From an uncultured Desulfuromonadales bacterium (GTDB lineage: Bacteria > Desulfobacterota > Desulfuromonadia > Desulfuromonadales > Trichloromonadaceae): a DNA stretch of 46,576 nt. Position numbers and translations under genes: made by a program. The notes beneath the pieces were generated by a model. That model ran no database searches and was not told the origin of the DNA. It was given only the letters and a program-made list of their open reading frames with translations. The stretch's first letter is position 1; every line of letters begins with the position of its first letter. The stretch is taken from contig CALZIZ010000008.1 of assembly GCA_945787465.1 (NCBI GenBank), positions 1-46,576 on the forward strand. The letters are read 5' to 3'. Positions 1-46,576 of this stretch are shown here, piece by piece.

Positions 1-401
1 TCCTCCATTTGCCGGATGCCTGCCTGCTCCCCATCGGTCCAGACCTTGGTTGCGGCAAAAAGCTGGTCCCGGTGCCCAACGCGGTTCAACAGCTCGCCGA
101 TGACCCGCTCCGCCGCACCATACATGGGCGAGGAATCGATCAGCTCGCCGCCGTTTTCAAAGAAGGCCTGCAGGACCTCGGCGAGGCCGGACAGGGCAGC
201 CTCGTCGCTGCCGATGTCAAAGGTTCGCGACGTGCCCAGGCCGATGACCGGCAGGGTCTCGCCGGTGGCCGGGATTGCCCTGCGGATCGCGGCCTTGTCC
301 GCGGCTCGCAGCCCCGAAGGAGCAAGCCATACGGCCGCAAGCGCAGCGGCCAGGGAGCCGACAAAGGTTCTTCGGGACATTTTGGGTTCGTTTGCATTCA
401 T
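1..401 (-). CDS. Aldo/keto reductase, Tat-exported, C-terminus cut by window edge
   Basis: Only the N-terminal ~133 residues are inside the window; the gene runs off the left edge. The start ATG at 401 follows an AGGAGG ribosome site 8-9 bases upstream. The N-terminus has a twin-arginine signal (MSRRTFVG followed by an Ala-rich hydrophobic stretch), so the protein should be exported folded, probably with its nucleotide cofactor. The mature part begins with VIGLGTSRTFDIG and continues with LIDSSPMYGAAE and FAATKVW; this is the NAD(P)H-dependent aldo/keto reductase barrel, with the catalytic Asp in the LIDSS strand and the Tyr in PMYG. The start codon overlaps the stop codon of the upstream permease (ATGA), which suggests translational coupling. 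The substrate cannot be told from the sequence. Confidence 0.88.
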   Translation of the reverse strand, partial: MNANEPKMSRRTFVGSLAAALAAVWLAPSGLRAADKAAIRRAIPATGETLPVIGLGTSRTFDIGSDEAALSGLAEVLQAFFENGGELIDSSPMYGAAERVIGELLNRVGHRDQLFAATKVWTDGEQAGIRQME

Positions 402-1738
402 GGCGATACCTCCTGAGATTTTGCACGTGCTTCTTGCATTCTGCCAAGCCGGTAGCAGATCCACGCCCACACACCGGCCACCGGCACTGCGATGAAGGCG
501 ATGGCTGAAAGCCCCAGGCCAAGGGCCTGCAGACCCGTATAGGCCCAGGCGCTGATTACATCTCCACTGCGGTAAATGACCGTGTCGATCACGTTTTTCG
601 CTTTGTACTTTTCTTCCTGACCGAGAACGACGAAGAGCATTTCCCGCGCGGGCTTCATGATGGCGTAATTGCCGGCCCGACGCCCGATCTGCACTGCGAT
701 CAGCACCCCCAGCAGCGGTACGAGGCCGAGCAACAGGAAACCGGCCCCCAGCAACAGGGGGATCAGCGCCAGTGTCCACCCCAGACCGAAGGCCTTGACG
801 ATACGGCTGGTAAGAAAAACCTGCCCGGCAATGGTCAGGGCGTTGGCGGCAAAATCCATGACCGCGAAGACGATAGTGCGCTTCGCCGGGTCACTGAAAC
901 TGTCACGGATGATCTGGGCCTGCTGAAAATAAAGGAAAGTCGAAAGGGTCGTGTAGAGCAGGATCAGCAAGCAGATCCCCAACAGGTAGGGCGAGCCGAC
1001 AATGAGCCTGAGGCCCGCCAGGGCCCCGCCGCCCAAACCGCGTTCATTGCCGACGAAGGGGGTGTTTCCCGAAACTCCAGTGGCAGCGGCCGGTTCAGGA
1101 TCCATGCTTTCGCGCCAGGCAATCAGCCGATGAATGCAGAGCATAGCCCACCCCAGGCCGGCGGCTGAGATCAGCAGCAGGTTGGTCGGCCCCAGGGGGA
1201 TGGCCAGGGTGGCGGTCAGGACGGGGCCTGCCAGCGCTCCGGCGGTGCCGCCGGCCGCGATAAAGCCGAACAGGCGCTTGGCCTGGGCATCGCTGAAAAG
1301 GTCGACCATGAAACTCCAGAACACCGAGACGATGAACAGATTGAAAACACTGGTCCAGATAAAAAAGGCTCGCGCCACCCAGGCATGGGTCACTCCGGAG
1401 CGGAACAGCCCGAAAAAAAGCAGCAGGCTGGCAATGAAGAAGAGATAGACGAGGGGGAGAAATTTTTTACGGGGGTAGCGCGAAGTTACCCAGCCGAACA
1501 GAGGAACCGAGGCCAGCATCGCCAGAAAGGTCCCGGTGAACAGCCACTGCAGATGCTCGACACCCCCTGCGATCCCCATTTCGTCGCGCATCGGACGCAC
1601 GATATAGTAGGAGCACAGCAGTGCGAAAAAATAACTGAACGACCAGAGCAGCGCCCGGATTTCTTCCGGTTCCACCTGGACCAGTCGTTTCAGCCAGAGA
1701 TGGACCCGCGAGGTGCCGGATTCGGCAAATTGAACCAT
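398..1738 (-). CDS. MFS / NTP-NDP exchange-type membrane transporter
   Basis: Polytopic membrane protein of ~446 residues with about 12 predicted hydrophobic segments. The first membrane segment carries YYIVRPMRDEMGI, which I associate with bacterial proteins annotated as MFS or ATP/ADP-translocase-like transporters. The ATG at 1738 is chosen because GGAGGG lies 8 bases upstream; the longer frame to 1768 has its GGAG directly against the ATG, which is too close. The C-terminal half keeps MKPAREMLFVVLGQEEKYKAKNV, typical of this group. It is the first gene of a two-gene unit with the exported aldo/keto reductase (4-bp overlap). Substrate unknown; nucleotide exchange is only a family guess. Confidence 0.75.
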   Translation of the reverse strand: MVQFAESGTSRVHLWLKRLVQVEPEEIRALLWSFSYFFALLCSYYIVRPMRDEMGIAGGVEHLQWLFTGTFLAMLASVPLFGWVTSRYPRKKFLPLVYLFFIASLLLFFGLFRSGVTHAWVARAFFIWTSVFNLFIVSVFWSFMVDLFSDAQAKRLFGFIAAGGTAGALAGPVLTATLAIPLGPTNLLLISAAGLGWAMLCIHRLIAWRESMDPEPAAATGVSGNTPFVGNERGLGGGALAGLRLIVGSPYLLGICLLILLYTTLSTFLYFQQAQIIRDSFSDPAKRTIVFAVMDFAANALTIAGQVFLTSRIVKAFGLGWTLALIPLLLGAGFLLLGLVPLLGVLIAVQIGRRAGNYAIMKPAREMLFVVLGQEEKYKAKNVIDTVIYRSGDVISAWAYTGLQALGLGLSAIAFIAVPVAGVWAWICYRLGRMQEARAKSQEVSP

Positions 1739-1910
1739 GGAGACTACCCTCCAAATGCGGACTGACATCTCCTTCAGTATATCGCGGAAGCTGGCTGCCT
1801 GCCTTAGGTCGGTTGCTGCCTTTCGACTGTCGAAAGCAGAACCATCAATTCATCTCCATGGTATTGTGTGAGGGATGAAAAGGCCCCCCCCTGGGGAAGC
1901 CCTTGACCAT

Positions 1911-1949
1911 GAAAAAACAAACGCCCTCTACCGGGCAGGTAGAGGGCGT
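1911..1949 (-). terminator. Rho-independent terminator of the UPF0149 gene
   Basis: A 12-bp perfect stem (ACGCCCTCTACC at 1921-1932 with GGTAGAGGGCGT at 1938-1949) with a 5-base loop. Read on the minus strand it is followed by TTGTTTTTTC. It sits about 50 bases after the UPF0149 stop codon. The rest of 1739-1996 shows nothing else recognisable. Confidence 0.9.
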
Positions 1950-1996
1950 CTGTTGCATAAAAAAAATATATCCGCCGTTTCCGGATGGAAACCAGG

Positions 1997-2710
1997 TTAG
2001 TGAACCGAGCCTTCCTGGCCGCAGCAGTTCGGGCCCTTCTCTTCGCCGGAGCAGCCACACGTCCCGGTGTGAGCTTTCTTGCCGGCATCCAGAGAGGTCG
2101 CCTGCCTCTCGACCTCAGCGCCGTAAGCCTGCAGTGTTGCAACGGCAACGGGTAAAGAGGTGTACAGATGGGCAAACAACTCTTCTTCTTCTTCGGGGGT
2201 TTCGGCCATTCGCCCCTCATCGTCCATGAAAAGCTCCGGAGCATCCTCAGGGTACGAGAGCCCAAGCACGACGCCATAGCTGGCAAGGCGCTCGACCTCA
2301 TCCTCGGAAGGCTCTTCGGGGATATGCTCTTCAATCTGCCAGATCTGGGGGCGTATCAGCAGCGCCTGGTGAAACCCGAATACCCAGTCATCCAGATCGA
2401 GAAACTGCTCCTCGGAAAGGTTTTCAACGTCAAAGGGAAAGGTCAGTTCCCCCTTGATGCGCAGCTCGTAGAGCCTGCTGTAGGCCTGGCTCATCCAGCC
2501 GACAAGCTCTTTTTCCTGGTTCTCGTCTTCGAATTTCACGAGGTCTTCACCGAAGACTTCGGGCAGCCATTCGTTGGGATCAAAGACGGTGGGGGTGATC
2601 ACGACTCCGTATAGAAAGCCCTCGAGAGCAGGCATATTGAAGGCCTGTTCGGGATTAACGGCCTGCTGCAGCAGTTTTTCCAGCCCTTGTTTTTCTTCTT
2701 GGGACAGCAT
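1997..2710 (-). CDS. UPF0149 (YecA/YgfB) family protein with Cys-rich tail
   Basis: 237-residue acidic cytoplasmic protein. The core matches the UPF0149/YecA family: N-terminal helical region with GFLYGVVITP, a central LDLDDWVFGFHQALL segment and a long acidic linker. The tail contains a cysteine-rich cluster (CGCSGEEKGPNCCG) in the place where many YecA relatives carry a small metal-binding module, although here it is not a canonical SEC-C motif. AAGGAG precedes the ATG. It is a single gene with its own terminator. The molecular function of the family is not established; ribosome or translation association is suggested only for SEC-C-bearing relatives. Confidence 0.8.
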   Translation of the reverse strand: MLSQEEKQGLEKLLQQAVNPEQAFNMPALEGFLYGVVITPTVFDPNEWLPEVFGEDLVKFEDENQEKELVGWMSQAYSRLYELRIKGELTFPFDVENLSEEQFLDLDDWVFGFHQALLIRPQIWQIEEHIPEEPSEDEVERLASYGVVLGLSYPEDAPELFMDDEGRMAETPEEEEELFAHLYTSLPVAVATLQAYGAEVERQATSLDAGKKAHTGTCGCSGEEKGPNCCGQEGSVH

Positions 2711-2863
2711 GAATTCTCCTTGATGATGGGGCAGTTTTGTAGTGGTGCAAACTTCAGTGGGCGAAAGTATAACCTCAGAGCCCCAAAGGGGGGAAGATTA
2801 AAATCCCGTTTACAGCAAGAGGATTTAAAGATGCTGTAATTCTGGACCTTGAATCCTCGATTC

Positions 2864-3958
2864 TCAGGAGATTAGCTCATCAATGGCTTTGAAATCGAGC
2901 TCGCTCTCAGCCAAAGAGCGGATCAGCTCGATTTTTTCCTGGTCTTCTGCGGTGATCTTCGAAACGTCGGAATTGATGGTTGAAAAAGCCTCAGCATTGG
3001 TAACTTCAGTGCGAATGTAAGGAACCTTGCTGTCATCGAGGATGGTCTGGGTAATCTGGGAGATGGGTGACAGCCCCGCGATGACCAGACCGGCTATCTT
3101 CTTTTTATAAGCGGGCATGTGGTAGAGCGAGGCCAGCATCACCATAAGCTCGTCGCGGGTGCTGTTGACCAGCAGCAGGCTCGATTCTTCAAGCAGGTCG
3201 GCCACCCGCTGGGCAGAGGCGGCGCCAAGTTGTACGTGATGCACAATTCGCGAGGCGGCCTTCTGGTCGCCACGCAGCGGCCGATCGAGGATCTTGGTAA
3301 TGCGGCTGAGGGTCGGATTAGCGAGGATCGGCGAAAAGTTGAACCCTCCCAGAACGGGAAAATCCACCCCCTTGAAGGCTTTTCTCATATAGTGGAGGGA
3401 GTCTTCACGTTTCTCGGGGATCAGCTTGTTGACCAGAACCAGCTTGACCTGCACCCCTTCCTGACGAAACAGGGCGAGGTTCATGCTCACGGCATCGATA
3501 GCATTGCCGATTCCGCCCCCGGACATGAGCATGACCGGGGCGCCAAGCACATTGGCAATTCGGGCGTTGTTCATTCCGATAACCGACCCGACCCCGCTGT
3601 GACCGGAACCCTCGATGACGAGAAAATCACAACGCTTCTCCAGTTCGGTGCCGGCCAGGCGAATTTTCTCAAGAAGCTCCTCAGCAGAAATCTCACCATC
3701 GAGAATCTTGCGGGTCGAGCCGGGATGAAGGACCACCGGGGACATGTACTCGATGTCGCCCTCGAGGCCAAAAACTCCGGCCATCAAGGCGGCATCCTTG
3801 TCGACACTCAATCCGCCGAAGCTCGCCGGCTTGGGCCCCAGGGGCTTGATGAACCCAACCCTGCCGTACTGTTTTTTGGCCATGTGCATCAGCGATAAGC
3901 TGGTGGTGGTCTTACCCGAGTTCTGCCCTGTTGCGGCAATAAATATCTTTTTGGCCAT
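2864..3958 (-). CDS. CobQ/BioD-like P-loop protein with DRTGG domain
   Basis: 364 residues. The N-terminus has an extended P-loop (IAATGQNSGKTTTSLSL) of the dethiobiotin-synthetase/CobQ-like AAA_26 family, and the first ~210 residues follow that fold (FLVIEGSGHSGVGSV is the Walker-B/switch region). The second half (about 215-330) resembles the DRTGG regulatory domain that sits between P-loop and phosphotransacetylase modules in long Pta enzymes. The Pta catalytic domain itself is absent, so this is a stand-alone regulatory-type protein rather than a phosphotransacetylase. AAGGAGG precedes the ATG. It is monocistronic in appearance. Ligand and reaction unknown. Confidence 0.82.
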   Translation of the reverse strand: MAKKIFIAATGQNSGKTTTSLSLMHMAKKQYGRVGFIKPLGPKPASFGGLSVDKDAALMAGVFGLEGDIEYMSPVVLHPGSTRKILDGEISAEELLEKIRLAGTELEKRCDFLVIEGSGHSGVGSVIGMNNARIANVLGAPVMLMSGGGIGNAIDAVSMNLALFRQEGVQVKLVLVNKLIPEKREDSLHYMRKAFKGVDFPVLGGFNFSPILANPTLSRITKILDRPLRGDQKAASRIVHHVQLGAASAQRVADLLEESSLLLVNSTRDELMVMLASLYHMPAYKKKIAGLVIAGLSPISQITQTILDDSKVPYIRTEVTNAEAFSTINSDVSKITAEDQEKIELIRSLAESELDFKAIDELIS

Positions 3959-4296
3959 ATCCCTAGCCTCCTTGGTAGTTCCGGCACCCCAGCGGGGCTC
4001 TGCGCACGCTGTGGGGAGAAAGTTTTTTCAACCTCTGAACTTTCTCACACCTGATTCAGGCGGGCAACATTTTTCCAGATGTCATGAGTGATCAGGCGAA
4101 AGGCATCCCAGACAGGAACCACCATTGACAGTGAGGTACAGACAGTTGGGAGGGATCATAGGTTGTCCAGGCAATAGAAAAGCGGTCAGGCCACCCCGGG
4201 AACTCAAAAGGGTGGCATGACCGCCATATTGCGCCGCCCAGCAGGTGAAGGACGGAAGAAAAGCCCTTATCCGCCCAGGGCATCGGTTTTGTGATG
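3959..4296. other. Intergenic region, no supported gene
   Basis: 338 bases between the PAS gene and the CobQ/BioD-like gene, both on the minus strand. It contains the terminator described at 4173-4224. An open frame at 4092-4310 on the minus strand has no ribosome site, unusual composition and overlaps the terminator hairpin, so I do not call it. The promoter of the P-loop gene is expected in 3960-4170 but I cannot place it. Confidence 0.6.
4173..4224 (-). terminator. Rho-independent terminator after the PAS gene
   Basis: A 15-bp stem with one mismatch: GCGGTCAGGCCACCC (4182-4196) pairs with GGGTGGCATGACCGC (4210-4224) around a 13-base loop. On the minus strand it is followed by TTTTCTATT. 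It lies ~70 bases after the PAS stop codon. Confidence 0.82.
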
Positions 4297-4728
4297 TTAT
4301 TTTGCCTCAAGGGCCGCCAGGCGCTCCTTCAGTTTCTTCTCCCGCTGCCTGCCGGCAGTGACATCGCGCATGATGGCAGCCACCCCCAGGACCTTTCCTT
4401 CATCATCCCGCACCATGACGATGGAAAATTCGCTGGAGATTTGGCTGCCGTCGTTGCGTAGCGCAGGCACCGAAAGTAGATCGGTTCCGTAGTGGGTTTC
4501 GCCGGAGGCCATGACCTTTCGATACCCCTCCCAGTGGCGTTCCCGCAATCGTTCGGGAATGATCAGGTCGAGGGATTGTCCGAGGGCCTCTTCGGCTGGG
4601 TAGCCGAAAATCCGCTCTGCCCCCTGGTTCCAGAGACGGACAACTCCTTGGCTGTCGGCGAAAAGTACCGCATCCGGAGCCTGTTCTATAAGCTGTTTAA
4701 AGATCTCGACATGATTAATTTCATTCAT
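4297..4728 (-). CDS. Single PAS-domain sensor protein
   Basis: About 143 residues from the ATG at 4728, chosen because the PAS fold begins directly after it (IFKQLIEQAPDAVLFADSQG) and because an upstream extension to 4824 would run into the neighbouring DUF488 gene and has no spaced ribosome site. The protein is almost entirely one PAS domain: VRLWNQGAERIFGYPAEEALGQ and the closing VLGVAAIMRDVTAGRQREKKL are signature segments. A short C-terminal helix (KKLKERLAALEAK) looks like a stub coiled coil but no kinase, GGDEF or methyl-accepting domain follows. It may act as a small redox/ligand sensor on a partner protein; no partner is evident. Confidence 0.8.
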   Translation of the reverse strand: MNEINHVEIFKQLIEQAPDAVLFADSQGVVRLWNQGAERIFGYPAEEALGQSLDLIIPERLRERHWEGYRKVMASGETHYGTDLLSVPALRNDGSQISSEFSIVMVRDDEGKVLGVAAIMRDVTAGRQREKKLKERLAALEAK

Positions 4729-4796
4729 GGGGCTAAAGGTCCTTTCTTTGGGATGCAGGCCCAGGGGAAAGCCCAAGGATTCCATCTCCCTTTTTA

Positions 4797-5165
4797 CTAT
4801 TGATGATTTCCCGCACAGTGCCATGATTCCAAATACTCCTTCAGGGCAAAGGCATTATTTAGACACTGTTCCTTTGAGCTGTAAACCAGAGTGACCGTGC
4901 CTTCCTTTGCGAGTTCAAGCAGTTGGTTTATGGCATCCCTGTAGGCATCCAATTCTGTAAAGTATCTCCGTTGGAACTCGGGCCATTTTGCGCGATCGTG
5001 GCCGTACCACTTACGAAGCTCCGTTGAGGGTGCGATCTCCTTGAGCCAGCCATCGATCTTTACAGCAGACTTTGACAGGCCACGTGGCCACAGGCGGTCA
5101 ACGAGGATGCGTCGCCCATCCTCGTTTGAAGGTGGTTCGTAGACTCGTTTGATTCTGATATCCAA
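4797..5165 (-). CDS. DUF488 (YeaO-like) protein
   Basis: The family core is unmistakable: [42 protein letters not shown] and [15 protein letters not shown]. Members of DUF488 are small cytoplasmic proteins of unknown role. The start is uncertain. Homologues begin just before IRIKRVYEP, and a TTG at 5165 (L-D-I-R-I-K) fits this; the frame extends without an ATG to a TTG at 5255, three bases after the narK2 stop. Using 5165 gives ~122 residues. It lies directly downstream of narK2, so may be read through from the nitrate operon, but nothing in its family ties it to nitrate. Confidence 0.8.
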
Positions 5166-5258
5166 GGGTTCTCTTTTACCCCCCCGAGCCTTATCCTGTC
5201 TCAGTTGCCACGGGGACAGGATAAGGATTTGGGGAAAACGCAACTCGTTAAGCAAAGC

Positions 5259-6896
5259 TTACGGATTTTGGATATAGGCGTTCTTTCGGGTGTAGAACCA
5301 CCAATTGAGAACAAGACAGACAAAGTAGAAAACCGAGAAGCCGTAAAGGGCGTTTTCCGGAGTGGTTGCCTTGATCTGTTCACCAAATACCTGGGGAATG
5401 ATGAAAGCGCCGTAGGCGGCCACCGCCGAGGTCCAGCCGAGCACCGGACCGGCCTGCTCCTTGTCGAAGATGTGGGCGATAGAGCGGAAGGTCGAGCCGT
5501 TGCCTACGCCGGTGGCGGCAAAGAGCACTATGAAGAGGACCAGGAAGGCGACGAAATGCTCTTCGGGGGTGGCCGAGCCATAGGCGGCCTTCATGAAGTA
5601 GGCGCAGCCCAGAGCCGAGGCGATCATGACGATGGAGACCCACTGGGTGACGATGGCGCCGCCCATTTTGTCGGCGATCTTGCCTCCGACGGGACGGATC
5701 AGGGCGCCGATGAACGGCCCCATCCAGGCGTACATCAGGGCGCTGGGGCCGTTGGGGTTGGCGGTGTTGTGGGTCATGATTCCATCGACCATCACATGGG
5801 AGAAGCCGAAAATGACCTTGATCGACAGGGCAAAGGCCGCCGAGTAGCCAATGAACGAACCGAAGGTCATGGTGTAGATGATGGTCATGGCCCAGGTGTG
5901 CTTGTTGCCGAAAATCTTGTACTGGCGGTTGAGGTTGGCTCGCAGGGCCCCTGTTGTCAGGTGCTTCATGCCGTAAACCGTCGCCGCCATGACCAGCGGT
6001 AACACAATCCACTTGCTGAGCAGGCCCAGGCCGACCGGCGCCGGGAGCAGCAGGTAGAGACCAACCGAAGCGGTCACGAAAGCGATCAGCAGAAGGCCGG
6101 AAATCTTGGCAAAAGAAAGCGGGGTGGAGCCGATCTCCGGCGAAACGGACTCGGTGGTGATGTTGTTCATCCCGAAGAACCCGGCGAAAGCCAGCGGAAT
6201 CAGCAGCACTAACCAGATGTACCCGGCATTTTGAATATAGGTTTCGGTTCCAGCAGGAATCTTGCCGATCAGGGTACCGCTGGTGTTGATCAGGGTCATT
6301 GGTTCCCCACCGAAGATACCGAATGTCATTACCAGGGGGATCAGGATCTGCATGGTGGTGACGCCGAAGTTCCCCAGGCCCGCATTGAGGCCGAGCGAGG
6401 TGCCCTGAACCCGCTTGGGGAAAAAGAAGCTGATGTTGGACATGGACGACGCAAAATTGCCGCCGCCGATGCCGGAAAGCAAGGCGAGAATGTAATAGAT
6501 CCAGATTGGCGTCGTAGGGTTCTGCAGGGCGATGCCAGTCCCCACAGCAGGAATCATCAGCAGGGCTGTGGTGAAAAAGATCGTGTTGCGACCACCGGCA
6601 ATTCGGATCAGAAAAGAACTCGGAATCCGCAGGGTCGCCCCCGACAGGCCGGCGATCGCCGAGAGGGTGAACAATTCAGCCTGGGTGAACGGAAAGCCCA
6701 GATTCAGCATCTGAACGGTGATAATGCTCCAGTAGAGCCAAACAGCGAAGCCGCACAGCAAGCTGGGGATCGAGATCCAGAGGTTGCGGGTTGCAATCTT
6801 CTTGCCTTTGGACTCCCAGAATTGCTCGTCCTCGACATCCCAATGGTCCAGATTAATTGAACTCTTTTCCGAGCTTTTCAGTCTTAATTTTGACAT
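5259..6896 (-). CDS. narK2: NarK2-type nitrate/nitrite transporter
   Basis: MFS permease of ~545 residues with 12 or more membrane segments. The nitrate-signature segment NAGLGNFGVTTMQILIPLV and the second one around GSFIGYSAAFALSIKVIFG identify the NarK family; loop sequence GGRNT and RPVGGKIADKMGG are the MFS motif-A equivalents. The ATG at 6896 is chosen because a perfect AGGAGG lies 6 bases upstream; the frame start at 6917 has none. It overlaps the end of narK1 by 44 bases, so translation is probably coupled. In tandem NarK1-NarK2 pairs, one member usually imports nitrate with protons and the other exchanges nitrate for nitrite; this one resembles the antiporter side, which is inference. 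Confidence 0.92.
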   Translation of the reverse strand: MSKLRLKSSEKSSINLDHWDVEDEQFWESKGKKIATRNLWISIPSLLCGFAVWLYWSIITVQMLNLGFPFTQAELFTLSAIAGLSGATLRIPSSFLIRIAGGRNTIFFTTALLMIPAVGTGIALQNPTTPIWIYYILALLSGIGGGNFASSMSNISFFFPKRVQGTSLGLNAGLGNFGVTTMQILIPLVMTFGIFGGEPMTLINTSGTLIGKIPAGTETYIQNAGYIWLVLLIPLAFAGFFGMNNITTESVSPEIGSTPLSFAKISGLLLIAFVTASVGLYLLLPAPVGLGLLSKWIVLPLVMAATVYGMKHLTTGALRANLNRQYKIFGNKHTWAMTIIYTMTFGSFIGYSAAFALSIKVIFGFSHVMVDGIMTHNTANPNGPSALMYAWMGPFIGALIRPVGGKIADKMGGAIVTQWVSIVMIASALGCAYFMKAAYGSATPEEHFVAFLVLFIVLFAATGVGNGSTFRSIAHIFDKEQAGPVLGWTSAVAAYGAFIIPQVFGEQIKATTPENALYGFSVFYFVCLVLNWWFYTRKNAYIQNP

Positions 6897-8424
6897 CTTC
6901 TGCCTCCTCTCGGTCATTTTCGAACAGCGTTAATTTATCCTTTTCAATCCTCTGCATATCGTCGGGATGTTTTTCCCTCATCATTGACTGGATAGTCAGG
7001 TGCATCCAGATTAAGCAGACTAAAGACAGGGCGAACATAAACATCCAGCAGCTGGTCCAGAGTCCGGTTCCTTCGAGCAGGTAGCCGAAGATGATGGGAC
7101 AGACGAAACCGCCCAAACCACCCAGAACGCCAACCATGCCGCCAACGACCCCCACTTCTTCAGGAAAATAATCCGGAATCAGCTTGTAGACCGCAGCCTT
7201 GCCGATCCCCCAGACGCTTCCGAGCAGGATGACGAAGACCGCAAAAATCCAAACATTGGCCTGGAAGAATATTCGGGTCACCCCCTTGGCCAAAAGTTCC
7301 TTCTTTTTAACCGTCTGACCGACTTCGACGACCGACTCCTGCCAGGCCTGCTTGCTCGGCAGTATCAGCATCTGGTCATCGAAGTTCTTCAGGCTTTCAG
7401 GTCTGCGATTCAGGCTGTATGACTTGCCATCAACAGTCACCGAATCCGGGGTTACCTCCGTCACTGTGCCCCCCCGGGTGGCCATAACACCCCGCCCGGG
7501 AGAGTAAATATCCATCTTGGGGATAATGACCAGAAAGCTGAGCAGGACAGAAGCGCCCAGAACCCAGTACATCACGGAGCGCCCACCGAACTTGTCGGAC
7601 ATCCACCCTCCCAGGGCACGAATAACACCGGATGGAAGACTGAACATGGCAGCAAAAATACCGGCTGTTACCAGGGGCAGATAGTACACGTTGACAAAAT
7701 ACGGGACGAGCCACTGAGAGAAGGCCACGAAGCAGCCGAAGACCAGGAAGTAGTAGAGACCGAAGCGCCAGACCTTGATATCCTTGAGGGGCGTCAGCAT
7801 CTGAACGAAGGATTTACCGTGAGTCTTGGGTTTCTTGTTTTCGGAAAAGATGAAAAAGATAACGCCCATGGTCGCCAGCATGATGGCGTAATAGACCGGC
7901 AGCTGCCGCCAGCCTTCGATGTTGGCCCCATGGTCGGTCAGTTTGTTGAGCAGTGTCGGGGCCAGAAGGGTTGTCAGGGCGGCGCCTGCGTTGCCGGCGC
8001 CGAAAATCCCCAAAGCGGTGCCCTGACGGTTGCGGGGATACCAGACCGAGGTAAAGGCGATGCCGATAGAGAAGCTGACCCCTGCCAGGCCGAAACCGAA
8101 ACTGCAGAGGGCGAAGGTGTTGAAACTGTCTGCCTTCGACAGCAGAAACATCGGAATGGCGCAGAGTACCAACAGGGTTCCGTAAATCGGTTTACCGCCG
8201 AATTTATCGGTAAGCATTCCGGCCGGAAGTCTGAAGATCGAACCGGTAAGTACCGGGATCCCCATCAGCCAGCCGATCTGCACCGGCCCCCAGTCGAAGA
8301 CCTGGTTGTCTACCAGAAAAGTCACCAGAACGCCGTTGAACATCCAGGCGGCGAAGCAGACCGTAAAAGCCAGGGTGTTGAGGAATAGGATTTTGTGCGA
8401 TTTTGCAGTTGCGACTTCTTGCAT
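6853..8424 (-). CDS. narK1: NarK1-type nitrate transporter with extra periplasmic loop domain
   Basis: 523-residue MFS permease. MFS motif A appears twice (AGMLTDKFGGKPI, GGWMSDKFGGRSV), and FGAGNAGAALTTLLAPTLL and GIGKAAVYKLIPDYFP are the nitrate-signature regions. Between membrane segments 9 and 10 (residues ~305-384) there is an ~80-residue hydrophilic insertion containing GGTVTEVTPDSVTVDGKSY and VVEVGQTVKKKELLAKG, which looks like a small beta-rich (biotinyl/SH3-like) module. By MFS topology this loop faces the periplasm. A GGGAGG-type ribosome site precedes the ATG at 8424. The protein ends with a charged ~40-residue cytoplasmic tail. It follows narI after two hairpins and overlaps narK2. 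Confidence 0.92.
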   Translation of the reverse strand: MQEVATAKSHKILFLNTLAFTVCFAAWMFNGVLVTFLVDNQVFDWGPVQIGWLMGIPVLTGSIFRLPAGMLTDKFGGKPIYGTLLVLCAIPMFLLSKADSFNTFALCSFGFGLAGVSFSIGIAFTSVWYPRNRQGTALGIFGAGNAGAALTTLLAPTLLNKLTDHGANIEGWRQLPVYYAIMLATMGVIFFIFSENKKPKTHGKSFVQMLTPLKDIKVWRFGLYYFLVFGCFVAFSQWLVPYFVNVYYLPLVTAGIFAAMFSLPSGVIRALGGWMSDKFGGRSVMYWVLGASVLLSFLVIIPKMDIYSPGRGVMATRGGTVTEVTPDSVTVDGKSYSLNRRPESLKNFDDQMLILPSKQAWQESVVEVGQTVKKKELLAKGVTRIFFQANVWIFAVFVILLGSVWGIGKAAVYKLIPDYFPEEVGVVGGMVGVLGGLGGFVCPIIFGYLLEGTGLWTSCWMFMFALSLVCLIWMHLTIQSMMREKHPDDMQRIEKDKLTLFENDREEAEDVKIKTEKLGKEFN

Positions 8425-8474
8425 AATTCCTGCCTCCCCAAGTTAATAACCCTGATTTCGGATTTTGTCCGGTT

Positions 8475-8539
8475 CTTAAACCCAGATCCGATGGAGCTGG
8501 GTTTAAGCCCGCACAGGAAGTGGCAGAACCCTGTGCGGG
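8475..8539 (-). other. Two adjacent perfect hairpins between narI and narK1
   Basis: Hairpin one: CTTAAACCCAG (8475-8485) with CTGGGTTTAAG (8497-8507), 11 perfect pairs. Hairpin two: CCCGCACAGG (8508-8517) with CCTGTGCGGG (8530-8539), 10 perfect pairs. They abut each other and have no T-tract, so they are unlikely to be simple terminators. They may stabilise the 3' end of the narGHJI message or adjust expression of the transporters relative to the reductase. Confidence 0.75.
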
Positions 8540-8559
8540 GAAAAGGATATCCGTCCGCT

Positions 8560-9246
8560 CTACTTCTCCTCCATCCCGGGCCGTCGCAGGTTCCAGACCA
8601 CCACCTGGTAAGGGCGCGCCAGGTAGCTGAGGGGCACGCTGACGATGTGCACCAGCCGAGAGAAGGGAAACAGGGCGATGAGCACGAAAGCGTTGACCAC
8701 ATGCAGCTTGACCACCAACGGCAGAGCCGCCAGGTACTGCACCTGCGGGTCTAACTTCACCAGCGACCAGAGCCAGGGGGTGGCGGTGTGCAGGTACCAG
8801 ACCGAGCCCCAGCGCAGTGTGAAGGCGATGTAGACTCCGGTGGCCACCTGCAGCAGCAGTGAGGCCAGCACCAGCCAATCGACGACCGAGGTGACCGTGA
8901 GCAATCGCTCGTTGGTGGCTCGGCGCACCATCAGCAGGATCACGGCAACCAGGGTGCTGAGCCCTAAAGCCATCCCTGTCACTTCCAGAAAGTACAGACG
9001 CAGCGGTCGTCCCAGCAGGGCCCCCCAGCCGGAAGGGACCAGAAACGCCAGAAAGTGGGCCAGCAGGATGATCATAATGGCATAGTGCCAGGGGACCGAG
9101 CCCCAGAACAGCGTGCGGCTCTCCAGAAACTGGGAGGAGTGGGAGGACCAGGAGTAGCGGTCGACGAAATAACGGTAGCAACCGACGGCTACGGCCAGAG
9201 CGACTGCTACGTAAGGAAATACGCCAAACAAAATCATATCAGCCAT
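8560..9246 (-). CDS. narI: Respiratory nitrate reductase gamma subunit (cytochrome b)
   Basis: 228 residues, five predicted membrane segments, the usual NarI length. The four haem-ligating histidines are visible at His54 (VPWHY), His64 (LLAHF), His182 (VKLHV) and His200 (RLVHIVS), in the same spacing as Escherichia coli His56, His66, His187 and His205. It anchors NarGH to the inner face of the membrane and oxidises quinol, passing electrons through two b haems. AAGGAG precedes the ATG; it starts 14 bases after narJ. Confidence 0.96.
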   Translation of the reverse strand: MADMILFGVFPYVAVALAVAVGCYRYFVDRYSWSSHSSQFLESRTLFWGSVPWHYAIMIILLAHFLAFLVPSGWGALLGRPLRLYFLEVTGMALGLSTLVAVILLMVRRATNERLLTVTSVVDWLVLASLLLQVATGVYIAFTLRWGSVWYLHTATPWLWSLVKLDPQVQYLAALPLVVKLHVVNAFVLIALFPFSRLVHIVSVPLSYLARPYQVVVWNLRRPGMEEK

Positions 9247-9260
9247 GAGAGAAACTCCTT

Positions 9261-9818
9261 TTACTGGTCAGCAACCAGCAGTTCAGACTCGGTTGCGGCT
9301 GTCACGGACAGAAAGCTCTGCAGGGCTCGGATCAGGTCCACGTAGGGATGTTGATCTGCCTCGATCCCCTGGGTCATTTTTGCCAATGCGGGTAACAGCC
9401 CATCCTCGATGATTTCCTGGCGACAGGCCTGTTCGGCAATCGATCCGAGAAAGCGCAGCACTTCACTCAGGTGATCCGGGAGCTCGCCCTCGGAAGTAAA
9501 ATTGTATTGTCGGTAAAGTTCCCGCAGTTTGATCAGAAACATGGTGCGCTGCTGACTCTCCCCGCAAAGTTGATAACCGACATAGGGATGACAGAGCGCC
9601 TGCAGGTCAAAAGTGCCGGTAAAGGCCTGCTCCACCCCGGAGCTGCCATTGGCCTCGAGAAAGCGGATGAAACTCTCCAGAGAGGCTGTCGCCTCGGCAC
9701 TGATCTGCTGCAAATGCGCAGCACAACTGGCAGCGCGTTCCCGGACACTGGCGTCGGGATAACTGAAGAGGGCCGCAAATTCTCGGCAGAGTTTTTGATG
9801 ATCTTGTAATTCAGTCAT
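9261..9818 (-). CDS. narJ: Nitrate reductase assembly chaperone NarJ
   Basis: 185 residues of the TorD/NarJ chaperone family, which inserts the molybdenum cofactor into NarG before the complex docks on NarI. Visible family features are CREFAALFSYPDA near the N-terminus and FDLQALCHPYVGYQL with RTMFLIKLRELYRQY in the middle. The protein is cytoplasmic and not part of the final enzyme. It sits in the conserved order between narH and narI. The ribosome site before the ATG (AGAGC) is weak, consistent with a chaperone needed in low amounts. Confidence 0.93.
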   Translation of the reverse strand: MTELQDHQKLCREFAALFSYPDASVRERAASCAAHLQQISAEATASLESFIRFLEANGSSGVEQAFTGTFDLQALCHPYVGYQLCGESQQRTMFLIKLRELYRQYNFTSEGELPDHLSEVLRFLGSIAEQACRQEIIEDGLLPALAKMTQGIEADQHPYVDLIRALQSFLSVTAATESELLVADQ

Positions 9819-9863
9819 TGTATGTGCTCTTTCAATTGCTGTATGGCTAAGTAAAAATACGAC

Positions 9864-11351
<1,488 letters not shown>

Positions 11352-11363
11352 AATCGTCTCTCC

Positions 11364-14300
11364 TTACCAGTTGGGTTCGCCGTCGAGCTTGCGCACCAGG
11401 ATGAAAGTGTCGCGGTTGGCACCGGTCGGTCCCCAGTAGTTCCACCCATAGGAGAACTGACCGTAACCTCCCACCATCAGGTTAGGTTTGAGACGGATCC
11501 GATTGAGACTGTTATGCCCACCGGCCCGCCGATTGCCCCGCAGTGGTGATTTGGGCACCCCGACGGTCCGTTCCGGGGAATGATAAAGAAAGGCGATGCC
11601 GCGCGGCAGACGGGCACTGACGATGGCCCGGGTCACGACCACCCCGTGATCGTTGTAGACTTCGACCCAGTCGTTGTCGATGACGCCGATTTCCGCCGCA
11701 TCCTTATCGTTGATCCAGAACGGATGACAGCCTCGGGAGAGGGTCAGCATGCGGTGGTTGTCGCCGTAGGTGCTGTGGATGCTCCACTTGCCGTGGGGGG
11801 TCAGGTAGTTGAGCATGATGCTCTTCTCCTGGGTCTCCGTGACCACCAGGTCCTGCAACGAACTCGGATCGGGCTTCGGCTTGTAGGTCGGAAGATTTTC
11901 GCCGTAGGCGATATAGCTCACGTGGTCGAGGTAGAAGTGCTGACGACCGGTCAGGGTCCGCCAGGGGACCAGATGTTCGACGTTGATACAGAACCCGGTA
12001 TAGGCGCGACCGTCAGTTACCAGGCCGGACCAGACAGGGCTGTTCAGGAAGCGGCGCGGCTGCCGGTCGAGGTCGGCAAAGGTGGTGCGCACATCGCGGC
12101 TGCCCGCGGCCAGAGAGGTCAAGGGCAGTCCGACCTTCTCCTCCTTGGCCTCGAAGGCGCGATGAGCGGCCTCGCCATTGGTTTCCGGAGCCAGAGCCAG
12201 GATCACGTTGGCGGTATCGACGGTATCGGCCAGGGAGGGGTACTCTTTACCTCCCCACTTCTCGGTCGGATTCTTCTCCACCAGTTCATCGTACATATCC
12301 TCGATCTGCCAGCTGAGGCCATGGGCGCCAATGCCGTTCTCGCGGGCGTTGGGGCCGAAAGAAATGAACCGGTTGTAGAGATTTTTGTAGTCGCGTTCGA
12401 CCACCACCAGGTTCGGCATGGTCTTGCCGGGGATCGGCTCGCACTCGCCCTTGCTCCAGTCCTTGATCTCGGGCTGGGCCATTTCGGCCGGGGTGTCGTG
12501 GGCCAGGGGAACCGAGACGATCTCACGCACCGGCTCGGGCAGATGGGTTTCGGCCAGATGGCTGACCTTTTTGGCCAGCGCCTTGAAGATATTCCAGTCA
12601 CTCCGCGATTCCCAGCAGGGGGGAACCGCTTCCTGCAAGGGATGGATGAAGGAATGCATGTCGGTACTGTTCAGGTCGTTTTTTTCGTACCAGGTGGCCG
12701 TCGGCAGGACGATGTCCGAATAGAGCGCCGAGGTGTCCATGCGGAAGTTGATGTCGACCACCAGGTCGAGTTTCCCCTCCGGGGCTTTATCCCGCCAGAC
12801 CACGTCTTTGACCGATTCCTCAGCCGTTTCGGGAGCGACGGTATTGGTATGGGTACCGAGGTAATGCTTAAGGAAATATTCATGCCCCTTGGCACTCGAC
12901 ATCAGGGCATTTCCGCGCCAGATGATCCACATCCGCGGCCAGTTCTCGGGAGCGTCGGGATCCTCGACGGCAAACTTCATTTTCTTATCCGCCAGCTGTT
13001 TGACGAACCAATCGACGATCTCCTGGTTGCTCCCGGCGCCGGCGGCTTCGGCCTGCTTGACCGCCTCGATCGGGCTGCGGTCGAACTGGGGATAGAACGG
13101 CAGCCAGCCATTGCGGACAGCACGGATCTGGTGGTCCATGGTGTGACCTTCGGTGATGGCGTTTTGCTCCGCCACCGGGTTGATCCGGGCTTCGTCGGCG
13201 GTACGCTCATAGCGCCACTGGTCACTGTGGACGTAGTGGTAGGACGGCGCGTTCTGGAAACGGGGCGGTTTTGACCAGTCGAGAGCCCCCATGATGCTCG
13301 CCCAGGGGGCGGCCGGGGCCAGTTTTTCCTGGCCGACGTAATGGTTGAGACCGCCGCCGTTTTTGCCGACGCAACCGCACAGCATCAGAGAAACGATGCC
13401 GGCCCGGTAGATCAGGTTGGCGTGGTACCAGTGGTTGACCCCGGCGCCGATGATGATCGAACACTTGCCCTCGGTCTTCTCGGCCGTGGAAGCCCATTCG
13501 CGGGCAAACTGGATCACGTTGGCGCGGTCGATACCGGTGAACTTCTCCTGCCAGGCCGGGGTGTAGGCGGCCCCTTCATTGTCGTAGTCCTTGGGATACT
13601 GCCCTTCCAGGGCCCGGCCGACGCCGAACTGAGCCATCATCAGGTCGTAAACCGTGGCGACCCGGACAGTCCCTTTGGCGGTGTTAAGGGTACGCACCGG
13701 CACGCCACGCGAGGTGACTGTTTCATTGGAGAAATCTTTGAATGAAACCTGGCAGACCTCGTCGTGTTGCTTGAGAAAGCTGAGCCGCGGCGCGATGTCG
13801 CTGCCATCGAGGCCGTCCTTCAGCTCCAGGTTCCACTCCCCCTTCTGCTGCTGCCAGCGAAAGCCCAGGGTTCCCCTGGGCATGCGCGGCTCATCGGCTG
13901 ACTCGTCCCAGACCAGGAACTTGAAGTCGCCGTTTTCTGTCCCCTCGTAGCGCGCCAGCCCCGAAGATCGCACCATACGGCCGGGGGCATAGGTGCCGTC
14001 CTTTTCCTCCACCTCAATGAGGAACGGGCTGTCGGTGTAGCGCTTGAGGTAGTCCATAAAGTAGGGGGTTCCCTGCTTATGGTGGAATTCGTTGAGGATG
14101 ACGTGGTTGACCGCCATCCAGAAGGCGCCGTCCTGTCCGGCATGGGCCGGAATCCACCAGTCGGCGTGCTTTGAGGTCACGCTGAAGTCGGGGGAGAGGA
14201 CGGTGACCTTGGAACCGTTATGACGGGCCTCGGAGAGGAAATGAGCATCCGGGGCCCGGGTCATGTTCACGTTCGAACCCACGACGGCAATGTACTTGCT

Positions 14301-14987
14301 GTTGTACCAGTCGGCACTTTCCGCCACATCGGTCTGCTCGCCCCAGATTTCAGGCGAAGCATTGGGCAGATCGCAATACCAGTCGTAGAAGCTCAGGTTG
14401 GCCCCGCCCAGCAGCTGCATGAAGCGGGAGCCGCCGGCAAAGCTGAGCATCGACATCGCCGGAATCGGGGAGAACCCGACAAGGCGGTCGGGACCGTACT
14501 TTTTGATGGTATAGACGGTCGAGGCGGCGATGATCTCCTCGACTTCATCCCAGTTGGAGCGACGGAACCCGCCCTTGCCGCGGGCCTGCTGATAGCTCTT
14601 GCGGCTTTGCGGGTCTTCGACGATGGAGGCCCAGGCGGCCACTGGATCGGCATGCTTGGCCTTTGCCTCGCGCCAGAGGTCGGTCAGCACCCCGCGCAGA
14701 TATGGATACTTGATCCGCAGCGGACTGTACAGGTACCAGGAGAAGGAGATGCCGCGCTGACAGCCCCGCGGCTCATAGGGCGGAATGCCGTCTTCCAAAG
14801 GGGGATAATCAGTCGCCTGCAGTTCCCAGCCGACAATGCCGTCTTTGACATGGACGTTCCAGGAGCAGCCTCCAGTGCAGTTCACGCCATGGGTACTGCG
14901 CACCACCTTGTCGCACTGGTTCCGATTACGGTAAAACTCTTCCCATTTGCGAGACTTGGGATCGACGATATCTTTGATCCAACTCAT
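11364..14987 (-). CDS. narG: Respiratory nitrate reductase alpha subunit (molybdenum)
   Basis: 1207 residues, catalytic subunit with bis-MGD molybdenum; reduces nitrate to nitrite in the cytoplasm. The N-terminal FS0 cluster ligands are His33 (STHGVNC), Cys37, Cys41 and Cys76 (RGCQRG). The molybdenum-ligating Asp is Asp206 in [14 protein letters not shown], equivalent to E. coli Asp222. Conserved C-terminal segments include [18 protein letters not shown] and [23 protein letters not shown]. The N-terminus is ~16 residues shorter than in E. coli, lacking the vestigial twin-arginine-like stretch. AAGGGTGA precedes the ATG, 6 bases after the cytochrome gene stop. It is the second gene of the operon. 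Confidence 0.97.
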
Positions 14988-14993
14988 AACATT

Positions 14994-15518
14994 TCACCCT
15001 TTCTTTTTACGGGCCTTCTCCACCAGAGGCTGCCGAACATTCTTCAGCCGCCGCCATCCCAGCACGCCAATCAGACCTAGAAAAACTGCCGTAGCCAACC
15101 CCACCTGCCCCGCCAGTGCTGCGCCAATAGGCGGCGCGCCGTTTCCCTTCACTTCGGCCAGAAAAGCCGTCAGGTCGACACGCTCCTGCTCGGTCAGGGG
15201 CCGGGTGGCATAAATCGGTTCCATGCTCGGAAACGACAAATCCTCCAGGATCGAAATCACCCCGTCCTCGCCATAATCCTCGTACATCGGGGTCAGGTCC
15301 GGGCCGTAATTGGCCGCCCCGGCCCGCCCGAGCCCGGCACCGGCGATGCCGTGGCAGGCCAGGCACGGCGCTCCATCGTTGTCAAAGGAAGCAGTCCCGA
15401 CAAACAAAGCCTCCCCGCGACGCGGATCTCCACCGGATTCAGCGGCCGCGACCGGCGCCAGAAATATCAAGACTCCAGCTATGAACGCCCCAATCTGCAA
15501 CAATCTTTTTCTGATCAT
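14994..15518 (-). CDS. Membrane-anchored monohaem cytochrome c, first gene of nar operon
   Basis: 174 residues with a Sec signal peptide (hydrophobic to AAAES ~27), one CLACH haem site at 52-56, a likely distal Met99 in SFPSMEP, and a C-terminal membrane helix (about 137-156) with a basic tail. So the haem domain is periplasmic and tethered. The nar operons of some Thermus and Geobacter species also carry a cytochrome c gene ahead of or within narGHI; there it can take electrons to or from the nitrate reductase complex. Here it starts the transcript and lies 6 bases ahead of narG. Its likely role is a periplasmic electron branch of the nitrate reductase, which is inference. GAGGTG precedes the ATG. 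Confidence 0.88.
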   Translation of the reverse strand: MIRKRLLQIGAFIAGVLIFLAPVAAAESGGDPRRGEALFVGTASFDNDGAPCLACHGIAGAGLGRAGAANYGPDLTPMYEDYGEDGVISILEDLSFPSMEPIYATRPLTEQERVDLTAFLAEVKGNGAPPIGAALAGQVGLATAVFLGLIGVLGWRRLKNVRQPLVEKARKKKG

Positions 15519-15879
15519 TTTTCACCTCGTAAGGGACCCAAAAGTTATTGGTGAAGGGCTGATACGATTAGTTCTGAAAAACAACGATTTAAAAAGATTC
15601 TGAACTACCAACCAAAACCGACCTCCTTGGTGAGCTAGCCCCAATAAAGCCAGTAACATTTTAACATTTCAAGGGAATTTATCAGATTGCCTTGATGAAA
15701 AAATTAAAATATTTTTCTATTGTTGTATTTGACCTGGATCAAAAAATGTCATTTATTTAATTTTCCTTCATAAGGCACCAACAATGACTGCTTCATAAAA
15801 TTACACAGGTTCCCACTAAGACCATCTTGGGAGGTCTCGACAATGTTCGTGTTGCCAGGCATTGAATCGACCCAAGCCT
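15519..15879 (-). promoter_or_regulatory. Upstream region of the nar operon
   Basis: 361 AT-rich bases between the NrfD-CBS gene and the nar cytochrome gene. It contains the FNR-type box at 15729-15742 and, on the minus strand, TTTAAT at 15708-15703 as a possible -10 element (5 of 6 consensus), which places the start near 15697 and gives a leader of ~180 bases. A CTTCATAA octamer occurs twice (15767 and 15790 region). No terminator with a T-tract is visible for the NrfD-CBS gene; only a weak AGACC/GGTCT hairpin lies at ~15818-15838. Confidence 0.6.
15729..15742 (-). promoter_or_regulatory. FNR/CRP-family operator upstream of nar
   Basis: TTGACCTGGATCAA differs from the FNR consensus TTGAT-N4-ATCAA at one position. 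It lies ~210 bases before the first gene of the nar operon, in the AT-rich gap. Spacing to the candidate -10 (centre about 30 bases away) is close to the class II activation distance. Confidence 0.75.
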
Positions 15880-17586
15880 TTAATCCTCCTGGATATTTTC
15901 GAATGCCCTAACGATATCAATCCTCGATACGACTCCGACCGGCTGGCGTTTCTGATCGACGACAATTATTCTCTTTATTTTTCTTTCTAATAGAATCTGG
16001 GCGAGTTCCCTTAACGGGGTGTCTTTTTGAGTGGTGATGGCTGGGGAGGTCATGATTTCCGAGGCCGTTCCACCGGGAGCGCCCTTCACCAGAGCTTGCG
16101 GCAGGATGACATGCTTGAGCCGATCGACCAGATGGGGTTCCTGATGAATCTCATAGAAAATGATATCGGACTCCGAAACCACCCCCACCACACGGTTTTC
16201 GCCATCGACCACGGGCAGGCCGCTAATGCCGCGGGTACTCATTAATCGACGCACCTCGGAGACCTTTGCCTCCTGAGGGACGGAAATAACACTCCGGGTC
16301 ATGATGTCCCCGGCAACCGGGCCCTCCTCTTCTTTTTCATGAACCATCGGTGGTGCGCCGGGATGGCGCAGGCGGCCGGTATCCAGGGCAATGACGGTTC
16401 TTACGGCCAGGGTGTAGAGGAGCCCCCCGAAGGCCCAGATCCCAAGGCAGATCAGGACCTCCCGAAACGAGGGCATGTATTCATAAATTTCCCCGAGCGT
16501 ATCGGGAATGAAGCCAGGAATGATCAGACCCATTCCTTTCTCGATCCAGATCCCGACAAAAATCAGTGCACAGCCAATGTTAAGAGTGAAAAAGTTTTCC
16601 CTGGTCCGGGGCAGCAGGAAAAGGAAAAAACCGATGGTATTGAACACCATGGCGGTCCATATCCAGGGGACCAGATTGTTGTGGCCATGGAGCCCTTCAT
16701 AGAGATATTTCATCGGTTCCAGATGGACGGTATCCGAGTAATATTCCTTGAAGATCTCGGCGAACATGAGGAACAGATTGACAGCCATGGCATAGGCGAT
16801 GATCTCGGCCAGTTTGAAGATTGCCCGGTTGCGGACCTTAAAATCCATGACCTTCCTTAAAACCTGGAAGATGAGGATCATCAGGGCGGGTCCAGCACAG
16901 AACGCCGAAGCGAGAAATCTCGGTGCGAGAATCGAGGCGTTCCAGAATGGCCGGGCCGGCAGGCCGTTGTACAGATAGGCCGTGACGGTATGAATGCCGA
17001 TGGCCCAGGGGATGGAGAGCAGGATCAGGGGGATGACGAAGCGCTTGTTGGGCTCCCGGCCGAAATAGGTGCAGGCACCGATATAGGAAACGATGGTGAA
17101 ATTGAGAATCAGGTAGCCGTTGAGAACCAGTATGTCCCAGGCAAGGACCGATGAGGGGAAATTCAACCTCCCCACCATTGGAATCATGTGCCAGAGCCGG
17201 TCGGGCCTGCCGACATCCACTAAGACGAACAGCATCGCCATGATCACCGCGGTGACCGCCAGCAGCTCGCCGAAGGCGGTGATTTTCTTGATGGCCTTGA
17301 AATGATGGAGATAGGCTGGAATGACCAGGAGCACCGCCGCCGCGGCAACACCTACGAGAAAAGTGAAATTGGAGATGTAGAACCCCCATGAGACCTGATC
17401 TCTCATGTTGGTTATCCCCATCCCATGATAGAGCTGGGTCAGGTAGGCCCCTGCCCCCATGACAACGAAGATGGTCAGGAAGATCATCCAGGCATAAAAA
17501 GCCTTTCCGCCGACAAACATGACCTCAAACAGGCACTTGAAGAAGTCTCGAACTTCTTTCATATTTCCTTTAATCGTCAGTTCCAT
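15880..17586 (-). CDS. NrfD/PsrC-family membrane protein fused to two CBS domains
   Basis: 568 residues from the ATG at 17586, with AGGAG 10 bases upstream (the longer frame begins with TTG). Residues ~25-405 form the NrfD/PsrC/HmcC polytopic membrane family (about ten segments), a quinone-interacting subunit usually paired with a periplasmic iron-sulphur protein. Residues ~427-476 and ~511-566 are a CBS pair (DIMTRSVISVPQEAKVSEVRRL; EIMTSPAITTQKDTPLRELAQ), a cytoplasmic module that commonly binds adenine nucleotides. No iron-sulphur or cytochrome partner is encoded next to it. It follows ppc by 99 bases, so it may belong to the carbon block. An adenylate-gated quinone redox subunit is a reasonable inference, but the partner is unknown. 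Confidence 0.88.
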   Translation of the reverse strand: MELTIKGNMKEVRDFFKCLFEVMFVGGKAFYAWMIFLTIFVVMGAGAYLTQLYHGMGITNMRDQVSWGFYISNFTFLVGVAAAAVLLVIPAYLHHFKAIKKITAFGELLAVTAVIMAMLFVLVDVGRPDRLWHMIPMVGRLNFPSSVLAWDILVLNGYLILNFTIVSYIGACTYFGREPNKRFVIPLILLSIPWAIGIHTVTAYLYNGLPARPFWNASILAPRFLASAFCAGPALMILIFQVLRKVMDFKVRNRAIFKLAEIIAYAMAVNLFLMFAEIFKEYYSDTVHLEPMKYLYEGLHGHNNLVPWIWTAMVFNTIGFFLFLLPRTRENFFTLNIGCALIFVGIWIEKGMGLIIPGFIPDTLGEIYEYMPSFREVLICLGIWAFGGLLYTLAVRTVIALDTGRLRHPGAPPMVHEKEEEGPVAGDIMTRSVISVPQEAKVSEVRRLMSTRGISGLPVVDGENRVVGVVSESDIIFYEIHQEPHLVDRLKHVILPQALVKGAPGGTASEIMTSPAITTQKDTPLRELAQILLERKIKRIIVVDQKRQPVGVVSRIDIVRAFENIQED

Positions 17587-17650
17587 CTCTGCCCTACTCC
17601 TCTGAGCCAAAGAAAAAAAACCTTTAAGCCCAAATACAGGTCTCAGAGCC

Positions 17651-17659
17651 GGGGGGGGG
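17651..17659 (+). repeat. Poly-G tract (9 G) between ppc and the NrfD-CBS gene
   Basis: Nine consecutive G on the plus strand in the 99-base gap, followed on the minus strand by a run of T at ~17611-17618. Mononucleotide runs of this length are slippage-prone; here it is intergenic and could alter promoter or leader spacing. Confidence 0.6.
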
Positions 17660-17685
17660 CCTGAAAATCTAATCCGGGTTACCGC

Positions 17686-20481
17686 TCAACCGGTATTGCG
17701 CAACCCCGCGGCAATGCCGTTGATTGTTGCAGCCAGCGCATAGTTGAGCTCGTCGGTCTCTTTGCCGCCGCGTTTTCTTCGTAACAGCTCGATCTGGATC
17801 AGACTCATCGGGTCGACGTAGGGGTTGCGCAAGCGCAGGGAGTTGGCGAGATTGGGGTTGGTCTGCAGCAGACGCTCCTGAGCGGTCACCTGGAGAATCA
17901 TGCGCCGGGTTCGACGGTATTCGTCGGCAAACATGTCAAAGACCCGATTGCGCAGACCCGGGTCGGGGACCAGTCCGGCATAACAGCGAGCCAGGGGGAG
18001 ATCGACCTTGGCGAGGGCCATTTCGACGTTTCGCACCATGTCGAAAAAAATCGGGAAGCGCCGCATCATGGTGCGCAGCAGCTGTTTTTCTGCCTCGCCT
18101 CTGGCGGCGAAATTTTCGAAGGCGGTCCCGACGCCGAACCAGGCCGGGATCAGCAGCCGGCTCTGAATCCAACCGAAGCCCCAAGGGATAGCCCGTAAAT
18201 CGTCGAGGCCCTGGTTCTGGCTGCGCCGCGCGGGGCGCGAGCCAATTTTGGCCAGCTCGAACTCGAGGACCGGCGTGCCCTGTTCGAAATAGGCAAGGAT
18301 GTCGGGATTGTCGGCGATCTTCTGCCGGTAGCAGGCCAGGGCTTCGTCGCTCATCTGCTCCATGGCCTCCTCCCAGGCTGGATCTGGGGTCGATTCGACC
18401 AAGCCTGTGCGGGTCAGGGCTTCGAGGGAGGCTGCGACCATCAACTCGAGGTTGCGCCGAGCCAGGGCAGGATCGGAATACTTGAAATTGATCATCTCCC
18501 CCTGCTCGGTGAGCTTGAACGAGCCACTAAACGCACCAGCCGGTTGGGCGATGAGCGCCCGGTGGGTCGGGCCACCGCCACGACCGACGGTACCGCCGCG
18601 CCCGTGAAACAGGCGCAGTTTGACACCGCAGTCGTCGGCAACTCGGTACAAAGCACGGTGGGTCTTGTAGATCTCCCAGGTGCTTGTGAGCATGCCGCCG
18701 TCCTTGTTCGAATCTGAGTAGCCGAGCATCACCTCCTGCCAGCGTCCCCAGGAGTCGAGGTAAGGGGCGTAATCGGCGCACGACCAGAGGGTGCCGCAGA
18801 TATCGGGGGCGTTGCGCAAATCCTCAATCGACTCGAACAGCGGCACTGGCATCAGGCCGGGATCGCCAAGGTCGCGGCGGCCAGCCACGGAGATGCCGCA
18901 AAGTTCCATGAGCCAGACCAGGGAGAGGATGTCCCGGACGGAGCTGGCGCCGCTGATGACATAGCTGCGGATCGCTTCGGGGGGAAAATCGGCCTTGAGA
19001 CGCCCCAGAGCCCTCAGTGTTTCGAGCAGTTCGGCGGTCTGCGCCGAAGGGGCCTGCGGCAGAGGATCGGCCGGGTTGGCTGCGTGACCGGCCCCTGCGG
19101 CCAGTTCGCTCACCGCCCGGGCATGGACCTTTGCGTGTTGGCGGATATCGAGGGTATGCAGGTGAAAGCCGAAGGTGTCGACCTTGCGCAGCAGCGGCTC
19201 CACCAGCCGCGAGGCGAGACGCTCGCCCCCCTGGGCGCGCAGGCTGCGGTTAAGAATGTCCAGGTCGGCGCGCAGCGCCGCGGCATCAGGGTAAGCTTCC
19301 GAATCGGCGGGGTCGAGCAGGCAACGGCGCAGCCGGTGCCTGACGATGCTCAGATAGCGCCGGTAGAGCTCGCCTTCAGGCAGGGTTTCGGCGGCGCGGG
19401 CCGCCTCGGGAAGCTCCTGGTCATAGCGCTTAAGCGTATCGGCCAGAGGTGCGTCAACCCCGACCCGGAAGGTTGAAGGCGTGAGCAGCTTGCGCAGCTT
19501 TTCAACCTCGGCGAGGTAGTCGGAGAGGATCAGTTCCCGCGCCTTCTGCAGAGCCTCGCGGGTGCTTTCGACGCTGACAAAGGGGTTGCCGTCGCGATCG
19601 CCGCCAATCCAGGAGCCGAAGCGCACCACCGTCGGCAACTCTCCCGGATCGAGCTCGACCCGGTAGATTTCGGCAAAGTCCCGGGCAATCTCCTCGTAAA
19701 GCGAAGCGGTAGGGGGGAGCAGAGAGGCCGTGTAGTGGTCGAGGCCCATAACGATTTCATCGCTCACCCTCGGCTTTTGCCGGCGCACCTCATCGGACTG
19801 CCACAGGCCGGTGATTTCTCCGAGGATCGCCTCCTGGCTCTCGAGGGCCTGAGCGCCCGGCAGCGGAAGCCGATCAAGTTTTTCCAACTCGCCTGCAATC
19901 CGCCGGCGCTTGAACAGCACCACCCGACGCGCCACCTCGGTGGGATGGGCGGTAAAGACCGGGGAGACTTCGACCTGCCGCAGCCACAGCATGGCCCCGG
20001 AGGCATCGATGCCGGCCTGGCGCATGCGCAGCAGGGTGGCTCGCAGCGATCCGGGCTTATCGGGGCTACCCGTAACCAGGTGAGCGCGGCTGCGCCGTTT
20101 GCGGTGGATGTTTTCGGCGAGGTTTGCCAGCTCGAAAAAGGTGGCGAAGGTCTTGGTGATCTGATAGGCCTCGGTGGTGCTTAAGCGGGCGATGATCTCC
20201 ATCGCCTCCTGCAGCAGCGTGCACTCCTCCGCGTCTTCCAGCGCGGCATCACCCCAGGCGTTCTCCATCTCGCGGTGGCGGATCGCAAGGAGCCGCAGCT
20301 TTTCTTCGACATCGAAGACCTCCTCCCCCGCCTGCTCCTTGATCACGGTGCCAAGCAGCTTGCCAAGGGAGCGGACGTCCCTGCGCAGCGGCAAATCCTT
20401 GACTACCGGGTCGGAAGTGATCAGTTCTTGAAGTCTTTCGGCCTGGTTTTTCGCTGTCCAGAACAGCTCCCCTTCGGACAT
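17686..20481 (-). CDS. ppc: Phosphoenolpyruvate carboxylase
   Basis: 931 residues, a normal bacterial length. Carboxylates PEP with bicarbonate to oxaloacetate. The catalytic His is His179 in VFTAHPTEVARR; the second signature is GYSDSNKDGGMLTSTWEIY and the glycine loop is FHGRGGTVGRGGGP. The C-terminus ends in TINGIAAGLRNTG, the conserved allosteric-site tail. GAAAGGAG precedes the ATG. It follows the GAPDH-like gene by 72 bases, which include a hairpin, and lies in the same direction as the ACL-like and fumarate reductase genes. In that setting it would supply oxaloacetate for a reductive C4 branch. Confidence 0.97.
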   Translation of the reverse strand: MSEGELFWTAKNQAERLQELITSDPVVKDLPLRRDVRSLGKLLGTVIKEQAGEEVFDVEEKLRLLAIRHREMENAWGDAALEDAEECTLLQEAMEIIARLSTTEAYQITKTFATFFELANLAENIHRKRRSRAHLVTGSPDKPGSLRATLLRMRQAGIDASGAMLWLRQVEVSPVFTAHPTEVARRVVLFKRRRIAGELEKLDRLPLPGAQALESQEAILGEITGLWQSDEVRRQKPRVSDEIVMGLDHYTASLLPPTASLYEEIARDFAEIYRVELDPGELPTVVRFGSWIGGDRDGNPFVSVESTREALQKARELILSDYLAEVEKLRKLLTPSTFRVGVDAPLADTLKRYDQELPEAARAAETLPEGELYRRYLSIVRHRLRRCLLDPADSEAYPDAAALRADLDILNRSLRAQGGERLASRLVEPLLRKVDTFGFHLHTLDIRQHAKVHARAVSELAAGAGHAANPADPLPQAPSAQTAELLETLRALGRLKADFPPEAIRSYVISGASSVRDILSLVWLMELCGISVAGRRDLGDPGLMPVPLFESIEDLRNAPDICGTLWSCADYAPYLDSWGRWQEVMLGYSDSNKDGGMLTSTWEIYKTHRALYRVADDCGVKLRLFHGRGGTVGRGGGPTHRALIAQPAGAFSGSFKLTEQGEMINFKYSDPALARRNLELMVAASLEALTRTGLVESTPDPAWEEAMEQMSDEALACYRQKIADNPDILAYFEQGTPVLEFELAKIGSRPARRSQNQGLDDLRAIPWGFGWIQSRLLIPAWFGVGTAFENFAARGEAEKQLLRTMMRRFPIFFDMVRNVEMALAKVDLPLARCYAGLVPDPGLRNRVFDMFADEYRRTRRMILQVTAQERLLQTNPNLANSLRLRNPYVDPMSLIQIELLRRKRGGKETDELNYALAATINGIAAGLRNTG

Positions 20482-20499
20482 GGCCTGCTCCTTTCTTAT

Positions 20500-20520
20500 T
20501 TCCGGCCTTAACAGCCGGAA
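20500..20520 (-). other. Small hairpin between GAPDH-like gene and ppc
   Basis: TTCCGGC (20500-20506) pairs with GCCGGAA (20514-20520) around a 7-base loop. No T-tract follows on the minus strand, so an mRNA-processing or attenuating element is more likely than a terminator. Confidence 0.5.
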
Positions 20521-20553
20521 TCCCCAGTGACTCGCTCCCTGGCCTGACGGATT

Positions 20554-21726
20554 TCAGTTGCCTGCCCCCGATACGGGATCAAAGACCCTGGGCGGTCCTT
20601 CGAGAAGCAGGTGGCGGATGGCCTCGATTACACTGCGGCAATAGCCCCGGGTGTTATGGACGTAGGCCTGAAGAATCAGTTCGCTGACCGGCGGGGCCGG
20701 TTCCGATCCGAGGTTGAAGGGATCGTCTGCAAAACGCAGAAAAACCGGTTGGGGAAGGACCACGGCAGCCGCATCACACTGCTCGAACCCCCGGCTGCCG
20801 TAAGGTCGGTCCGCAAGGCGCAGCACCTTGGGCAGCCGCGTCGCCGTGCGGCCCAGACTCGCCGCGATACGCGCTCCATCGAGCCGGCTGCCGTCTTCGC
20901 AGAGATAGCTGAAGAAAAACCGGCAGAGCTGATATCCGGGCGGCATGGTCAGGGTCCGCAGGGAGATGGTGTTGATGTTATTGCTCGAAGGGAACAGCCG
21001 GTTCATCGACAGCTCCACCTGGGAGAAACCGGGGCGTAGATTGTTGCGCGGGTCCTGCTCACGGGCCCGGATCGACCCCGTCCCGAGGCGGCCCGTGGGC
21101 GTATCGGGGTGGACGATGTCCACCTCCATGGCCCGGAAATCAAGAGTGCTCAGCTCTGCCTCTTCTGCCAGTTCGAGAAGGCCCCTCAGCTGCGCCTGCC
21201 AGCCGTTGGTCTGGCAGGACCCGAGCGCAAAAATCCGGTCGCCCCCCGCGGGCCGCGGCTTGACCGGCAAAAACCGCCCCGGCGCTCCGATCAGCCCGGG
21301 GTAAAACCCCGGAAGTGAGGTCGCCTCCGCGACGCCGACCACGTAGTCGGAAACACTCAGAAATCGCTCCAACAGTTCCCGGTTGTTGATATGGGTTTTG
21401 GCGGTGGCAACGATACAGACACCGAAGGGCCCGGGCAGCATCTCTAGGGGATAGCCCTGCATGTCGCCGAAAAAGACCGGCACCCGGTTTCCGCAGATCA
21501 CCAGGGAGCTTCCTTCAACGGCAACCTGGTCGAGCAGCCGGGGCTGGGCGAGCACGATCCGTGCACAGAGCCCGTCCATCGGCGTCAGTTCCGGATGGCT
21601 GGGGTCGGTGGCCACCGGATTGGTCAGCACCGCCCCGATCTTGAAACCGTCCTGTTGCGGCTGAAGCATCCCGAGCAGAATCGAACCGATTTCGGCGCCG
21701 CATCCGATAAGAAGAACTTGTTTCAT
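20554..21726 (-). CDS. GAPDH-like NAD(P)-dependent dehydrogenase, substrate unknown
   Basis: About 390 residues from the ATG at 21726; the frame runs 42 residues further upstream, but that part is repeat DNA. A Rossmann motif opens the protein (VLLIGCGAEIGSILLGML). GSCQTNGWQAQLRG at the domain boundary resembles the SCTTNC catalytic segment of glyceraldehyde-3-phosphate dehydrogenase, so an active-site Cys appears to be kept, though the second Cys is Gly. MEVDIVHPDTPTGRLGTGSI and NNINTISLRTLTMPPGY belong to the C-terminal catalytic fold. It is too divergent from glycolytic GAPDH to assume that substrate; acylating aldehyde or phosphorylating activity on another acid is possible. It lies between the ACL-like pair and ppc. 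Confidence 0.7.
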   Translation of the reverse strand: MKQVLLIGCGAEIGSILLGMLQPQQDGFKIGAVLTNPVATDPSHPELTPMDGLCARIVLAQPRLLDQVAVEGSSLVICGNRVPVFFGDMQGYPLEMLPGPFGVCIVATAKTHINNRELLERFLSVSDYVVGVAEATSLPGFYPGLIGAPGRFLPVKPRPAGGDRIFALGSCQTNGWQAQLRGLLELAEEAELSTLDFRAMEVDIVHPDTPTGRLGTGSIRAREQDPRNNLRPGFSQVELSMNRLFPSSNNINTISLRTLTMPPGYQLCRFFFSYLCEDGSRLDGARIAASLGRTATRLPKVLRLADRPYGSRGFEQCDAAAVVLPQPVFLRFADDPFNLGSEPAPPVSELILQAYVHNTRGYCRSVIEAIRHLLLEGPPRVFDPVSGAGN

Positions 21727-21754
21727 AACCCGCCTTTCATTTTCTTTAACTATC

Positions 21755-21981
21755 ACCATACAAGGCACCAAGACACCAAGAACAGCGATAAACTTTGTTG
21801 TCTGCCGTTCATGCTGAGCCTGTCGAAGCATCGGTTTACCAGACGCTTCCAAGGCCTTCGACAGGCTCAGGCCGAACGGACTGACGTTGGTAGGATGGGG
21901 CCTGCCCCATCACTGAAAGCACCATACAAGGCACCAAGAAAATCTCCGGTCAAGGGCCTTCGACAGGCTCAGGCCGAACGG
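21755..21981. repeat. Dispersed palindromic (REP-like) repeats between aclA-like and GAPDH-like genes
   Basis: Three copies of a ~25-base element: one read as CTGAGCCTGTCGAAG (centre ~21820) and two in the opposite sense as CCTTCGACAGGCTCAGGCC (21855-21879 and 21957-21981). The first two form an inverted pair. A second repeat, ACCATACAAGGCACCAAGA, occurs at 21755-21773 and 21921-21939, so an ~160-base unit looks partly duplicated. The CTTCGACAGGCTCA core is a known type of dispersed repeat in many bacteria. This 285-base gap holds no gene. Confidence 0.8.
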
Positions 21982-22011
21982 GGGTTGGCCTTGTTTCAGA
22001 ATCCCCCCGCA

Positions 22012-24720
22012 TCAGGCCAGGTAGCGCAGCTCCGAGTTGGGGGTTCGGCAGTCCATGTCGGTGCCGCGACTGCGGTGGTCGGCGATCTCGGCGGCGATGC
22101 CCGGCATCCGGCCGTAGAGGAACAGGCGGAAAACCGCATCCTGCATCGCCTCGGGCGTCACCGTACCGGCCTGCAACTGCGGCCAGAAAAGCTCCAGGGA
22201 CAAGGTGGCGATCACTGCATCGACATTGACGCAAAAGACGTTTCGGGTGGCCCCGATGCTGTACAACTGTTCCACCAAGTGATGGTAGAACTCGAGAAAC
22301 GGATTGCTGATGCCCTGCTCCCGAAGCAGGGCACGCAGTCGTTCTTCACGGGGATCGATATTGACCGCCTGCCCGCGGAACACCGGGTGGTTGATGCAGG
22401 GGATCGGCGCGGGCGGATTGGCATCGCGGGCGCTGCGCTTGGCCGCCAGAAAATTGCGGGCGCTCTGCTCAGCCAGTTGCTGCAACAGTTGCTCCCGTTC
22501 CGCCTCTGGCATTTGGTAAGGATCATGGTCGGCAAACACTTCGAGCAGATAAGCGACGGCCTTGAAACCGTTGCCTCCGTGGGCCAGGCCGGTGTTGGTC
22601 ATGAAGCCGGCGTAGGCGGTTGCGATATCGTTACCGGCGCTGACACTCTCCTTGGCTCCCATGACGCTGAGAGGCCCCGGACCATTACTGACCGTGAGGT
22701 TAAGCAGGGCGTTGAGGCCAAACTGCTCTTCGCCACTCTTCGATGAGCGTCCGAACAGGCTGCGGAAGAGGGTTTCGACAAATCCCTGGTCAAGACCTGC
22801 TTCGGCCGTTTCCGACCATAGGGGGGTGACGGCGCCCGCACTTGCTACCAGACCCATCAAGGCCAGGTGAGTGCCGAGTTCCACCGCGGTCTGCCGCGGT
22901 ATGCGGCGACTCTTCAGGGCCGGCCAGGCCCAGCCGAGCAGTATCGCCGCGGTGAGCAGGGTCATCGGGTTGGTCTGTTCATCCTCGCTCTTCTCGCGAG
23001 CGCTGTATTGCTCGGCAAACCGGGTCAGCAACGTCTCTATCTCCAACGTCCTGATCAGGCCGGCGCAATGCTCGGCCGCGGCCCTATCCTGATCGGAGAC
23101 CGGACTTTTCGGCAGATCGCGGATCGCATCCAGAGCGTTCTGAAGAAGTTCCTCGTTCAGCTCTGCCTCTGGCCCACTGTCGTGAAAAAGGGTATCGATC
23201 AGGGTGTCGCTGATGGTGACTGTATCCCGGAACCAGTTGTTATTCCCGGCCAGCAGAACTTCTGCGGCCAGGTAGGCATTCGGGGTGCAGGTATTGGCCC
23301 GGCCTAGGGGGGAGACCGGGCTTTGCCGGCTGTCGGCCCGCCGGGTCAACCAGTTGAGCAATGCGTTGGCCAGGGGGGTGGCCTTCTCGTCCAGTTCATA
23401 GCGCAGCAGGGCAAACAGACAAGTTCCGGCAAACGGTTTTTCGATCAGCTCGAGGATCGGTGTGCCGTAGATTTCGGTCTGCTGGGTCGCCGCATCCACC
23501 CGGGTGGCGCTGGAGGCGTTGCGCATCGATTCCCGTACCAGGCAGGCGCCGACCTGCCGGTTGGCCTCTGCCAGCTGTCGGTCGTAGGGGGCAAGAGGCG
23601 TCACCGGCTGCAGGCGCAGGTGTTCGGGGAGAGCACCCCCTTGGTGATTGACCAGCCAGGGCTTGAGGGAGAGATCCCCTTCGGTTGGAAAGTCGGGCTC
23701 CTCGCCGAGCTGGGTCATGACCGCGCTGACTGCCGCCGGCAGATCCTGGATGGAGGTCACGCGCACGCCCCGCGCACCAACCTGAGGACTTGGGGCGGAA
23801 AACGCCGGAACCTCAAAATACCTGTCGAACCAGGCCTCCTTGGCGAAGGCATCGTCACTACCGCCGGCCATGGCCCCGGCATGACCGCAGGGACGTGCCA
23901 GGCGGCTTTTCCAGCGACCGGTCACGCAGGCGACCAGCGGCTTGCTGAACGGCAGCCGCCCCTCGGTGATCCAGTCAAGGGCCTGCTTCTCGTAATAACC
24001 TCCCGGTTCGATGTACACCACAACCGCCTTGGTGCGGGGATCGTTTTCGGCACAATAGAGAAATTCGGCCAGAGCGAAATGGATGTAGTGATCCTTGCCG
24101 CTGCTGAAGATGCTCGAAGTACCGAAACCGCAGGTTTTCAGGTATTCGGCCAGGGTAGTGCAAAAATTCCCGGAATTGCTGTAAATGGCGATGCTGCCGC
24201 GTTTCAGGCAGTCGGCCGGGTTGTCGCCACCGAGGGCGCCGCCAATGCGGACCTGGTCCCAGGAGTTACCGATGCCGAGGGAGTTGGCTCCGAGAACGTC
24301 GATTTTGCGATTTTGGGCCACGTATCGGATCAGCCGGGAATCGCGGACCGAAACCTTTTCGGTGACGATGAAGACCCGCTCCAGGCCCTGGTTGTGTACG
24401 CAGAGTTCTGATACGGCGTGGCTGACCGCAGCGGGGGGAAGATAGATGACACCGGTATCGAATTCGTGCCCGTTCTTCAGCACCTCGGTGACACTACCGT
24501 AAACTGGGATCGGCCCGGCCGACGTCTCCAGCTCTTCGCCGGTGCTGCCGAACTGGACCCCGGCGACTATGTTGCTGCCGCTGAAGGCGTGCGACATGGG
24601 GGTCACCTGGGCGCTCTCGGTGCCGAGAATGTTCATTACACAGACCCGTGAGCGACGGTTGGCCAGCTCGTGCAGGCTCTGGGCGCCGACAAAATATGGA
24701 AAAGGCGATGAGGTAGGCAT
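22012..24720 (-). CDS. ATP-citrate-lyase-like large subunit, enlarged and divergent
   Basis: 902 residues; classical AclA is about 600. Residues ~1-330 match the succinyl-CoA-synthetase alpha/CoA-ligase part, including GANSLGIGNSWDQVRIGGALGG and the phospho-His segment CGHAGAMAGGSDDAF. Residues ~350-600 form an extra helical stretch I cannot assign. Residues ~600-902 are the citrate-synthase-like domain (NGPGPLSVMGAKESVSAGND, TNTGLAHGGNG, FCVNVDAVIATL). By eye, the catalytic AHN His of ACL is replaced by Met (LSVMG), the preceding DHGP His is Asn, and GHR is NHP, while the Asp of NVD is retained. AAGGAG precedes the ATG. It follows the small subunit by 26 bases. Citrate cleavage is plausible from its partner but unproven. 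Confidence 0.82.
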   Translation of the reverse strand: MPTSSPFPYFVGAQSLHELANRRSRVCVMNILGTESAQVTPMSHAFSGSNIVAGVQFGSTGEELETSAGPIPVYGSVTEVLKNGHEFDTGVIYLPPAAVSHAVSELCVHNQGLERVFIVTEKVSVRDSRLIRYVAQNRKIDVLGANSLGIGNSWDQVRIGGALGGDNPADCLKRGSIAIYSNSGNFCTTLAEYLKTCGFGTSSIFSSGKDHYIHFALAEFLYCAENDPRTKAVVVYIEPGGYYEKQALDWITEGRLPFSKPLVACVTGRWKSRLARPCGHAGAMAGGSDDAFAKEAWFDRYFEVPAFSAPSPQVGARGVRVTSIQDLPAAVSAVMTQLGEEPDFPTEGDLSLKPWLVNHQGGALPEHLRLQPVTPLAPYDRQLAEANRQVGACLVRESMRNASSATRVDAATQQTEIYGTPILELIEKPFAGTCLFALLRYELDEKATPLANALLNWLTRRADSRQSPVSPLGRANTCTPNAYLAAEVLLAGNNNWFRDTVTISDTLIDTLFHDSGPEAELNEELLQNALDAIRDLPKSPVSDQDRAAAEHCAGLIRTLEIETLLTRFAEQYSAREKSEDEQTNPMTLLTAAILLGWAWPALKSRRIPRQTAVELGTHLALMGLVASAGAVTPLWSETAEAGLDQGFVETLFRSLFGRSSKSGEEQFGLNALLNLTVSNGPGPLSVMGAKESVSAGNDIATAYAGFMTNTGLAHGGNGFKAVAYLLEVFADHDPYQMPEAEREQLLQQLAEQSARNFLAAKRSARDANPPAPIPCINHPVFRGQAVNIDPREERLRALLREQGISNPFLEFYHHLVEQLYSIGATRNVFCVNVDAVIATLSLELFWPQLQAGTVTPEAMQDAVFRLFLYGRMPGIAAEIADHRSRGTDMDCRTPNSELRYLA

Positions 24721-24746
24721 GGCAATCTCCTTGGGTAATAACCGGC

Positions 24747-26009
24747 TCAGGCAGTGCGTGCGGTTGCTTTAGCTTCGTTCGAGGCTTTCTCCAACCAACG
24801 GTCGAGTTCCAGAGCATAGTGGATGACGCTGACCATGCTGCTGTCAAAGCCGAAAAAGGAGTGAGGTATCTGCAGCCTATCGAGCGTATCGCGGGCGTAA
24901 GTCAATCCCTCGACCAGACGGGGGCCGCCCCGCCCGACCACCACATGGATCCGCGGGTTGAGGTCAATATGGTCGCGCAGAGCGTCAAAGATCCCCTTGA
25001 AGGTGTTGAAAATATTTGTATTGTTGGCACGCCCACCGATAACCAGCAGGACTTTTGCCTGATGAAGCCAGTGCCGCATGGTGATATCGGCAATCGCCTT
25101 CATTTTCTCAAAAGGGGGGTTGCCGCCGAAATCCGAGGAGAGAATGGCACGGTCGCCGAGGATTTCCGTGGTCACGCTGTTCGCACCGCCACCGAACATG
25201 AACGGCAGGATGCTCCCCTGAGGATTGATTTCGACCACATCGCTCTGTCCCTGGTGGGTGCGCAGAACGTTGATTTCCGCCTCGAAGCGGCTCAGCTCGG
25301 TGGAAAAAATTTCCTCGGGAAAACCGAGCCGGCGCCAGGCCGGGTTATCCAGGTCGAAGGCGGCCTTAATATCGCAGGCAACAGGTAGATAGCGCCCGTC
25401 TTGTCTGGTCATGCGGATCGGATTCAATTCCAGCACGGTCATGCCGTAGTTGTCGTAGAGCTGCCAGAGTTTTGGCAGGTGCTGCACCAGCGGGCTGATG
25501 TAGTGCGCCGGGCAGCCGAGTTCCCGCAGCGCATCGTGGACGTGGAACGCCTTGAGTCCGGTGGCCGGATTGAAGGTGATGATCTTTTTCCGCTCCGGGG
25601 GGAGCTCCTCGACGTCCACGCCGCCTTCGGCGGTCAGGGTCATGACTGGGCTGCGGAAGATGGTTGAGGCGCTGATATTGACATAAACCTCGACGTCCGA
25701 AGGGATAAACCCCTCAAAGGTCACGCCGTTGGCCTGCACCTGACGGTTCCCCTGCTCATGGATAGCGAAATAGAGCTCTTTTTTCGCAACCATCGCCTCG
25801 TAGGGGTTGTCGACAATCCGCACCAGTCCCGCTTTTCCCTTCTTGCCGATGCCACCGAGAAAGACCGGTTTGACGACGCACTTACCGCCGTGCCGCTGAA
25901 TCAGGCCACTGACCTCATCGAGGGAGGCGCTGGCTCGCAAGGTTTCGGCTACGGGAAAGTCGACCAGTCTGAGCAATTGGTTTCCGAATTTCATGCCGGT
26001 TATCTGCAT
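24747..26009 (-). CDS. ATP-citrate-lyase-like small subunit (ATP-grasp, citrate-binding)
   Basis: 420 residues, close to bacterial AclB (~400). The N-terminal ATP-grasp half includes CVVKPVFLGGIGKKGKAGLV. The C-terminal citrate-binding half has PFMFGGGANSVTTEILGD, VIGGRANNTNIFNTFKGI and VVVGRGGPRLVEGL; residues equivalent to human ACLY Asn346, Thr348 and Arg379 seem retained (Asn and Thr of NNT, Arg of RGGP; recalled from the known structure, aligned by eye). So the citrate/ATP activation step looks intact, in contrast to the changed lyase domain of its partner. GGGAGG precedes the ATG. It is transcribed ahead of the large subunit. Confidence 0.85.
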   Translation of the reverse strand: MQITGMKFGNQLLRLVDFPVAETLRASASLDEVSGLIQRHGGKCVVKPVFLGGIGKKGKAGLVRIVDNPYEAMVAKKELYFAIHEQGNRQVQANGVTFEGFIPSDVEVYVNISASTIFRSPVMTLTAEGGVDVEELPPERKKIITFNPATGLKAFHVHDALRELGCPAHYISPLVQHLPKLWQLYDNYGMTVLELNPIRMTRQDGRYLPVACDIKAAFDLDNPAWRRLGFPEEIFSTELSRFEAEINVLRTHQGQSDVVEINPQGSILPFMFGGGANSVTTEILGDRAILSSDFGGNPPFEKMKAIADITMRHWLHQAKVLLVIGGRANNTNIFNTFKGIFDALRDHIDLNPRIHVVVGRGGPRLVEGLTYARDTLDRLQIPHSFFGFDSSMVSVIHYALELDRWLEKASNEAKATARTA

Positions 26010-26273
26010 CTGGATCCTCCCTTATGAAAATCCTGTGAATAAAAGCGAATTTGCCGTGTGAAAACAACATTACGCCTTGTTGTCACGCCCAGGAGGTTGT
26101 CGGACCTGACGGACAATAACGAGATATTGAATGTTCGAGACCAGATTTTCGAGACTTTGAGAGCGAATAGCAGGGCTATTTGCCGAAAAGTGTCGAGGAT
26201 ATGGGCCGATCAGCCGATTTCGCAGTAGGTTCATGTTAAGCCCGGCAGCCTCATGGAATGAAACCTGATAAAG
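26010..26273. other. Intergenic gap between frdA-like and aclB-like genes
   Basis: 264 bases without a supported gene. A loose TGTC...GACA symmetry occurs near 26098-26115. No T-tract terminator is visible, so transcription from the fumarate-reductase genes may continue into the ACL-like genes; a separate promoter cannot be excluded. Confidence 0.4.
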
Positions 26274-27869
26274 TCAGAGCTTATCGACGATAAACTCAGG
26301 GAATAACGTAGGTGATTTGGAAACATTGGAAATTCGTAGGGCCTTCAGACTGTCATAGTAACGATGAACATGATTCAGGGTGGCATTGCCCGGCTCATTG
26401 TGTTTCCTCTTGGCAGCAGCGATCCCGGCTCTTCTGCCGAAAACGAAGATATCCAGCAACGAATTGCCCATGGCGCGGTTTCTTCCGTGAATGCCGCCGG
26501 CGGCTTCGCCGGCAACAAAGAGATTCTGCACCGAAGATTCGCCTTTTTCATCGATGAGCACCCCGCCGTTTTGGTAATGCAGGGTGGGATAGATGAGCAG
26601 CGGGCTTTTGGTAACATCGATCTTGACCCGCATGAATTGTTTATAGAGGGAGGGAAACCGCTTTTTGAGAAAGCCTTTTTCCCGGGTCTCTTCCAGGACG
26701 GGAATATCAAGCCAGACCCCCACCCTACCTGATTGGGTTTTGACACCGTTGCCGATCTGACATTCCTGAATAATAGCGGAGGCCACCACATCACGGGTTT
26801 CCAGCTCGTTAACGAACCGCTCCCCGTGGACGTTGACCAGGTGGGCGCCAAGGCTGCGGATCGCTTCGGTAACCAGCACCCCGACCATATGATCGGGAAA
26901 CATCACCCCGGTCGGATGATATTGAAAGGAGTCGAGGCCCTCCATCCGGGCACCGGCTCGGTAGGCCAATACCACCGCGTCTCCGGTAGCCCCGAAATTG
27001 TTAGAAGTGGGAAACCCCTGGTTGTGAAGCCGACCGGCGCCTCCGGTAGCGAGAATCACCGCCTTGGCCTTGACCGCGAAAAAGCGTTTGCGGCCGAGGT
27101 CGAAAAGAATGGCCCCGTTGCACTCACCCGCCTCGTTCGTGGTCAATTCCACTGCTGGGGTGAATTCGGAGATTTCGATCCGGTCGCTCTTGCGCAGCTC
27201 GTCTTTGAGAACCTTCATGATGTTCAGGCCGGTATGGTCGCCGATAGAAAGGATTCGGGCCGAGGACAGCCCGCCGGCCTTCTTGGTCGCCAGATTGCCG
27301 CTCGCGTCCCGGTCGAAATTGACGCCGATATCGAGCAGCCATTTGACGATCCCGGGTCCGTCTTCGACCATGGTCTTGACCAGACTCCGTTTGCCGGCAA
27401 ACTGGCCGGCCAACATGGTGTCGGCGAAATGTTTGATGAGAGAGTCATTCTCCGCCACCGAAGCCTGCATCCCCCCCAGGGCCATTATGGTGTTAGAGTT
27501 GCCCAACCTCAGTTTGGTGGCCAGCAACACCCGGGCGCCGACGCTTTCGGCGAACAACGCCGCGGTAACCCCGGCCCCACCGCCGCCCAGGACCAGGACA
27601 TCGGTGGTGTATTCAGGAACCAGGTCGATCTTGGAATAATCCAGATCGCTGAACGCCTCTAGAAGGTCGGCAACCTCATGGGTTACCCGGTCGCCCTTGT
27701 TAGCTCCGATTCTGAGATTACGAAATGCCGAATCCTTGTAATCGGGGTGGTACCCTTTCAGCAGTTCGCTCTTTTCCTGATCGGAAAATTTTCCCAACGT
27801 CTGTTCTTTTCTTTTTTTCCGGGTGGCCGCCGCTTTCTCCAGAGGCTCGATCAGATATTCAGCATACAT
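26274..27869 (-). CDS. Fumarate reductase/succinate dehydrogenase-type flavoprotein
   Basis: 531 residues. The FAD Rossmann motif is VLVLGGGGAGVTAALFAE. Active-site segments of the SdhA/FrdA family are present: QYHPTGV, TEAIRSLGAHLVNVHGERFVNE (catalytic Arg region), TLHYQNGGV, and AGEAAGGIHGRNRAMGNSLLD. The segment that normally reads RSHT, where His binds FAD covalently, reads LGNSNTIMALGG; the His is Asn, as in non-covalent relatives. An extra ~85 basic and charged residues precede the FAD motif. The gene follows the iron-sulphur subunit by 12 bases and no membrane anchor gene is present, so the enzyme is probably soluble. Direction (fumarate reduction versus succinate oxidation) is inferred from the setting. 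GGAGG precedes the ATG. Confidence 0.85.
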   Translation of the reverse strand: MYAEYLIEPLEKAAATRKKRKEQTLGKFSDQEKSELLKGYHPDYKDSAFRNLRIGANKGDRVTHEVADLLEAFSDLDYSKIDLVPEYTTDVLVLGGGGAGVTAALFAESVGARVLLATKLRLGNSNTIMALGGMQASVAENDSLIKHFADTMLAGQFAGKRSLVKTMVEDGPGIVKWLLDIGVNFDRDASGNLATKKAGGLSSARILSIGDHTGLNIMKVLKDELRKSDRIEISEFTPAVELTTNEAGECNGAILFDLGRKRFFAVKAKAVILATGGAGRLHNQGFPTSNNFGATGDAVVLAYRAGARMEGLDSFQYHPTGVMFPDHMVGVLVTEAIRSLGAHLVNVHGERFVNELETRDVVASAIIQECQIGNGVKTQSGRVGVWLDIPVLEETREKGFLKKRFPSLYKQFMRVKIDVTKSPLLIYPTLHYQNGGVLIDEKGESSVQNLFVAGEAAGGIHGRNRAMGNSLLDIFVFGRRAGIAAAKRKHNEPGNATLNHVHRYYDSLKALRISNVSKSPTLFPEFIVDKL

Positions 27870-27881
27870 ACGATACCTCCA

Positions 27882-28556
27882 TTAACCTTCAACGGTCTTG
27901 CGACAGAAATCTCTCAGGGCCTCATCGCTCATGGTCAGGATTTTCCCAAACTCTTCATCATTCTTTAGAGATTCCACCTCTTTCAGCCTTTTTTGGAGAT
28001 TGGCAGGAATGGGGCGCTGTCTGGCGCAGGAGCGCTGGATATAGAGCCCGACAAACTGGGGTGCAATGCTTTTTGGACACCGGGAGGCACACAGCCCGCA
28101 CATGTGGCAGTCCATAACCCTCTCGGCGGCCGGGAAAAAATCTTCTTCCTTGGCCTTTTTCATGACCCCAGCCACATCAATCCATTCCGGACAGATATTG
28201 CAGGCTTTGCAATCGTTGCAGGAGTAGAGTTCCGGATACATTTCCGATAGCACCCCCAGAGGATCTTCCAGGCTCTTCATGTCGTATCGTGCAACCCGGG
28301 AGGGAAAATAGGGGAGCATGATCACATTCATTCCCTCCTCGACAACCACCTGGCAACCCAACCCGAACTTGACTCTCTGTGCCCCGGCTTCAAGAAAAGC
28401 CACGGTACAGGCGCCGCACAACCCAGAAAGACATCCGATTCCACGGTTGAGTTCATGACCGGTGTCCCAGAGGGCCTCGATAACAGTCAGCCCCTCGGGG
28501 ACCCTGATCTTTCTTCCTTCGAGTTCCATGGTGATCATCGTTTTCTGCTCTTTCAT
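27882..28556 (-). CDS. Fumarate reductase/succinate dehydrogenase-type iron-sulphur subunit
   Basis: 224 residues from the ATG at 28556 (a GTG two codons upstream is possible; GAGGG lies just before). The N-terminal plant-type [2Fe-2S] fold has Cys44, 49, 52 and 70 (frame numbering from the GTG) in GIGCLSGLCGACTV and FGLGC. Two further groups follow: CNDCKACNICP (115-124) and CHMCGLCASRCP (152-162), giving two cubane clusters. This is the SdhB/FrdB layout. The C-terminus has the PQFVGLYIQRSCARQ stretch but no CCG heterodisulphide-type domain, so it is not a TfrB. It is the promoter-proximal gene, ~180 bases from the operator at 28737. Confidence 0.86.
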   Translation of the reverse strand: MKEQKTMITMELEGRKIRVPEGLTVIEALWDTGHELNRGIGCLSGLCGACTVAFLEAGAQRVKFGLGCQVVVEEGMNVIMLPYFPSRVARYDMKSLEDPLGVLSEMYPELYSCNDCKACNICPEWIDVAGVMKKAKEEDFFPAAERVMDCHMCGLCASRCPKSIAPQFVGLYIQRSCARQRPIPANLQKRLKEVESLKNDEEFGKILTMSDEALRDFCRKTVEG

Positions 28557-28736
28557 AGCCACCCTCTTCGTTAGGCAGTCACAGCTCGCAGGGGTTTTGT
28601 CGGTAGATACGCGGTTAAGAGAATGCTTTTCCCGACCTATCCATTCAGGTTCATCCCGGCCACTTGATTACCGGTCTTACATTATAGGTTGCAAATTGAT
28701 TTTTTCTACTTTTAGAACATTACTCATGAATAGTAT

Positions 28737-28750
28737 TTGACTCAGGTCAA
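28737..28750 (-). promoter_or_regulatory. Perfectly symmetrical FNR/DNR-type operator upstream of frd-acl block
   Basis: TTGACTCAGGTCAA is an exact TTGAC-N4-GTCAA palindrome. On the minus strand TAAAAG (28714-28709) lies with its centre 32 bases downstream, the distance expected for a -10 element with activator at -41.5. The match to the FNR/DNR/HcpR half-site type is strong; which family member binds is unknown. Confidence 0.8.
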
Positions 28751-28964
28751 TTATTGAAAATCTCTTAATTTTCTAAAACCATTCAGCCACGGGATGGGCG
28801 TACTTGGCATCGAGGTGGGGAAGATGTAACTCAGAGGCAATGTTTTTCGCTGATTTGTTGGATCTTGCGGCACAATCCTTTACCCTGAATACGTAAGTCT
28901 GACCAGACTTTGGATCGAATTCTTTACAAAAAGGAAAAACAGCGGGGAATAACCTGAAGGGGGC

Positions 28965-29012
28965 AAAAAAAAGCGGCCATGCGGCCCCCCTGGGAGGGGA
29001 CAGCATGGCCGC
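28965..29012 (-). terminator. Rho-independent terminator of the Cache-domain gene
   Basis: GCGGCCATG (28973-28981) pairs with CATGGCCGC (29004-29012); the intervening bases hold a second CCCCTCCC/GGGGGG pairing. On the minus strand eight T follow. It lies ~47 bases after the stop. Confidence 0.92.
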
Positions 29013-29058
29013 CTGAAATGGTATTCGAAGAACGGGTAAATGAAAACGCTATGGAGTC

Positions 29059-29554
29059 TTAGTGGTAAATCCCTGCGCCGACAAACATGTCGGTTCCGGG
29101 TACCCGATAGATATAGGTCGATTTCTCCGATGGCTCCTTGGCCCTGGGCTTGGGCCAAAGGTAATCGACCCACCCCTCACCGGCGGTTGAGGCGACTTCA
29201 ACGAACTCGACAAACAACATTTTCGGATCTTTCTTGTTTTTGTCGGTCACTCGGAGCAGGCTGCCCTTCTTGGTCAACTGGGGGATGATTGGATGGGCCA
29301 GCATGTTGCCCTGAAGATCCATAAGAAAGACGTACGTGTCCTTCCAGACAAACTTCCCTTCTTTGTTGCCGATTTCAGCGATGGCACCCGTCTTGTCCTG
29401 CAGAAGCATTTCGGCAGCCAATTTTGTCTGGGCAACACACTCATCCCTGGTTGCGCTTTCGGCAAATGCGGTTCCGGTCAGAAGAAATCCCACAAACAGT
29501 GTCAGTAGCAGTTTCGAGAACTTTTTCCAGTAGCAGTTTCGAGAACTTTTTCAT
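29059..29554 (-). CDS. Exported single-Cache-domain protein; start disrupted by 25-bp duplication
   Basis: The intact downstream frame (29059-29493, from a GTG) encodes a small Cache sensor: DKTGAIAEIGNKEGKFVWKD, YVFLMDLQGNMLAHP, GWVDYLWPKPRAKEPSEKS and YRVPGTDMFVGAGIYH. Such stand-alone Cache proteins are periplasmic ligand binders. A good start exists at 29554 (GGGGGAAGT then ATG AAA AAG) and would begin a signal peptide KKFSKLLL..., but the 24-base stretch after the ATG is tandemly duplicated with one extra base (period 25). The first copy therefore shifts the frame, and the signal peptide reads correctly only from the second copy, which has no start codon. As written the gene is frameshifted; removal of one copy would restore a 157-residue secreted protein. 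Confidence 0.75.
29503..29551 (-). repeat. Tandem 25-bp duplication in the signal-peptide region
   Basis: The plus-strand unit starting CAGTAGCAGTTTCG and ending AACTTTTT (24 bases) is present at 29503-29526 and again at 29528-29551, separated by a single C. Identity of the copies is complete. Confidence 0.95.
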
Positions 29555-30095
29555 ACTTCCCCCATCTTGAGTTAGATTTAGGATCTCCGCCCTGTCAGCG
29601 ATTTTATTTATGCGTTTTCACACCAGAAACCTTGCTAGTCCCGTCCCTTAGTGCCCCCTGCGGTTAATCCTGTCTGCTAATTATGGCCCTTTTTCCCGCT
29701 GTCTGCGTTACGCCTCCTTGACTTAACGCAAGCTAGGCCTGCGTCGGCGCGCCTTGACACCAAGCAAAATGCCTCAGAATTATTTGACACGACTACCCGC
29801 ACGGGACACTAGCTTCCGGATGGATACCAGCTGGCATCCAACCTCCTTTCTGCAGAATATCCAGATCAATTCGCTGGCCAGGCCAAGGTTGATCAAGCCC
29901 CCTTCTTTATGCTCGCTGTGAGATCGACTTTAATTGAGGGGCAACAGGGAAAATACTAACACTGTTTTTATTTTTGTAAAACCTTTTTTAATCTTTATTT
30001 TTTCACATTATTTTTCAATATCATAAGGCGCAACACAATGTTTTCTTTTTTAGAATTACAGACCTAAGCACCTGCCCTCGCCTTTCTTTCCGGGA
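29555..30095. other. Gene-free stretch with a possible MITE-like element
   Basis: 541 bases between the Cache gene and the exonuclease gene. GCTAGTCCCG (29634-29643) and its near-complement CGGGACACTAGC (29802-29813) could be ends of an ~180-base non-coding element; a TGCGTT/AACGCA stem lies inside (~29703-29729). The remainder is AT-rich (29940-30060) and probably includes promoters. I recognise no coding sequence. Confidence 0.35.
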
Positions 30096-30734
30096 CTAAA
30101 AAAAGCTCTCTTCTTGAGCCTCTTTTTTTAAAAACGTTGGAACCTTGGCTTTTGCAACGGTGGCCAGTCGATTCATCAATTCAAAAGAGATACGTTGAAA
30201 ACCATAGGCCGCTTGCAAATCATGCCCCATGCGCAACCACAGGTGGGCCGTCATTTCAGCATCGGCAAGGGCCCGGTGAAACTGCCCCTCGGTGGGCAAC
30301 TGTTTATATTTCACCAGGGTCTCAAGCTTATGGTTCGGGGCCTCCGGATAGATCCGCCGAGCCACAAGCAGAGTGCAACCAAAGTCCTGCTGCCTGCGCA
30401 TTTGAATCCGGTTCAGCTCGGCATCGAGAAACCTTCTGTCAAATGATGCATTGTGTGCGACCAGGGGATATTTGCCGATAAAGTTGCAAAACTCTGCCAT
30501 CACATCAGAGGTTTTTGGGGCCTCACGCAACATATCGTTGGTAATTCCGGTAAATCCCTCGATAAAGCTATTGATCCTCCTCTCGGGGTTCATCAGGCTC
30601 TGGAAACGATCGACAATTTCATTCTCCCGAATGAGGACGGCGCCGACCTCGATGGCTCGCTCGCCCTGCTCGGGGGACATGCCGGTTGTCTCGAAATCAA
30701 GGACCACAACCCCCTCAGGTGCCCAATTACACAC
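30096..30734 (-). CDS. DnaQ-like 3'-5' exonuclease (DEDDh family)
   Basis: 212 residues. ExoI VVLDFETTGMSP, ExoII HNASFDRRFLDAE and ExoIII HRALADAEMT give the four acidic metal ligands and the active-site His of the DEDDh group, as in DNA polymerase III epsilon and PolC. FTGITNDML and NHKLETLVKY are also typical. The start is a GTG at 30734 with GGGAG 9 bases upstream. It lacks the C-terminal polymerase-binding segment of true DnaQ and is a stand-alone gene, so repair or RNA turnover is as likely as replication proofreading. Confidence 0.9.
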   Translation of the reverse strand: MCNWAPEGVVVLDFETTGMSPEQGERAIEVGAVLIRENEIVDRFQSLMNPERRINSFIEGFTGITNDMLREAPKTSDVMAEFCNFIGKYPLVAHNASFDRRFLDAELNRIQMRRQQDFGCTLLVARRIYPEAPNHKLETLVKYKQLPTEGQFHRALADAEMTAHLWLRMGHDLQAAYGFQRISFELMNRLATVAKAKVPTFLKKEAQEESFF

Positions 30735-30858
30735 TTCTCAAAACTCCCTTCCGTGAAACCTTAACCACCCCTGGCGGTATATGGCCATGCTAAAAAGATA
30801 GGGCAAGACCGAACCGCATCTCACCCCATCGTGATTTCAAAAGGATACTAATATTTTA

Positions 30859-31107
30859 CTACTCTCGCCGCCGCGGCCATAAGAGCAACACCAACACCCC
30901 CAGGCTGGTCGGCAGGGCGACGATCACCAACTTGGCGACTTCAATCCAGGCCGCATAGCAGGCCTGCTCCACTGTGAAACTGGATGGGAAAAACCCTTTA
31001 AGGTAATGAATTTCTGCAATACTATGCCAGGCAACGCCACCGAGAACCCCCACCAGGGCCAGGGCCGCGACCAAGCGCAGGTTGTGAAACACAGCTTTTC
31101 TGGTCAT
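30859..31107 (-). CDS. Small two-helix membrane protein
   Basis: 82 residues with two hydrophobic segments (about 11-27 and 58-78) and basic ends (MTRK, WPRRRE). It overlaps the stop of the upstream secretin-like gene by 4 bases (ATGA), so the two are almost certainly made together. I do not recognise a family. The loop between the helices carries WHSIAEIHYLKGFFPSSFTVEQ and would be periplasmic if both termini are inside. Confidence 0.65.
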   Translation of the reverse strand: MTRKAVFHNLRLVAALALVGVLGGVAWHSIAEIHYLKGFFPSSFTVEQACYAAWIEVAKLVIVALPTSLGVLVLLLWPRRRE

Positions 31108-31964
31108 TTTTCAACCTTGACCCAGACCGCCGCCGATTGGCTGCCACGACCGGTTCCGATCGCCAGTATCGCCCGGCTGATTTCGTCACTATCCTGCAAA
31201 TGGCCACCGAGATTGTACCAGACCCCGAAGGGGATATTGACAGTGGTTGTCAGAGCCTGAAACTCCAGGGTCTGTTCGGCCCCTCCAGGCAGAGAGGCCA
31301 TATGTGGGGTGATTTCAATTGTCACTGAATCGCCCCGAAGGTGGGGTCGAACCAGAAAGCCAGTAGAGACCTCCCGAAAGTCGAGGGTGCGCGAAACTCC
31401 GGAATAACGTCCGGTCACAACCGCCAGCTGCCGACTGAAGGGAACCTGCTGCCCCACGGTGATCAGGCCCTGTTGGCCGTCGAGAACCTGAATAAATTGC
31501 TCGCTCGATTGCTGCATGTTGCCCAACCGACGAGAATAGCGTACCCGCGGATCCCCCGGCTGATCGCCGCCGAGAACAACCCCAGGTCGGCTTGATAAGG
31601 TTTTGCCGCCGCCGACCCTGATGCGACCGTTGCCAATCGCCCCCGAAGCCTGCCCTTCTCTTCGCACATACCCCTTACTTCGGTCCTGACGGACACTGAT
31701 GCGCAAGGTTTGGCGCTTGATGTCAAGCTGCCTCACCAGGTCTTCGATGGAAGCGAACGAAGCCGCATCGGTCTTGATAATAAGTTTGTTTTCATAGATA
31801 GTGGCCTGACCTCCTTTTCCGAGCAGAGGACGCACGACCTTAACGAGCTCTTCAGCAGACCGGTGTTGCAAGGGGATCACCTTGAATTCCCCGGCCAGAG
31901 CCGTTTGGGCCATCAGCAACAGCAAAAGTAAAAGAATATGCACTGTACAGTGGCTTCTTGTCAT
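31104..31964 (-). CDS. Exported secretin-like protein (N0-type domain plus partial secretin fold)
   Basis: 286 residues with a Leu-rich signal peptide to ALAG. Residues ~25-95 (FKVIPLQHRSAEELVKVVRPLL ... LDIKRQTLRISVRQ) are the secretin short/N-domain found in GspD/PilQ and NolW-type proteins. Residues ~150-285 (IQVLDGQQGLITVGQQVPF, VSTGFLVRPHLRGDSVTIEITPHMA) resemble the first part of the secretin barrel domain, but the membrane-crossing C-terminal part is missing, so it cannot form a normal secretin pore alone. GGAGG lies before the ATG. It is coupled to the small membrane protein downstream. Role unknown; a periplasmic assembly or scaffold factor is possible. Confidence 0.72.
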   Translation of the reverse strand: MTRSHCTVHILLLLLLLMAQTALAGEFKVIPLQHRSAEELVKVVRPLLGKGGQATIYENKLIIKTDAASFASIEDLVRQLDIKRQTLRISVRQDRSKGYVRREGQASGAIGNGRIRVGGGKTLSSRPGVVLGGDQPGDPRVRYSRRLGNMQQSSEQFIQVLDGQQGLITVGQQVPFSRQLAVVTGRYSGVSRTLDFREVSTGFLVRPHLRGDSVTIEITPHMASLPGGAEQTLEFQALTTTVNIPFGVWYNLGGHLQDSDEISRAILAIGTGRGSQSAAVWVKVEK

Positions 31965-32055
31965 TGCAGAGCCTCCAGGAAAATCCTATTGATATACACA
32001 AATAGTAATTCAAAATTGGGCCAAATTGAAGAGCGAAGGCCGGCAACAGGTTTTT

Positions 32056-32721
32056 TTACAGAACAGAGTCCGGCTCGGCTAACAGGAGACGGTTTTTGGG
32101 GGTAATATCGTCAGGGATCTGCTGGGTATATATCCGGTACCCCTGCCTGCGAAGGCGAGCAACGCGAGTGACATCGACGGCAAGGGGCCCGTCAAGCCAG
32201 CCCTGCAATCCACCGAGATCGGCACCATCAAGATCATGACAACAGGGAAGCAGAGAAAGACGAGCCCCAGCCGAAACAGCCCGCTCAAGAACAAGGTCAC
32301 TCAGCCCGCCGCAGGCGTGAACCGAAACGACCAGATCGTCGCTGCAAAGCGCCACCGAATCAAGCTCCGTCTCCATAAACCGCACCCGCCCTCTCAGGCG
32401 AGGCCAGGCGTCTTCCAGTACCTCGGCCAGCTTTGCGGCGCTGGCCGGAAGGCAGCGGTCAACCGCAAGAGCCTCCGTGGAACTGCTATCGAGCAGCAAA
32501 AGAATATAGGCGGTCAACCCATGACCGCAGGCCAGGTCGACCACCCTGCCGCCCCGAAAGCGACGTCTCACCCGACGGGCAACCTCCCAGGCTTCGTAGA
32601 GTTCTTTACGCGGCAGGCAACCGGCTCGGCAGACGGCCCGGGCGATGCGGTCGAAGAGAGTCTCGCCGGCAAACTGGGGTATCAGCTTTTCGGTCAGGCG
32701 GTTGCGGGAGGCGCGGTTCAC
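32056..32721 (-). CDS. SAM-dependent methyltransferase (Methyltransf_32/GSTCD-like)
   Basis: 221 residues. Motif I is VVDLACGHGLTAYIL, the acidic residue binding SAM ribose is in ALAVDRCLP, and the family-specific segments VSVHACGGLSDLVLE and LSLLPCCHDL follow. The last two, a His-Ala-Cys-Gly and a Pro-Cys-Cys-His, are what I associate with the Methyltransf_32 group. The substrate is unknown. The GTG start overlaps the YwbE stop codon (GTGA), so it is translationally coupled to that gene. Confidence 0.78.
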   Translation of the reverse strand: MNRASRNRLTEKLIPQFAGETLFDRIARAVCRAGCLPRKELYEAWEVARRVRRRFRGGRVVDLACGHGLTAYILLLLDSSSTEALAVDRCLPASAAKLAEVLEDAWPRLRGRVRFMETELDSVALCSDDLVVSVHACGGLSDLVLERAVSAGARLSLLPCCHDLDGADLGGLQGWLDGPLAVDVTRVARLRRQGYRIYTQQIPDDITPKNRLLLAEPDSVL

Positions 32722-32915
32722 GATTCGAGGGCAGCCTGAACCCTGCCGACCTGGCCATCTTCGAGCCTGACCTTGATCCCCCGCGAATGAAAGGGCGCCT
32801 TGGTGAGGAGATCCTTGACGATGCCCTCTGTGAGCTTGCCGGTACGCTGATCCTTTTTCAGAATAACAGCCACCGCAAGTCCGGGATGAATATCTTTTCT
32901 TTGCTGTCCAAACAT
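32718..32915 (-). CDS. ywbE: YwbE family protein
   Basis: 65 residues. The sequence follows the YwbE/DUF2196 family almost throughout: GQQRKDIHPGLAVAVILKK, DQRTGKLTEGIVKDLLT, FHSRGIKVRLEDGQVGRV. The family is small, basic, cytoplasmic and uncharacterised, with a KOW-like beta-barrel look. AGGA lies before the ATG. It overlaps the methyltransferase by 4 bases. Confidence 0.9.
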   Translation of the reverse strand: MFGQQRKDIHPGLAVAVILKKDQRTGKLTEGIVKDLLTKAPFHSRGIKVRLEDGQVGRVQAALES

Positions 32916-32927
32916 GTAAATCCTAGC

Positions 32928-32948
32928 GTGATTGGTGATTGGTGATTG
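32928..32948. repeat. Heptanucleotide tandem repeat GTGATTG x3
   Basis: Three exact copies of GTGATTG just upstream of the YwbE gene, in the short gap to murB. A second, unrelated heptamer array lies 38 bases away. Confidence 0.9.
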
Positions 32949-32985
32949 GCCAGAATCCGGACCGGATAATTTTTTCCTAGCCCCC

Positions 32986-33013
32986 TTCTACCTTCTACCT
33001 TCTACCTTCTACC
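32986..33013. repeat. Heptanucleotide tandem repeat TTCTACC x4 across the murB stop codon
   Basis: Four exact copies of TTCTACC on the plus strand. Read as minus-strand murB codons they encode the terminal V-E-G-R-R and the TAG stop, so any change in copy number would alter the C-terminus of MurB. Confidence 0.92.
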
Positions 33014-33912
33014 ATCCTGTCCGCAGGCATGATCTTTCCCTCGGGGCTGACATAACGTACTTCGCAGCGCATGTCGAAGCCGATTCGCTGCAAAACGACT
33101 TCACGGACATGAGCAACCACGGCTAGCACGTCTGCTGAAGTCGCGCCTCCCCGGTTAACGATAAAGTTTGCATGACGCGGGGAAACCTCGGCGCTGCCGA
33201 TACGAAATCCTTTGAGGCCGGCCTCTTCAATGATTTTTCCCGGGGGACCGACACTGGCGTGCATCTCGGCGGTACTCAAAAAGACCGAGCCGCAATTCGG
33301 TTCTTTGCGGGGAAACTTCTGGCGCCTCTCACGAAGGTCACAAAGCATCTCGCGACGAATCTGGCGTGGATCGCCTTTTTCGCACTCCAGTTCGGCCTTT
33401 AGCACCACCATGCCGCGACCCTGCAGGGCGCTGTGCCGGTAAGAAAATTTGCAGTCTTCACGGCTCAGCACTTCCTGACGGCCGTCATTATCGACAACCC
33501 AGACCCGCCGTAAGTTTTCGCCGATCCCCTTGCGGTGGCTGCCGCCGTTCATCAGCACCAGACCGCCGAGGGTGCCCGGGATACCGATGGTATGTTCCAG
33601 CCCGGCCAGCCCGGCCTGCGCCGCGCTGCGGGCAAGCTGGGGGACCCAAACACCGCGCAAGCCGGCATCGTCGAAGAGCAGGTTGGTCCCCTGACCGATA
33701 ACAAGCAGCGGAATCCCCTTCGCCCTGAGATATTGAACCACAGCAACCGCCTGCTCGGTGGAATGGGGCTCGACCAACACGGCCGCGGGACCGCCGATGC
33801 ACCAGCTGCAATGATCGCGAAGAGGTTCGTCAAAGAGGACCTCGCCAACATCGAGGCTTGAGAGACTCTGAAGCGCCTCGTGATATTCGGTTGCGGATAC
33901 TGTTATCGCCAT
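32995..33912 (-). CDS. murB: UDP-N-acetylenolpyruvoylglucosamine reductase, possibly internally shortened
   Basis: 305 residues. MurB segments are clear: WCIGGPAAVLVEP, VIGQGTNLLFDDAGLRGV, GLEHTIGIPGTLGGLVLMNGGS, NCGSVFLS (catalytic Ser), IIEEAGLKGFRIGSAEVS, HANFIVNRGGA. It reduces the enolpyruvyl intermediate of peptidoglycan synthesis with NADPH and FAD. Between GLRGVWV and LARSAAQAGLAGLE, however, about 25-30 residues that other MurB proteins have (the strand ending in AGA/AGV before the GlE helix) appear missing; the frame is intact. The last residues come from a heptanucleotide repeat. It stands alone here, away from other mur genes. The ribosome site is weak. Confidence 0.85.
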   Translation of the reverse strand: MAITVSATEYHEALQSLSSLDVGEVLFDEPLRDHCSWCIGGPAAVLVEPHSTEQAVAVVQYLRAKGIPLLVIGQGTNLLFDDAGLRGVWVPQLARSAAQAGLAGLEHTIGIPGTLGGLVLMNGGSHRKGIGENLRRVWVVDNDGRQEVLSREDCKFSYRHSALQGRGMVVLKAELECEKGDPRQIRREMLCDLRERRQKFPRKEPNCGSVFLSTAEMHASVGPPGKIIEEAGLKGFRIGSAEVSPRHANFIVNRGGATSADVLAVVAHVREVVLQRIGFDMRCEVRYVSPEGKIMPADRMVEGRR

Positions 33913-33970
33913 GGTTCAGTGCACCAAATAATTAGAGATAGGGGGTCGAACCTGGAATCGGGGCCACTTG

Positions 33971-35605
33971 CTAAAGGGCGACCGCCAGAGGCTCACTGTA
34001 GAGTTCGTCCCTGAGGCGGGCGACTTCGCCATCTTCAAGGTAATCGTCAAAACTCATGGCCCGGTCGATAACCCCGAGCGGAGCGATTTCCACAATGCGA
34101 TTGGCCACCGTCGAAACGAACTGGTGGTCGTGTGAGGCGAACAGGACCACTTCAGAAAATTCGATGAGACCGTTGTTCAGCGCGGTGATAGACTCGAGGT
34201 CAAGGTGGTTGGTCGGTTCATCGAGAATGATGGCGTTGGACCCACTGAGCATCATCCTGGCGAGCATGCAGCGCACCCGCTCGCCCCCTGAAAGGACAGC
34301 GGTCTTTTTCAGCGCGTCCTCTCCCGAGAACAGCATGCGGCCTAAAAACCCTCGGGCAAAACTTTCCCCCTCGGTGGGGGCAAACTGGCCGAGCCACTCG
34401 ATCAGGTTCAGGTCGTTGTTGAAATAATCACTGTTTTCCTTCGGGAAGTAAGAAGAGTTAATGGTCACTCCCCAACGGAAACTACCGCTGTCGGGCTCCA
34501 GTTCACCGGCGAGGATCTGAAACAGGGTCGACTTGGCCAGGCTGTTACCCCCGACAAAGGCGATTTTGTCCCCCTTGTTGACGGTCAGGGTCAGCCGATC
34601 GAGAACCTGGACACCGTCAATTTTCTTGGAGAGTTCTTTGATTTCGAGAATGATGTCGCCGCAGGCACGCTCGGGCTTGAACACCACGTAGGGGTATTTG
34701 CGCGAAGAGACCGGCATATCCTCGATGGTCAGTTTCTCGAGGAGTTTCTTGCGCGATGTCGCCTGTTTGGCCTTGGACGCGTTGGAGGAAAAACGCTGGA
34801 TAAACTCCTTGAGTTCATTGGCCTTCTCGGTCACCTTGCGGTTTTCTTCCTGCTTCTGCTTCAATGACAACTGGCTGGCCTGGTACCAGAAGTCGTAGTT
34901 GCCGACATAAACGGTGATCTTGCCGAAGTCGATATCGGCGACATGGGTGCATGCCTGGTTCAGAAAGTGCCGGTCATGGGAGACGACGATGAGCGTATTC
35001 TGAAACCGGGAGAGAAAATCTTCAAGCCAGGCGATCGATTTGAGGTCGAGGTGGTTGGTCGGCTCATCGAGCAGCAGGACGTCCGGGTTGCCGAACAGCG
35101 CCTGGGCGAGCAGGACCCGAACCTTGTCGCCCCCCTCGAGGTCCTTCATCTTCATGCTCCGAAGCTCCTCGGGGATACCGAGTCCATTGAGCAACACCGC
35201 CGCCTCGGACTCAGCCTCGTAGCCATTCATTTCGGCGAACTCAGCCTCGAGCTCCCCGGAGCGGATGCCGTCCTCCTCGGTGAACTCTCCCTTGGTGTAG
35301 ATCGCTTCGCGCTCGACCATCACCTCGTAGAGCCGTTGATGTCCCATGATCACGGCATTGAAGACCGTTTCTTCGTCGAAGACGAACTGGTCCTGCCGCA
35401 ATACTGCAATCCGCTGCCCGGAGCCGATACTGATCTCACCCTTATCCGGCTCCATATCGCCGGCAAGGATTTTCAGAAAGGTCGATTTTCCTGCACCATT
35501 GGCGCCGATAAGCCCGTAGCAGTTGCCGGGTGTAAACTTTATGTTGACATCTTTGAAGATGACCCTCTTTCCGTAGGAGAGGGCTACATTTGTTGCGCTG
35601 ATCAT
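33971..35605 (-). CDS. ABC-F family ATPase (YbiT-like)
   Basis: 544 residues, no membrane segment, two ATP-binding cassettes joined by a charged linker. Cassette one: Walker A GLIGANGAGKST, signature LEGGDKVRV, Walker B DVLLLDEPTNHLD. Cassette two: GGNSLAKST, signature LSGGERVRC, IILDEPTNHLD. The GK-to-AK change in the second Walker A is, from memory, usual in this YbiT/YkpA branch. The linker (KQKQEENRKVTEKANELKEF) is the P-site-tRNA interaction motif of ABC-F proteins. These factors act on the ribosome. AAGGA precedes the ATG. The greA-like gene upstream ends in its own terminator. Confidence 0.93.
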   Translation of the reverse strand: MISATNVALSYGKRVIFKDVNIKFTPGNCYGLIGANGAGKSTFLKILAGDMEPDKGEISIGSGQRIAVLRQDQFVFDEETVFNAVIMGHQRLYEVMVEREAIYTKGEFTEEDGIRSGELEAEFAEMNGYEAESEAAVLLNGLGIPEELRSMKMKDLEGGDKVRVLLAQALFGNPDVLLLDEPTNHLDLKSIAWLEDFLSRFQNTLIVVSHDRHFLNQACTHVADIDFGKITVYVGNYDFWYQASQLSLKQKQEENRKVTEKANELKEFIQRFSSNASKAKQATSRKKLLEKLTIEDMPVSSRKYPYVVFKPERACGDIILEIKELSKKIDGVQVLDRLTLTVNKGDKIAFVGGNSLAKSTLFQILAGELEPDSGSFRWGVTINSSYFPKENSDYFNNDLNLIEWLGQFAPTEGESFARGFLGRMLFSGEDALKKTAVLSGGERVRCMLARMMLSGSNAIILDEPTNHLDLESITALNNGLIEFSEVVLFASHDHQFVSTVANRIVEIAPLGVIDRAMSFDDYLEDGEVARLRDELYSEPLAVAL

Positions 35606-35640
35606 AACTTTAACTTCCTTTAAACCTGAACCCAGGTTTG

Positions 35641-35675
35641 AAAATAAAAAACCACAAGGGTGAATCCCCGTGGTT
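35641..35675 (-). terminator. Rho-independent terminator of the GreA/B-like gene
   Basis: AACCAC (35650-35655) pairs with GTGGTT (35670-35675), with an inner GGG/CCC pairing. On the minus strand TTTTTATTTT follows. Confidence 0.85.
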
Positions 35676-35755
35676 CACGTGCAGATGATTTATACCACTA
35701 TCGCCCGCCCTGCCGCAATCCCCCTCCCCGGATCGGGTCCGGAGGAGCAAAATCC

Positions 35756-36238
35756 TCAGCAGACTTCCACAATTTCGAACTCCCGGGTCGAATTGCCGAT
35801 CCGCAAGTCAACAACATCCCCTACAAACTTACCGATCACTCCCCGGCCGACGGGGGAACTCGGGGTAATCACAACAATTTCAGCGCCCTCAGCCTGCACC
35901 TTCAGCCCCCCGGCCTCGGGACCGATAAAGACCTTCTTCTCCACTCCGTCCTCGGTCTCAAGAGTCACAAGGGCGCTGAGATAGATCGCTGAATCCTCAT
36001 CGAAAGGCTTCAGGTGAAGATTTCTATAGGCCTCCAGGGCGACTTTGATTTCCTGGGCCCGATTGGCCTGCGCCTGGGCGATGTAAGAGGCCTCAAGGCT
36101 CAATGTAGCATATTTATTGTCAGGGATATTCTCCTCATGAATCGAGGCGTCATGGGCCGCTTTGGCCGCTTTGAGCAAGACGGCGAGATCTGAGGAAAGC
36201 GTTTCGATAATAATTTGAAGAATTTTTTCTTTGTTCAT
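35756..36238 (-). CDS. GreA/GreB-family transcription factor
   Basis: About 160 residues from the ATG at 36238, giving the usual ~158-residue length. The C-terminal FKBP-like domain has ITPSSPVGRGVIGKFVGDVVDLRIG and a final FEIVEV. The N-terminal part is a predicted helical hairpin, but its sequence (AAKAAHDASIHEENIPDNKY, then SYIAQAQANRAQEI) is not the canonical GreA coiled coil, and the acidic tip residues are not obvious. It may modulate RNA polymerase without transcript-cleavage activity, as Gre-like homologues do; inference. The ribosome site is poor. Confidence 0.78.
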   Translation of the reverse strand: MNKEKILQIIIETLSSDLAVLLKAAKAAHDASIHEENIPDNKYATLSLEASYIAQAQANRAQEIKVALEAYRNLHLKPFDEDSAIYLSALVTLETEDGVEKKVFIGPEAGGLKVQAEGAEIVVITPSSPVGRGVIGKFVGDVVDLRIGNSTREFEIVEVC

Positions 36239-36355
36239 ATGGGTTTCAATGCCGCTCCCCGGCAATGTACTTCAAGCAAGGCGTCATCCCCGATAAATTT
36301 TTCGGGAGGACAAAACTCCCTATAAGGCGAATGACTATTCGGATTTCTTCTGAAG

Positions 36356-37462
36356 CTACATCAGCCCCTTGGCGCGCAATTCCTGAAGCAGGTCTTCACC
36401 CAAGCTGAGGCTGTCAAAGATGATGGCTGAGGTCATGGTCGCTGAGGTAACGGCATCGACCCGGGGATCGAAAGGCGGGGGCGCCGTGAGATATTTGCCC
36501 ACAACCCGTTCACGCATCTTGCTGACCTCTTTTGCGTTCCAGTTCACGTTGCCATACTTGGTCAATTGCAGAGGCTCAAAACCGACAACCTGCCCGGAGG
36601 CGTCGAAGACGTAGATGAAATGCACATCGTGGCAGATGTCGCAAACCGACATGCGGCTGGTCACCTCGGCAAAAAGCCGTTGGCGGGTCTGGCCCCTCTC
36701 CATCAGGGCCGAATAGACACGCCGGCCGCTACGCAGTTCAACCTTTGAAAAATCGACAATCATCCCCCCAGCCCGGATCAGGGCCTTGCGCACCCGCAGC
36801 TCGAGCTCTTTATTGGTGAACAGGGGCTCAATGGCTTTGCTGACCTTCTGCGCGGCCATGCCCTGGCTGCGCAGTTCCGCCACCTCTTCAGAAGCCAGAC
36901 TGCGCAGTTCCTCGAAGAGGTTCTGATAATGCGTATTCAGGCCGTGATGAGTGCCGGCAACTACCCCCGGGCGCCCAGGCAGGTCTTGGCGCAGGTAGAT
37001 TGAAAAGGGTGTGGAACTTCCCCCCAGGGCGCGATGGGCCGCAAAACGACTATCGGCAATTATTGGAAAATTCACCTGATAACCGGCCTTGAAGGCTTTT
37101 ACCTCACCGGGAAGGTTGCCCACGGCAATGGCCAGCATCTTGATCCGCCCACGGGTTTCAGGGTTAGCCTCGAGCAGCTTAAATAGCTCATTGTAAGACG
37201 GCGCCTGCATCTGGCAGTGAGGACAGTGAACATTGAGAAGCTCAACGAGCAGCAAATCGGCCTTGACCTGACTCGGAGTGAAAAAATCCGCCTCCGAAAT
37301 TCCAAGATAATCCCGGGCGCCTGCCTCTTTCGGAGCCTGCAACTCGATTTCGGGGAAAAAATCTCCAAAGGCTATAATCTGTCGCTCCTGCCCTGAAGCA
37401 TGTCCTGCCAGAAGAGCAATGATCAAAAGATGTGGGACAAGAATCCGCAACCAGCGGTGCAT
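36356..37462 (-). CDS. Exported thioredoxin-fold protein fused to an FMN-binding-like domain
   Basis: 368 residues from the ATG at 37462, six bases after AGGAGG. A Sec signal peptide ends near HASGQE. Residues ~30-170 are a TlpA/peroxiredoxin-type thioredoxin fold with CPHC at 80-83. Residues ~225-345 resemble the FMN-binding domain of NosR/NqrC-type proteins, ending in VDAVTSATMTS (the Thr that takes FMN covalently in NqrC-type proteins). Just before it is CDICH (274-278), which fits a c-type haem site. So the protein could join a dithiol, a haem and a flavin in the periplasm. The combination is not one I recognise. It is monocistronic. Confidence 0.72.
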   Translation of the reverse strand: MHRWLRILVPHLLIIALLAGHASGQERQIIAFGDFFPEIELQAPKEAGARDYLGISEADFFTPSQVKADLLLVELLNVHCPHCQMQAPSYNELFKLLEANPETRGRIKMLAIAVGNLPGEVKAFKAGYQVNFPIIADSRFAAHRALGGSSTPFSIYLRQDLPGRPGVVAGTHHGLNTHYQNLFEELRSLASEEVAELRSQGMAAQKVSKAIEPLFTNKELELRVRKALIRAGGMIVDFSKVELRSGRRVYSALMERGQTRQRLFAEVTSRMSVCDICHDVHFIYVFDASGQVVGFEPLQLTKYGNVNWNAKEVSKMRERVVGKYLTAPPPFDPRVDAVTSATMTSAIIFDSLSLGEDLLQELRAKGLM

Positions 37463-37506
37463 CAGCAACCTCCTCCTGGGCCCCGATGGGGCCTCAACTA
37501 TTTTTC

Positions 37507-37833
37507 TTAAGGCAAATTAAGCGACAGCAGAACAAGATCCTCTGTTCCACAATTTTCGTACCCGTGAATCTCGCCTGCCTCAACCCTGACCACAGCCCCG
37601 GGACCCAGAGTTCGCTCCTCCTCGCCCGCCCTGACTTTCGCCTGCCCCTCCAGAATATAGAAGAGATGGGCGTAAGGATCACGGTGCGACGCAAACCTGC
37701 CCCCGGGAGCGACCCGGGTCAAAACCACCTTGGTGGCGCCGTCAAGAAGCACCCTGCCGAACACATCGCTGGCAACATCTGGCCTTACGGCCTGCTCTTT
37801 CAGCGTATGGGTATCAAGAAATGCTCCCATCAT
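37507..37833 (-). CDS. Single-domain cupin protein
   Basis: 108 residues. GGRFASHRDPYAHLFYILEG carries the metal-binding His/His/Glu of cupin motif 1 (His50 in SHRD, His55 in AHLF), and GEIHGYENCG is motif 2 with the last His. It is a small cytoplasmic beta-barrel; its substrate cannot be predicted. GGGAG lies just before a double ATG. It follows the methyltransferase-like gene by 28 bases and could be co-transcribed with it. Confidence 0.82.
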   Translation of the reverse strand: MMGAFLDTHTLKEQAVRPDVASDVFGRVLLDGATKVVLTRVAPGGRFASHRDPYAHLFYILEGQAKVRAGEEERTLGPGAVVRVEAGEIHGYENCGTEDLVLLSLNLP

Positions 37834-37861
37834 ATTCTCCCAATTTTTGGCAAGCCTCTTT

Positions 37862-38569
37862 TCACCGGGGGAATTTTACTTTTTTTCGTTGAGTTGGCAG
37901 TTTCGCTACGAACACCGCGTGCCGCAGCCCTCCCCGGCCTGGCCGTTCACAGGTTACCGAAAACCCGCCATTGCGCAAGCGTTTGATAAATCCTGCGTCA
38001 TGGTTTTCGCCCCAGATGGCAAAAACGCCCCCGGGCTTCATGGCCGACCGCACGTTATCTATGGCCCGGCTGCCGTAGAGCGGGTCGTCTCGCTTATGGG
38101 TGTGGGCATGGGGGCCTCGGTAAAGATCGAACACGACAGCGTCGAACCCCTCCAGGCTACCGTCGGTGGCATAACGTCGAACCAGGTCGGCAACGTCGCC
38201 AATCTCCACCGTGACCCGGGGGTCATTAACCGCGCCATCGGTCAGAGGCGCAAGGGGGCCACGGCACCAGTCGGGCACCACCGGGTTGAGTTCGGCAACA
38301 ACAACCTCGCCATTAACCGGCAGCGCATCAAGAACGGCCTTAAGGGTAAAGCCCATCCCCAGCCCCCCAACCAGCACCCTGGGGCGTGCATGGTTCTTCA
38401 GGTGACCGCAACCAAGGGCCCCAAGGGCGACCTCGGAGCGGTGGGCCAGACTGTTCATGAGCACCTGGGTGCCCACGGTAATGAGAAAGTCTCGCTCGCC
38501 GCGTTGACGCAACTCGAGCGGGCCTTCTTCGGTGGGGACACTGTCAATAACTTTCCAGGGTTGGGCCAT
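37862..38569 (-). CDS. Spermidine-synthase-like methyltransferase-fold protein
   Basis: 235 residues. VLVGGLGMGFTLKAVLDALP is the glycine-rich motif I, VVVAELNPVVPDWC the acidic loop, and FDAVVFDLYRGPHA the catalytic-site Asp region. Members annotated as spermidine-synthase-like or aminopropyltransferase-like have this fold; the classical DGxxQ-type acceptor site is not obvious here, so the reaction is uncertain. GAGG lies before the ATG. It follows the cold-shock gene, separated by a strong bidirectional terminator, so it needs its own promoter. Confidence 0.8.
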   Translation of the reverse strand: MAQPWKVIDSVPTEEGPLELRQRGERDFLITVGTQVLMNSLAHRSEVALGALGCGHLKNHARPRVLVGGLGMGFTLKAVLDALPVNGEVVVAELNPVVPDWCRGPLAPLTDGAVNDPRVTVEIGDVADLVRRYATDGSLEGFDAVVFDLYRGPHAHTHKRDDPLYGSRAIDNVRSAMKPGGVFAIWGENHDAGFIKRLRNGGFSVTCERPGRGGLRHAVFVAKLPTQRKKVKFPR

Positions 38570-38665
38570 GAAAGAACCTCGAGTAACAGAAACCAGAAGA
38601 TATAGTCTTACTCAGGAGGCTGTAATAGGTCAGACAACCTCCTGGTATCACGACACAACAATCGA

Positions 38666-38707
38666 ACGCAAAAAAGCCTCACGATAGGCCGTGAGGCTTT
38701 TTTGCGT
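38666..38707. terminator. Strong bidirectional Rho-independent terminator after csp
   Basis: ACGCAAAAAAGCCTCAC (38666-38682) pairs perfectly with GTGAGGCTTTTTTGCGT (38691-38707) around an 8-base loop. A/T runs inside the stem work as T-tracts in either direction. It ends the cold-shock transcript 28 bases after the stop. Confidence 0.93.
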
Positions 38708-38734
38708 TGCAACGATGCAAAAAAACAGTCTTAC

Positions 38735-38935
38735 TTATATTTTGCGCACGTTGGACGATTGAGGTCCTTTTTGTCCCTGAGTAACCTCAAAGGTCACGCG
38801 GTCACCTTCAGCCAGAGATTTGAAGCCGTCCCCCTCAATTGCAGAGAAATGAACGAAAACATCCGGTCCATTGTCCTGCTCGATAAAACCAAAACCTTTT
38901 GCGTCGTTAAACCACTTGACTGTACCTTCTGCCAT
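38735..38935 (-). CDS. Cold-shock family nucleic-acid-binding protein
   Basis: 66 residues, the standard length. RNP1 is KGFGFI (in [11 protein letters not shown]) and RNP2 VFVHFSAI; the protein starts [10 protein letters not shown] and closes [17 protein letters not shown]. It is a single-stranded RNA/DNA chaperone, and members of this family can melt hairpins and act as transcription antiterminators. AAGGAG precedes the ATG at 38935; the frame open to 39076 is leader sequence. The leader is long and contains a terminator-like hairpin. Confidence 0.96.
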
Positions 38936-39004
38936 TTTCTTTGCTCCTTTTTTCTCCGTCGCGGATAGATCACTTGTTTGGGCAGGGTCACCCTTGGCGA
39001 ACAT

Positions 39005-39038
39005 AAAAAAACCACATAGCCCGGGAAGGTCTGTGTGG
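39005..39038 (-). terminator. Terminator-like hairpin inside the csp leader
   Basis: CCACACAG (minus strand, 39038-39031) pairs with CTATGTGG (39019-39012), one C-A mismatch, then seven T (39011-39005). It lies between the predicted promoter (39113-39140) and the csp ATG (38935), with no other minus-strand gene upstream. It is either an attenuator of csp or the end of an independent RNA of ~100 bases. Confidence 0.7.
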
Positions 39039-39112
39039 ATTTTACCTCGTTGACATGACGTCAATATGGCTACCAAGCGAAACCTTACACAAACAGACTT
39101 TAGAGTGTGCAG

Positions 39113-39140
39113 ATTATAACGATTGGCTCCAAGAAATCAA
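39113..39140 (-). promoter_or_regulatory. Sigma-70-type promoter for the csp transcript
   Basis: TTGATT (39140-39135) and a perfect TATAAT (39118-39113) on the minus strand, with a 16-base spacer. The start would be near 39106, giving a ~170-base leader, typical for csp genes. A TTGAC-N5-GTCAA palindrome at 39050-39064 lies within this leader. Confidence 0.75.
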
Positions 39141-39381
39141 GCCCTTGTAGCCATTTTTTTCGAAAATCTGAAAAATCTTTCCCCGGGGCAAGGCGGACCC
39201 CTGCCGCTCCTTTTGGCATTATATTCTAAGAGCCTGCTGCCCCAAGAGAGGGTAAAAATTGTCCCACCCTTATGGTCAAGAACAATTATGACTGTATAAT
39301 TTAACTCAAACCGTTGCTTTTTACTAATTTCAAAAATAGGCAGAACAAAACACCTGGCAACCTGCGTACACTCTGGCTCGT

Positions 39382-39423
39382 TTAATGCAATCTGTATTTA
39401 ATTAATGAATTAATGCAATCTGT
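39382..39423. repeat. Direct 14-base repeat upstream of the secreted orphan
   Basis: TTAATGCAATCTGT occurs at 39382-39395 and 39410-39423, start to start 28 bases. ATTAATGAATTAAT, a palindrome, lies between them. The location ~60-90 bases before the next gene suggests a paired regulator site. The rest of 39141-39473 is AT-rich with nothing else recognisable. Confidence 0.7.
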
Positions 39424-39473
39424 TAACTCTGTATTGTTTTAACCTGTTTTGCTTCTGCAAAAGGGGGGACGAG

Positions 39474-39953
39474 ATGAAGATACTGACTTTTGTAGTAATG
39501 GCCTTCGCCTACCCTCTCATGGCGCTCGCAGGGGATTTAAACGCCCCCCAACCCGACAAATATGAAGCTGCAAGGGAGTTCACCAAGGTTTTTCTATTAA
39601 AATTTGCGCCGAATGTGCAAGAGGCGATTAAAGCCCTTGATAATAAAATCCGTGAAATCACCACATCTTCCGGAGAATTTCACAACAACAAAAATGAAAA
39701 AGAGCTTTTCATCGAAAACTACCCTCCCGACAGCGAAATTGTAGAAGCTTTACGGAAAGACCAGGGTCCCCCCTTGTTCAGGTGGGAGGCCAGGGGAAAC
39801 TACGAGTACGTCAAAGGCGGCTTGGAAGTTAACCTCACAAAAGATTTAGGCAAAAACACCGAAATCACCCTGCGAGGACTGGTGACCCAGGAATTTTTCC
39901 AGTCATTCGGACCCGAATATCAAGTCAACACGATGTTCGTCTGCAGGTTCTGA
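39474..39953 (+). CDS. Secreted protein of unknown function
   Basis: 159 residues with a clear Sec signal peptide (MKILTFVVMAFAYPLMALAG, cleavage after ALA). The mature part is charged, with a helical start (KYEAAREFTKVFLLKFAPNVQEAI) and a beta-rich second half ending in FVCRF. I recognise no family. GGGGGGACGAG lies before the ATG. Composition is more AT-rich than neighbouring genes and the codons differ, so it may be a recent acquisition. It is isolated, convergent with tesA. Confidence 0.72.
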   Translation: MKILTFVVMAFAYPLMALAGDLNAPQPDKYEAAREFTKVFLLKFAPNVQEAIKALDNKIREITTSSGEFHNNKNEKELFIENYPPDSEIVEALRKDQGPPLFRWEARGNYEYVKGGLEVNLTKDLGKNTEITLRGLVTQEFFQSFGPEYQVNTMFVCRF

Positions 39954-40101
39954 TTACACCCTTTTCCACGGCCCCCAAATCCCCTGCTGGTGCCCAAACC
40001 TGCCTCCTACGCAGGCTTGCTCTTCCCCAGAATGTCACCACCGCGACAATCCTCCCAGATCAGCTGCCTGTCCACGCCCCGGCGTTCAAACTTCAACCCG
40101 A

Positions 40102-40656
40102 TCAAATCGCCCCCCCGGACTCCAATTCGCATAAAGTGTCACGCACCATGGGTAGCATGCGACGGACAATTTCGGCCACCCCTCTTTCATTTGGGTGAAG
40201 TCCGTCGGAGAGGTTCAAGGCAGGCTCTCCGGCAACCCCTTCGAGGAAAAAGGGATAGAGGGGAACGGCGTATTTTCGGGCCAGCCCGGGATAGATGCCG
40301 TCAAATTTAGTATAATACTCTACGCCAAGGTTGCGGGGGGCCCTCATGCCGGCAAGTATCGCCTGTACACCCATTGCTTGAAGACGGGCCAGGATGGCAT
40401 CAAGATTTTTTCGACTCTGCTCCGGGTCAAGACCGCGCAGGGCATCATTAGCTCCCAACTCCACGATCACCAGGTGCGGATCATCCTTGAGGGTCCAGGC
40501 AAGCCTGGCAAGACCACCAGCAGTGGTATCCCCGGAGACCCCGCCATTAAACACGGTGACCCTGCCCACCTCAGCCTCGAGGGCCGCCTGCAACTGGTCG
40601 GGAAAAGCGCTTCCCGCAGAAAGACCATAGCCTGCGGTGAGACTGTCGCCGAGCAC
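40102..40656 (-). CDS. tesA: TesA-type GDSL esterase/thioesterase, 5' end uncertain
   Basis: 184 residues in the recognisable frame. Block I is LGDSLTAGYGL (catalytic Ser), block II FNGGVSGDTTAGG, block III VELGANDALRG, and block V LSDGLHPNERG gives Asp and His. Family members are periplasmic with an N-terminal signal peptide. Here the first start codon is a GTG two residues before GDSL; the frame is open further upstream (PIRISVLGDSL) but without ATG, GTG or TTG, and no signal peptide is found there. The upstream DNA is the 5' end of the divergent ABC gene. The N-terminus is therefore missing or begins at an unusual codon. Confidence 0.82.
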   Translation of the reverse strand: MLGDSLTAGYGLSAGSAFPDQLQAALEAEVGRVTVFNGGVSGDTTAGGLARLAWTLKDDPHLVIVELGANDALRGLDPEQSRKNLDAILARLQAMGVQAILAGMRAPRNLGVEYYTKFDGIYPGLARKYAVPLYPFFLEGVAGEPALNLSDGLHPNERGVAEIVRRMLPMVRDTLCELESGGAI

Positions 40657-40689
40657 TGAGATGCGAATTGGTTCTGCGCCTGAGGCAGC

Positions 40690-41334
40690 TTGGTGCAGTG
40701 CCGGGTCAACATTTTGCGCGGCATCGACCTGAGGGTCTCCGCCGGTGAAACCCTCAGCATCGTCGGCCCCTCGGGGGCCGGAAAGACCACCCTGCTGATG
40801 GCCGTCTCAGGCCTCGAACGCCCCACAGCCGGTCGGGTCCATGTCGCCGGGATCAACCTCTACGACCTGAACGAAGATGGTCTTGCCAGGTTTCGCCGGG
40901 AACATGTCGGAATCGTCTTTCAGTCTTTCCACCTGGTGCCGACCATGACCTCCCTTGAAAATGTGGCTCTGCCCCTGGAGTTTTCTGGGGCCGCAGATTC
41001 TCGCGATCGCGCTGCCGCCGCCCTTCAGGCGACAGGCCTTGAACATCGCCTGGCACACTATCCCGGGCAACTCTCGGGCGGCGAACAGCAGCGGGTTGCT
41101 CTGGCCCGGGCCTTTGTGGCCGCCCCCTCGCTGCTGCTCGCCGATGAGCCGACCGGTAATCTCGACCGGGACACCGGTGGCATGGTCATGGAACTTCTTT
41201 TTGAACTGCAGCAGCAAAACGGTACCACCCTGATCCTGGTCACCCACGACGAAGCCCTGGCATCCCGCTGTCGAAGCCAGGTCAGGATGGCAGACGGACG
41301 GCTCGTCTCGCCTGAGGACCGTGGCCATGAATGA
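40690..41334 (+). CDS. ybbA: YbbA/LolD-type ABC transporter ATPase, short N-terminus
   Basis: 214 residues. Walker A is IVGPSGAGKTTLL, signature LSGGEQQRVALARAF, Walker B LLLADEPTGNLD, and the H-loop is LVTHDEA. It works with the FtsX-type permease downstream (8-base overlap). The frame starts at a TTG (40690) preceded by an in-frame TGA at 40681. The first recognisable residues are VNILRGIDLRV, so the ~25 N-terminal residues with the A-loop aromatic that stacks on adenine are absent compared with E. coli YbbA. This matches the missing 5' end of the divergent tesA. Confidence 0.85.
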   Translation: MVQCRVNILRGIDLRVSAGETLSIVGPSGAGKTTLLMAVSGLERPTAGRVHVAGINLYDLNEDGLARFRREHVGIVFQSFHLVPTMTSLENVALPLEFSGAADSRDRAAAALQATGLEHRLAHYPGQLSGGEQQRVALARAFVAAPSLLLADEPTGNLDRDTGGMVMELLFELQQQNGTTLILVTHDEALASRCRSQVRMADGRLVSPEDRGHE

Positions 41335-43861
41335 ACCGAGCCTCTTGCCCCTGGCCTGGCGTCTCGCCCGGCGCGAGTTACGCAGCGGCCTGCACGGCTT
41401 CGGGGTGTTTCTGACCTGCCTCTTTCTTGGGGTCTTTGCCGTCAGTGCGGTCGGCTCCTTTACCTCCGCTGCCCGATCAGGTCTTCTAAGCGACGCCCGG
41501 GCCCTGCTCGGCGGCGATCTTGAAATCCGCCAGCCCCATCGTGAACTCCCCCGGGAACAAGAAGCCTTTGTCAGTAAGGCAGGCGTCCTCTCCAAGATTC
41601 TGGAGATGCGGGCCATGGCCCGCACCCCGGAAAACGACCGAAGGATTCTGGTGGAACTCAAGGCTGTTGACGCCGCCTACCCGCTCTATGGCCAATTAAT
41701 AACCGAACCTGAAAAGCCGCGGGCGCTCGCTTTTCAGGGCAGCCTCCGGGACCCCGGAGCCCTGGTCGAGGAGTCCCTGTTGCAGCGCCTCGATCTTAAG
41801 GTCGGTGACACCTTGCACCTCGGCCAGGCGACATTTCGGATCGCCGGCACCCTGCAAAGCGAACCCGACCGTACCATCAGGGCCTTCACGCTTGGCCCGC
41901 GACTGATGATCAGCCAGGAAAGTCTGCCGGCGACCGGCCTGCTCGTCCCGGGGAGCCTGGTCACCTACGCCTATCGCCTGCGCCTGCCCCCCGAAGCTGA
42001 TGCGGAGATTTTTCGCCGATCCTTGCAGGAACGTTTTCCCGACGCCGGATGGCGATTACGGACCTATCGCCAGGCCGCGCCCCGGGTGCGCTTTTTTCTC
42101 GACCGCATGGCGACCAACCTGACCCTGATCGGTCTCTGTGCGCTGCTGATCGGGGGCCTCGGGGTCGCCGGGGCGGTCCGTGGCTATCTGGGCGGCAAGG
42201 TTTTTCACATCGCCGCCATGAAATGCGTTGGTGCCTCGGGGAACACAATCTTCACAGCCTACCTGATGCAAGTCCTGGTGTTGGGGACTATCGGTGCCGG
42301 GGCAGGGGTCAGCGCCGGGGCGGTGGTGCCCTACCTGGCACACTGGTTCATCGGGGACCGGATTCCCGTGCCGCTGCTGCCGGGCATTTTTCCGGCGCCG
42401 CTGATGACCGCCGCCCTGTTCGGCCTGTTGATCGCCGTGGTTTTTTCCCTTAAGGCCCTCGGCATTGCCAAGCGAATACCCCCTTCTGTGCTATTCAGGG
42501 GATATTCGGACCATGCAGGCCTCGATCCCGGGGGTGGAATCCGTATCGCCATTGCCATTGCCACCCTGGCACTGGCAGTCCTCGCCATTGCCACCAGCGG
42601 CGATCGGCGCCTGGCCCTCTGGTTTACCCTGGGTGCGGGAACATGCTTTTTTATTTTCCGATTTCTCGCGGCTGTAATCATCGCTGCTGCGCGCAAGGCC
42701 CCCAAGCCACGCCAACCGGCCCTGCGCCTGGGTTTGGCCAACATCCACCGCCGCGGCTCTCCTGCTGCAAGCACCATTTTTTCCATCGGCCTCGGCCTGA
42801 CCGCCCTGGTTGTCGTCGCGCTCGTTCAGGCTAATCTAAGCGCCCTGGTTGAAAAGACCGTACCCAAGGAGGCCCCGGCCTATTTCTTTATCGATATCCA
42901 GAACGAGCAGGTGCAGGAGTTCGAACGCATCGCCCTGCAAGTTCCCGGGGTTGATCGGATGGAACGCCACCCGACCCTGCGCGGTCGGATAACCGCCATC
43001 GACGGCATCCCCGTCGGTAAAGCCAGCATATCGCCGGAGGTTGCCTGGGCTGTACGCGGCGACCGTTTTCTCAGTTACACAACGTCCAGACCCGCCGATA
43101 CCGAGTTGACCGCCGGCAGCTGGTGGCCTGATGATTATCGTGGTCCGCCGCGCATCTCCCTGACGGACGATCTTGCCAAAGGGTTCTCGGTCGGCATCGG
43201 AGACACTCTGACGGTCAACGTCCTCGGTCGCGACATCACCGCTGAAATCGCCAACCTGAGGCATGTTGACTGGTCGACCCTCGACCTGAACTTCGCTATC
43301 CTCCTCTCCCCGGGAGTCCTCGAAGGCGCCCCGCAAACTCACATTGCCACGGTTTATTCCCCCCCTCAGCAGGACGAGGTACTTCTGCGCACGGTGACCG
43401 ATCGCTTCCCCAACATCTCCGCCATCGGAATCCGCGAGGTGTTGCACAATGTCTCGCGCACCCTCGACCGCATTGCCGGTGCCTTCACTGCCATGGCCGC
43501 AGTTGCTCTGGCAACAGGCTTTCTGGTGCTTGCCGGAGCGGTTTCTGCCGACCAGCACAGGCGCATTCACGACGCGGTCATATTCAAGGTTTGCGGTGCC
43601 ACAAGAGGCGACATCCTGGCAGCTTTTGCCGCCGAGTTCCTTATTCTCGGCCTGGGCGCCGGTCTCGTCGCCTCCCTGGTCGGCAGCCTGGCTGCTATGG
43701 GGATTGTTAAAGGTCTGATGAACACCGGGTTTTCATTGCATATCGGCACAGTGACGATCACCCTGGCCGCCGGGATCACCTTGACACTGGTCCTGGGATT
43801 AACCGGGACCTGGAAAGCCCTGGGGAAGAAACCTGCAGAGTATCTGCGGGAGATAGATTAA
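41327..43861 (+). CDS. ybbP: YbbP-type FtsX/MacB-fold ABC permease
   Basis: 844 residues from the ATG at 41327, overlapping the ATPase gene. About ten membrane segments: one at ~20-45, a large extracytoplasmic domain (45-240), a group at ~255-460, a second extracytoplasmic domain (~490-700), and a final group. FtsX segments show as AMKCVGASGNTIFTAYLMQVLVLG and VIFKVCGATRGDILAAFAAEFL. The YbbAP pair is thought to extract or move lipids or other hydrophobic molecules at the inner membrane, next to the TesA lipase/esterase; this three-gene divergon is also found in E. coli. Length is typical. Confidence 0.9.
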   Translation: MNEPSLLPLAWRLARRELRSGLHGFGVFLTCLFLGVFAVSAVGSFTSAARSGLLSDARALLGGDLEIRQPHRELPREQEAFVSKAGVLSKILEMRAMARTPENDRRILVELKAVDAAYPLYGQLITEPEKPRALAFQGSLRDPGALVEESLLQRLDLKVGDTLHLGQATFRIAGTLQSEPDRTIRAFTLGPRLMISQESLPATGLLVPGSLVTYAYRLRLPPEADAEIFRRSLQERFPDAGWRLRTYRQAAPRVRFFLDRMATNLTLIGLCALLIGGLGVAGAVRGYLGGKVFHIAAMKCVGASGNTIFTAYLMQVLVLGTIGAGAGVSAGAVVPYLAHWFIGDRIPVPLLPGIFPAPLMTAALFGLLIAVVFSLKALGIAKRIPPSVLFRGYSDHAGLDPGGGIRIAIAIATLALAVLAIATSGDRRLALWFTLGAGTCFFIFRFLAAVIIAAARKAPKPRQPALRLGLANIHRRGSPAASTIFSIGLGLTALVVVALVQANLSALVEKTVPKEAPAYFFIDIQNEQVQEFERIALQVPGVDRMERHPTLRGRITAIDGIPVGKASISPEVAWAVRGDRFLSYTTSRPADTELTAGSWWPDDYRGPPRISLTDDLAKGFSVGIGDTLTVNVLGRDITAEIANLRHVDWSTLDLNFAILLSPGVLEGAPQTHIATVYSPPQQDEVLLRTVTDRFPNISAIGIREVLHNVSRTLDRIAGAFTAMAAVALATGFLVLAGAVSADQHRRIHDAVIFKVCGATRGDILAAFAAEFLILGLGAGLVASLVGSLAAMGIVKGLMNTGFSLHIGTVTITLAAGITLTLVLGLTGTWKALGKKPAEYLREID

Positions 43862-43883
43862 GAGTTTAACCCATGAAGGGTGA

Positions 43884-43966
43884 GGCGTGATATGTAATGT
43901 GTATTGTGTAATGTGTAACGACTTCTGGGGCGTGGCCTTCACAGATTACATATTACTCTTCACGCC
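43884..43966. repeat. Imperfect inverted repeat downstream of ybbP
   Basis: GGCGTGA-TATGTAATGTGT (43884-43902) and ACAGATTACATATTACTC...CACGCC (43941-43966) are near-complements with a 6-base insertion in the right arm. Short direct TAATGTGTA units lie between. It could fold as a long hairpin after ybbP. No T-tract is adjacent. Confidence 0.55.
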
Positions 43967-44061
43967 TTTTACTCTTTAACGGGCAGAAAAAAACTTTTGA
44001 CCCCGCTTTTTCGAATAGTGCCAAAAGCTAACCAGACAACACTGGGTTTCAGATAAAACTT

Positions 44062-44075
44062 TTGACTTTAGTCAT
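44062..44075 (+). promoter_or_regulatory. FNR-type operator and promoter of the NapH-like gene
   Basis: TTGACTTTAGTCAT has a perfect TGAC-N4-GTCA core, one outer base off TTGAC-N4-GTCAA. TATTGT at 44098-44103 is centred 32 bases downstream, exactly the class II spacing (-41.5), predicting a start near 44110. Confidence 0.7.
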
Positions 44076-44128
44076 TTTCTTTTCGTGAGCCCTGGCGTAT
44101 TGTGCCCGCGAAAGGAATGACCAAGCCT

Positions 44129-45127
44129 ATGATACCCTGCAAAAAAATCGGACCCTGGCGTACCCTTATTCAGTGGGGCTTTCTCGGATGGTGCCTTTTT
44201 CTCGGCATCCAGTTTGCCCTTTTTGTGCGTCACTTTGAAACCCGAGGCGCCACACCGCAATACCTCAGACCGCCAGGCGTTGAAGGTTTTCTGCCGATAG
44301 GCGCCCTGGTCAGCCTCAAGAACTGGCTGGTGAACAGCGTATTCGACACCATTCACCCGGCAGCGTTGGTGATCTTCCTGTCCATCCTGGCGATGAGTCT
44401 GCTTGCCAAAAAATCCTTCTGCTCCTGGCTCTGCCCAGTAGGAACCCTCTCTGAATCTAGCTGGAAATTCGGAAACAGGGTCTTTGGCCGGACTTTCCGC
44501 CCCTGGGGCTGGCTGGATTTTTCCCTTCGGACGCTAAAGTATCTGCTGCTGGCCTTTTTCGCCAAGCTGATCCTGCTCGACATGCCCGGCTTCGCCCTGC
44601 AGGGATTTCTCAAAGCCCCCTACTGGGCCGTCAGCGACGTGAAGATGCTGCACTTTTTCACCAACCTCTCGACTACCGCCATCACCGTCGTCCTGCTCCT
44701 AACGGTGTTGTCATTACTGATCAAGAATTTCTGGTGCCGCTACCTGTGCCCCTACGGCGCCCTGCTCGGCCTGCTCAGCGTGCTCAGTCCGCTAAAAATC
44801 CGCCGCAGTGAAGCCCATTGCACCCATTGCGGCAACTGCACCCGCGTCTGCCCCTCGCGCCTTGAGATTCACACCCGGAAGGCAGTCTGGTCACCCGAGT
44901 GTACCGGATGTCTGACCTGCGCAGATAACTGCCCCGAAGCTCAGGCCCTCGCCATGGGTCCGGGCTTCGGATTACGCCCCCTGCCCCGCCGCCTCTTTGC
45001 CCTGACGGTCCTGCTGATTTTTTTCACCGGCATCGCCGCCGGAATGCTGACCGGGCACTGGGAAAGTTCGCTGGGCTACGAGGACTTTCAACGCCTGATC
45101 CCCATGGCCCAGCGACTGGGGCACTGA
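44129..45127 (+). CDS. NapH/NosR-type polyferredoxin membrane protein
   Basis: 332 residues from the ATG at 44129, preferred because AAGGA lies 12 bases upstream and the predicted transcript begins near 44110; ATG 44117 and GTG 44102 are alternatives. Five or six membrane helices. Two CxxxCP motifs lie at membrane faces (FCSWLCPVG, WCRYLCPYG), followed by CTHCGNCTRVCP and CTGCLTCADNCP, each binding a [4Fe-4S] cluster. NapH, NosR C-terminal and CcoG/RdxA proteins share this build and pass electrons from quinol towards periplasmic reductases or metal centres. No nap, nos or cco gene is adjacent, so the partner is unknown. A final membrane helix follows the clusters. Confidence 0.88.
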   Translation: MIPCKKIGPWRTLIQWGFLGWCLFLGIQFALFVRHFETRGATPQYLRPPGVEGFLPIGALVSLKNWLVNSVFDTIHPAALVIFLSILAMSLLAKKSFCSWLCPVGTLSESSWKFGNRVFGRTFRPWGWLDFSLRTLKYLLLAFFAKLILLDMPGFALQGFLKAPYWAVSDVKMLHFFTNLSTTAITVVLLLTVLSLLIKNFWCRYLCPYGALLGLLSVLSPLKIRRSEAHCTHCGNCTRVCPSRLEIHTRKAVWSPECTGCLTCADNCPEAQALAMGPGFGLRPLPRRLFALTVLLIFFTGIAAGMLTGHWESSLGYEDFQRLIPMAQRLGH

Positions 45128-45171
45128 CCGCTTTTTGACCAGACCGCTGCCTTGATCAGCAATTCTCGCTT

Positions 45172-45624
45172 TTAGCGCCGACGATGACCGTCAAAATGCC
45201 GGTGACGGTTGTCGGAACGGCCCCTGTGGCCATCGAAGTGACGACGCGGTCCGTCATTATGCCGCAAATGCCTTTCATAGCGCCAATGATGCCCCCGAAA
45301 GTGACCGTGCCGGTTGAATTTCCTGTGATGCCTGTCGAAGTATCGGTGTTGTCTGTCAAAGTGCCTCGGGTGCCTGCCATAGGCTCCGTGGCGGTTTCCG
45401 TGCTTGCCATAATGATGCCCCCAGAAGCCCCATGACAGGTGAAGCACCTGGGGATTATCAAGCATATAGCCGGCCTGTACCGGGCTTCCGATAGCCCATT
45501 GGAAGGCAAAGTCGTCAGCGAAAGCCGGAGCCCCCAGCAGAAGCACAAGGGCAAACGGAACAAGCAGCAATGCTTTGAAATTGTGTTTCTTCCCTAGTAC
45601 CGGATAAGAAGTGAAATTTTTCAT
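45172..45624 (-). CDS. Exported histidine/arginine-rich protein
   Basis: 150 residues. A signal peptide (LLLVPFALVLLLG then AFADD) leads into a short segment FAFQWAIGSPVQAGYMLDNP, then ~85 residues that are mostly His, Arg, Gly, Asp and Phe, with 20 or so His. Units such as RHFDRQH, RYFDRHH and RHFDGHR recur, so the region grew by repeat expansion. It is probably a periplasmic metal binder (nickel, zinc or copper), which is inference from composition. GGGAG lies 7 bases before the ATG. A plus-strand frame over the same region is its antisense. Confidence 0.78.
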   Translation of the reverse strand: MKNFTSYPVLGKKHNFKALLLVPFALVLLLGAPAFADDFAFQWAIGSPVQAGYMLDNPQVLHLSWGFWGHHYGKHGNRHGAYGRHPRHFDRQHRYFDRHHRKFNRHGHFRGHHWRYERHLRHNDGPRRHFDGHRGRSDNRHRHFDGHRRR

Positions 45625-45970
45625 CTCTCAACTCCCTTCCTTTTGGGCCAGATGCCTGAAGCCCCCTGGCCATTTCTTTTCATCCTCCTTATCTCCACTG
45701 TAGATCGATCGCCAAACCGGGTGTGTTAAGACTGGCCCTTTTCAGGTTAAGATTTGTAATGGTGGGCCGTTGCCTTCACATTTCTTTACAAAGGCTAAGG
45801 ACTCCAAAAGCTTTCGCCACAGGCCACAGAGAAATGGACGATTAGAAATATTGGATTTTCTCTGCGGCCTCAGCGTCTTCTAGTGAGCGGAGCAAACGGG
45901 CGGTAAAAAGGTTTTCCTTGCGTTTCAGGTAAGTGCTCCAGAGGTGCATCTTCGGCGGGGTTTAGGCAGG
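45625..45970. other. Intergenic region upstream of the His-rich gene
   Basis: 346 bases between the hutH stop and the His-rich gene start. A GTTAAGA direct repeat at 45725-45731 and 45746-45752 (21 bases apart, two helical turns) resembles response-regulator sites of the OmpR/PhoB type. Nothing coding is seen, and no convincing terminator for hutH. Confidence 0.4.
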
Positions 45971-46576
45971 CTATTGGGGGTTGGAAGGGAGCAGCCCCTG
46001 GTGGGCAAAAGAATTGCAGTAGCCGCTCAGGACAAGTCGCTTGGCCTTTTCGATATCGGGGGCGAAATAGCGGTCCTGGTCGTAAAAGAGCACCTCATCC
46101 CGCAGGCGGAGCTTGGCCCGCTCCAGTGCAGGGGAGGTCTTGAGGGGGGCGCGGAAATCGACACCCTGGCAGGCAGCCAGAAGTTCGATCCCCAGAATCC
46201 CTGCCGTGTTGTCCACCATGTCGGCGAGCCTGCGGGCCGCGAAGGTCGCCATGGAGACGTGGTCTTCCTGATTGGCCGAGGTAGGCAGGCTGTCAACCGA
46301 GGCGGGATGGGCCAGGGTCTTGTTTTCGCTGGCCAGGGCGGCGGCGGTGACCTGGGCGATCATAAAGCCCGAATTGAGGCCTCCGCGCTCCACCAGAAAA
46401 GGGGGCAGTTTGCTCAGGTGGCTGTCGATAAGCAGCGCGGTGCGCCTCTCCGAAAGGGCGCCGATTTCGGCAATGGCCAGGGCCAGGCTGTCGGCAGCCA
46501 TGGCGACTGATTCGGCATGAAAGTTCCCCCCGGAGAGGATATCGCAGTCCTCGGCAAAGACCAGGGGATTGTCGGA
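45971..46576 (-). CDS. hutH: Histidine ammonia-lyase, 3' portion (5' end beyond window)
   Basis: The C-terminal ~201 residues of HutH; the gene runs off the right edge. [21 protein letters not shown] continues into [20 protein letters not shown], a stretch diagnostic for the family, followed by [17 protein letters not shown], the conserved QEDHVSM segment. HutH removes ammonia from histidine to give urocanate, first step of histidine degradation. The MIO-forming Ala-Ser-Gly lies outside the window. It ends with a hydrophilic ~25-residue tail. No other hut gene is visible. Confidence 0.93.

Follow-up and report, generated by a model that had tools for sequence, protein, structure and literature searches.

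A putative type II ATP-citrate lyase pair and a fumarate-reductase-like module upstream of nitrate reductase genes in an uncultured Desulfuromonadales bacterium: a possible nitrate-co-regulated entry to the reductive TCA cycle

The carbon-metabolism genes located upstream of the nitrate reductase genes of an uncultured Desulfuromonadales bacterium are best explained, with moderate confidence, as a nitrate-co-regulated entry block for the reductive TCA cycle, in which known enzyme types would be assembled in a new arrangement. In this block, carried by a 46,576-nucleotide stretch of DNA (hereafter the window), a module made of FrdB, FrdA and an NrfD membrane subunit with CBS domains is interrupted by a putative type II ATP-citrate lyase (ACL) pair and a GAPDH-like gene (orfX), which sit between FrdA and NrfD in both the window and Geoalkalibacter, and, in the window only, by a PEP carboxylase (PEPC) gene. 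FNR/CRP-type palindromes precede both halves of the locus, i.e., FrdB to NrfD and cytochrome c-nar. If this reading is true, a respiratory choice (nitrate) would be tied to a carbon choice (reductive TCA cycle) at a single locus, in organisms known above all for acetate oxidation; nitrate respiration may then turn on CO2 fixation in a small number of soil and sediment bacteria, and the locus would offer a way to predict which Desulfuromonadia grow autotrophically. A further implication would be a fumarate-reductase-like complex whose membrane part is an NrfD subunit equipped with CBS sensor domains.

Layout of the Locus

Seven open reading frames occupy positions 15880–28562 on the minus strand and are read from 28750 towards 15880. 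Their domains and coordinates, as well as two intergenic gaps (264 and 285 bp), were correctly given by a first-pass annotation of the same DNA, which nonetheless stopped one gene short and overlooked the nitrate reductase locus (cyt c-narGHJI-narK) found directly downstream on the same strand (run 4297–15518, including a PAS gene). As narG, narH, narJ and narI are present in order, this locus encodes a respiratory nitrate reductase NarGHJI. On the favoured reading, the block forms the upstream half of one larger locus for nitrate respiration. The features are, in reading direction:

28737–28750, no strand: FNR/CRP-type palindrome TTGACTCAGGTCAA, about 175 bp upstream of the frdB-like gene; strict pattern match
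28681–28708, minus: weak sigma-70-like promoter match TAGAAA-16-TATAAT (10/12), between the FNR-like site and frdB
27882–28562, minus: FrdB-like electron-transfer subunit, 226 aa; 2Fe-2S and two 4Fe-4S motifs, without CCG domain
26274–27869, minus: FrdA-like flavoprotein, 531 aa, TfrA/NadB/FrdA family, from its domain and active-site residues
24747–26009, minus: AclB-like subunit, 420 aa; ATP-grasp and Citrate_bind, N329/T331/R360 kept
22012–24720, minus: AclA-like subunit, 902 aa, type II ACL family; CoA-binding/SCS-alpha part and citrate-synthase/citryl-CoA-lyase-like C-terminus
21754–21981, no strand: REP-like repeats CCTTCGACAGGCTCAGGCCGAACGG, direct and inverted copies, widening the AclA-orfX gap
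20554–21726, minus: orfX, GAPDH-like protein, 390 aa, ATG start; profile alignment and candidate catalytic residues
17686–20481, minus: PEP carboxylase, 931 aa, from domain matches; locus position not kept in relatives
15880–17610, minus: NrfD/DsrP-type membrane subunit with two C-terminal CBS domains, 576 aa, from domain matches
15729–15742, no strand: second FNR/CRP-type palindrome TTGACCTGGATCAA, upstream of cyt c-nar
14994–15518, minus: c-type cytochrome, 174 aa, first gene of the nar set
11364–14987, minus: NarG
9864–11351, minus: NarH
9261–9818, minus: NarJ
8560–9246, minus: NarI
5259–8424, minus: two NarK-type MFS transporters (6853–8424 and 5259–6917)
4297–4824, minus: small PAS-domain protein; homologues adjoin the frdB-like gene in genomes G001 and G180, and AclA in G073

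The true start of the NrfD-CBS gene probably lies 24–54 nt inside the annotated reading frame. An Rfam scan of positions 8000–31000 returned no match.

Conservation in Related Genomes

Two Geoalkalibacter loci, belonging to the same GTDB genus, were available for comparison: L009 (genome G097), which is complete, and L007/L010, from a single MAG (G130). In L009, the order FrdB-FrdA-AclB-AclA-orfX-NrfDCBS-cytc-NarG-NarH is identical to that of the window, but without PEPC, and all gaps from frdB to NrfD are shorter than 70 bp. The same order is observed in G130 from AclB onward, the contig starting inside AclB. In genome G073 (L008/L014), a PAS gene and a cytochrome come after the ACL pair, at the contig end, and FrdBA is located on a separate contig, beside a narK pair. 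Finally, in G001, a narGHJI-narK-narK-PAS run has FrdBA directly at its end, with the ACL pair about 13 kb from this window-type FrdBA and adjoining a different Frd. Altogether, ACL was found in 4/136 genomes of the order, and the carbon genes are missing from most nitrate reducers of the class.

None of the relatives carries PEPC at the homologous locus; on this comparison, the gene is a local addition to the window locus, and the block is composite rather than one unit. Gene order, whose conservation the first-pass annotation had named as a check on its reading, is otherwise kept in Geoalkalibacter, and the FNR-like sites recur. That reading posited one undescribed carbon-assimilation pathway with the GAPDH-like enzyme and PEPC as core steps, and we place it last among the explanations weighed, as very improbable. 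Consistent with it, orfX accompanies the block in both Geoalkalibacter genomes as well as in that of the window (3/244 genomes of the class) and retains the Cys/His/Arg/Asn landmarks of GAPDH. Nevertheless, orfX is missing from the other two ACL carriers, G073 and G001, its relative in Pantoea has YrdC-like and PEP-binding proteins as neighbours, but neither ACL nor Frd, and the relatives' loci devoid of PEPC argue against a single pathway that includes this enzyme. The notion of one module is further weakened by the occurrence of FrdBA-NrfD-CBS without ACL, and that of an undescribed one by the comparable ppc/ACL-like/frd/nar neighbourhood published for Geobacter metallireducens (PMC2700814), along with a reductive TCA reading (PMC3998878).

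The orphan GAPDH-like reading frame is nonetheless real, albeit rare. No match to orfX was obtained in Pfam, NCBIfam or the PDB, and, lacking the defining Gp_dh_N and Gp_dh_C matches, it does not belong to GAPDH by Pfam; no relatives were found in phages and viral contigs. Full-length alignment is nevertheless obtained between its profile and the GAPDHs encoded by the same genomes (hhalign global P 8.4e-5 vs. 0.65–0.85 for controls; local P only 0.0074). The candidate catalytic residues C170, H205, R256 and N357 (numbering omits the start Met) are collinear with the GAPDH landmarks (Cys-x-Thr-Asn, His, Arg and C-terminal Asn), and the structure model has a pLDDT of 44. The label “GAPDH-like” is likely, not certain, and one possibility for orfX is an acyl/aldehyde or acyl-phosphate dehydrogenase acting on a product of the block. 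The Pantoea relative (34% identity) is found on a plasmid of P. alhagi, between the YrdC-like and PEP-binding genes.

FNR-Type Sites

The first-pass annotation described the block as lying behind one FNR-type box. The site at 28737–28750 is indeed there, but a second copy (15729–15742) precedes cyt c-nar, so that the window holds two matches to the strict pattern TTGAYN4RTCAA (before frdB and before cytc-nar) vs. 0.23 expected. L009 likewise has two strict sites, before frdB and cytc-nar (0.03 expected), of which the one at L009:2299-2312 corresponds in position to the window's frdB-upstream palindrome, and the second palindrome is matched in place at L007:6784 and L009:11677. In L008, two strict sites precede AclB (0.04 expected). 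Sigma-70-like promoter matches are not more numerous than in shuffled sequences. The recurrence of the FNR-like sites supports shared FNR/CRP-family control of a putative regulon. Regarding transcription, the 285-bp gap (AclA-orfX) is filled with REP-like repeats, and thus the window gaps are no argument for separate transcripts in relatives; in Geoalkalibacter, the two counterparts of the 264-bp and 285-bp gaps measure only 28 and 39 bp.

The ATP-Citrate Lyase Pair

The ACL-like pair of the first-pass annotation is, by sequence, a true member of the ACL family with intact catalytic residues. It shows the two-subunit build of type II enzymes, one subunit combining ATP-grasp and citrate-binding domains and the other an SCS-alpha part fused to a lyase-like domain. 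AclA carries the phospho-His H280 as well as H714, H778, D834, R791 and R871, and H280, the citrate-binding N329, T331 and R360, and the lyase-domain residues H714, H778 and D834 are at least 95% conserved (27–28 sequences) and also found in PDB alignments. The type II primers acl2F1/acl2R1 encode VAKEEWF and NGFEAIA, to which FAKEAWF (292–298) and NGFKAVA (717–723) correspond in AclA, i.e., 5/7 identical residues at each of the two sites, in a comparison with published primers and not with a full named type II sequence. Based on this build, these catalytic residues and these primer peptides, the window pair is placed in the type II ACL family. Moreover, the first 290 residues of AclA have Hydrogenobacter citryl-CoA synthetase as best match, and the profile of its C-terminus retrieves Hydrogenobacter citryl-CoA lyase (6hxp, 4.3e-6), with no hhalign match to the genomes' own citrate synthases. 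In the AlphaFold model of AclA (mean pLDDT 71), about 650 columns align with Chlorobium and human ACL; TM-scores are low, probably due to differing domain placement.

In a tree of 27 ACL rows, the Desulfuromonadia proteins group in a clade of their own (100/100 support), apart both from phylum members often adjoining an IDH-like gene (in 12/20 phylum loci, ACL has a neighbour that reads as monomeric IDH) and from plasmid-borne relatives (Gemmobacter, Microvirga, Paraburkholderia). The latter are about 40% identical, and several of them are found near Tct tripartite transporters, TcuAB or DctA, which would fit a locus for the utilisation of citrate or a related tricarboxylate. We regard this as highly unlikely for the block, given that these plasmid relatives belong to a different clade and that neither the window nor the conserved loci showed a recognisable tricarboxylate transporter.

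An ordinary citrate synthase is present in 12/12 genomes searched, including every ACL genome tested, which indicates that ACL is not obligatory and rules out that it substitutes for a lost citrate synthase. Homologues of 2-oxoacid oxidoreductases occur in all ACL genomes tested. OGOR, aconitase and IDH were not recognised in the locus.

The Fumarate-Reductase-Like Module

The flavoprotein has an FAD_binding_2 domain and the active-site residues of the dicarboxylate-reducing FrdA superfamily: H318, R359, H431 and R465 of the dicarboxylate site are kept, with His/Arg/His/Arg in all homologues checked. The statement of the first-pass annotation that the pair handles fumarate/succinate is therefore borne out as far as sequence can tell. 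At position 126, Asn replaces the FAD-linking His, in homologues as well, as would be expected of non-covalent-FAD fumarate reductases and aspartate oxidases. In FrdA/SdhA, replacement of this His disfavours succinate oxidation, and fumarate reduction would be the favoured direction of FrdBA. The 2Fe-2S ligands of FrdB are C44, C49, C52 and C70. In addition, C179 is found in 6/6 loci with NrfD and in 0/5 checked loci without it, a contrast confounded by kinship; this residue is a lead as a candidate docking site.

Counted at a threshold of at least 73% identity, window-type FrdA occurs in 10/244 genomes of the class, often at a nar locus, and NarG is present in nine of these ten vs. 82/244 overall (Fisher p = 2.9e-4, uncorrected for relatedness). 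Along with the nar placement in G001, this co-occurrence suggests that FrdBA is primarily a nitrate-respiration-associated pair. NrfD adjoins FrdBA or shares its gene run in six genomes, or seven with G130 (contig cut upstream), so the first-pass remark that NrfD-CBS has no place in the known reductive TCA cycle is answered in part. FrdB, FrdA and NrfD are three adjoining genes without ACL or orfX in G110, G067, G128 and G089; a gene for a Tat-type DsrO/NrfC-like ferredoxin precedes them in G128 and, apparently, G089, as does a multihaem cytochrome in G128, and NrfD is without CBS part in these two genomes.

These four genomes would also be accommodated if the genes shared only a regulon, with FrdBA-NrfD-CBS acting as a redox valve or second dicarboxylate:quinone oxidoreductase in nitrate-respiring cells and ACL supplying cytosolic acetyl-CoA, in the absence of any cycle. 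The same goes for G210 and G180, which have FrdBA with nar but without ACL, and for the two sets on different contigs in G073. Yet both sets are tightly interleaved in one gene run in Geoalkalibacter, and the ACL pair of G001 also adjoins a fumarate reductase, even if a different one; we thus deem such a loose association unlikely.

FrdBA-NrfD-CBS is the least explained part of the block. As a tentative and rather doubtful proposal, it might be a new membrane-bound dicarboxylate:quinone oxidoreductase, analogous to complex II, in which DsrP/NrfD replaces cytochrome b and which bears its own adenylate-sensing CBS module; in nitrate-respiring Desulfuromonadia, its role would be to drive, or act as a gate on, fumarate reduction serving CO2 fixation. 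The literature searched yielded no published description of an NrfD-linked fumarate reductase and no described counterpart of the FrdBA-NrfD-CBS module or of orfX.

Proposed Function

According to the nitrate-co-regulated reductive TCA reading, anoxia/nitrate would lead to ACL and a second, non-covalent-FAD fumarate reductase being made together with Nar. ACL would convert citrate, ATP and CoA into acetyl-CoA and oxaloacetate, and FrdBA fumarate into succinate, with electrons from menaquinol via NrfD or from a soluble donor; both the direction and the electron partner of FrdBA are inferred from motifs. With the genome's own 2-oxoacid:ferredoxin oxidoreductases, ACL and FrdBA would close a reductive TCA cycle, allowing CO2 assimilation when donors (formate, H2, Fe(II)) give no usable carbon, and the CBS pair would let the adenylate charge tune the membrane step.

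Alternatively, ACL could run in reverse as an ATP-conserving citrate synthase in acetate oxidation with nitrate, FrdBA-NrfD then being a succinate dehydrogenase. ACL is reversible in principle and, in Desulfobacter, has reportedly been described as working in this way during acetate oxidation. N126 in place of the FAD-linking His speaks against succinate oxidation, and we find this alternative improbable. Although the class does oxidise acetate via the TCA cycle (PMC2996986), a normal citrate synthase exists in all genomes tested and was detected in nitrate-grown G. metallireducens (PMC7324539).

Counting for the reductive TCA reading are the conserved Geoalkalibacter order, the matched palindromes, the ACL and FrdA residues, the NarG association and the 2-oxoacid oxidoreductases, as well as the G001 arrangement, the neighbourhood and formate growth of G. 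metallireducens, and the tie between type II ACL and the reductive TCA cycle elsewhere. Counting against it are the retained citrate synthase, the lack of OGOR/aconitase/IDH in the locus, the rarity of the carbon genes among nitrate reducers of the class, and the position of other type II ACL relatives beside tricarboxylate/dicarboxylate transport genes, which makes another use possible.

Comparison with Known Systems

The closest published neighbourhood is that of G. metallireducens, for which Aklujkar et al. 2009 reported that ppc clusters with a second frd and with Gmet_0305-0306, an enzyme related to SCS and citrate synthase that had not been characterised; nar occupies 0328-0337 (PMC2700814). 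Gmet_0304-0310 and nar Gmet_0328-0337 thus unite like gene kinds in one chromosomal region, with a cytochrome c before nar and two narK, but about 20 genes separate the carbon genes from nar, the listed frd is a Chlorobi-type complex, and neither the GAPDH-like gene nor NrfD-CBS is mentioned (PMC2700814). Feist et al. 2014 treated this organism as having an ATP-citrate lyase and a reductive TCA cycle, to which they attributed CO2 fixation, and confirmed its growth on formate (PMC3998878); we infer that the ACL of their model is Gmet_0305-0306.

Classical complex II or quinol:fumarate reductase, defined by a covalent FAD His, a 2Fe-2S/4Fe-4S/3Fe-4S subunit and a cytochrome b or CCG anchor, is ruled out for FrdBA by N126 at the FAD-His position, the two 4Fe-4S-type motifs and the NrfD membrane gene. 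TfrAB is likewise ruled out: TfrA is the best NCBIfam match of FrdA, but its 350.7 bits are below the cut-off of 718, and FrdB, with two 4Fe-4S motifs and an NrfD partner gene, lacks the C-terminal CCG half of TfrB. The NrfD part resembles DsrP of DsrMKJOP, scoring 425.9 on the NCBIfam DsrP family NF045798 (cut-off 350); here, however, two CBS domains are added, the partners are FrdBA instead of DsrMK, and there is no dissimilatory sulfite reductase.

Hydrogenobacter citryl-CoA synthetase and citryl-CoA lyase (6hxq, 6hxp) are the best PDB sequence matches for both ACL subunits and the C-terminal domain, but in the window the small-subunit homologue and the lyase domain form one polypeptide. 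Finally, the pair resembles the type II ACL of Riftia/Lamellibrachia symbionts and Thioflavicoccus (type II of Huegler & Sievert; PMC3522073, PMC6315080) in its large (~900 aa) and small (~420 aa) subunits, sizes seen in the relatives found here, in its primer peptides and in its catalytic residues, and is about 40% (large) and 53% (small) identical to the IDH-linked relatives of the phylum. Type II ACL has been linked to the reductive TCA cycle, together with TfrAB, in both tubeworm symbionts and Thioflavicoccus; in the tubeworm symbionts, it is accompanied by idh, acn, kor and tfrAB (PMC6315080). None of the acn, idh, mdh and korABCD genes that accompany aclAB in the tubeworm-symbiont cluster was recognised among the annotated window genes, and the window pair is linked instead to nar.

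Relatives of the ATP-citrate lyase pair

Type II-like ATP-citrate lyase (ACL) pairs are present on plasmids from aerobic bacteria of soil and plants (loci L035, L036, L037, L038 and L039). Several of these pairs have Tct, DctA or TcuAB genes nearby, which suggests an ATP-dependent use of citrate or tricarballylate. Two further loci encode ACL pairs that are about 37% identical, with a large subunit that is short, at 690 aa:
L056, 8056-11366, ACL pair
L057, 7506-10867, ACL pair
Both large subunits are devoid of the middle 200 residues and so represent a deletion variant that occurs naturally in this family.

Other genes and repeats

A small PAS-domain protein, possibly a sensor of the locus, is found in the company of nar, FrdBA or ACL genes in the window and three other loci (first four lines below). 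REP-like palindromic repeats are confined, within the window, to the gap between AclA and orfX, the GAPDH-like ORF. An orfX homologue belongs to a three-gene set in Pantoea alhagi, possibly an undescribed biosynthetic module.
Window, 4297-4824, PAS-domain protein
L138, 7583-8008, PAS-domain protein
L014, 18374-18808, PAS-domain protein
L142, 12267-12692, PAS-domain protein
Window, 21754-21981, repeats CCTTCGACAGGCTCAGGCCGAACGG, direct and inverted copies
L072 (plasmid pPALTYR11Z), 11204-14337, YrdC-like, orfX homologue, PEP-utilizers_C
Window, 2864-3958, AAA_26 and DRTGG protein, downstream of the nar locus
The last of these is similar to the N-terminal part of phosphotransacetylases.

FrdB-FrdA-NrfD units

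FrdB (window 27882-28562) has a cysteine, C179, that is present in the six FrdB proteins whose gene run also includes NrfD; the five checked without an NrfD gene there have L, S, L, L and Y at this position. FrdB-FrdA-NrfD units also occur without ACL:
L119, 9553-13562
L120, 7717-11752
L121, 2525-6078
L122, 7203-10750
Upstream of the L121 unit lie genes for a multihaem cytochrome and for a DsrO/NrfC-like ferredoxin of the Tat type, so that this set resembles DsrJOP, but with FrdBA where DsrMK would stand.

Follow-up and report, generated by a model that had tools for sequence, protein, structure and literature searches.

A 'type II' ATP-citrate lyase (ACL) is known from tubeworm symbionts, Thioflavicoccus, and magnetotactic cocci, according to the portions of the published accounts available to us (PMC3522073, PMC6315080, PMC6783814). 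In the accessible portions of these accounts, the tfrAB genes are described as accompanying type II ACL and as marking the reductive TCA cycle in the genomes that carry it (PMC6315080), and the primers published for the type II genes encode the motifs VAKEEWF and NGFEAIA (PMC3522073). Magnetococcus MC-1 was found to cleave citrate, and its genome is stated to have only the postulated type II genes (PMC6783814; partial text). In excerpts from other studies, enzymes of Planctomycetes were placed between the citryl-CoA synthetase and citryl-CoA lyase pair (CCS-CCL) and type II ACL (PMC5459899), and the citryl-CoA lyase module was described as structurally related to citrate synthase, with citrate condensation thought to derive from citrate cleavage (PMC9871338, PMC9560492). 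For human ACLY, one cryo-EM study, of which part of the text was available, argues for an allosteric rather than a catalytic role of the citrate-synthase-homology (CSH) domain (PMC10115795).

The gene pair described here comes from an uncultured Desulfuromonadales bacterium (Trichloromonadaceae; assembly GCA_945787465.1, contig CALZIZ010000008.1); the window, that is, the whole stretch of DNA that was analysed, has a length of 46,576 nt. The large subunit gene of the type II ACL, aclA2 (22012..24720, minus strand), was assigned from its open reading frame, its relatives, and Pfam/NCBIfam matches, and encodes a protein of 902 residues. The reading frame is real, and a Shine-Dalgarno-like AAGGAG precedes its ATG. 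The partner gene, aclB2 (24747..26009, minus strand), lies upstream, separated by 26 bases from the start of aclA2, and encodes a 420-residue subunit with ATP-grasp and citrate-binding domains, as judged from domain matches. Genes for a tfrA/tfrB-like fumarate reductase (26274..28562, minus strand; Pfam/NCBIfam) are located upstream of the pair and are part of the context, outside the enzyme. Downstream of the pair are a gene having no Pfam or NCBIfam match (20554-21852) and a PEP carboxylase gene (17686-20481), with a nitrate reductase cluster further away. With tfrAB and PEP carboxylase nearby, the setting may be reductive or anaplerotic. The initial annotation, made from the sequence alone, rightly considered the large subunit to be about 300 residues too long; with 902 residues it exceeds the solved Chlorobium alpha chain (617 residues including any tag) by about 285.

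The aclA2/aclB2 pair is a member of the already described type II ACL family. Both primer-target motifs are present in the window protein in the published order, as FAKEAWF (residues 292-298) and NGFKAVA (residues 717-723), each with five of seven positions identical. The pair has the two-subunit operon with a citrate-binding ATP-grasp subunit, and the small subunit gene is directly upstream of the large subunit gene in all 41 type II loci found by a scan of genome contigs. Large subunits of the relatives are 44-79 % identical to the window protein. Conservation was counted over 37 full-length proteins, namely the window protein and 36 relatives of 901-917 residues; four loci with incomplete genes (L047, L048, L050, and L053) and one with a broken frame (L049) were left out. 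Small-subunit counts cover 36 of the 41 loci in addition to the window, and two of the profiles (A4 and A5) used 26 of the 37 rows. The 37 full-length proteins carry ten phylum labels, including Thermodesulfobacteriota, Spirochaetota, Bacteroidota, Ignavibacteriota, Calditrichota, Nitrospirota, and Planctomycetota. In a tree of the 37 members, which contains no Endoriftia or Magnetococcus MC-1 sequence, the window protein forms one group (100/100) with those of a Desulfuromonadales MAG and a Geoalkalibacter MAG. In the class sample the enzyme was found in 7 of 277 genomes, counting that of the window.

Residues 1-341 of the large subunit (23698..24720; all domains and residues discussed here are on the minus strand) make up a half similar to the small subunit of citryl-CoA synthetase and to succinyl-CoA synthetase alpha. 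The assignment was made from the match to the citryl-CoA synthetase small subunit 6hxq, which has an E value of 3.7e-37 in the sequence search; the predicted model superimposes on 6hxq_A with Z 35.7 and rmsd 3.1 over 320 residues. The phospho-histidine motif GHAGA, which had been noted as kept, is confirmed by its invariant histidine, H280 (23881..23883; 37/37). Glu121 of the ligase half is also invariant among the relatives, and by counting along the human sequence it probably corresponds to E599 of ACLY. The partner subunit matches the Pfam families Citrate_bind (63 bits) and ATP-grasp_2 (56 bits). In human ACLY, citrate is bound by N346, T348, and R379.

Residues 633-902 (22015..22824) form the second, putatively catalytic CSH domain, which was delineated by NF004869, PF00285, and profile alignments. 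The citryl-CoA lyase model NF004869 matches all 37 members, and PF00285 (Citrate_synt) matches 30 of the 37 at E <=0.01. With residues 396-902 of the window protein the Citrate_synt score is 28.3 bits against a cut-off of 27, and this family was missing from the matches at E <=0.001 when the whole 902-residue protein was scanned. A profile built from the C-terminal 343 residues and searched against solved structures gave citryl-CoA lyase 6hxp first (E 1.5e-5), with LAHGG aligned to SAHGG, NHPVF...DPRE to GHRYY...DPRT, and NIDA of the family profile to NVDG. A search with citryl-CoA lyase in turn aligned SAHGG with PLHGG and GHRYYKDFDPR with GHRVYKTYDPR of citrate synthases. The same alignment was obtained with a profile of nine bacterial citrate synthases (A8 against csI; score 50.2, E 2.8e-6, compared with 21.0 for the best of 60 column shuffles). 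Since the three profile comparisons agree, H714, H778, and D834 are placed in the His/His/Asp positions of citrate synthase, which are those of its catalytic triad.

In this alignment H714 of LAHGG (22579..22581) is the HGG histidine of citrate synthase (PLHGG) and citryl-CoA lyase (SAHGG), a position at which human ACLY has Phe935. H778 of NHP (22387..22389) corresponds to the GHR histidine of ACLY (H975), citryl-CoA lyase, and citrate synthase, and D834 of NVDA (22219..22221) to D1026 of ACLY and the catalytic Asp of citrate synthase. R791 of DPRE (22348..22350) occupies the position of the Arg of DPR in citrate synthase, and R871 of GRMPG (22108..22110) that of R1065 of ACLY and the Arg of GRxxG in citrate synthase. 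These five residues are each invariant in the 37 proteins, as is K690. Some of the differences that had been described from the sequence are upheld: the DHG histidine (human H900) aligns with Asn, N679 (22684..22686; profile alignment, Asn in 37/37), the AHN histidine (human H908) with Met, M687 (22660..22662; alignment), and the Asp of NVD stays. The replacement of GHR by NHP is correct as regards the Arg, P779 being found where ACLY has R976, and mistaken as regards the His, since H778 is the equivalent of ACLY H975. According to the available part of the human ACLY study, R976 binds CoA and H900 is placed near the CoA sulfur (PMC10115795).

At position 687 the family has Lys in 32 of 37 proteins and Met or Leu in the other five, so that M687 is a local peculiarity of the window protein. 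The AHN histidine is absent from the solved citryl-CoA lyase 6hxp too, which has Ile there. The DHG-type histidine of citrate synthase takes part in oxaloacetate binding. The universal N679 and the Lys or Met/Leu at 687 are the unusual features left. The changes in this domain and the extra segment are no accident of the window sequence, because the active-site residues named above, apart from M687, are invariant over 37 full-length proteins with ten phylum labels.

The initial annotation held that active-site histidines appeared to be lost, unless a structure-based alignment should place intact ones in the active site. Profile alignment and whole-fold superposition (described below), rather than a residue-by-residue comparison in the model, do place them there: H778 is kept and H714 is added, and together with D834 they are invariant (37/37) at the triad positions of citrate synthase. 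On the evidence of the alignments, the predicted active site is not lost and is of the citrate synthase/citryl-CoA lyase kind. The active site had been compared with the wrong template, and a false alarm is thereby removed.

The extra middle segment of about 250 residues that had been pointed out is real and comprises about 245 residues (396-640), limits that came from the predicted model and hhalign. Its first part, residues 396-632 (22825..23535; hhalign), is a putative first CSH copy lacking the triad. Comparison of residues 396-640 with 633-902 by hhalign gave a probability of 97.4 and an E value of 1.6e-11 over 206 columns, almost end to end. With other settings the two copies scored 73.2. 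Shuffling the columns 20 times never gave more than 22.9, and the reversed profile reached 12.9; the ligase half, used as a control, had scores of 10.4 with the second copy and 16.1 with citrate synthase. At the positions of H714, H778, and D834 the first copy has Arg498, a gap, and Thr587, and for this reason we call it degenerate. Its score with the N-terminal half of citrate synthase is 31.7, where 60 shuffles gave at most 19.1; in a further comparison it scored 31.1 with the N-terminal and 17.3 with the C-terminal half. The second copy matches the C-terminal half, and the order of the two halves is thus preserved. The match to the N-terminal half falls in the beta-hairpin or 'YRGYPI' region, which would be expected in any N-terminal copy. 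In that further comparison the two type II ACL copies match each other (82.2), whereas the halves of citrate synthase do not (16.7). By these comparisons the additional residues represent a first copy of the catalytic domain that has degenerated, rather than a new catalytic part. In the literature searched, which was available in part, no description of a tandem CSH duplication in type II ACL was found.

Models were predicted with AF2 on the 37-row alignment. The whole-subunit model has pLDDT 83.0 and pTM 0.60, and its Foldseek and VIA lists were dominated by matches of the ligase half; therefore residues 396-902 were folded separately (pLDDT 86.8, pTM 0.88). This second model superimposes on 3hwk_A with Z 28.0 and rmsd 3.5 over 325 of 366 residues, on 3tqg_A with Z 27.9 and rmsd 3.1 over 323 of 360, and on 1a59 with Z 28.0 and rmsd 5.1 over 347 of 377. 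The matched ranges for 3hwk_A and 3tqg_A, 1-493 and 5-494 of the 507 model residues, span whole citrate synthase subunits. All of the best 50 matches listed are citrate or methylcitrate synthases, and the absence of ACL and citryl-CoA lyase from these 50 carries no weight; because the Z values are tied, citrate synthase cannot be told from methylcitrate synthase by Z. Citryl-CoA lyase 6hxp was at rank 33 in Foldseek. With the full model, VIA placed the Chlorobium alpha chain on residues 17-632 and that of Methanothrix on residues 13-633, that is, onto the first copy. The structure prediction and superposition concern the whole fold; the assignment of H714, H778, and D834 to the catalytic His-His-Asp positions comes from the profile alignments.

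The distribution of citrate synthase bears on the probable function. Among 39 genomes of the Desulfobacter vibrioformis family, six carry the enzyme, and an intact separate citrate synthase is lacking in all six: three gave no match, two matched only through the type II gene, and in the last a remnant of 107 positions is left within a frame of 128 residues. Citrate synthase was found in 32 of the 33 genomes of the family without the enzyme, the remaining one having no match. The one-sided Fisher value of 2.1e-6 ignores kinship, and genome completeness was not stated; the carriers cluster in the phylogeny, and a single event may account for the association. The pattern fits the view that in this family citrate synthase is replaced by the type II enzyme. 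This argument cannot be extended to the window genome, which encodes a citrate synthase of its own (316.5 bits). Citrate synthase was sought in the genomes of 21 of the 41 loci; 18 of them have a strong match and three (G284, G285, and G295) do not. Judging by their titles, cited in PMC12137691, Moller et al. (1987) reported that acetate oxidation in D. postgatei involves ATP-citrate lyase, and Schauder et al. (1987) reported enzymes of the reductive citric acid cycle in D. hydrogenophilus. The Desulfobacter and MC-1 data are consistent with a citrate enzyme that runs in both directions. In the literature searched, as far as its text was accessible, we found no report of activity for this protein or for any purified type II enzyme.

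Family membership, the duplication, the retained residues, the whole-fold match, and the absence of an intact citrate synthase from the Desulfobacter-family carriers are direct results of the analysis. We consider it highly probable that the gene pair encodes a catalytically competent type II ACL in which the second half is citrate-synthase-like and the extra segment is a degenerate copy. Most likely, judging from sequence comparisons, the chemistry is that of an ordinary reversible ACL and the architecture that of citrate synthase. H280 would be phosphorylated by ATP and the phosphate passed to citrate on the small subunit, whereupon reaction with CoA in the citryl-CoA synthetase half would yield citryl-CoA. 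Its cleavage, or its formation in the reverse direction, would take place in the citrate-synthase-like half by means of H714, H778, and D834. Fusion of the degenerate first copy to the catalytic second copy would rebuild the full fold of a citrate synthase subunit, the first copy probably taking the structural place of the second identical chain in ordinary ACL and citryl-CoA lyase. We infer this order of reaction and its reversibility, the use of citrate as substrate, and the part that the first copy plays in the structure. The universal N679 at the position of the DHG histidine and P779 at that of ACLY R976 are counterpoints.

A different division of labour, in which citryl-CoA is both made and cleaved within the ligase half and the two citrate-synthase-like copies are structural or allosteric (model 2 of human ACLY), appears unlikely to us, even though retained CSH residues need not imply cleavage in that domain, because the human domain was argued to be allosteric. 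In its favor, the D1026A variant of human ACLY is reported, in the available part of that study, still to make citryl-CoA from the products in the ASH domain (PMC10115795), and the presumed equivalent of ACLY E599, Glu121, is invariant. On the other hand, a conserved triad that includes a histidine missing from ACLY is hard to reconcile with a purely structural domain. The stand-alone citryl-CoA lyase with the same residues, as in Hydrogenobacter CCL, is catalytic.

The initial annotation was sound in describing an ACL-like ligase half fused to a citrate-synthase-like half that is unusual and arranged differently from that of human ACLY. Its further suggestion, that the citrate-synthase-like half has lost catalysis, uses another acid such as methylcitrate or citramalate, or has a new layout, is in our judgement very improbable. 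It draws on the replacement of the residues equivalent to ACLY H900 and H908, the universal N679, and the tie of methylcitrate synthases with citrate synthases in fold Z. Against it are the invariance of H714, H778, D834, R791, and R871, the lack of the AHN histidine in the solved citryl-CoA lyase as well, and the match of the partner to a citrate-binding family model; nothing points to another acid, and the enzyme substitutes for citrate synthase in Desulfobacter-family genomes. That the extra segment should be a regulatory insertion of unrelated origin, helical by chance, is scarcely credible: the segment has no Pfam name inside it, its own profile finds no convincing solved structure (a cut at residues 340-575, which was too short, gave only chance matches among PDB sequences), and hhalign gave no match to the single human CSH sequence, but the similarity of the two copies and the match to the N-terminal half of citrate synthase stand far above their shuffled controls, and the predicted model superimposes on citrate synthase over its whole length.

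The reading of the gene pair as a competent type II ACL with a degenerate first copy has an evolutionary aspect. It is conceivable, though we hold it to be doubtful, that type II ACL preserves an architectural step from citryl-CoA lyase to citrate synthase. If so, a duplicated and fused lyase with a decaying first copy would represent citrate synthase before its N-terminal half eroded. The duplication may have been common to citrate synthase or independent; if one duplication was common to both, type II ACL would be the living relative of the form that directly gave rise to citrate synthase, and its coupling to citryl-CoA synthetase would still be in place. The tandem layout offers a testable middle form for the published idea that citrate synthase arose from the citryl-CoA lyase module. 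It also provides a concrete structural model for type II ACL, which has a key role when tubeworm symbionts fix CO2 and probably also serves acetate oxidation in Desulfobacter.

In comparison with known systems, the window pair resembles the published type II ACL in its small ATP-grasp/citrate-binding gene followed by the large one, the adjoining tfrAB, and the VAKEEWF and NGFEAIA primer motifs; no difference was found, and the accessible parts of the published descriptions do not mention the duplication or the citrate-synthase-like layout. With classical ACL (Chlorobium AclBA 6hxj and human ACLY) it has in common the ligase half, the phospho-histidine, and the positions of H975, D1026, R986, and R1065, but the classical large subunit of about 610 residues has one CSH domain, whereas that of the window has two tandem copies in 902 residues. 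Human ACLY has F935 and the DHG and AHN histidines, and the window protein H714, N679, and M687. CCS and CCL provide the best matches of the ligase half (6hxq) and the second domain (6hxp), with the HGG, GH, and NVD positions in common; they are separate proteins with a single lyase domain, and 6hxp keeps the DHG histidine, whereas in the window protein they are fused, with two copies and N679. Finally, the whole-subunit fold of citrate synthase (3tqg, 1ixe, and 3hwk), with both halves, fits residues 396-902, and the His-His-Asp positions are common, although citrate synthase is about 140 residues shorter, has no CoA-ligase half, and keeps the DHG-type histidine where the window protein has N679. 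The N-terminal half of citrate synthase is unrecognisable as a copy of its C-terminal half, whereas the copies of type II ACL are still recognisable.

The Desulfobacter-family genome G330 carries type II ATP-citrate lyase (ACL) alongside a citrate synthase remnant (C1:3021914-3022243), which lies in a 128-aa frame and matches positions 251-357 of the Pfam citrate synthase model PF00285 with 104.6 bits. The pattern looks as if type II ACL had taken over and citrate synthase had then been lost. A strong ordinary citrate synthase match was not found in the SAR324 genome G284, in which a pair of neighbouring ORFs, one of about 320 aa and the other of about 360 aa (locus L081, C18:79900-82400), match Citrate_synt weakly (49.7 bits with neighbours); the one of the two that was inspected has no HGG motif, the sequence there being GHAYGAY.

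Adjoining the type II ACL large subunit gene, aclA2, in the window is a 432-aa ORF (20554-21852, minus strand), which probably starts at about 21726 and would then encode 390 aa. It has no matches in Pfam, NCBIfam or PDB sequences, and its SCQTN stretch resembles the GAPDH active-site motif. A counterpart adjoins aclA2 in one of the 41 loci carrying type II ACL genes, that of a Geoalkalibacter MAG (L016), and is 72 % identical. Directly downstream of aclA2 lies an exact direct repeat, CCTTCGACAGGCTCAGGCCGAACG, in two copies (21855-21878 and 21957-21980, plus strand), where none would be expected by chance; it has the look of a REP-type element.

Upstream of the ACL pair, the TfrB-like iron-sulfur protein (27882-28562, minus strand; NCBIfam TfrB model) lacks the C-terminal part of TfrB, since it has only 226 aa whereas the model is 488 long.
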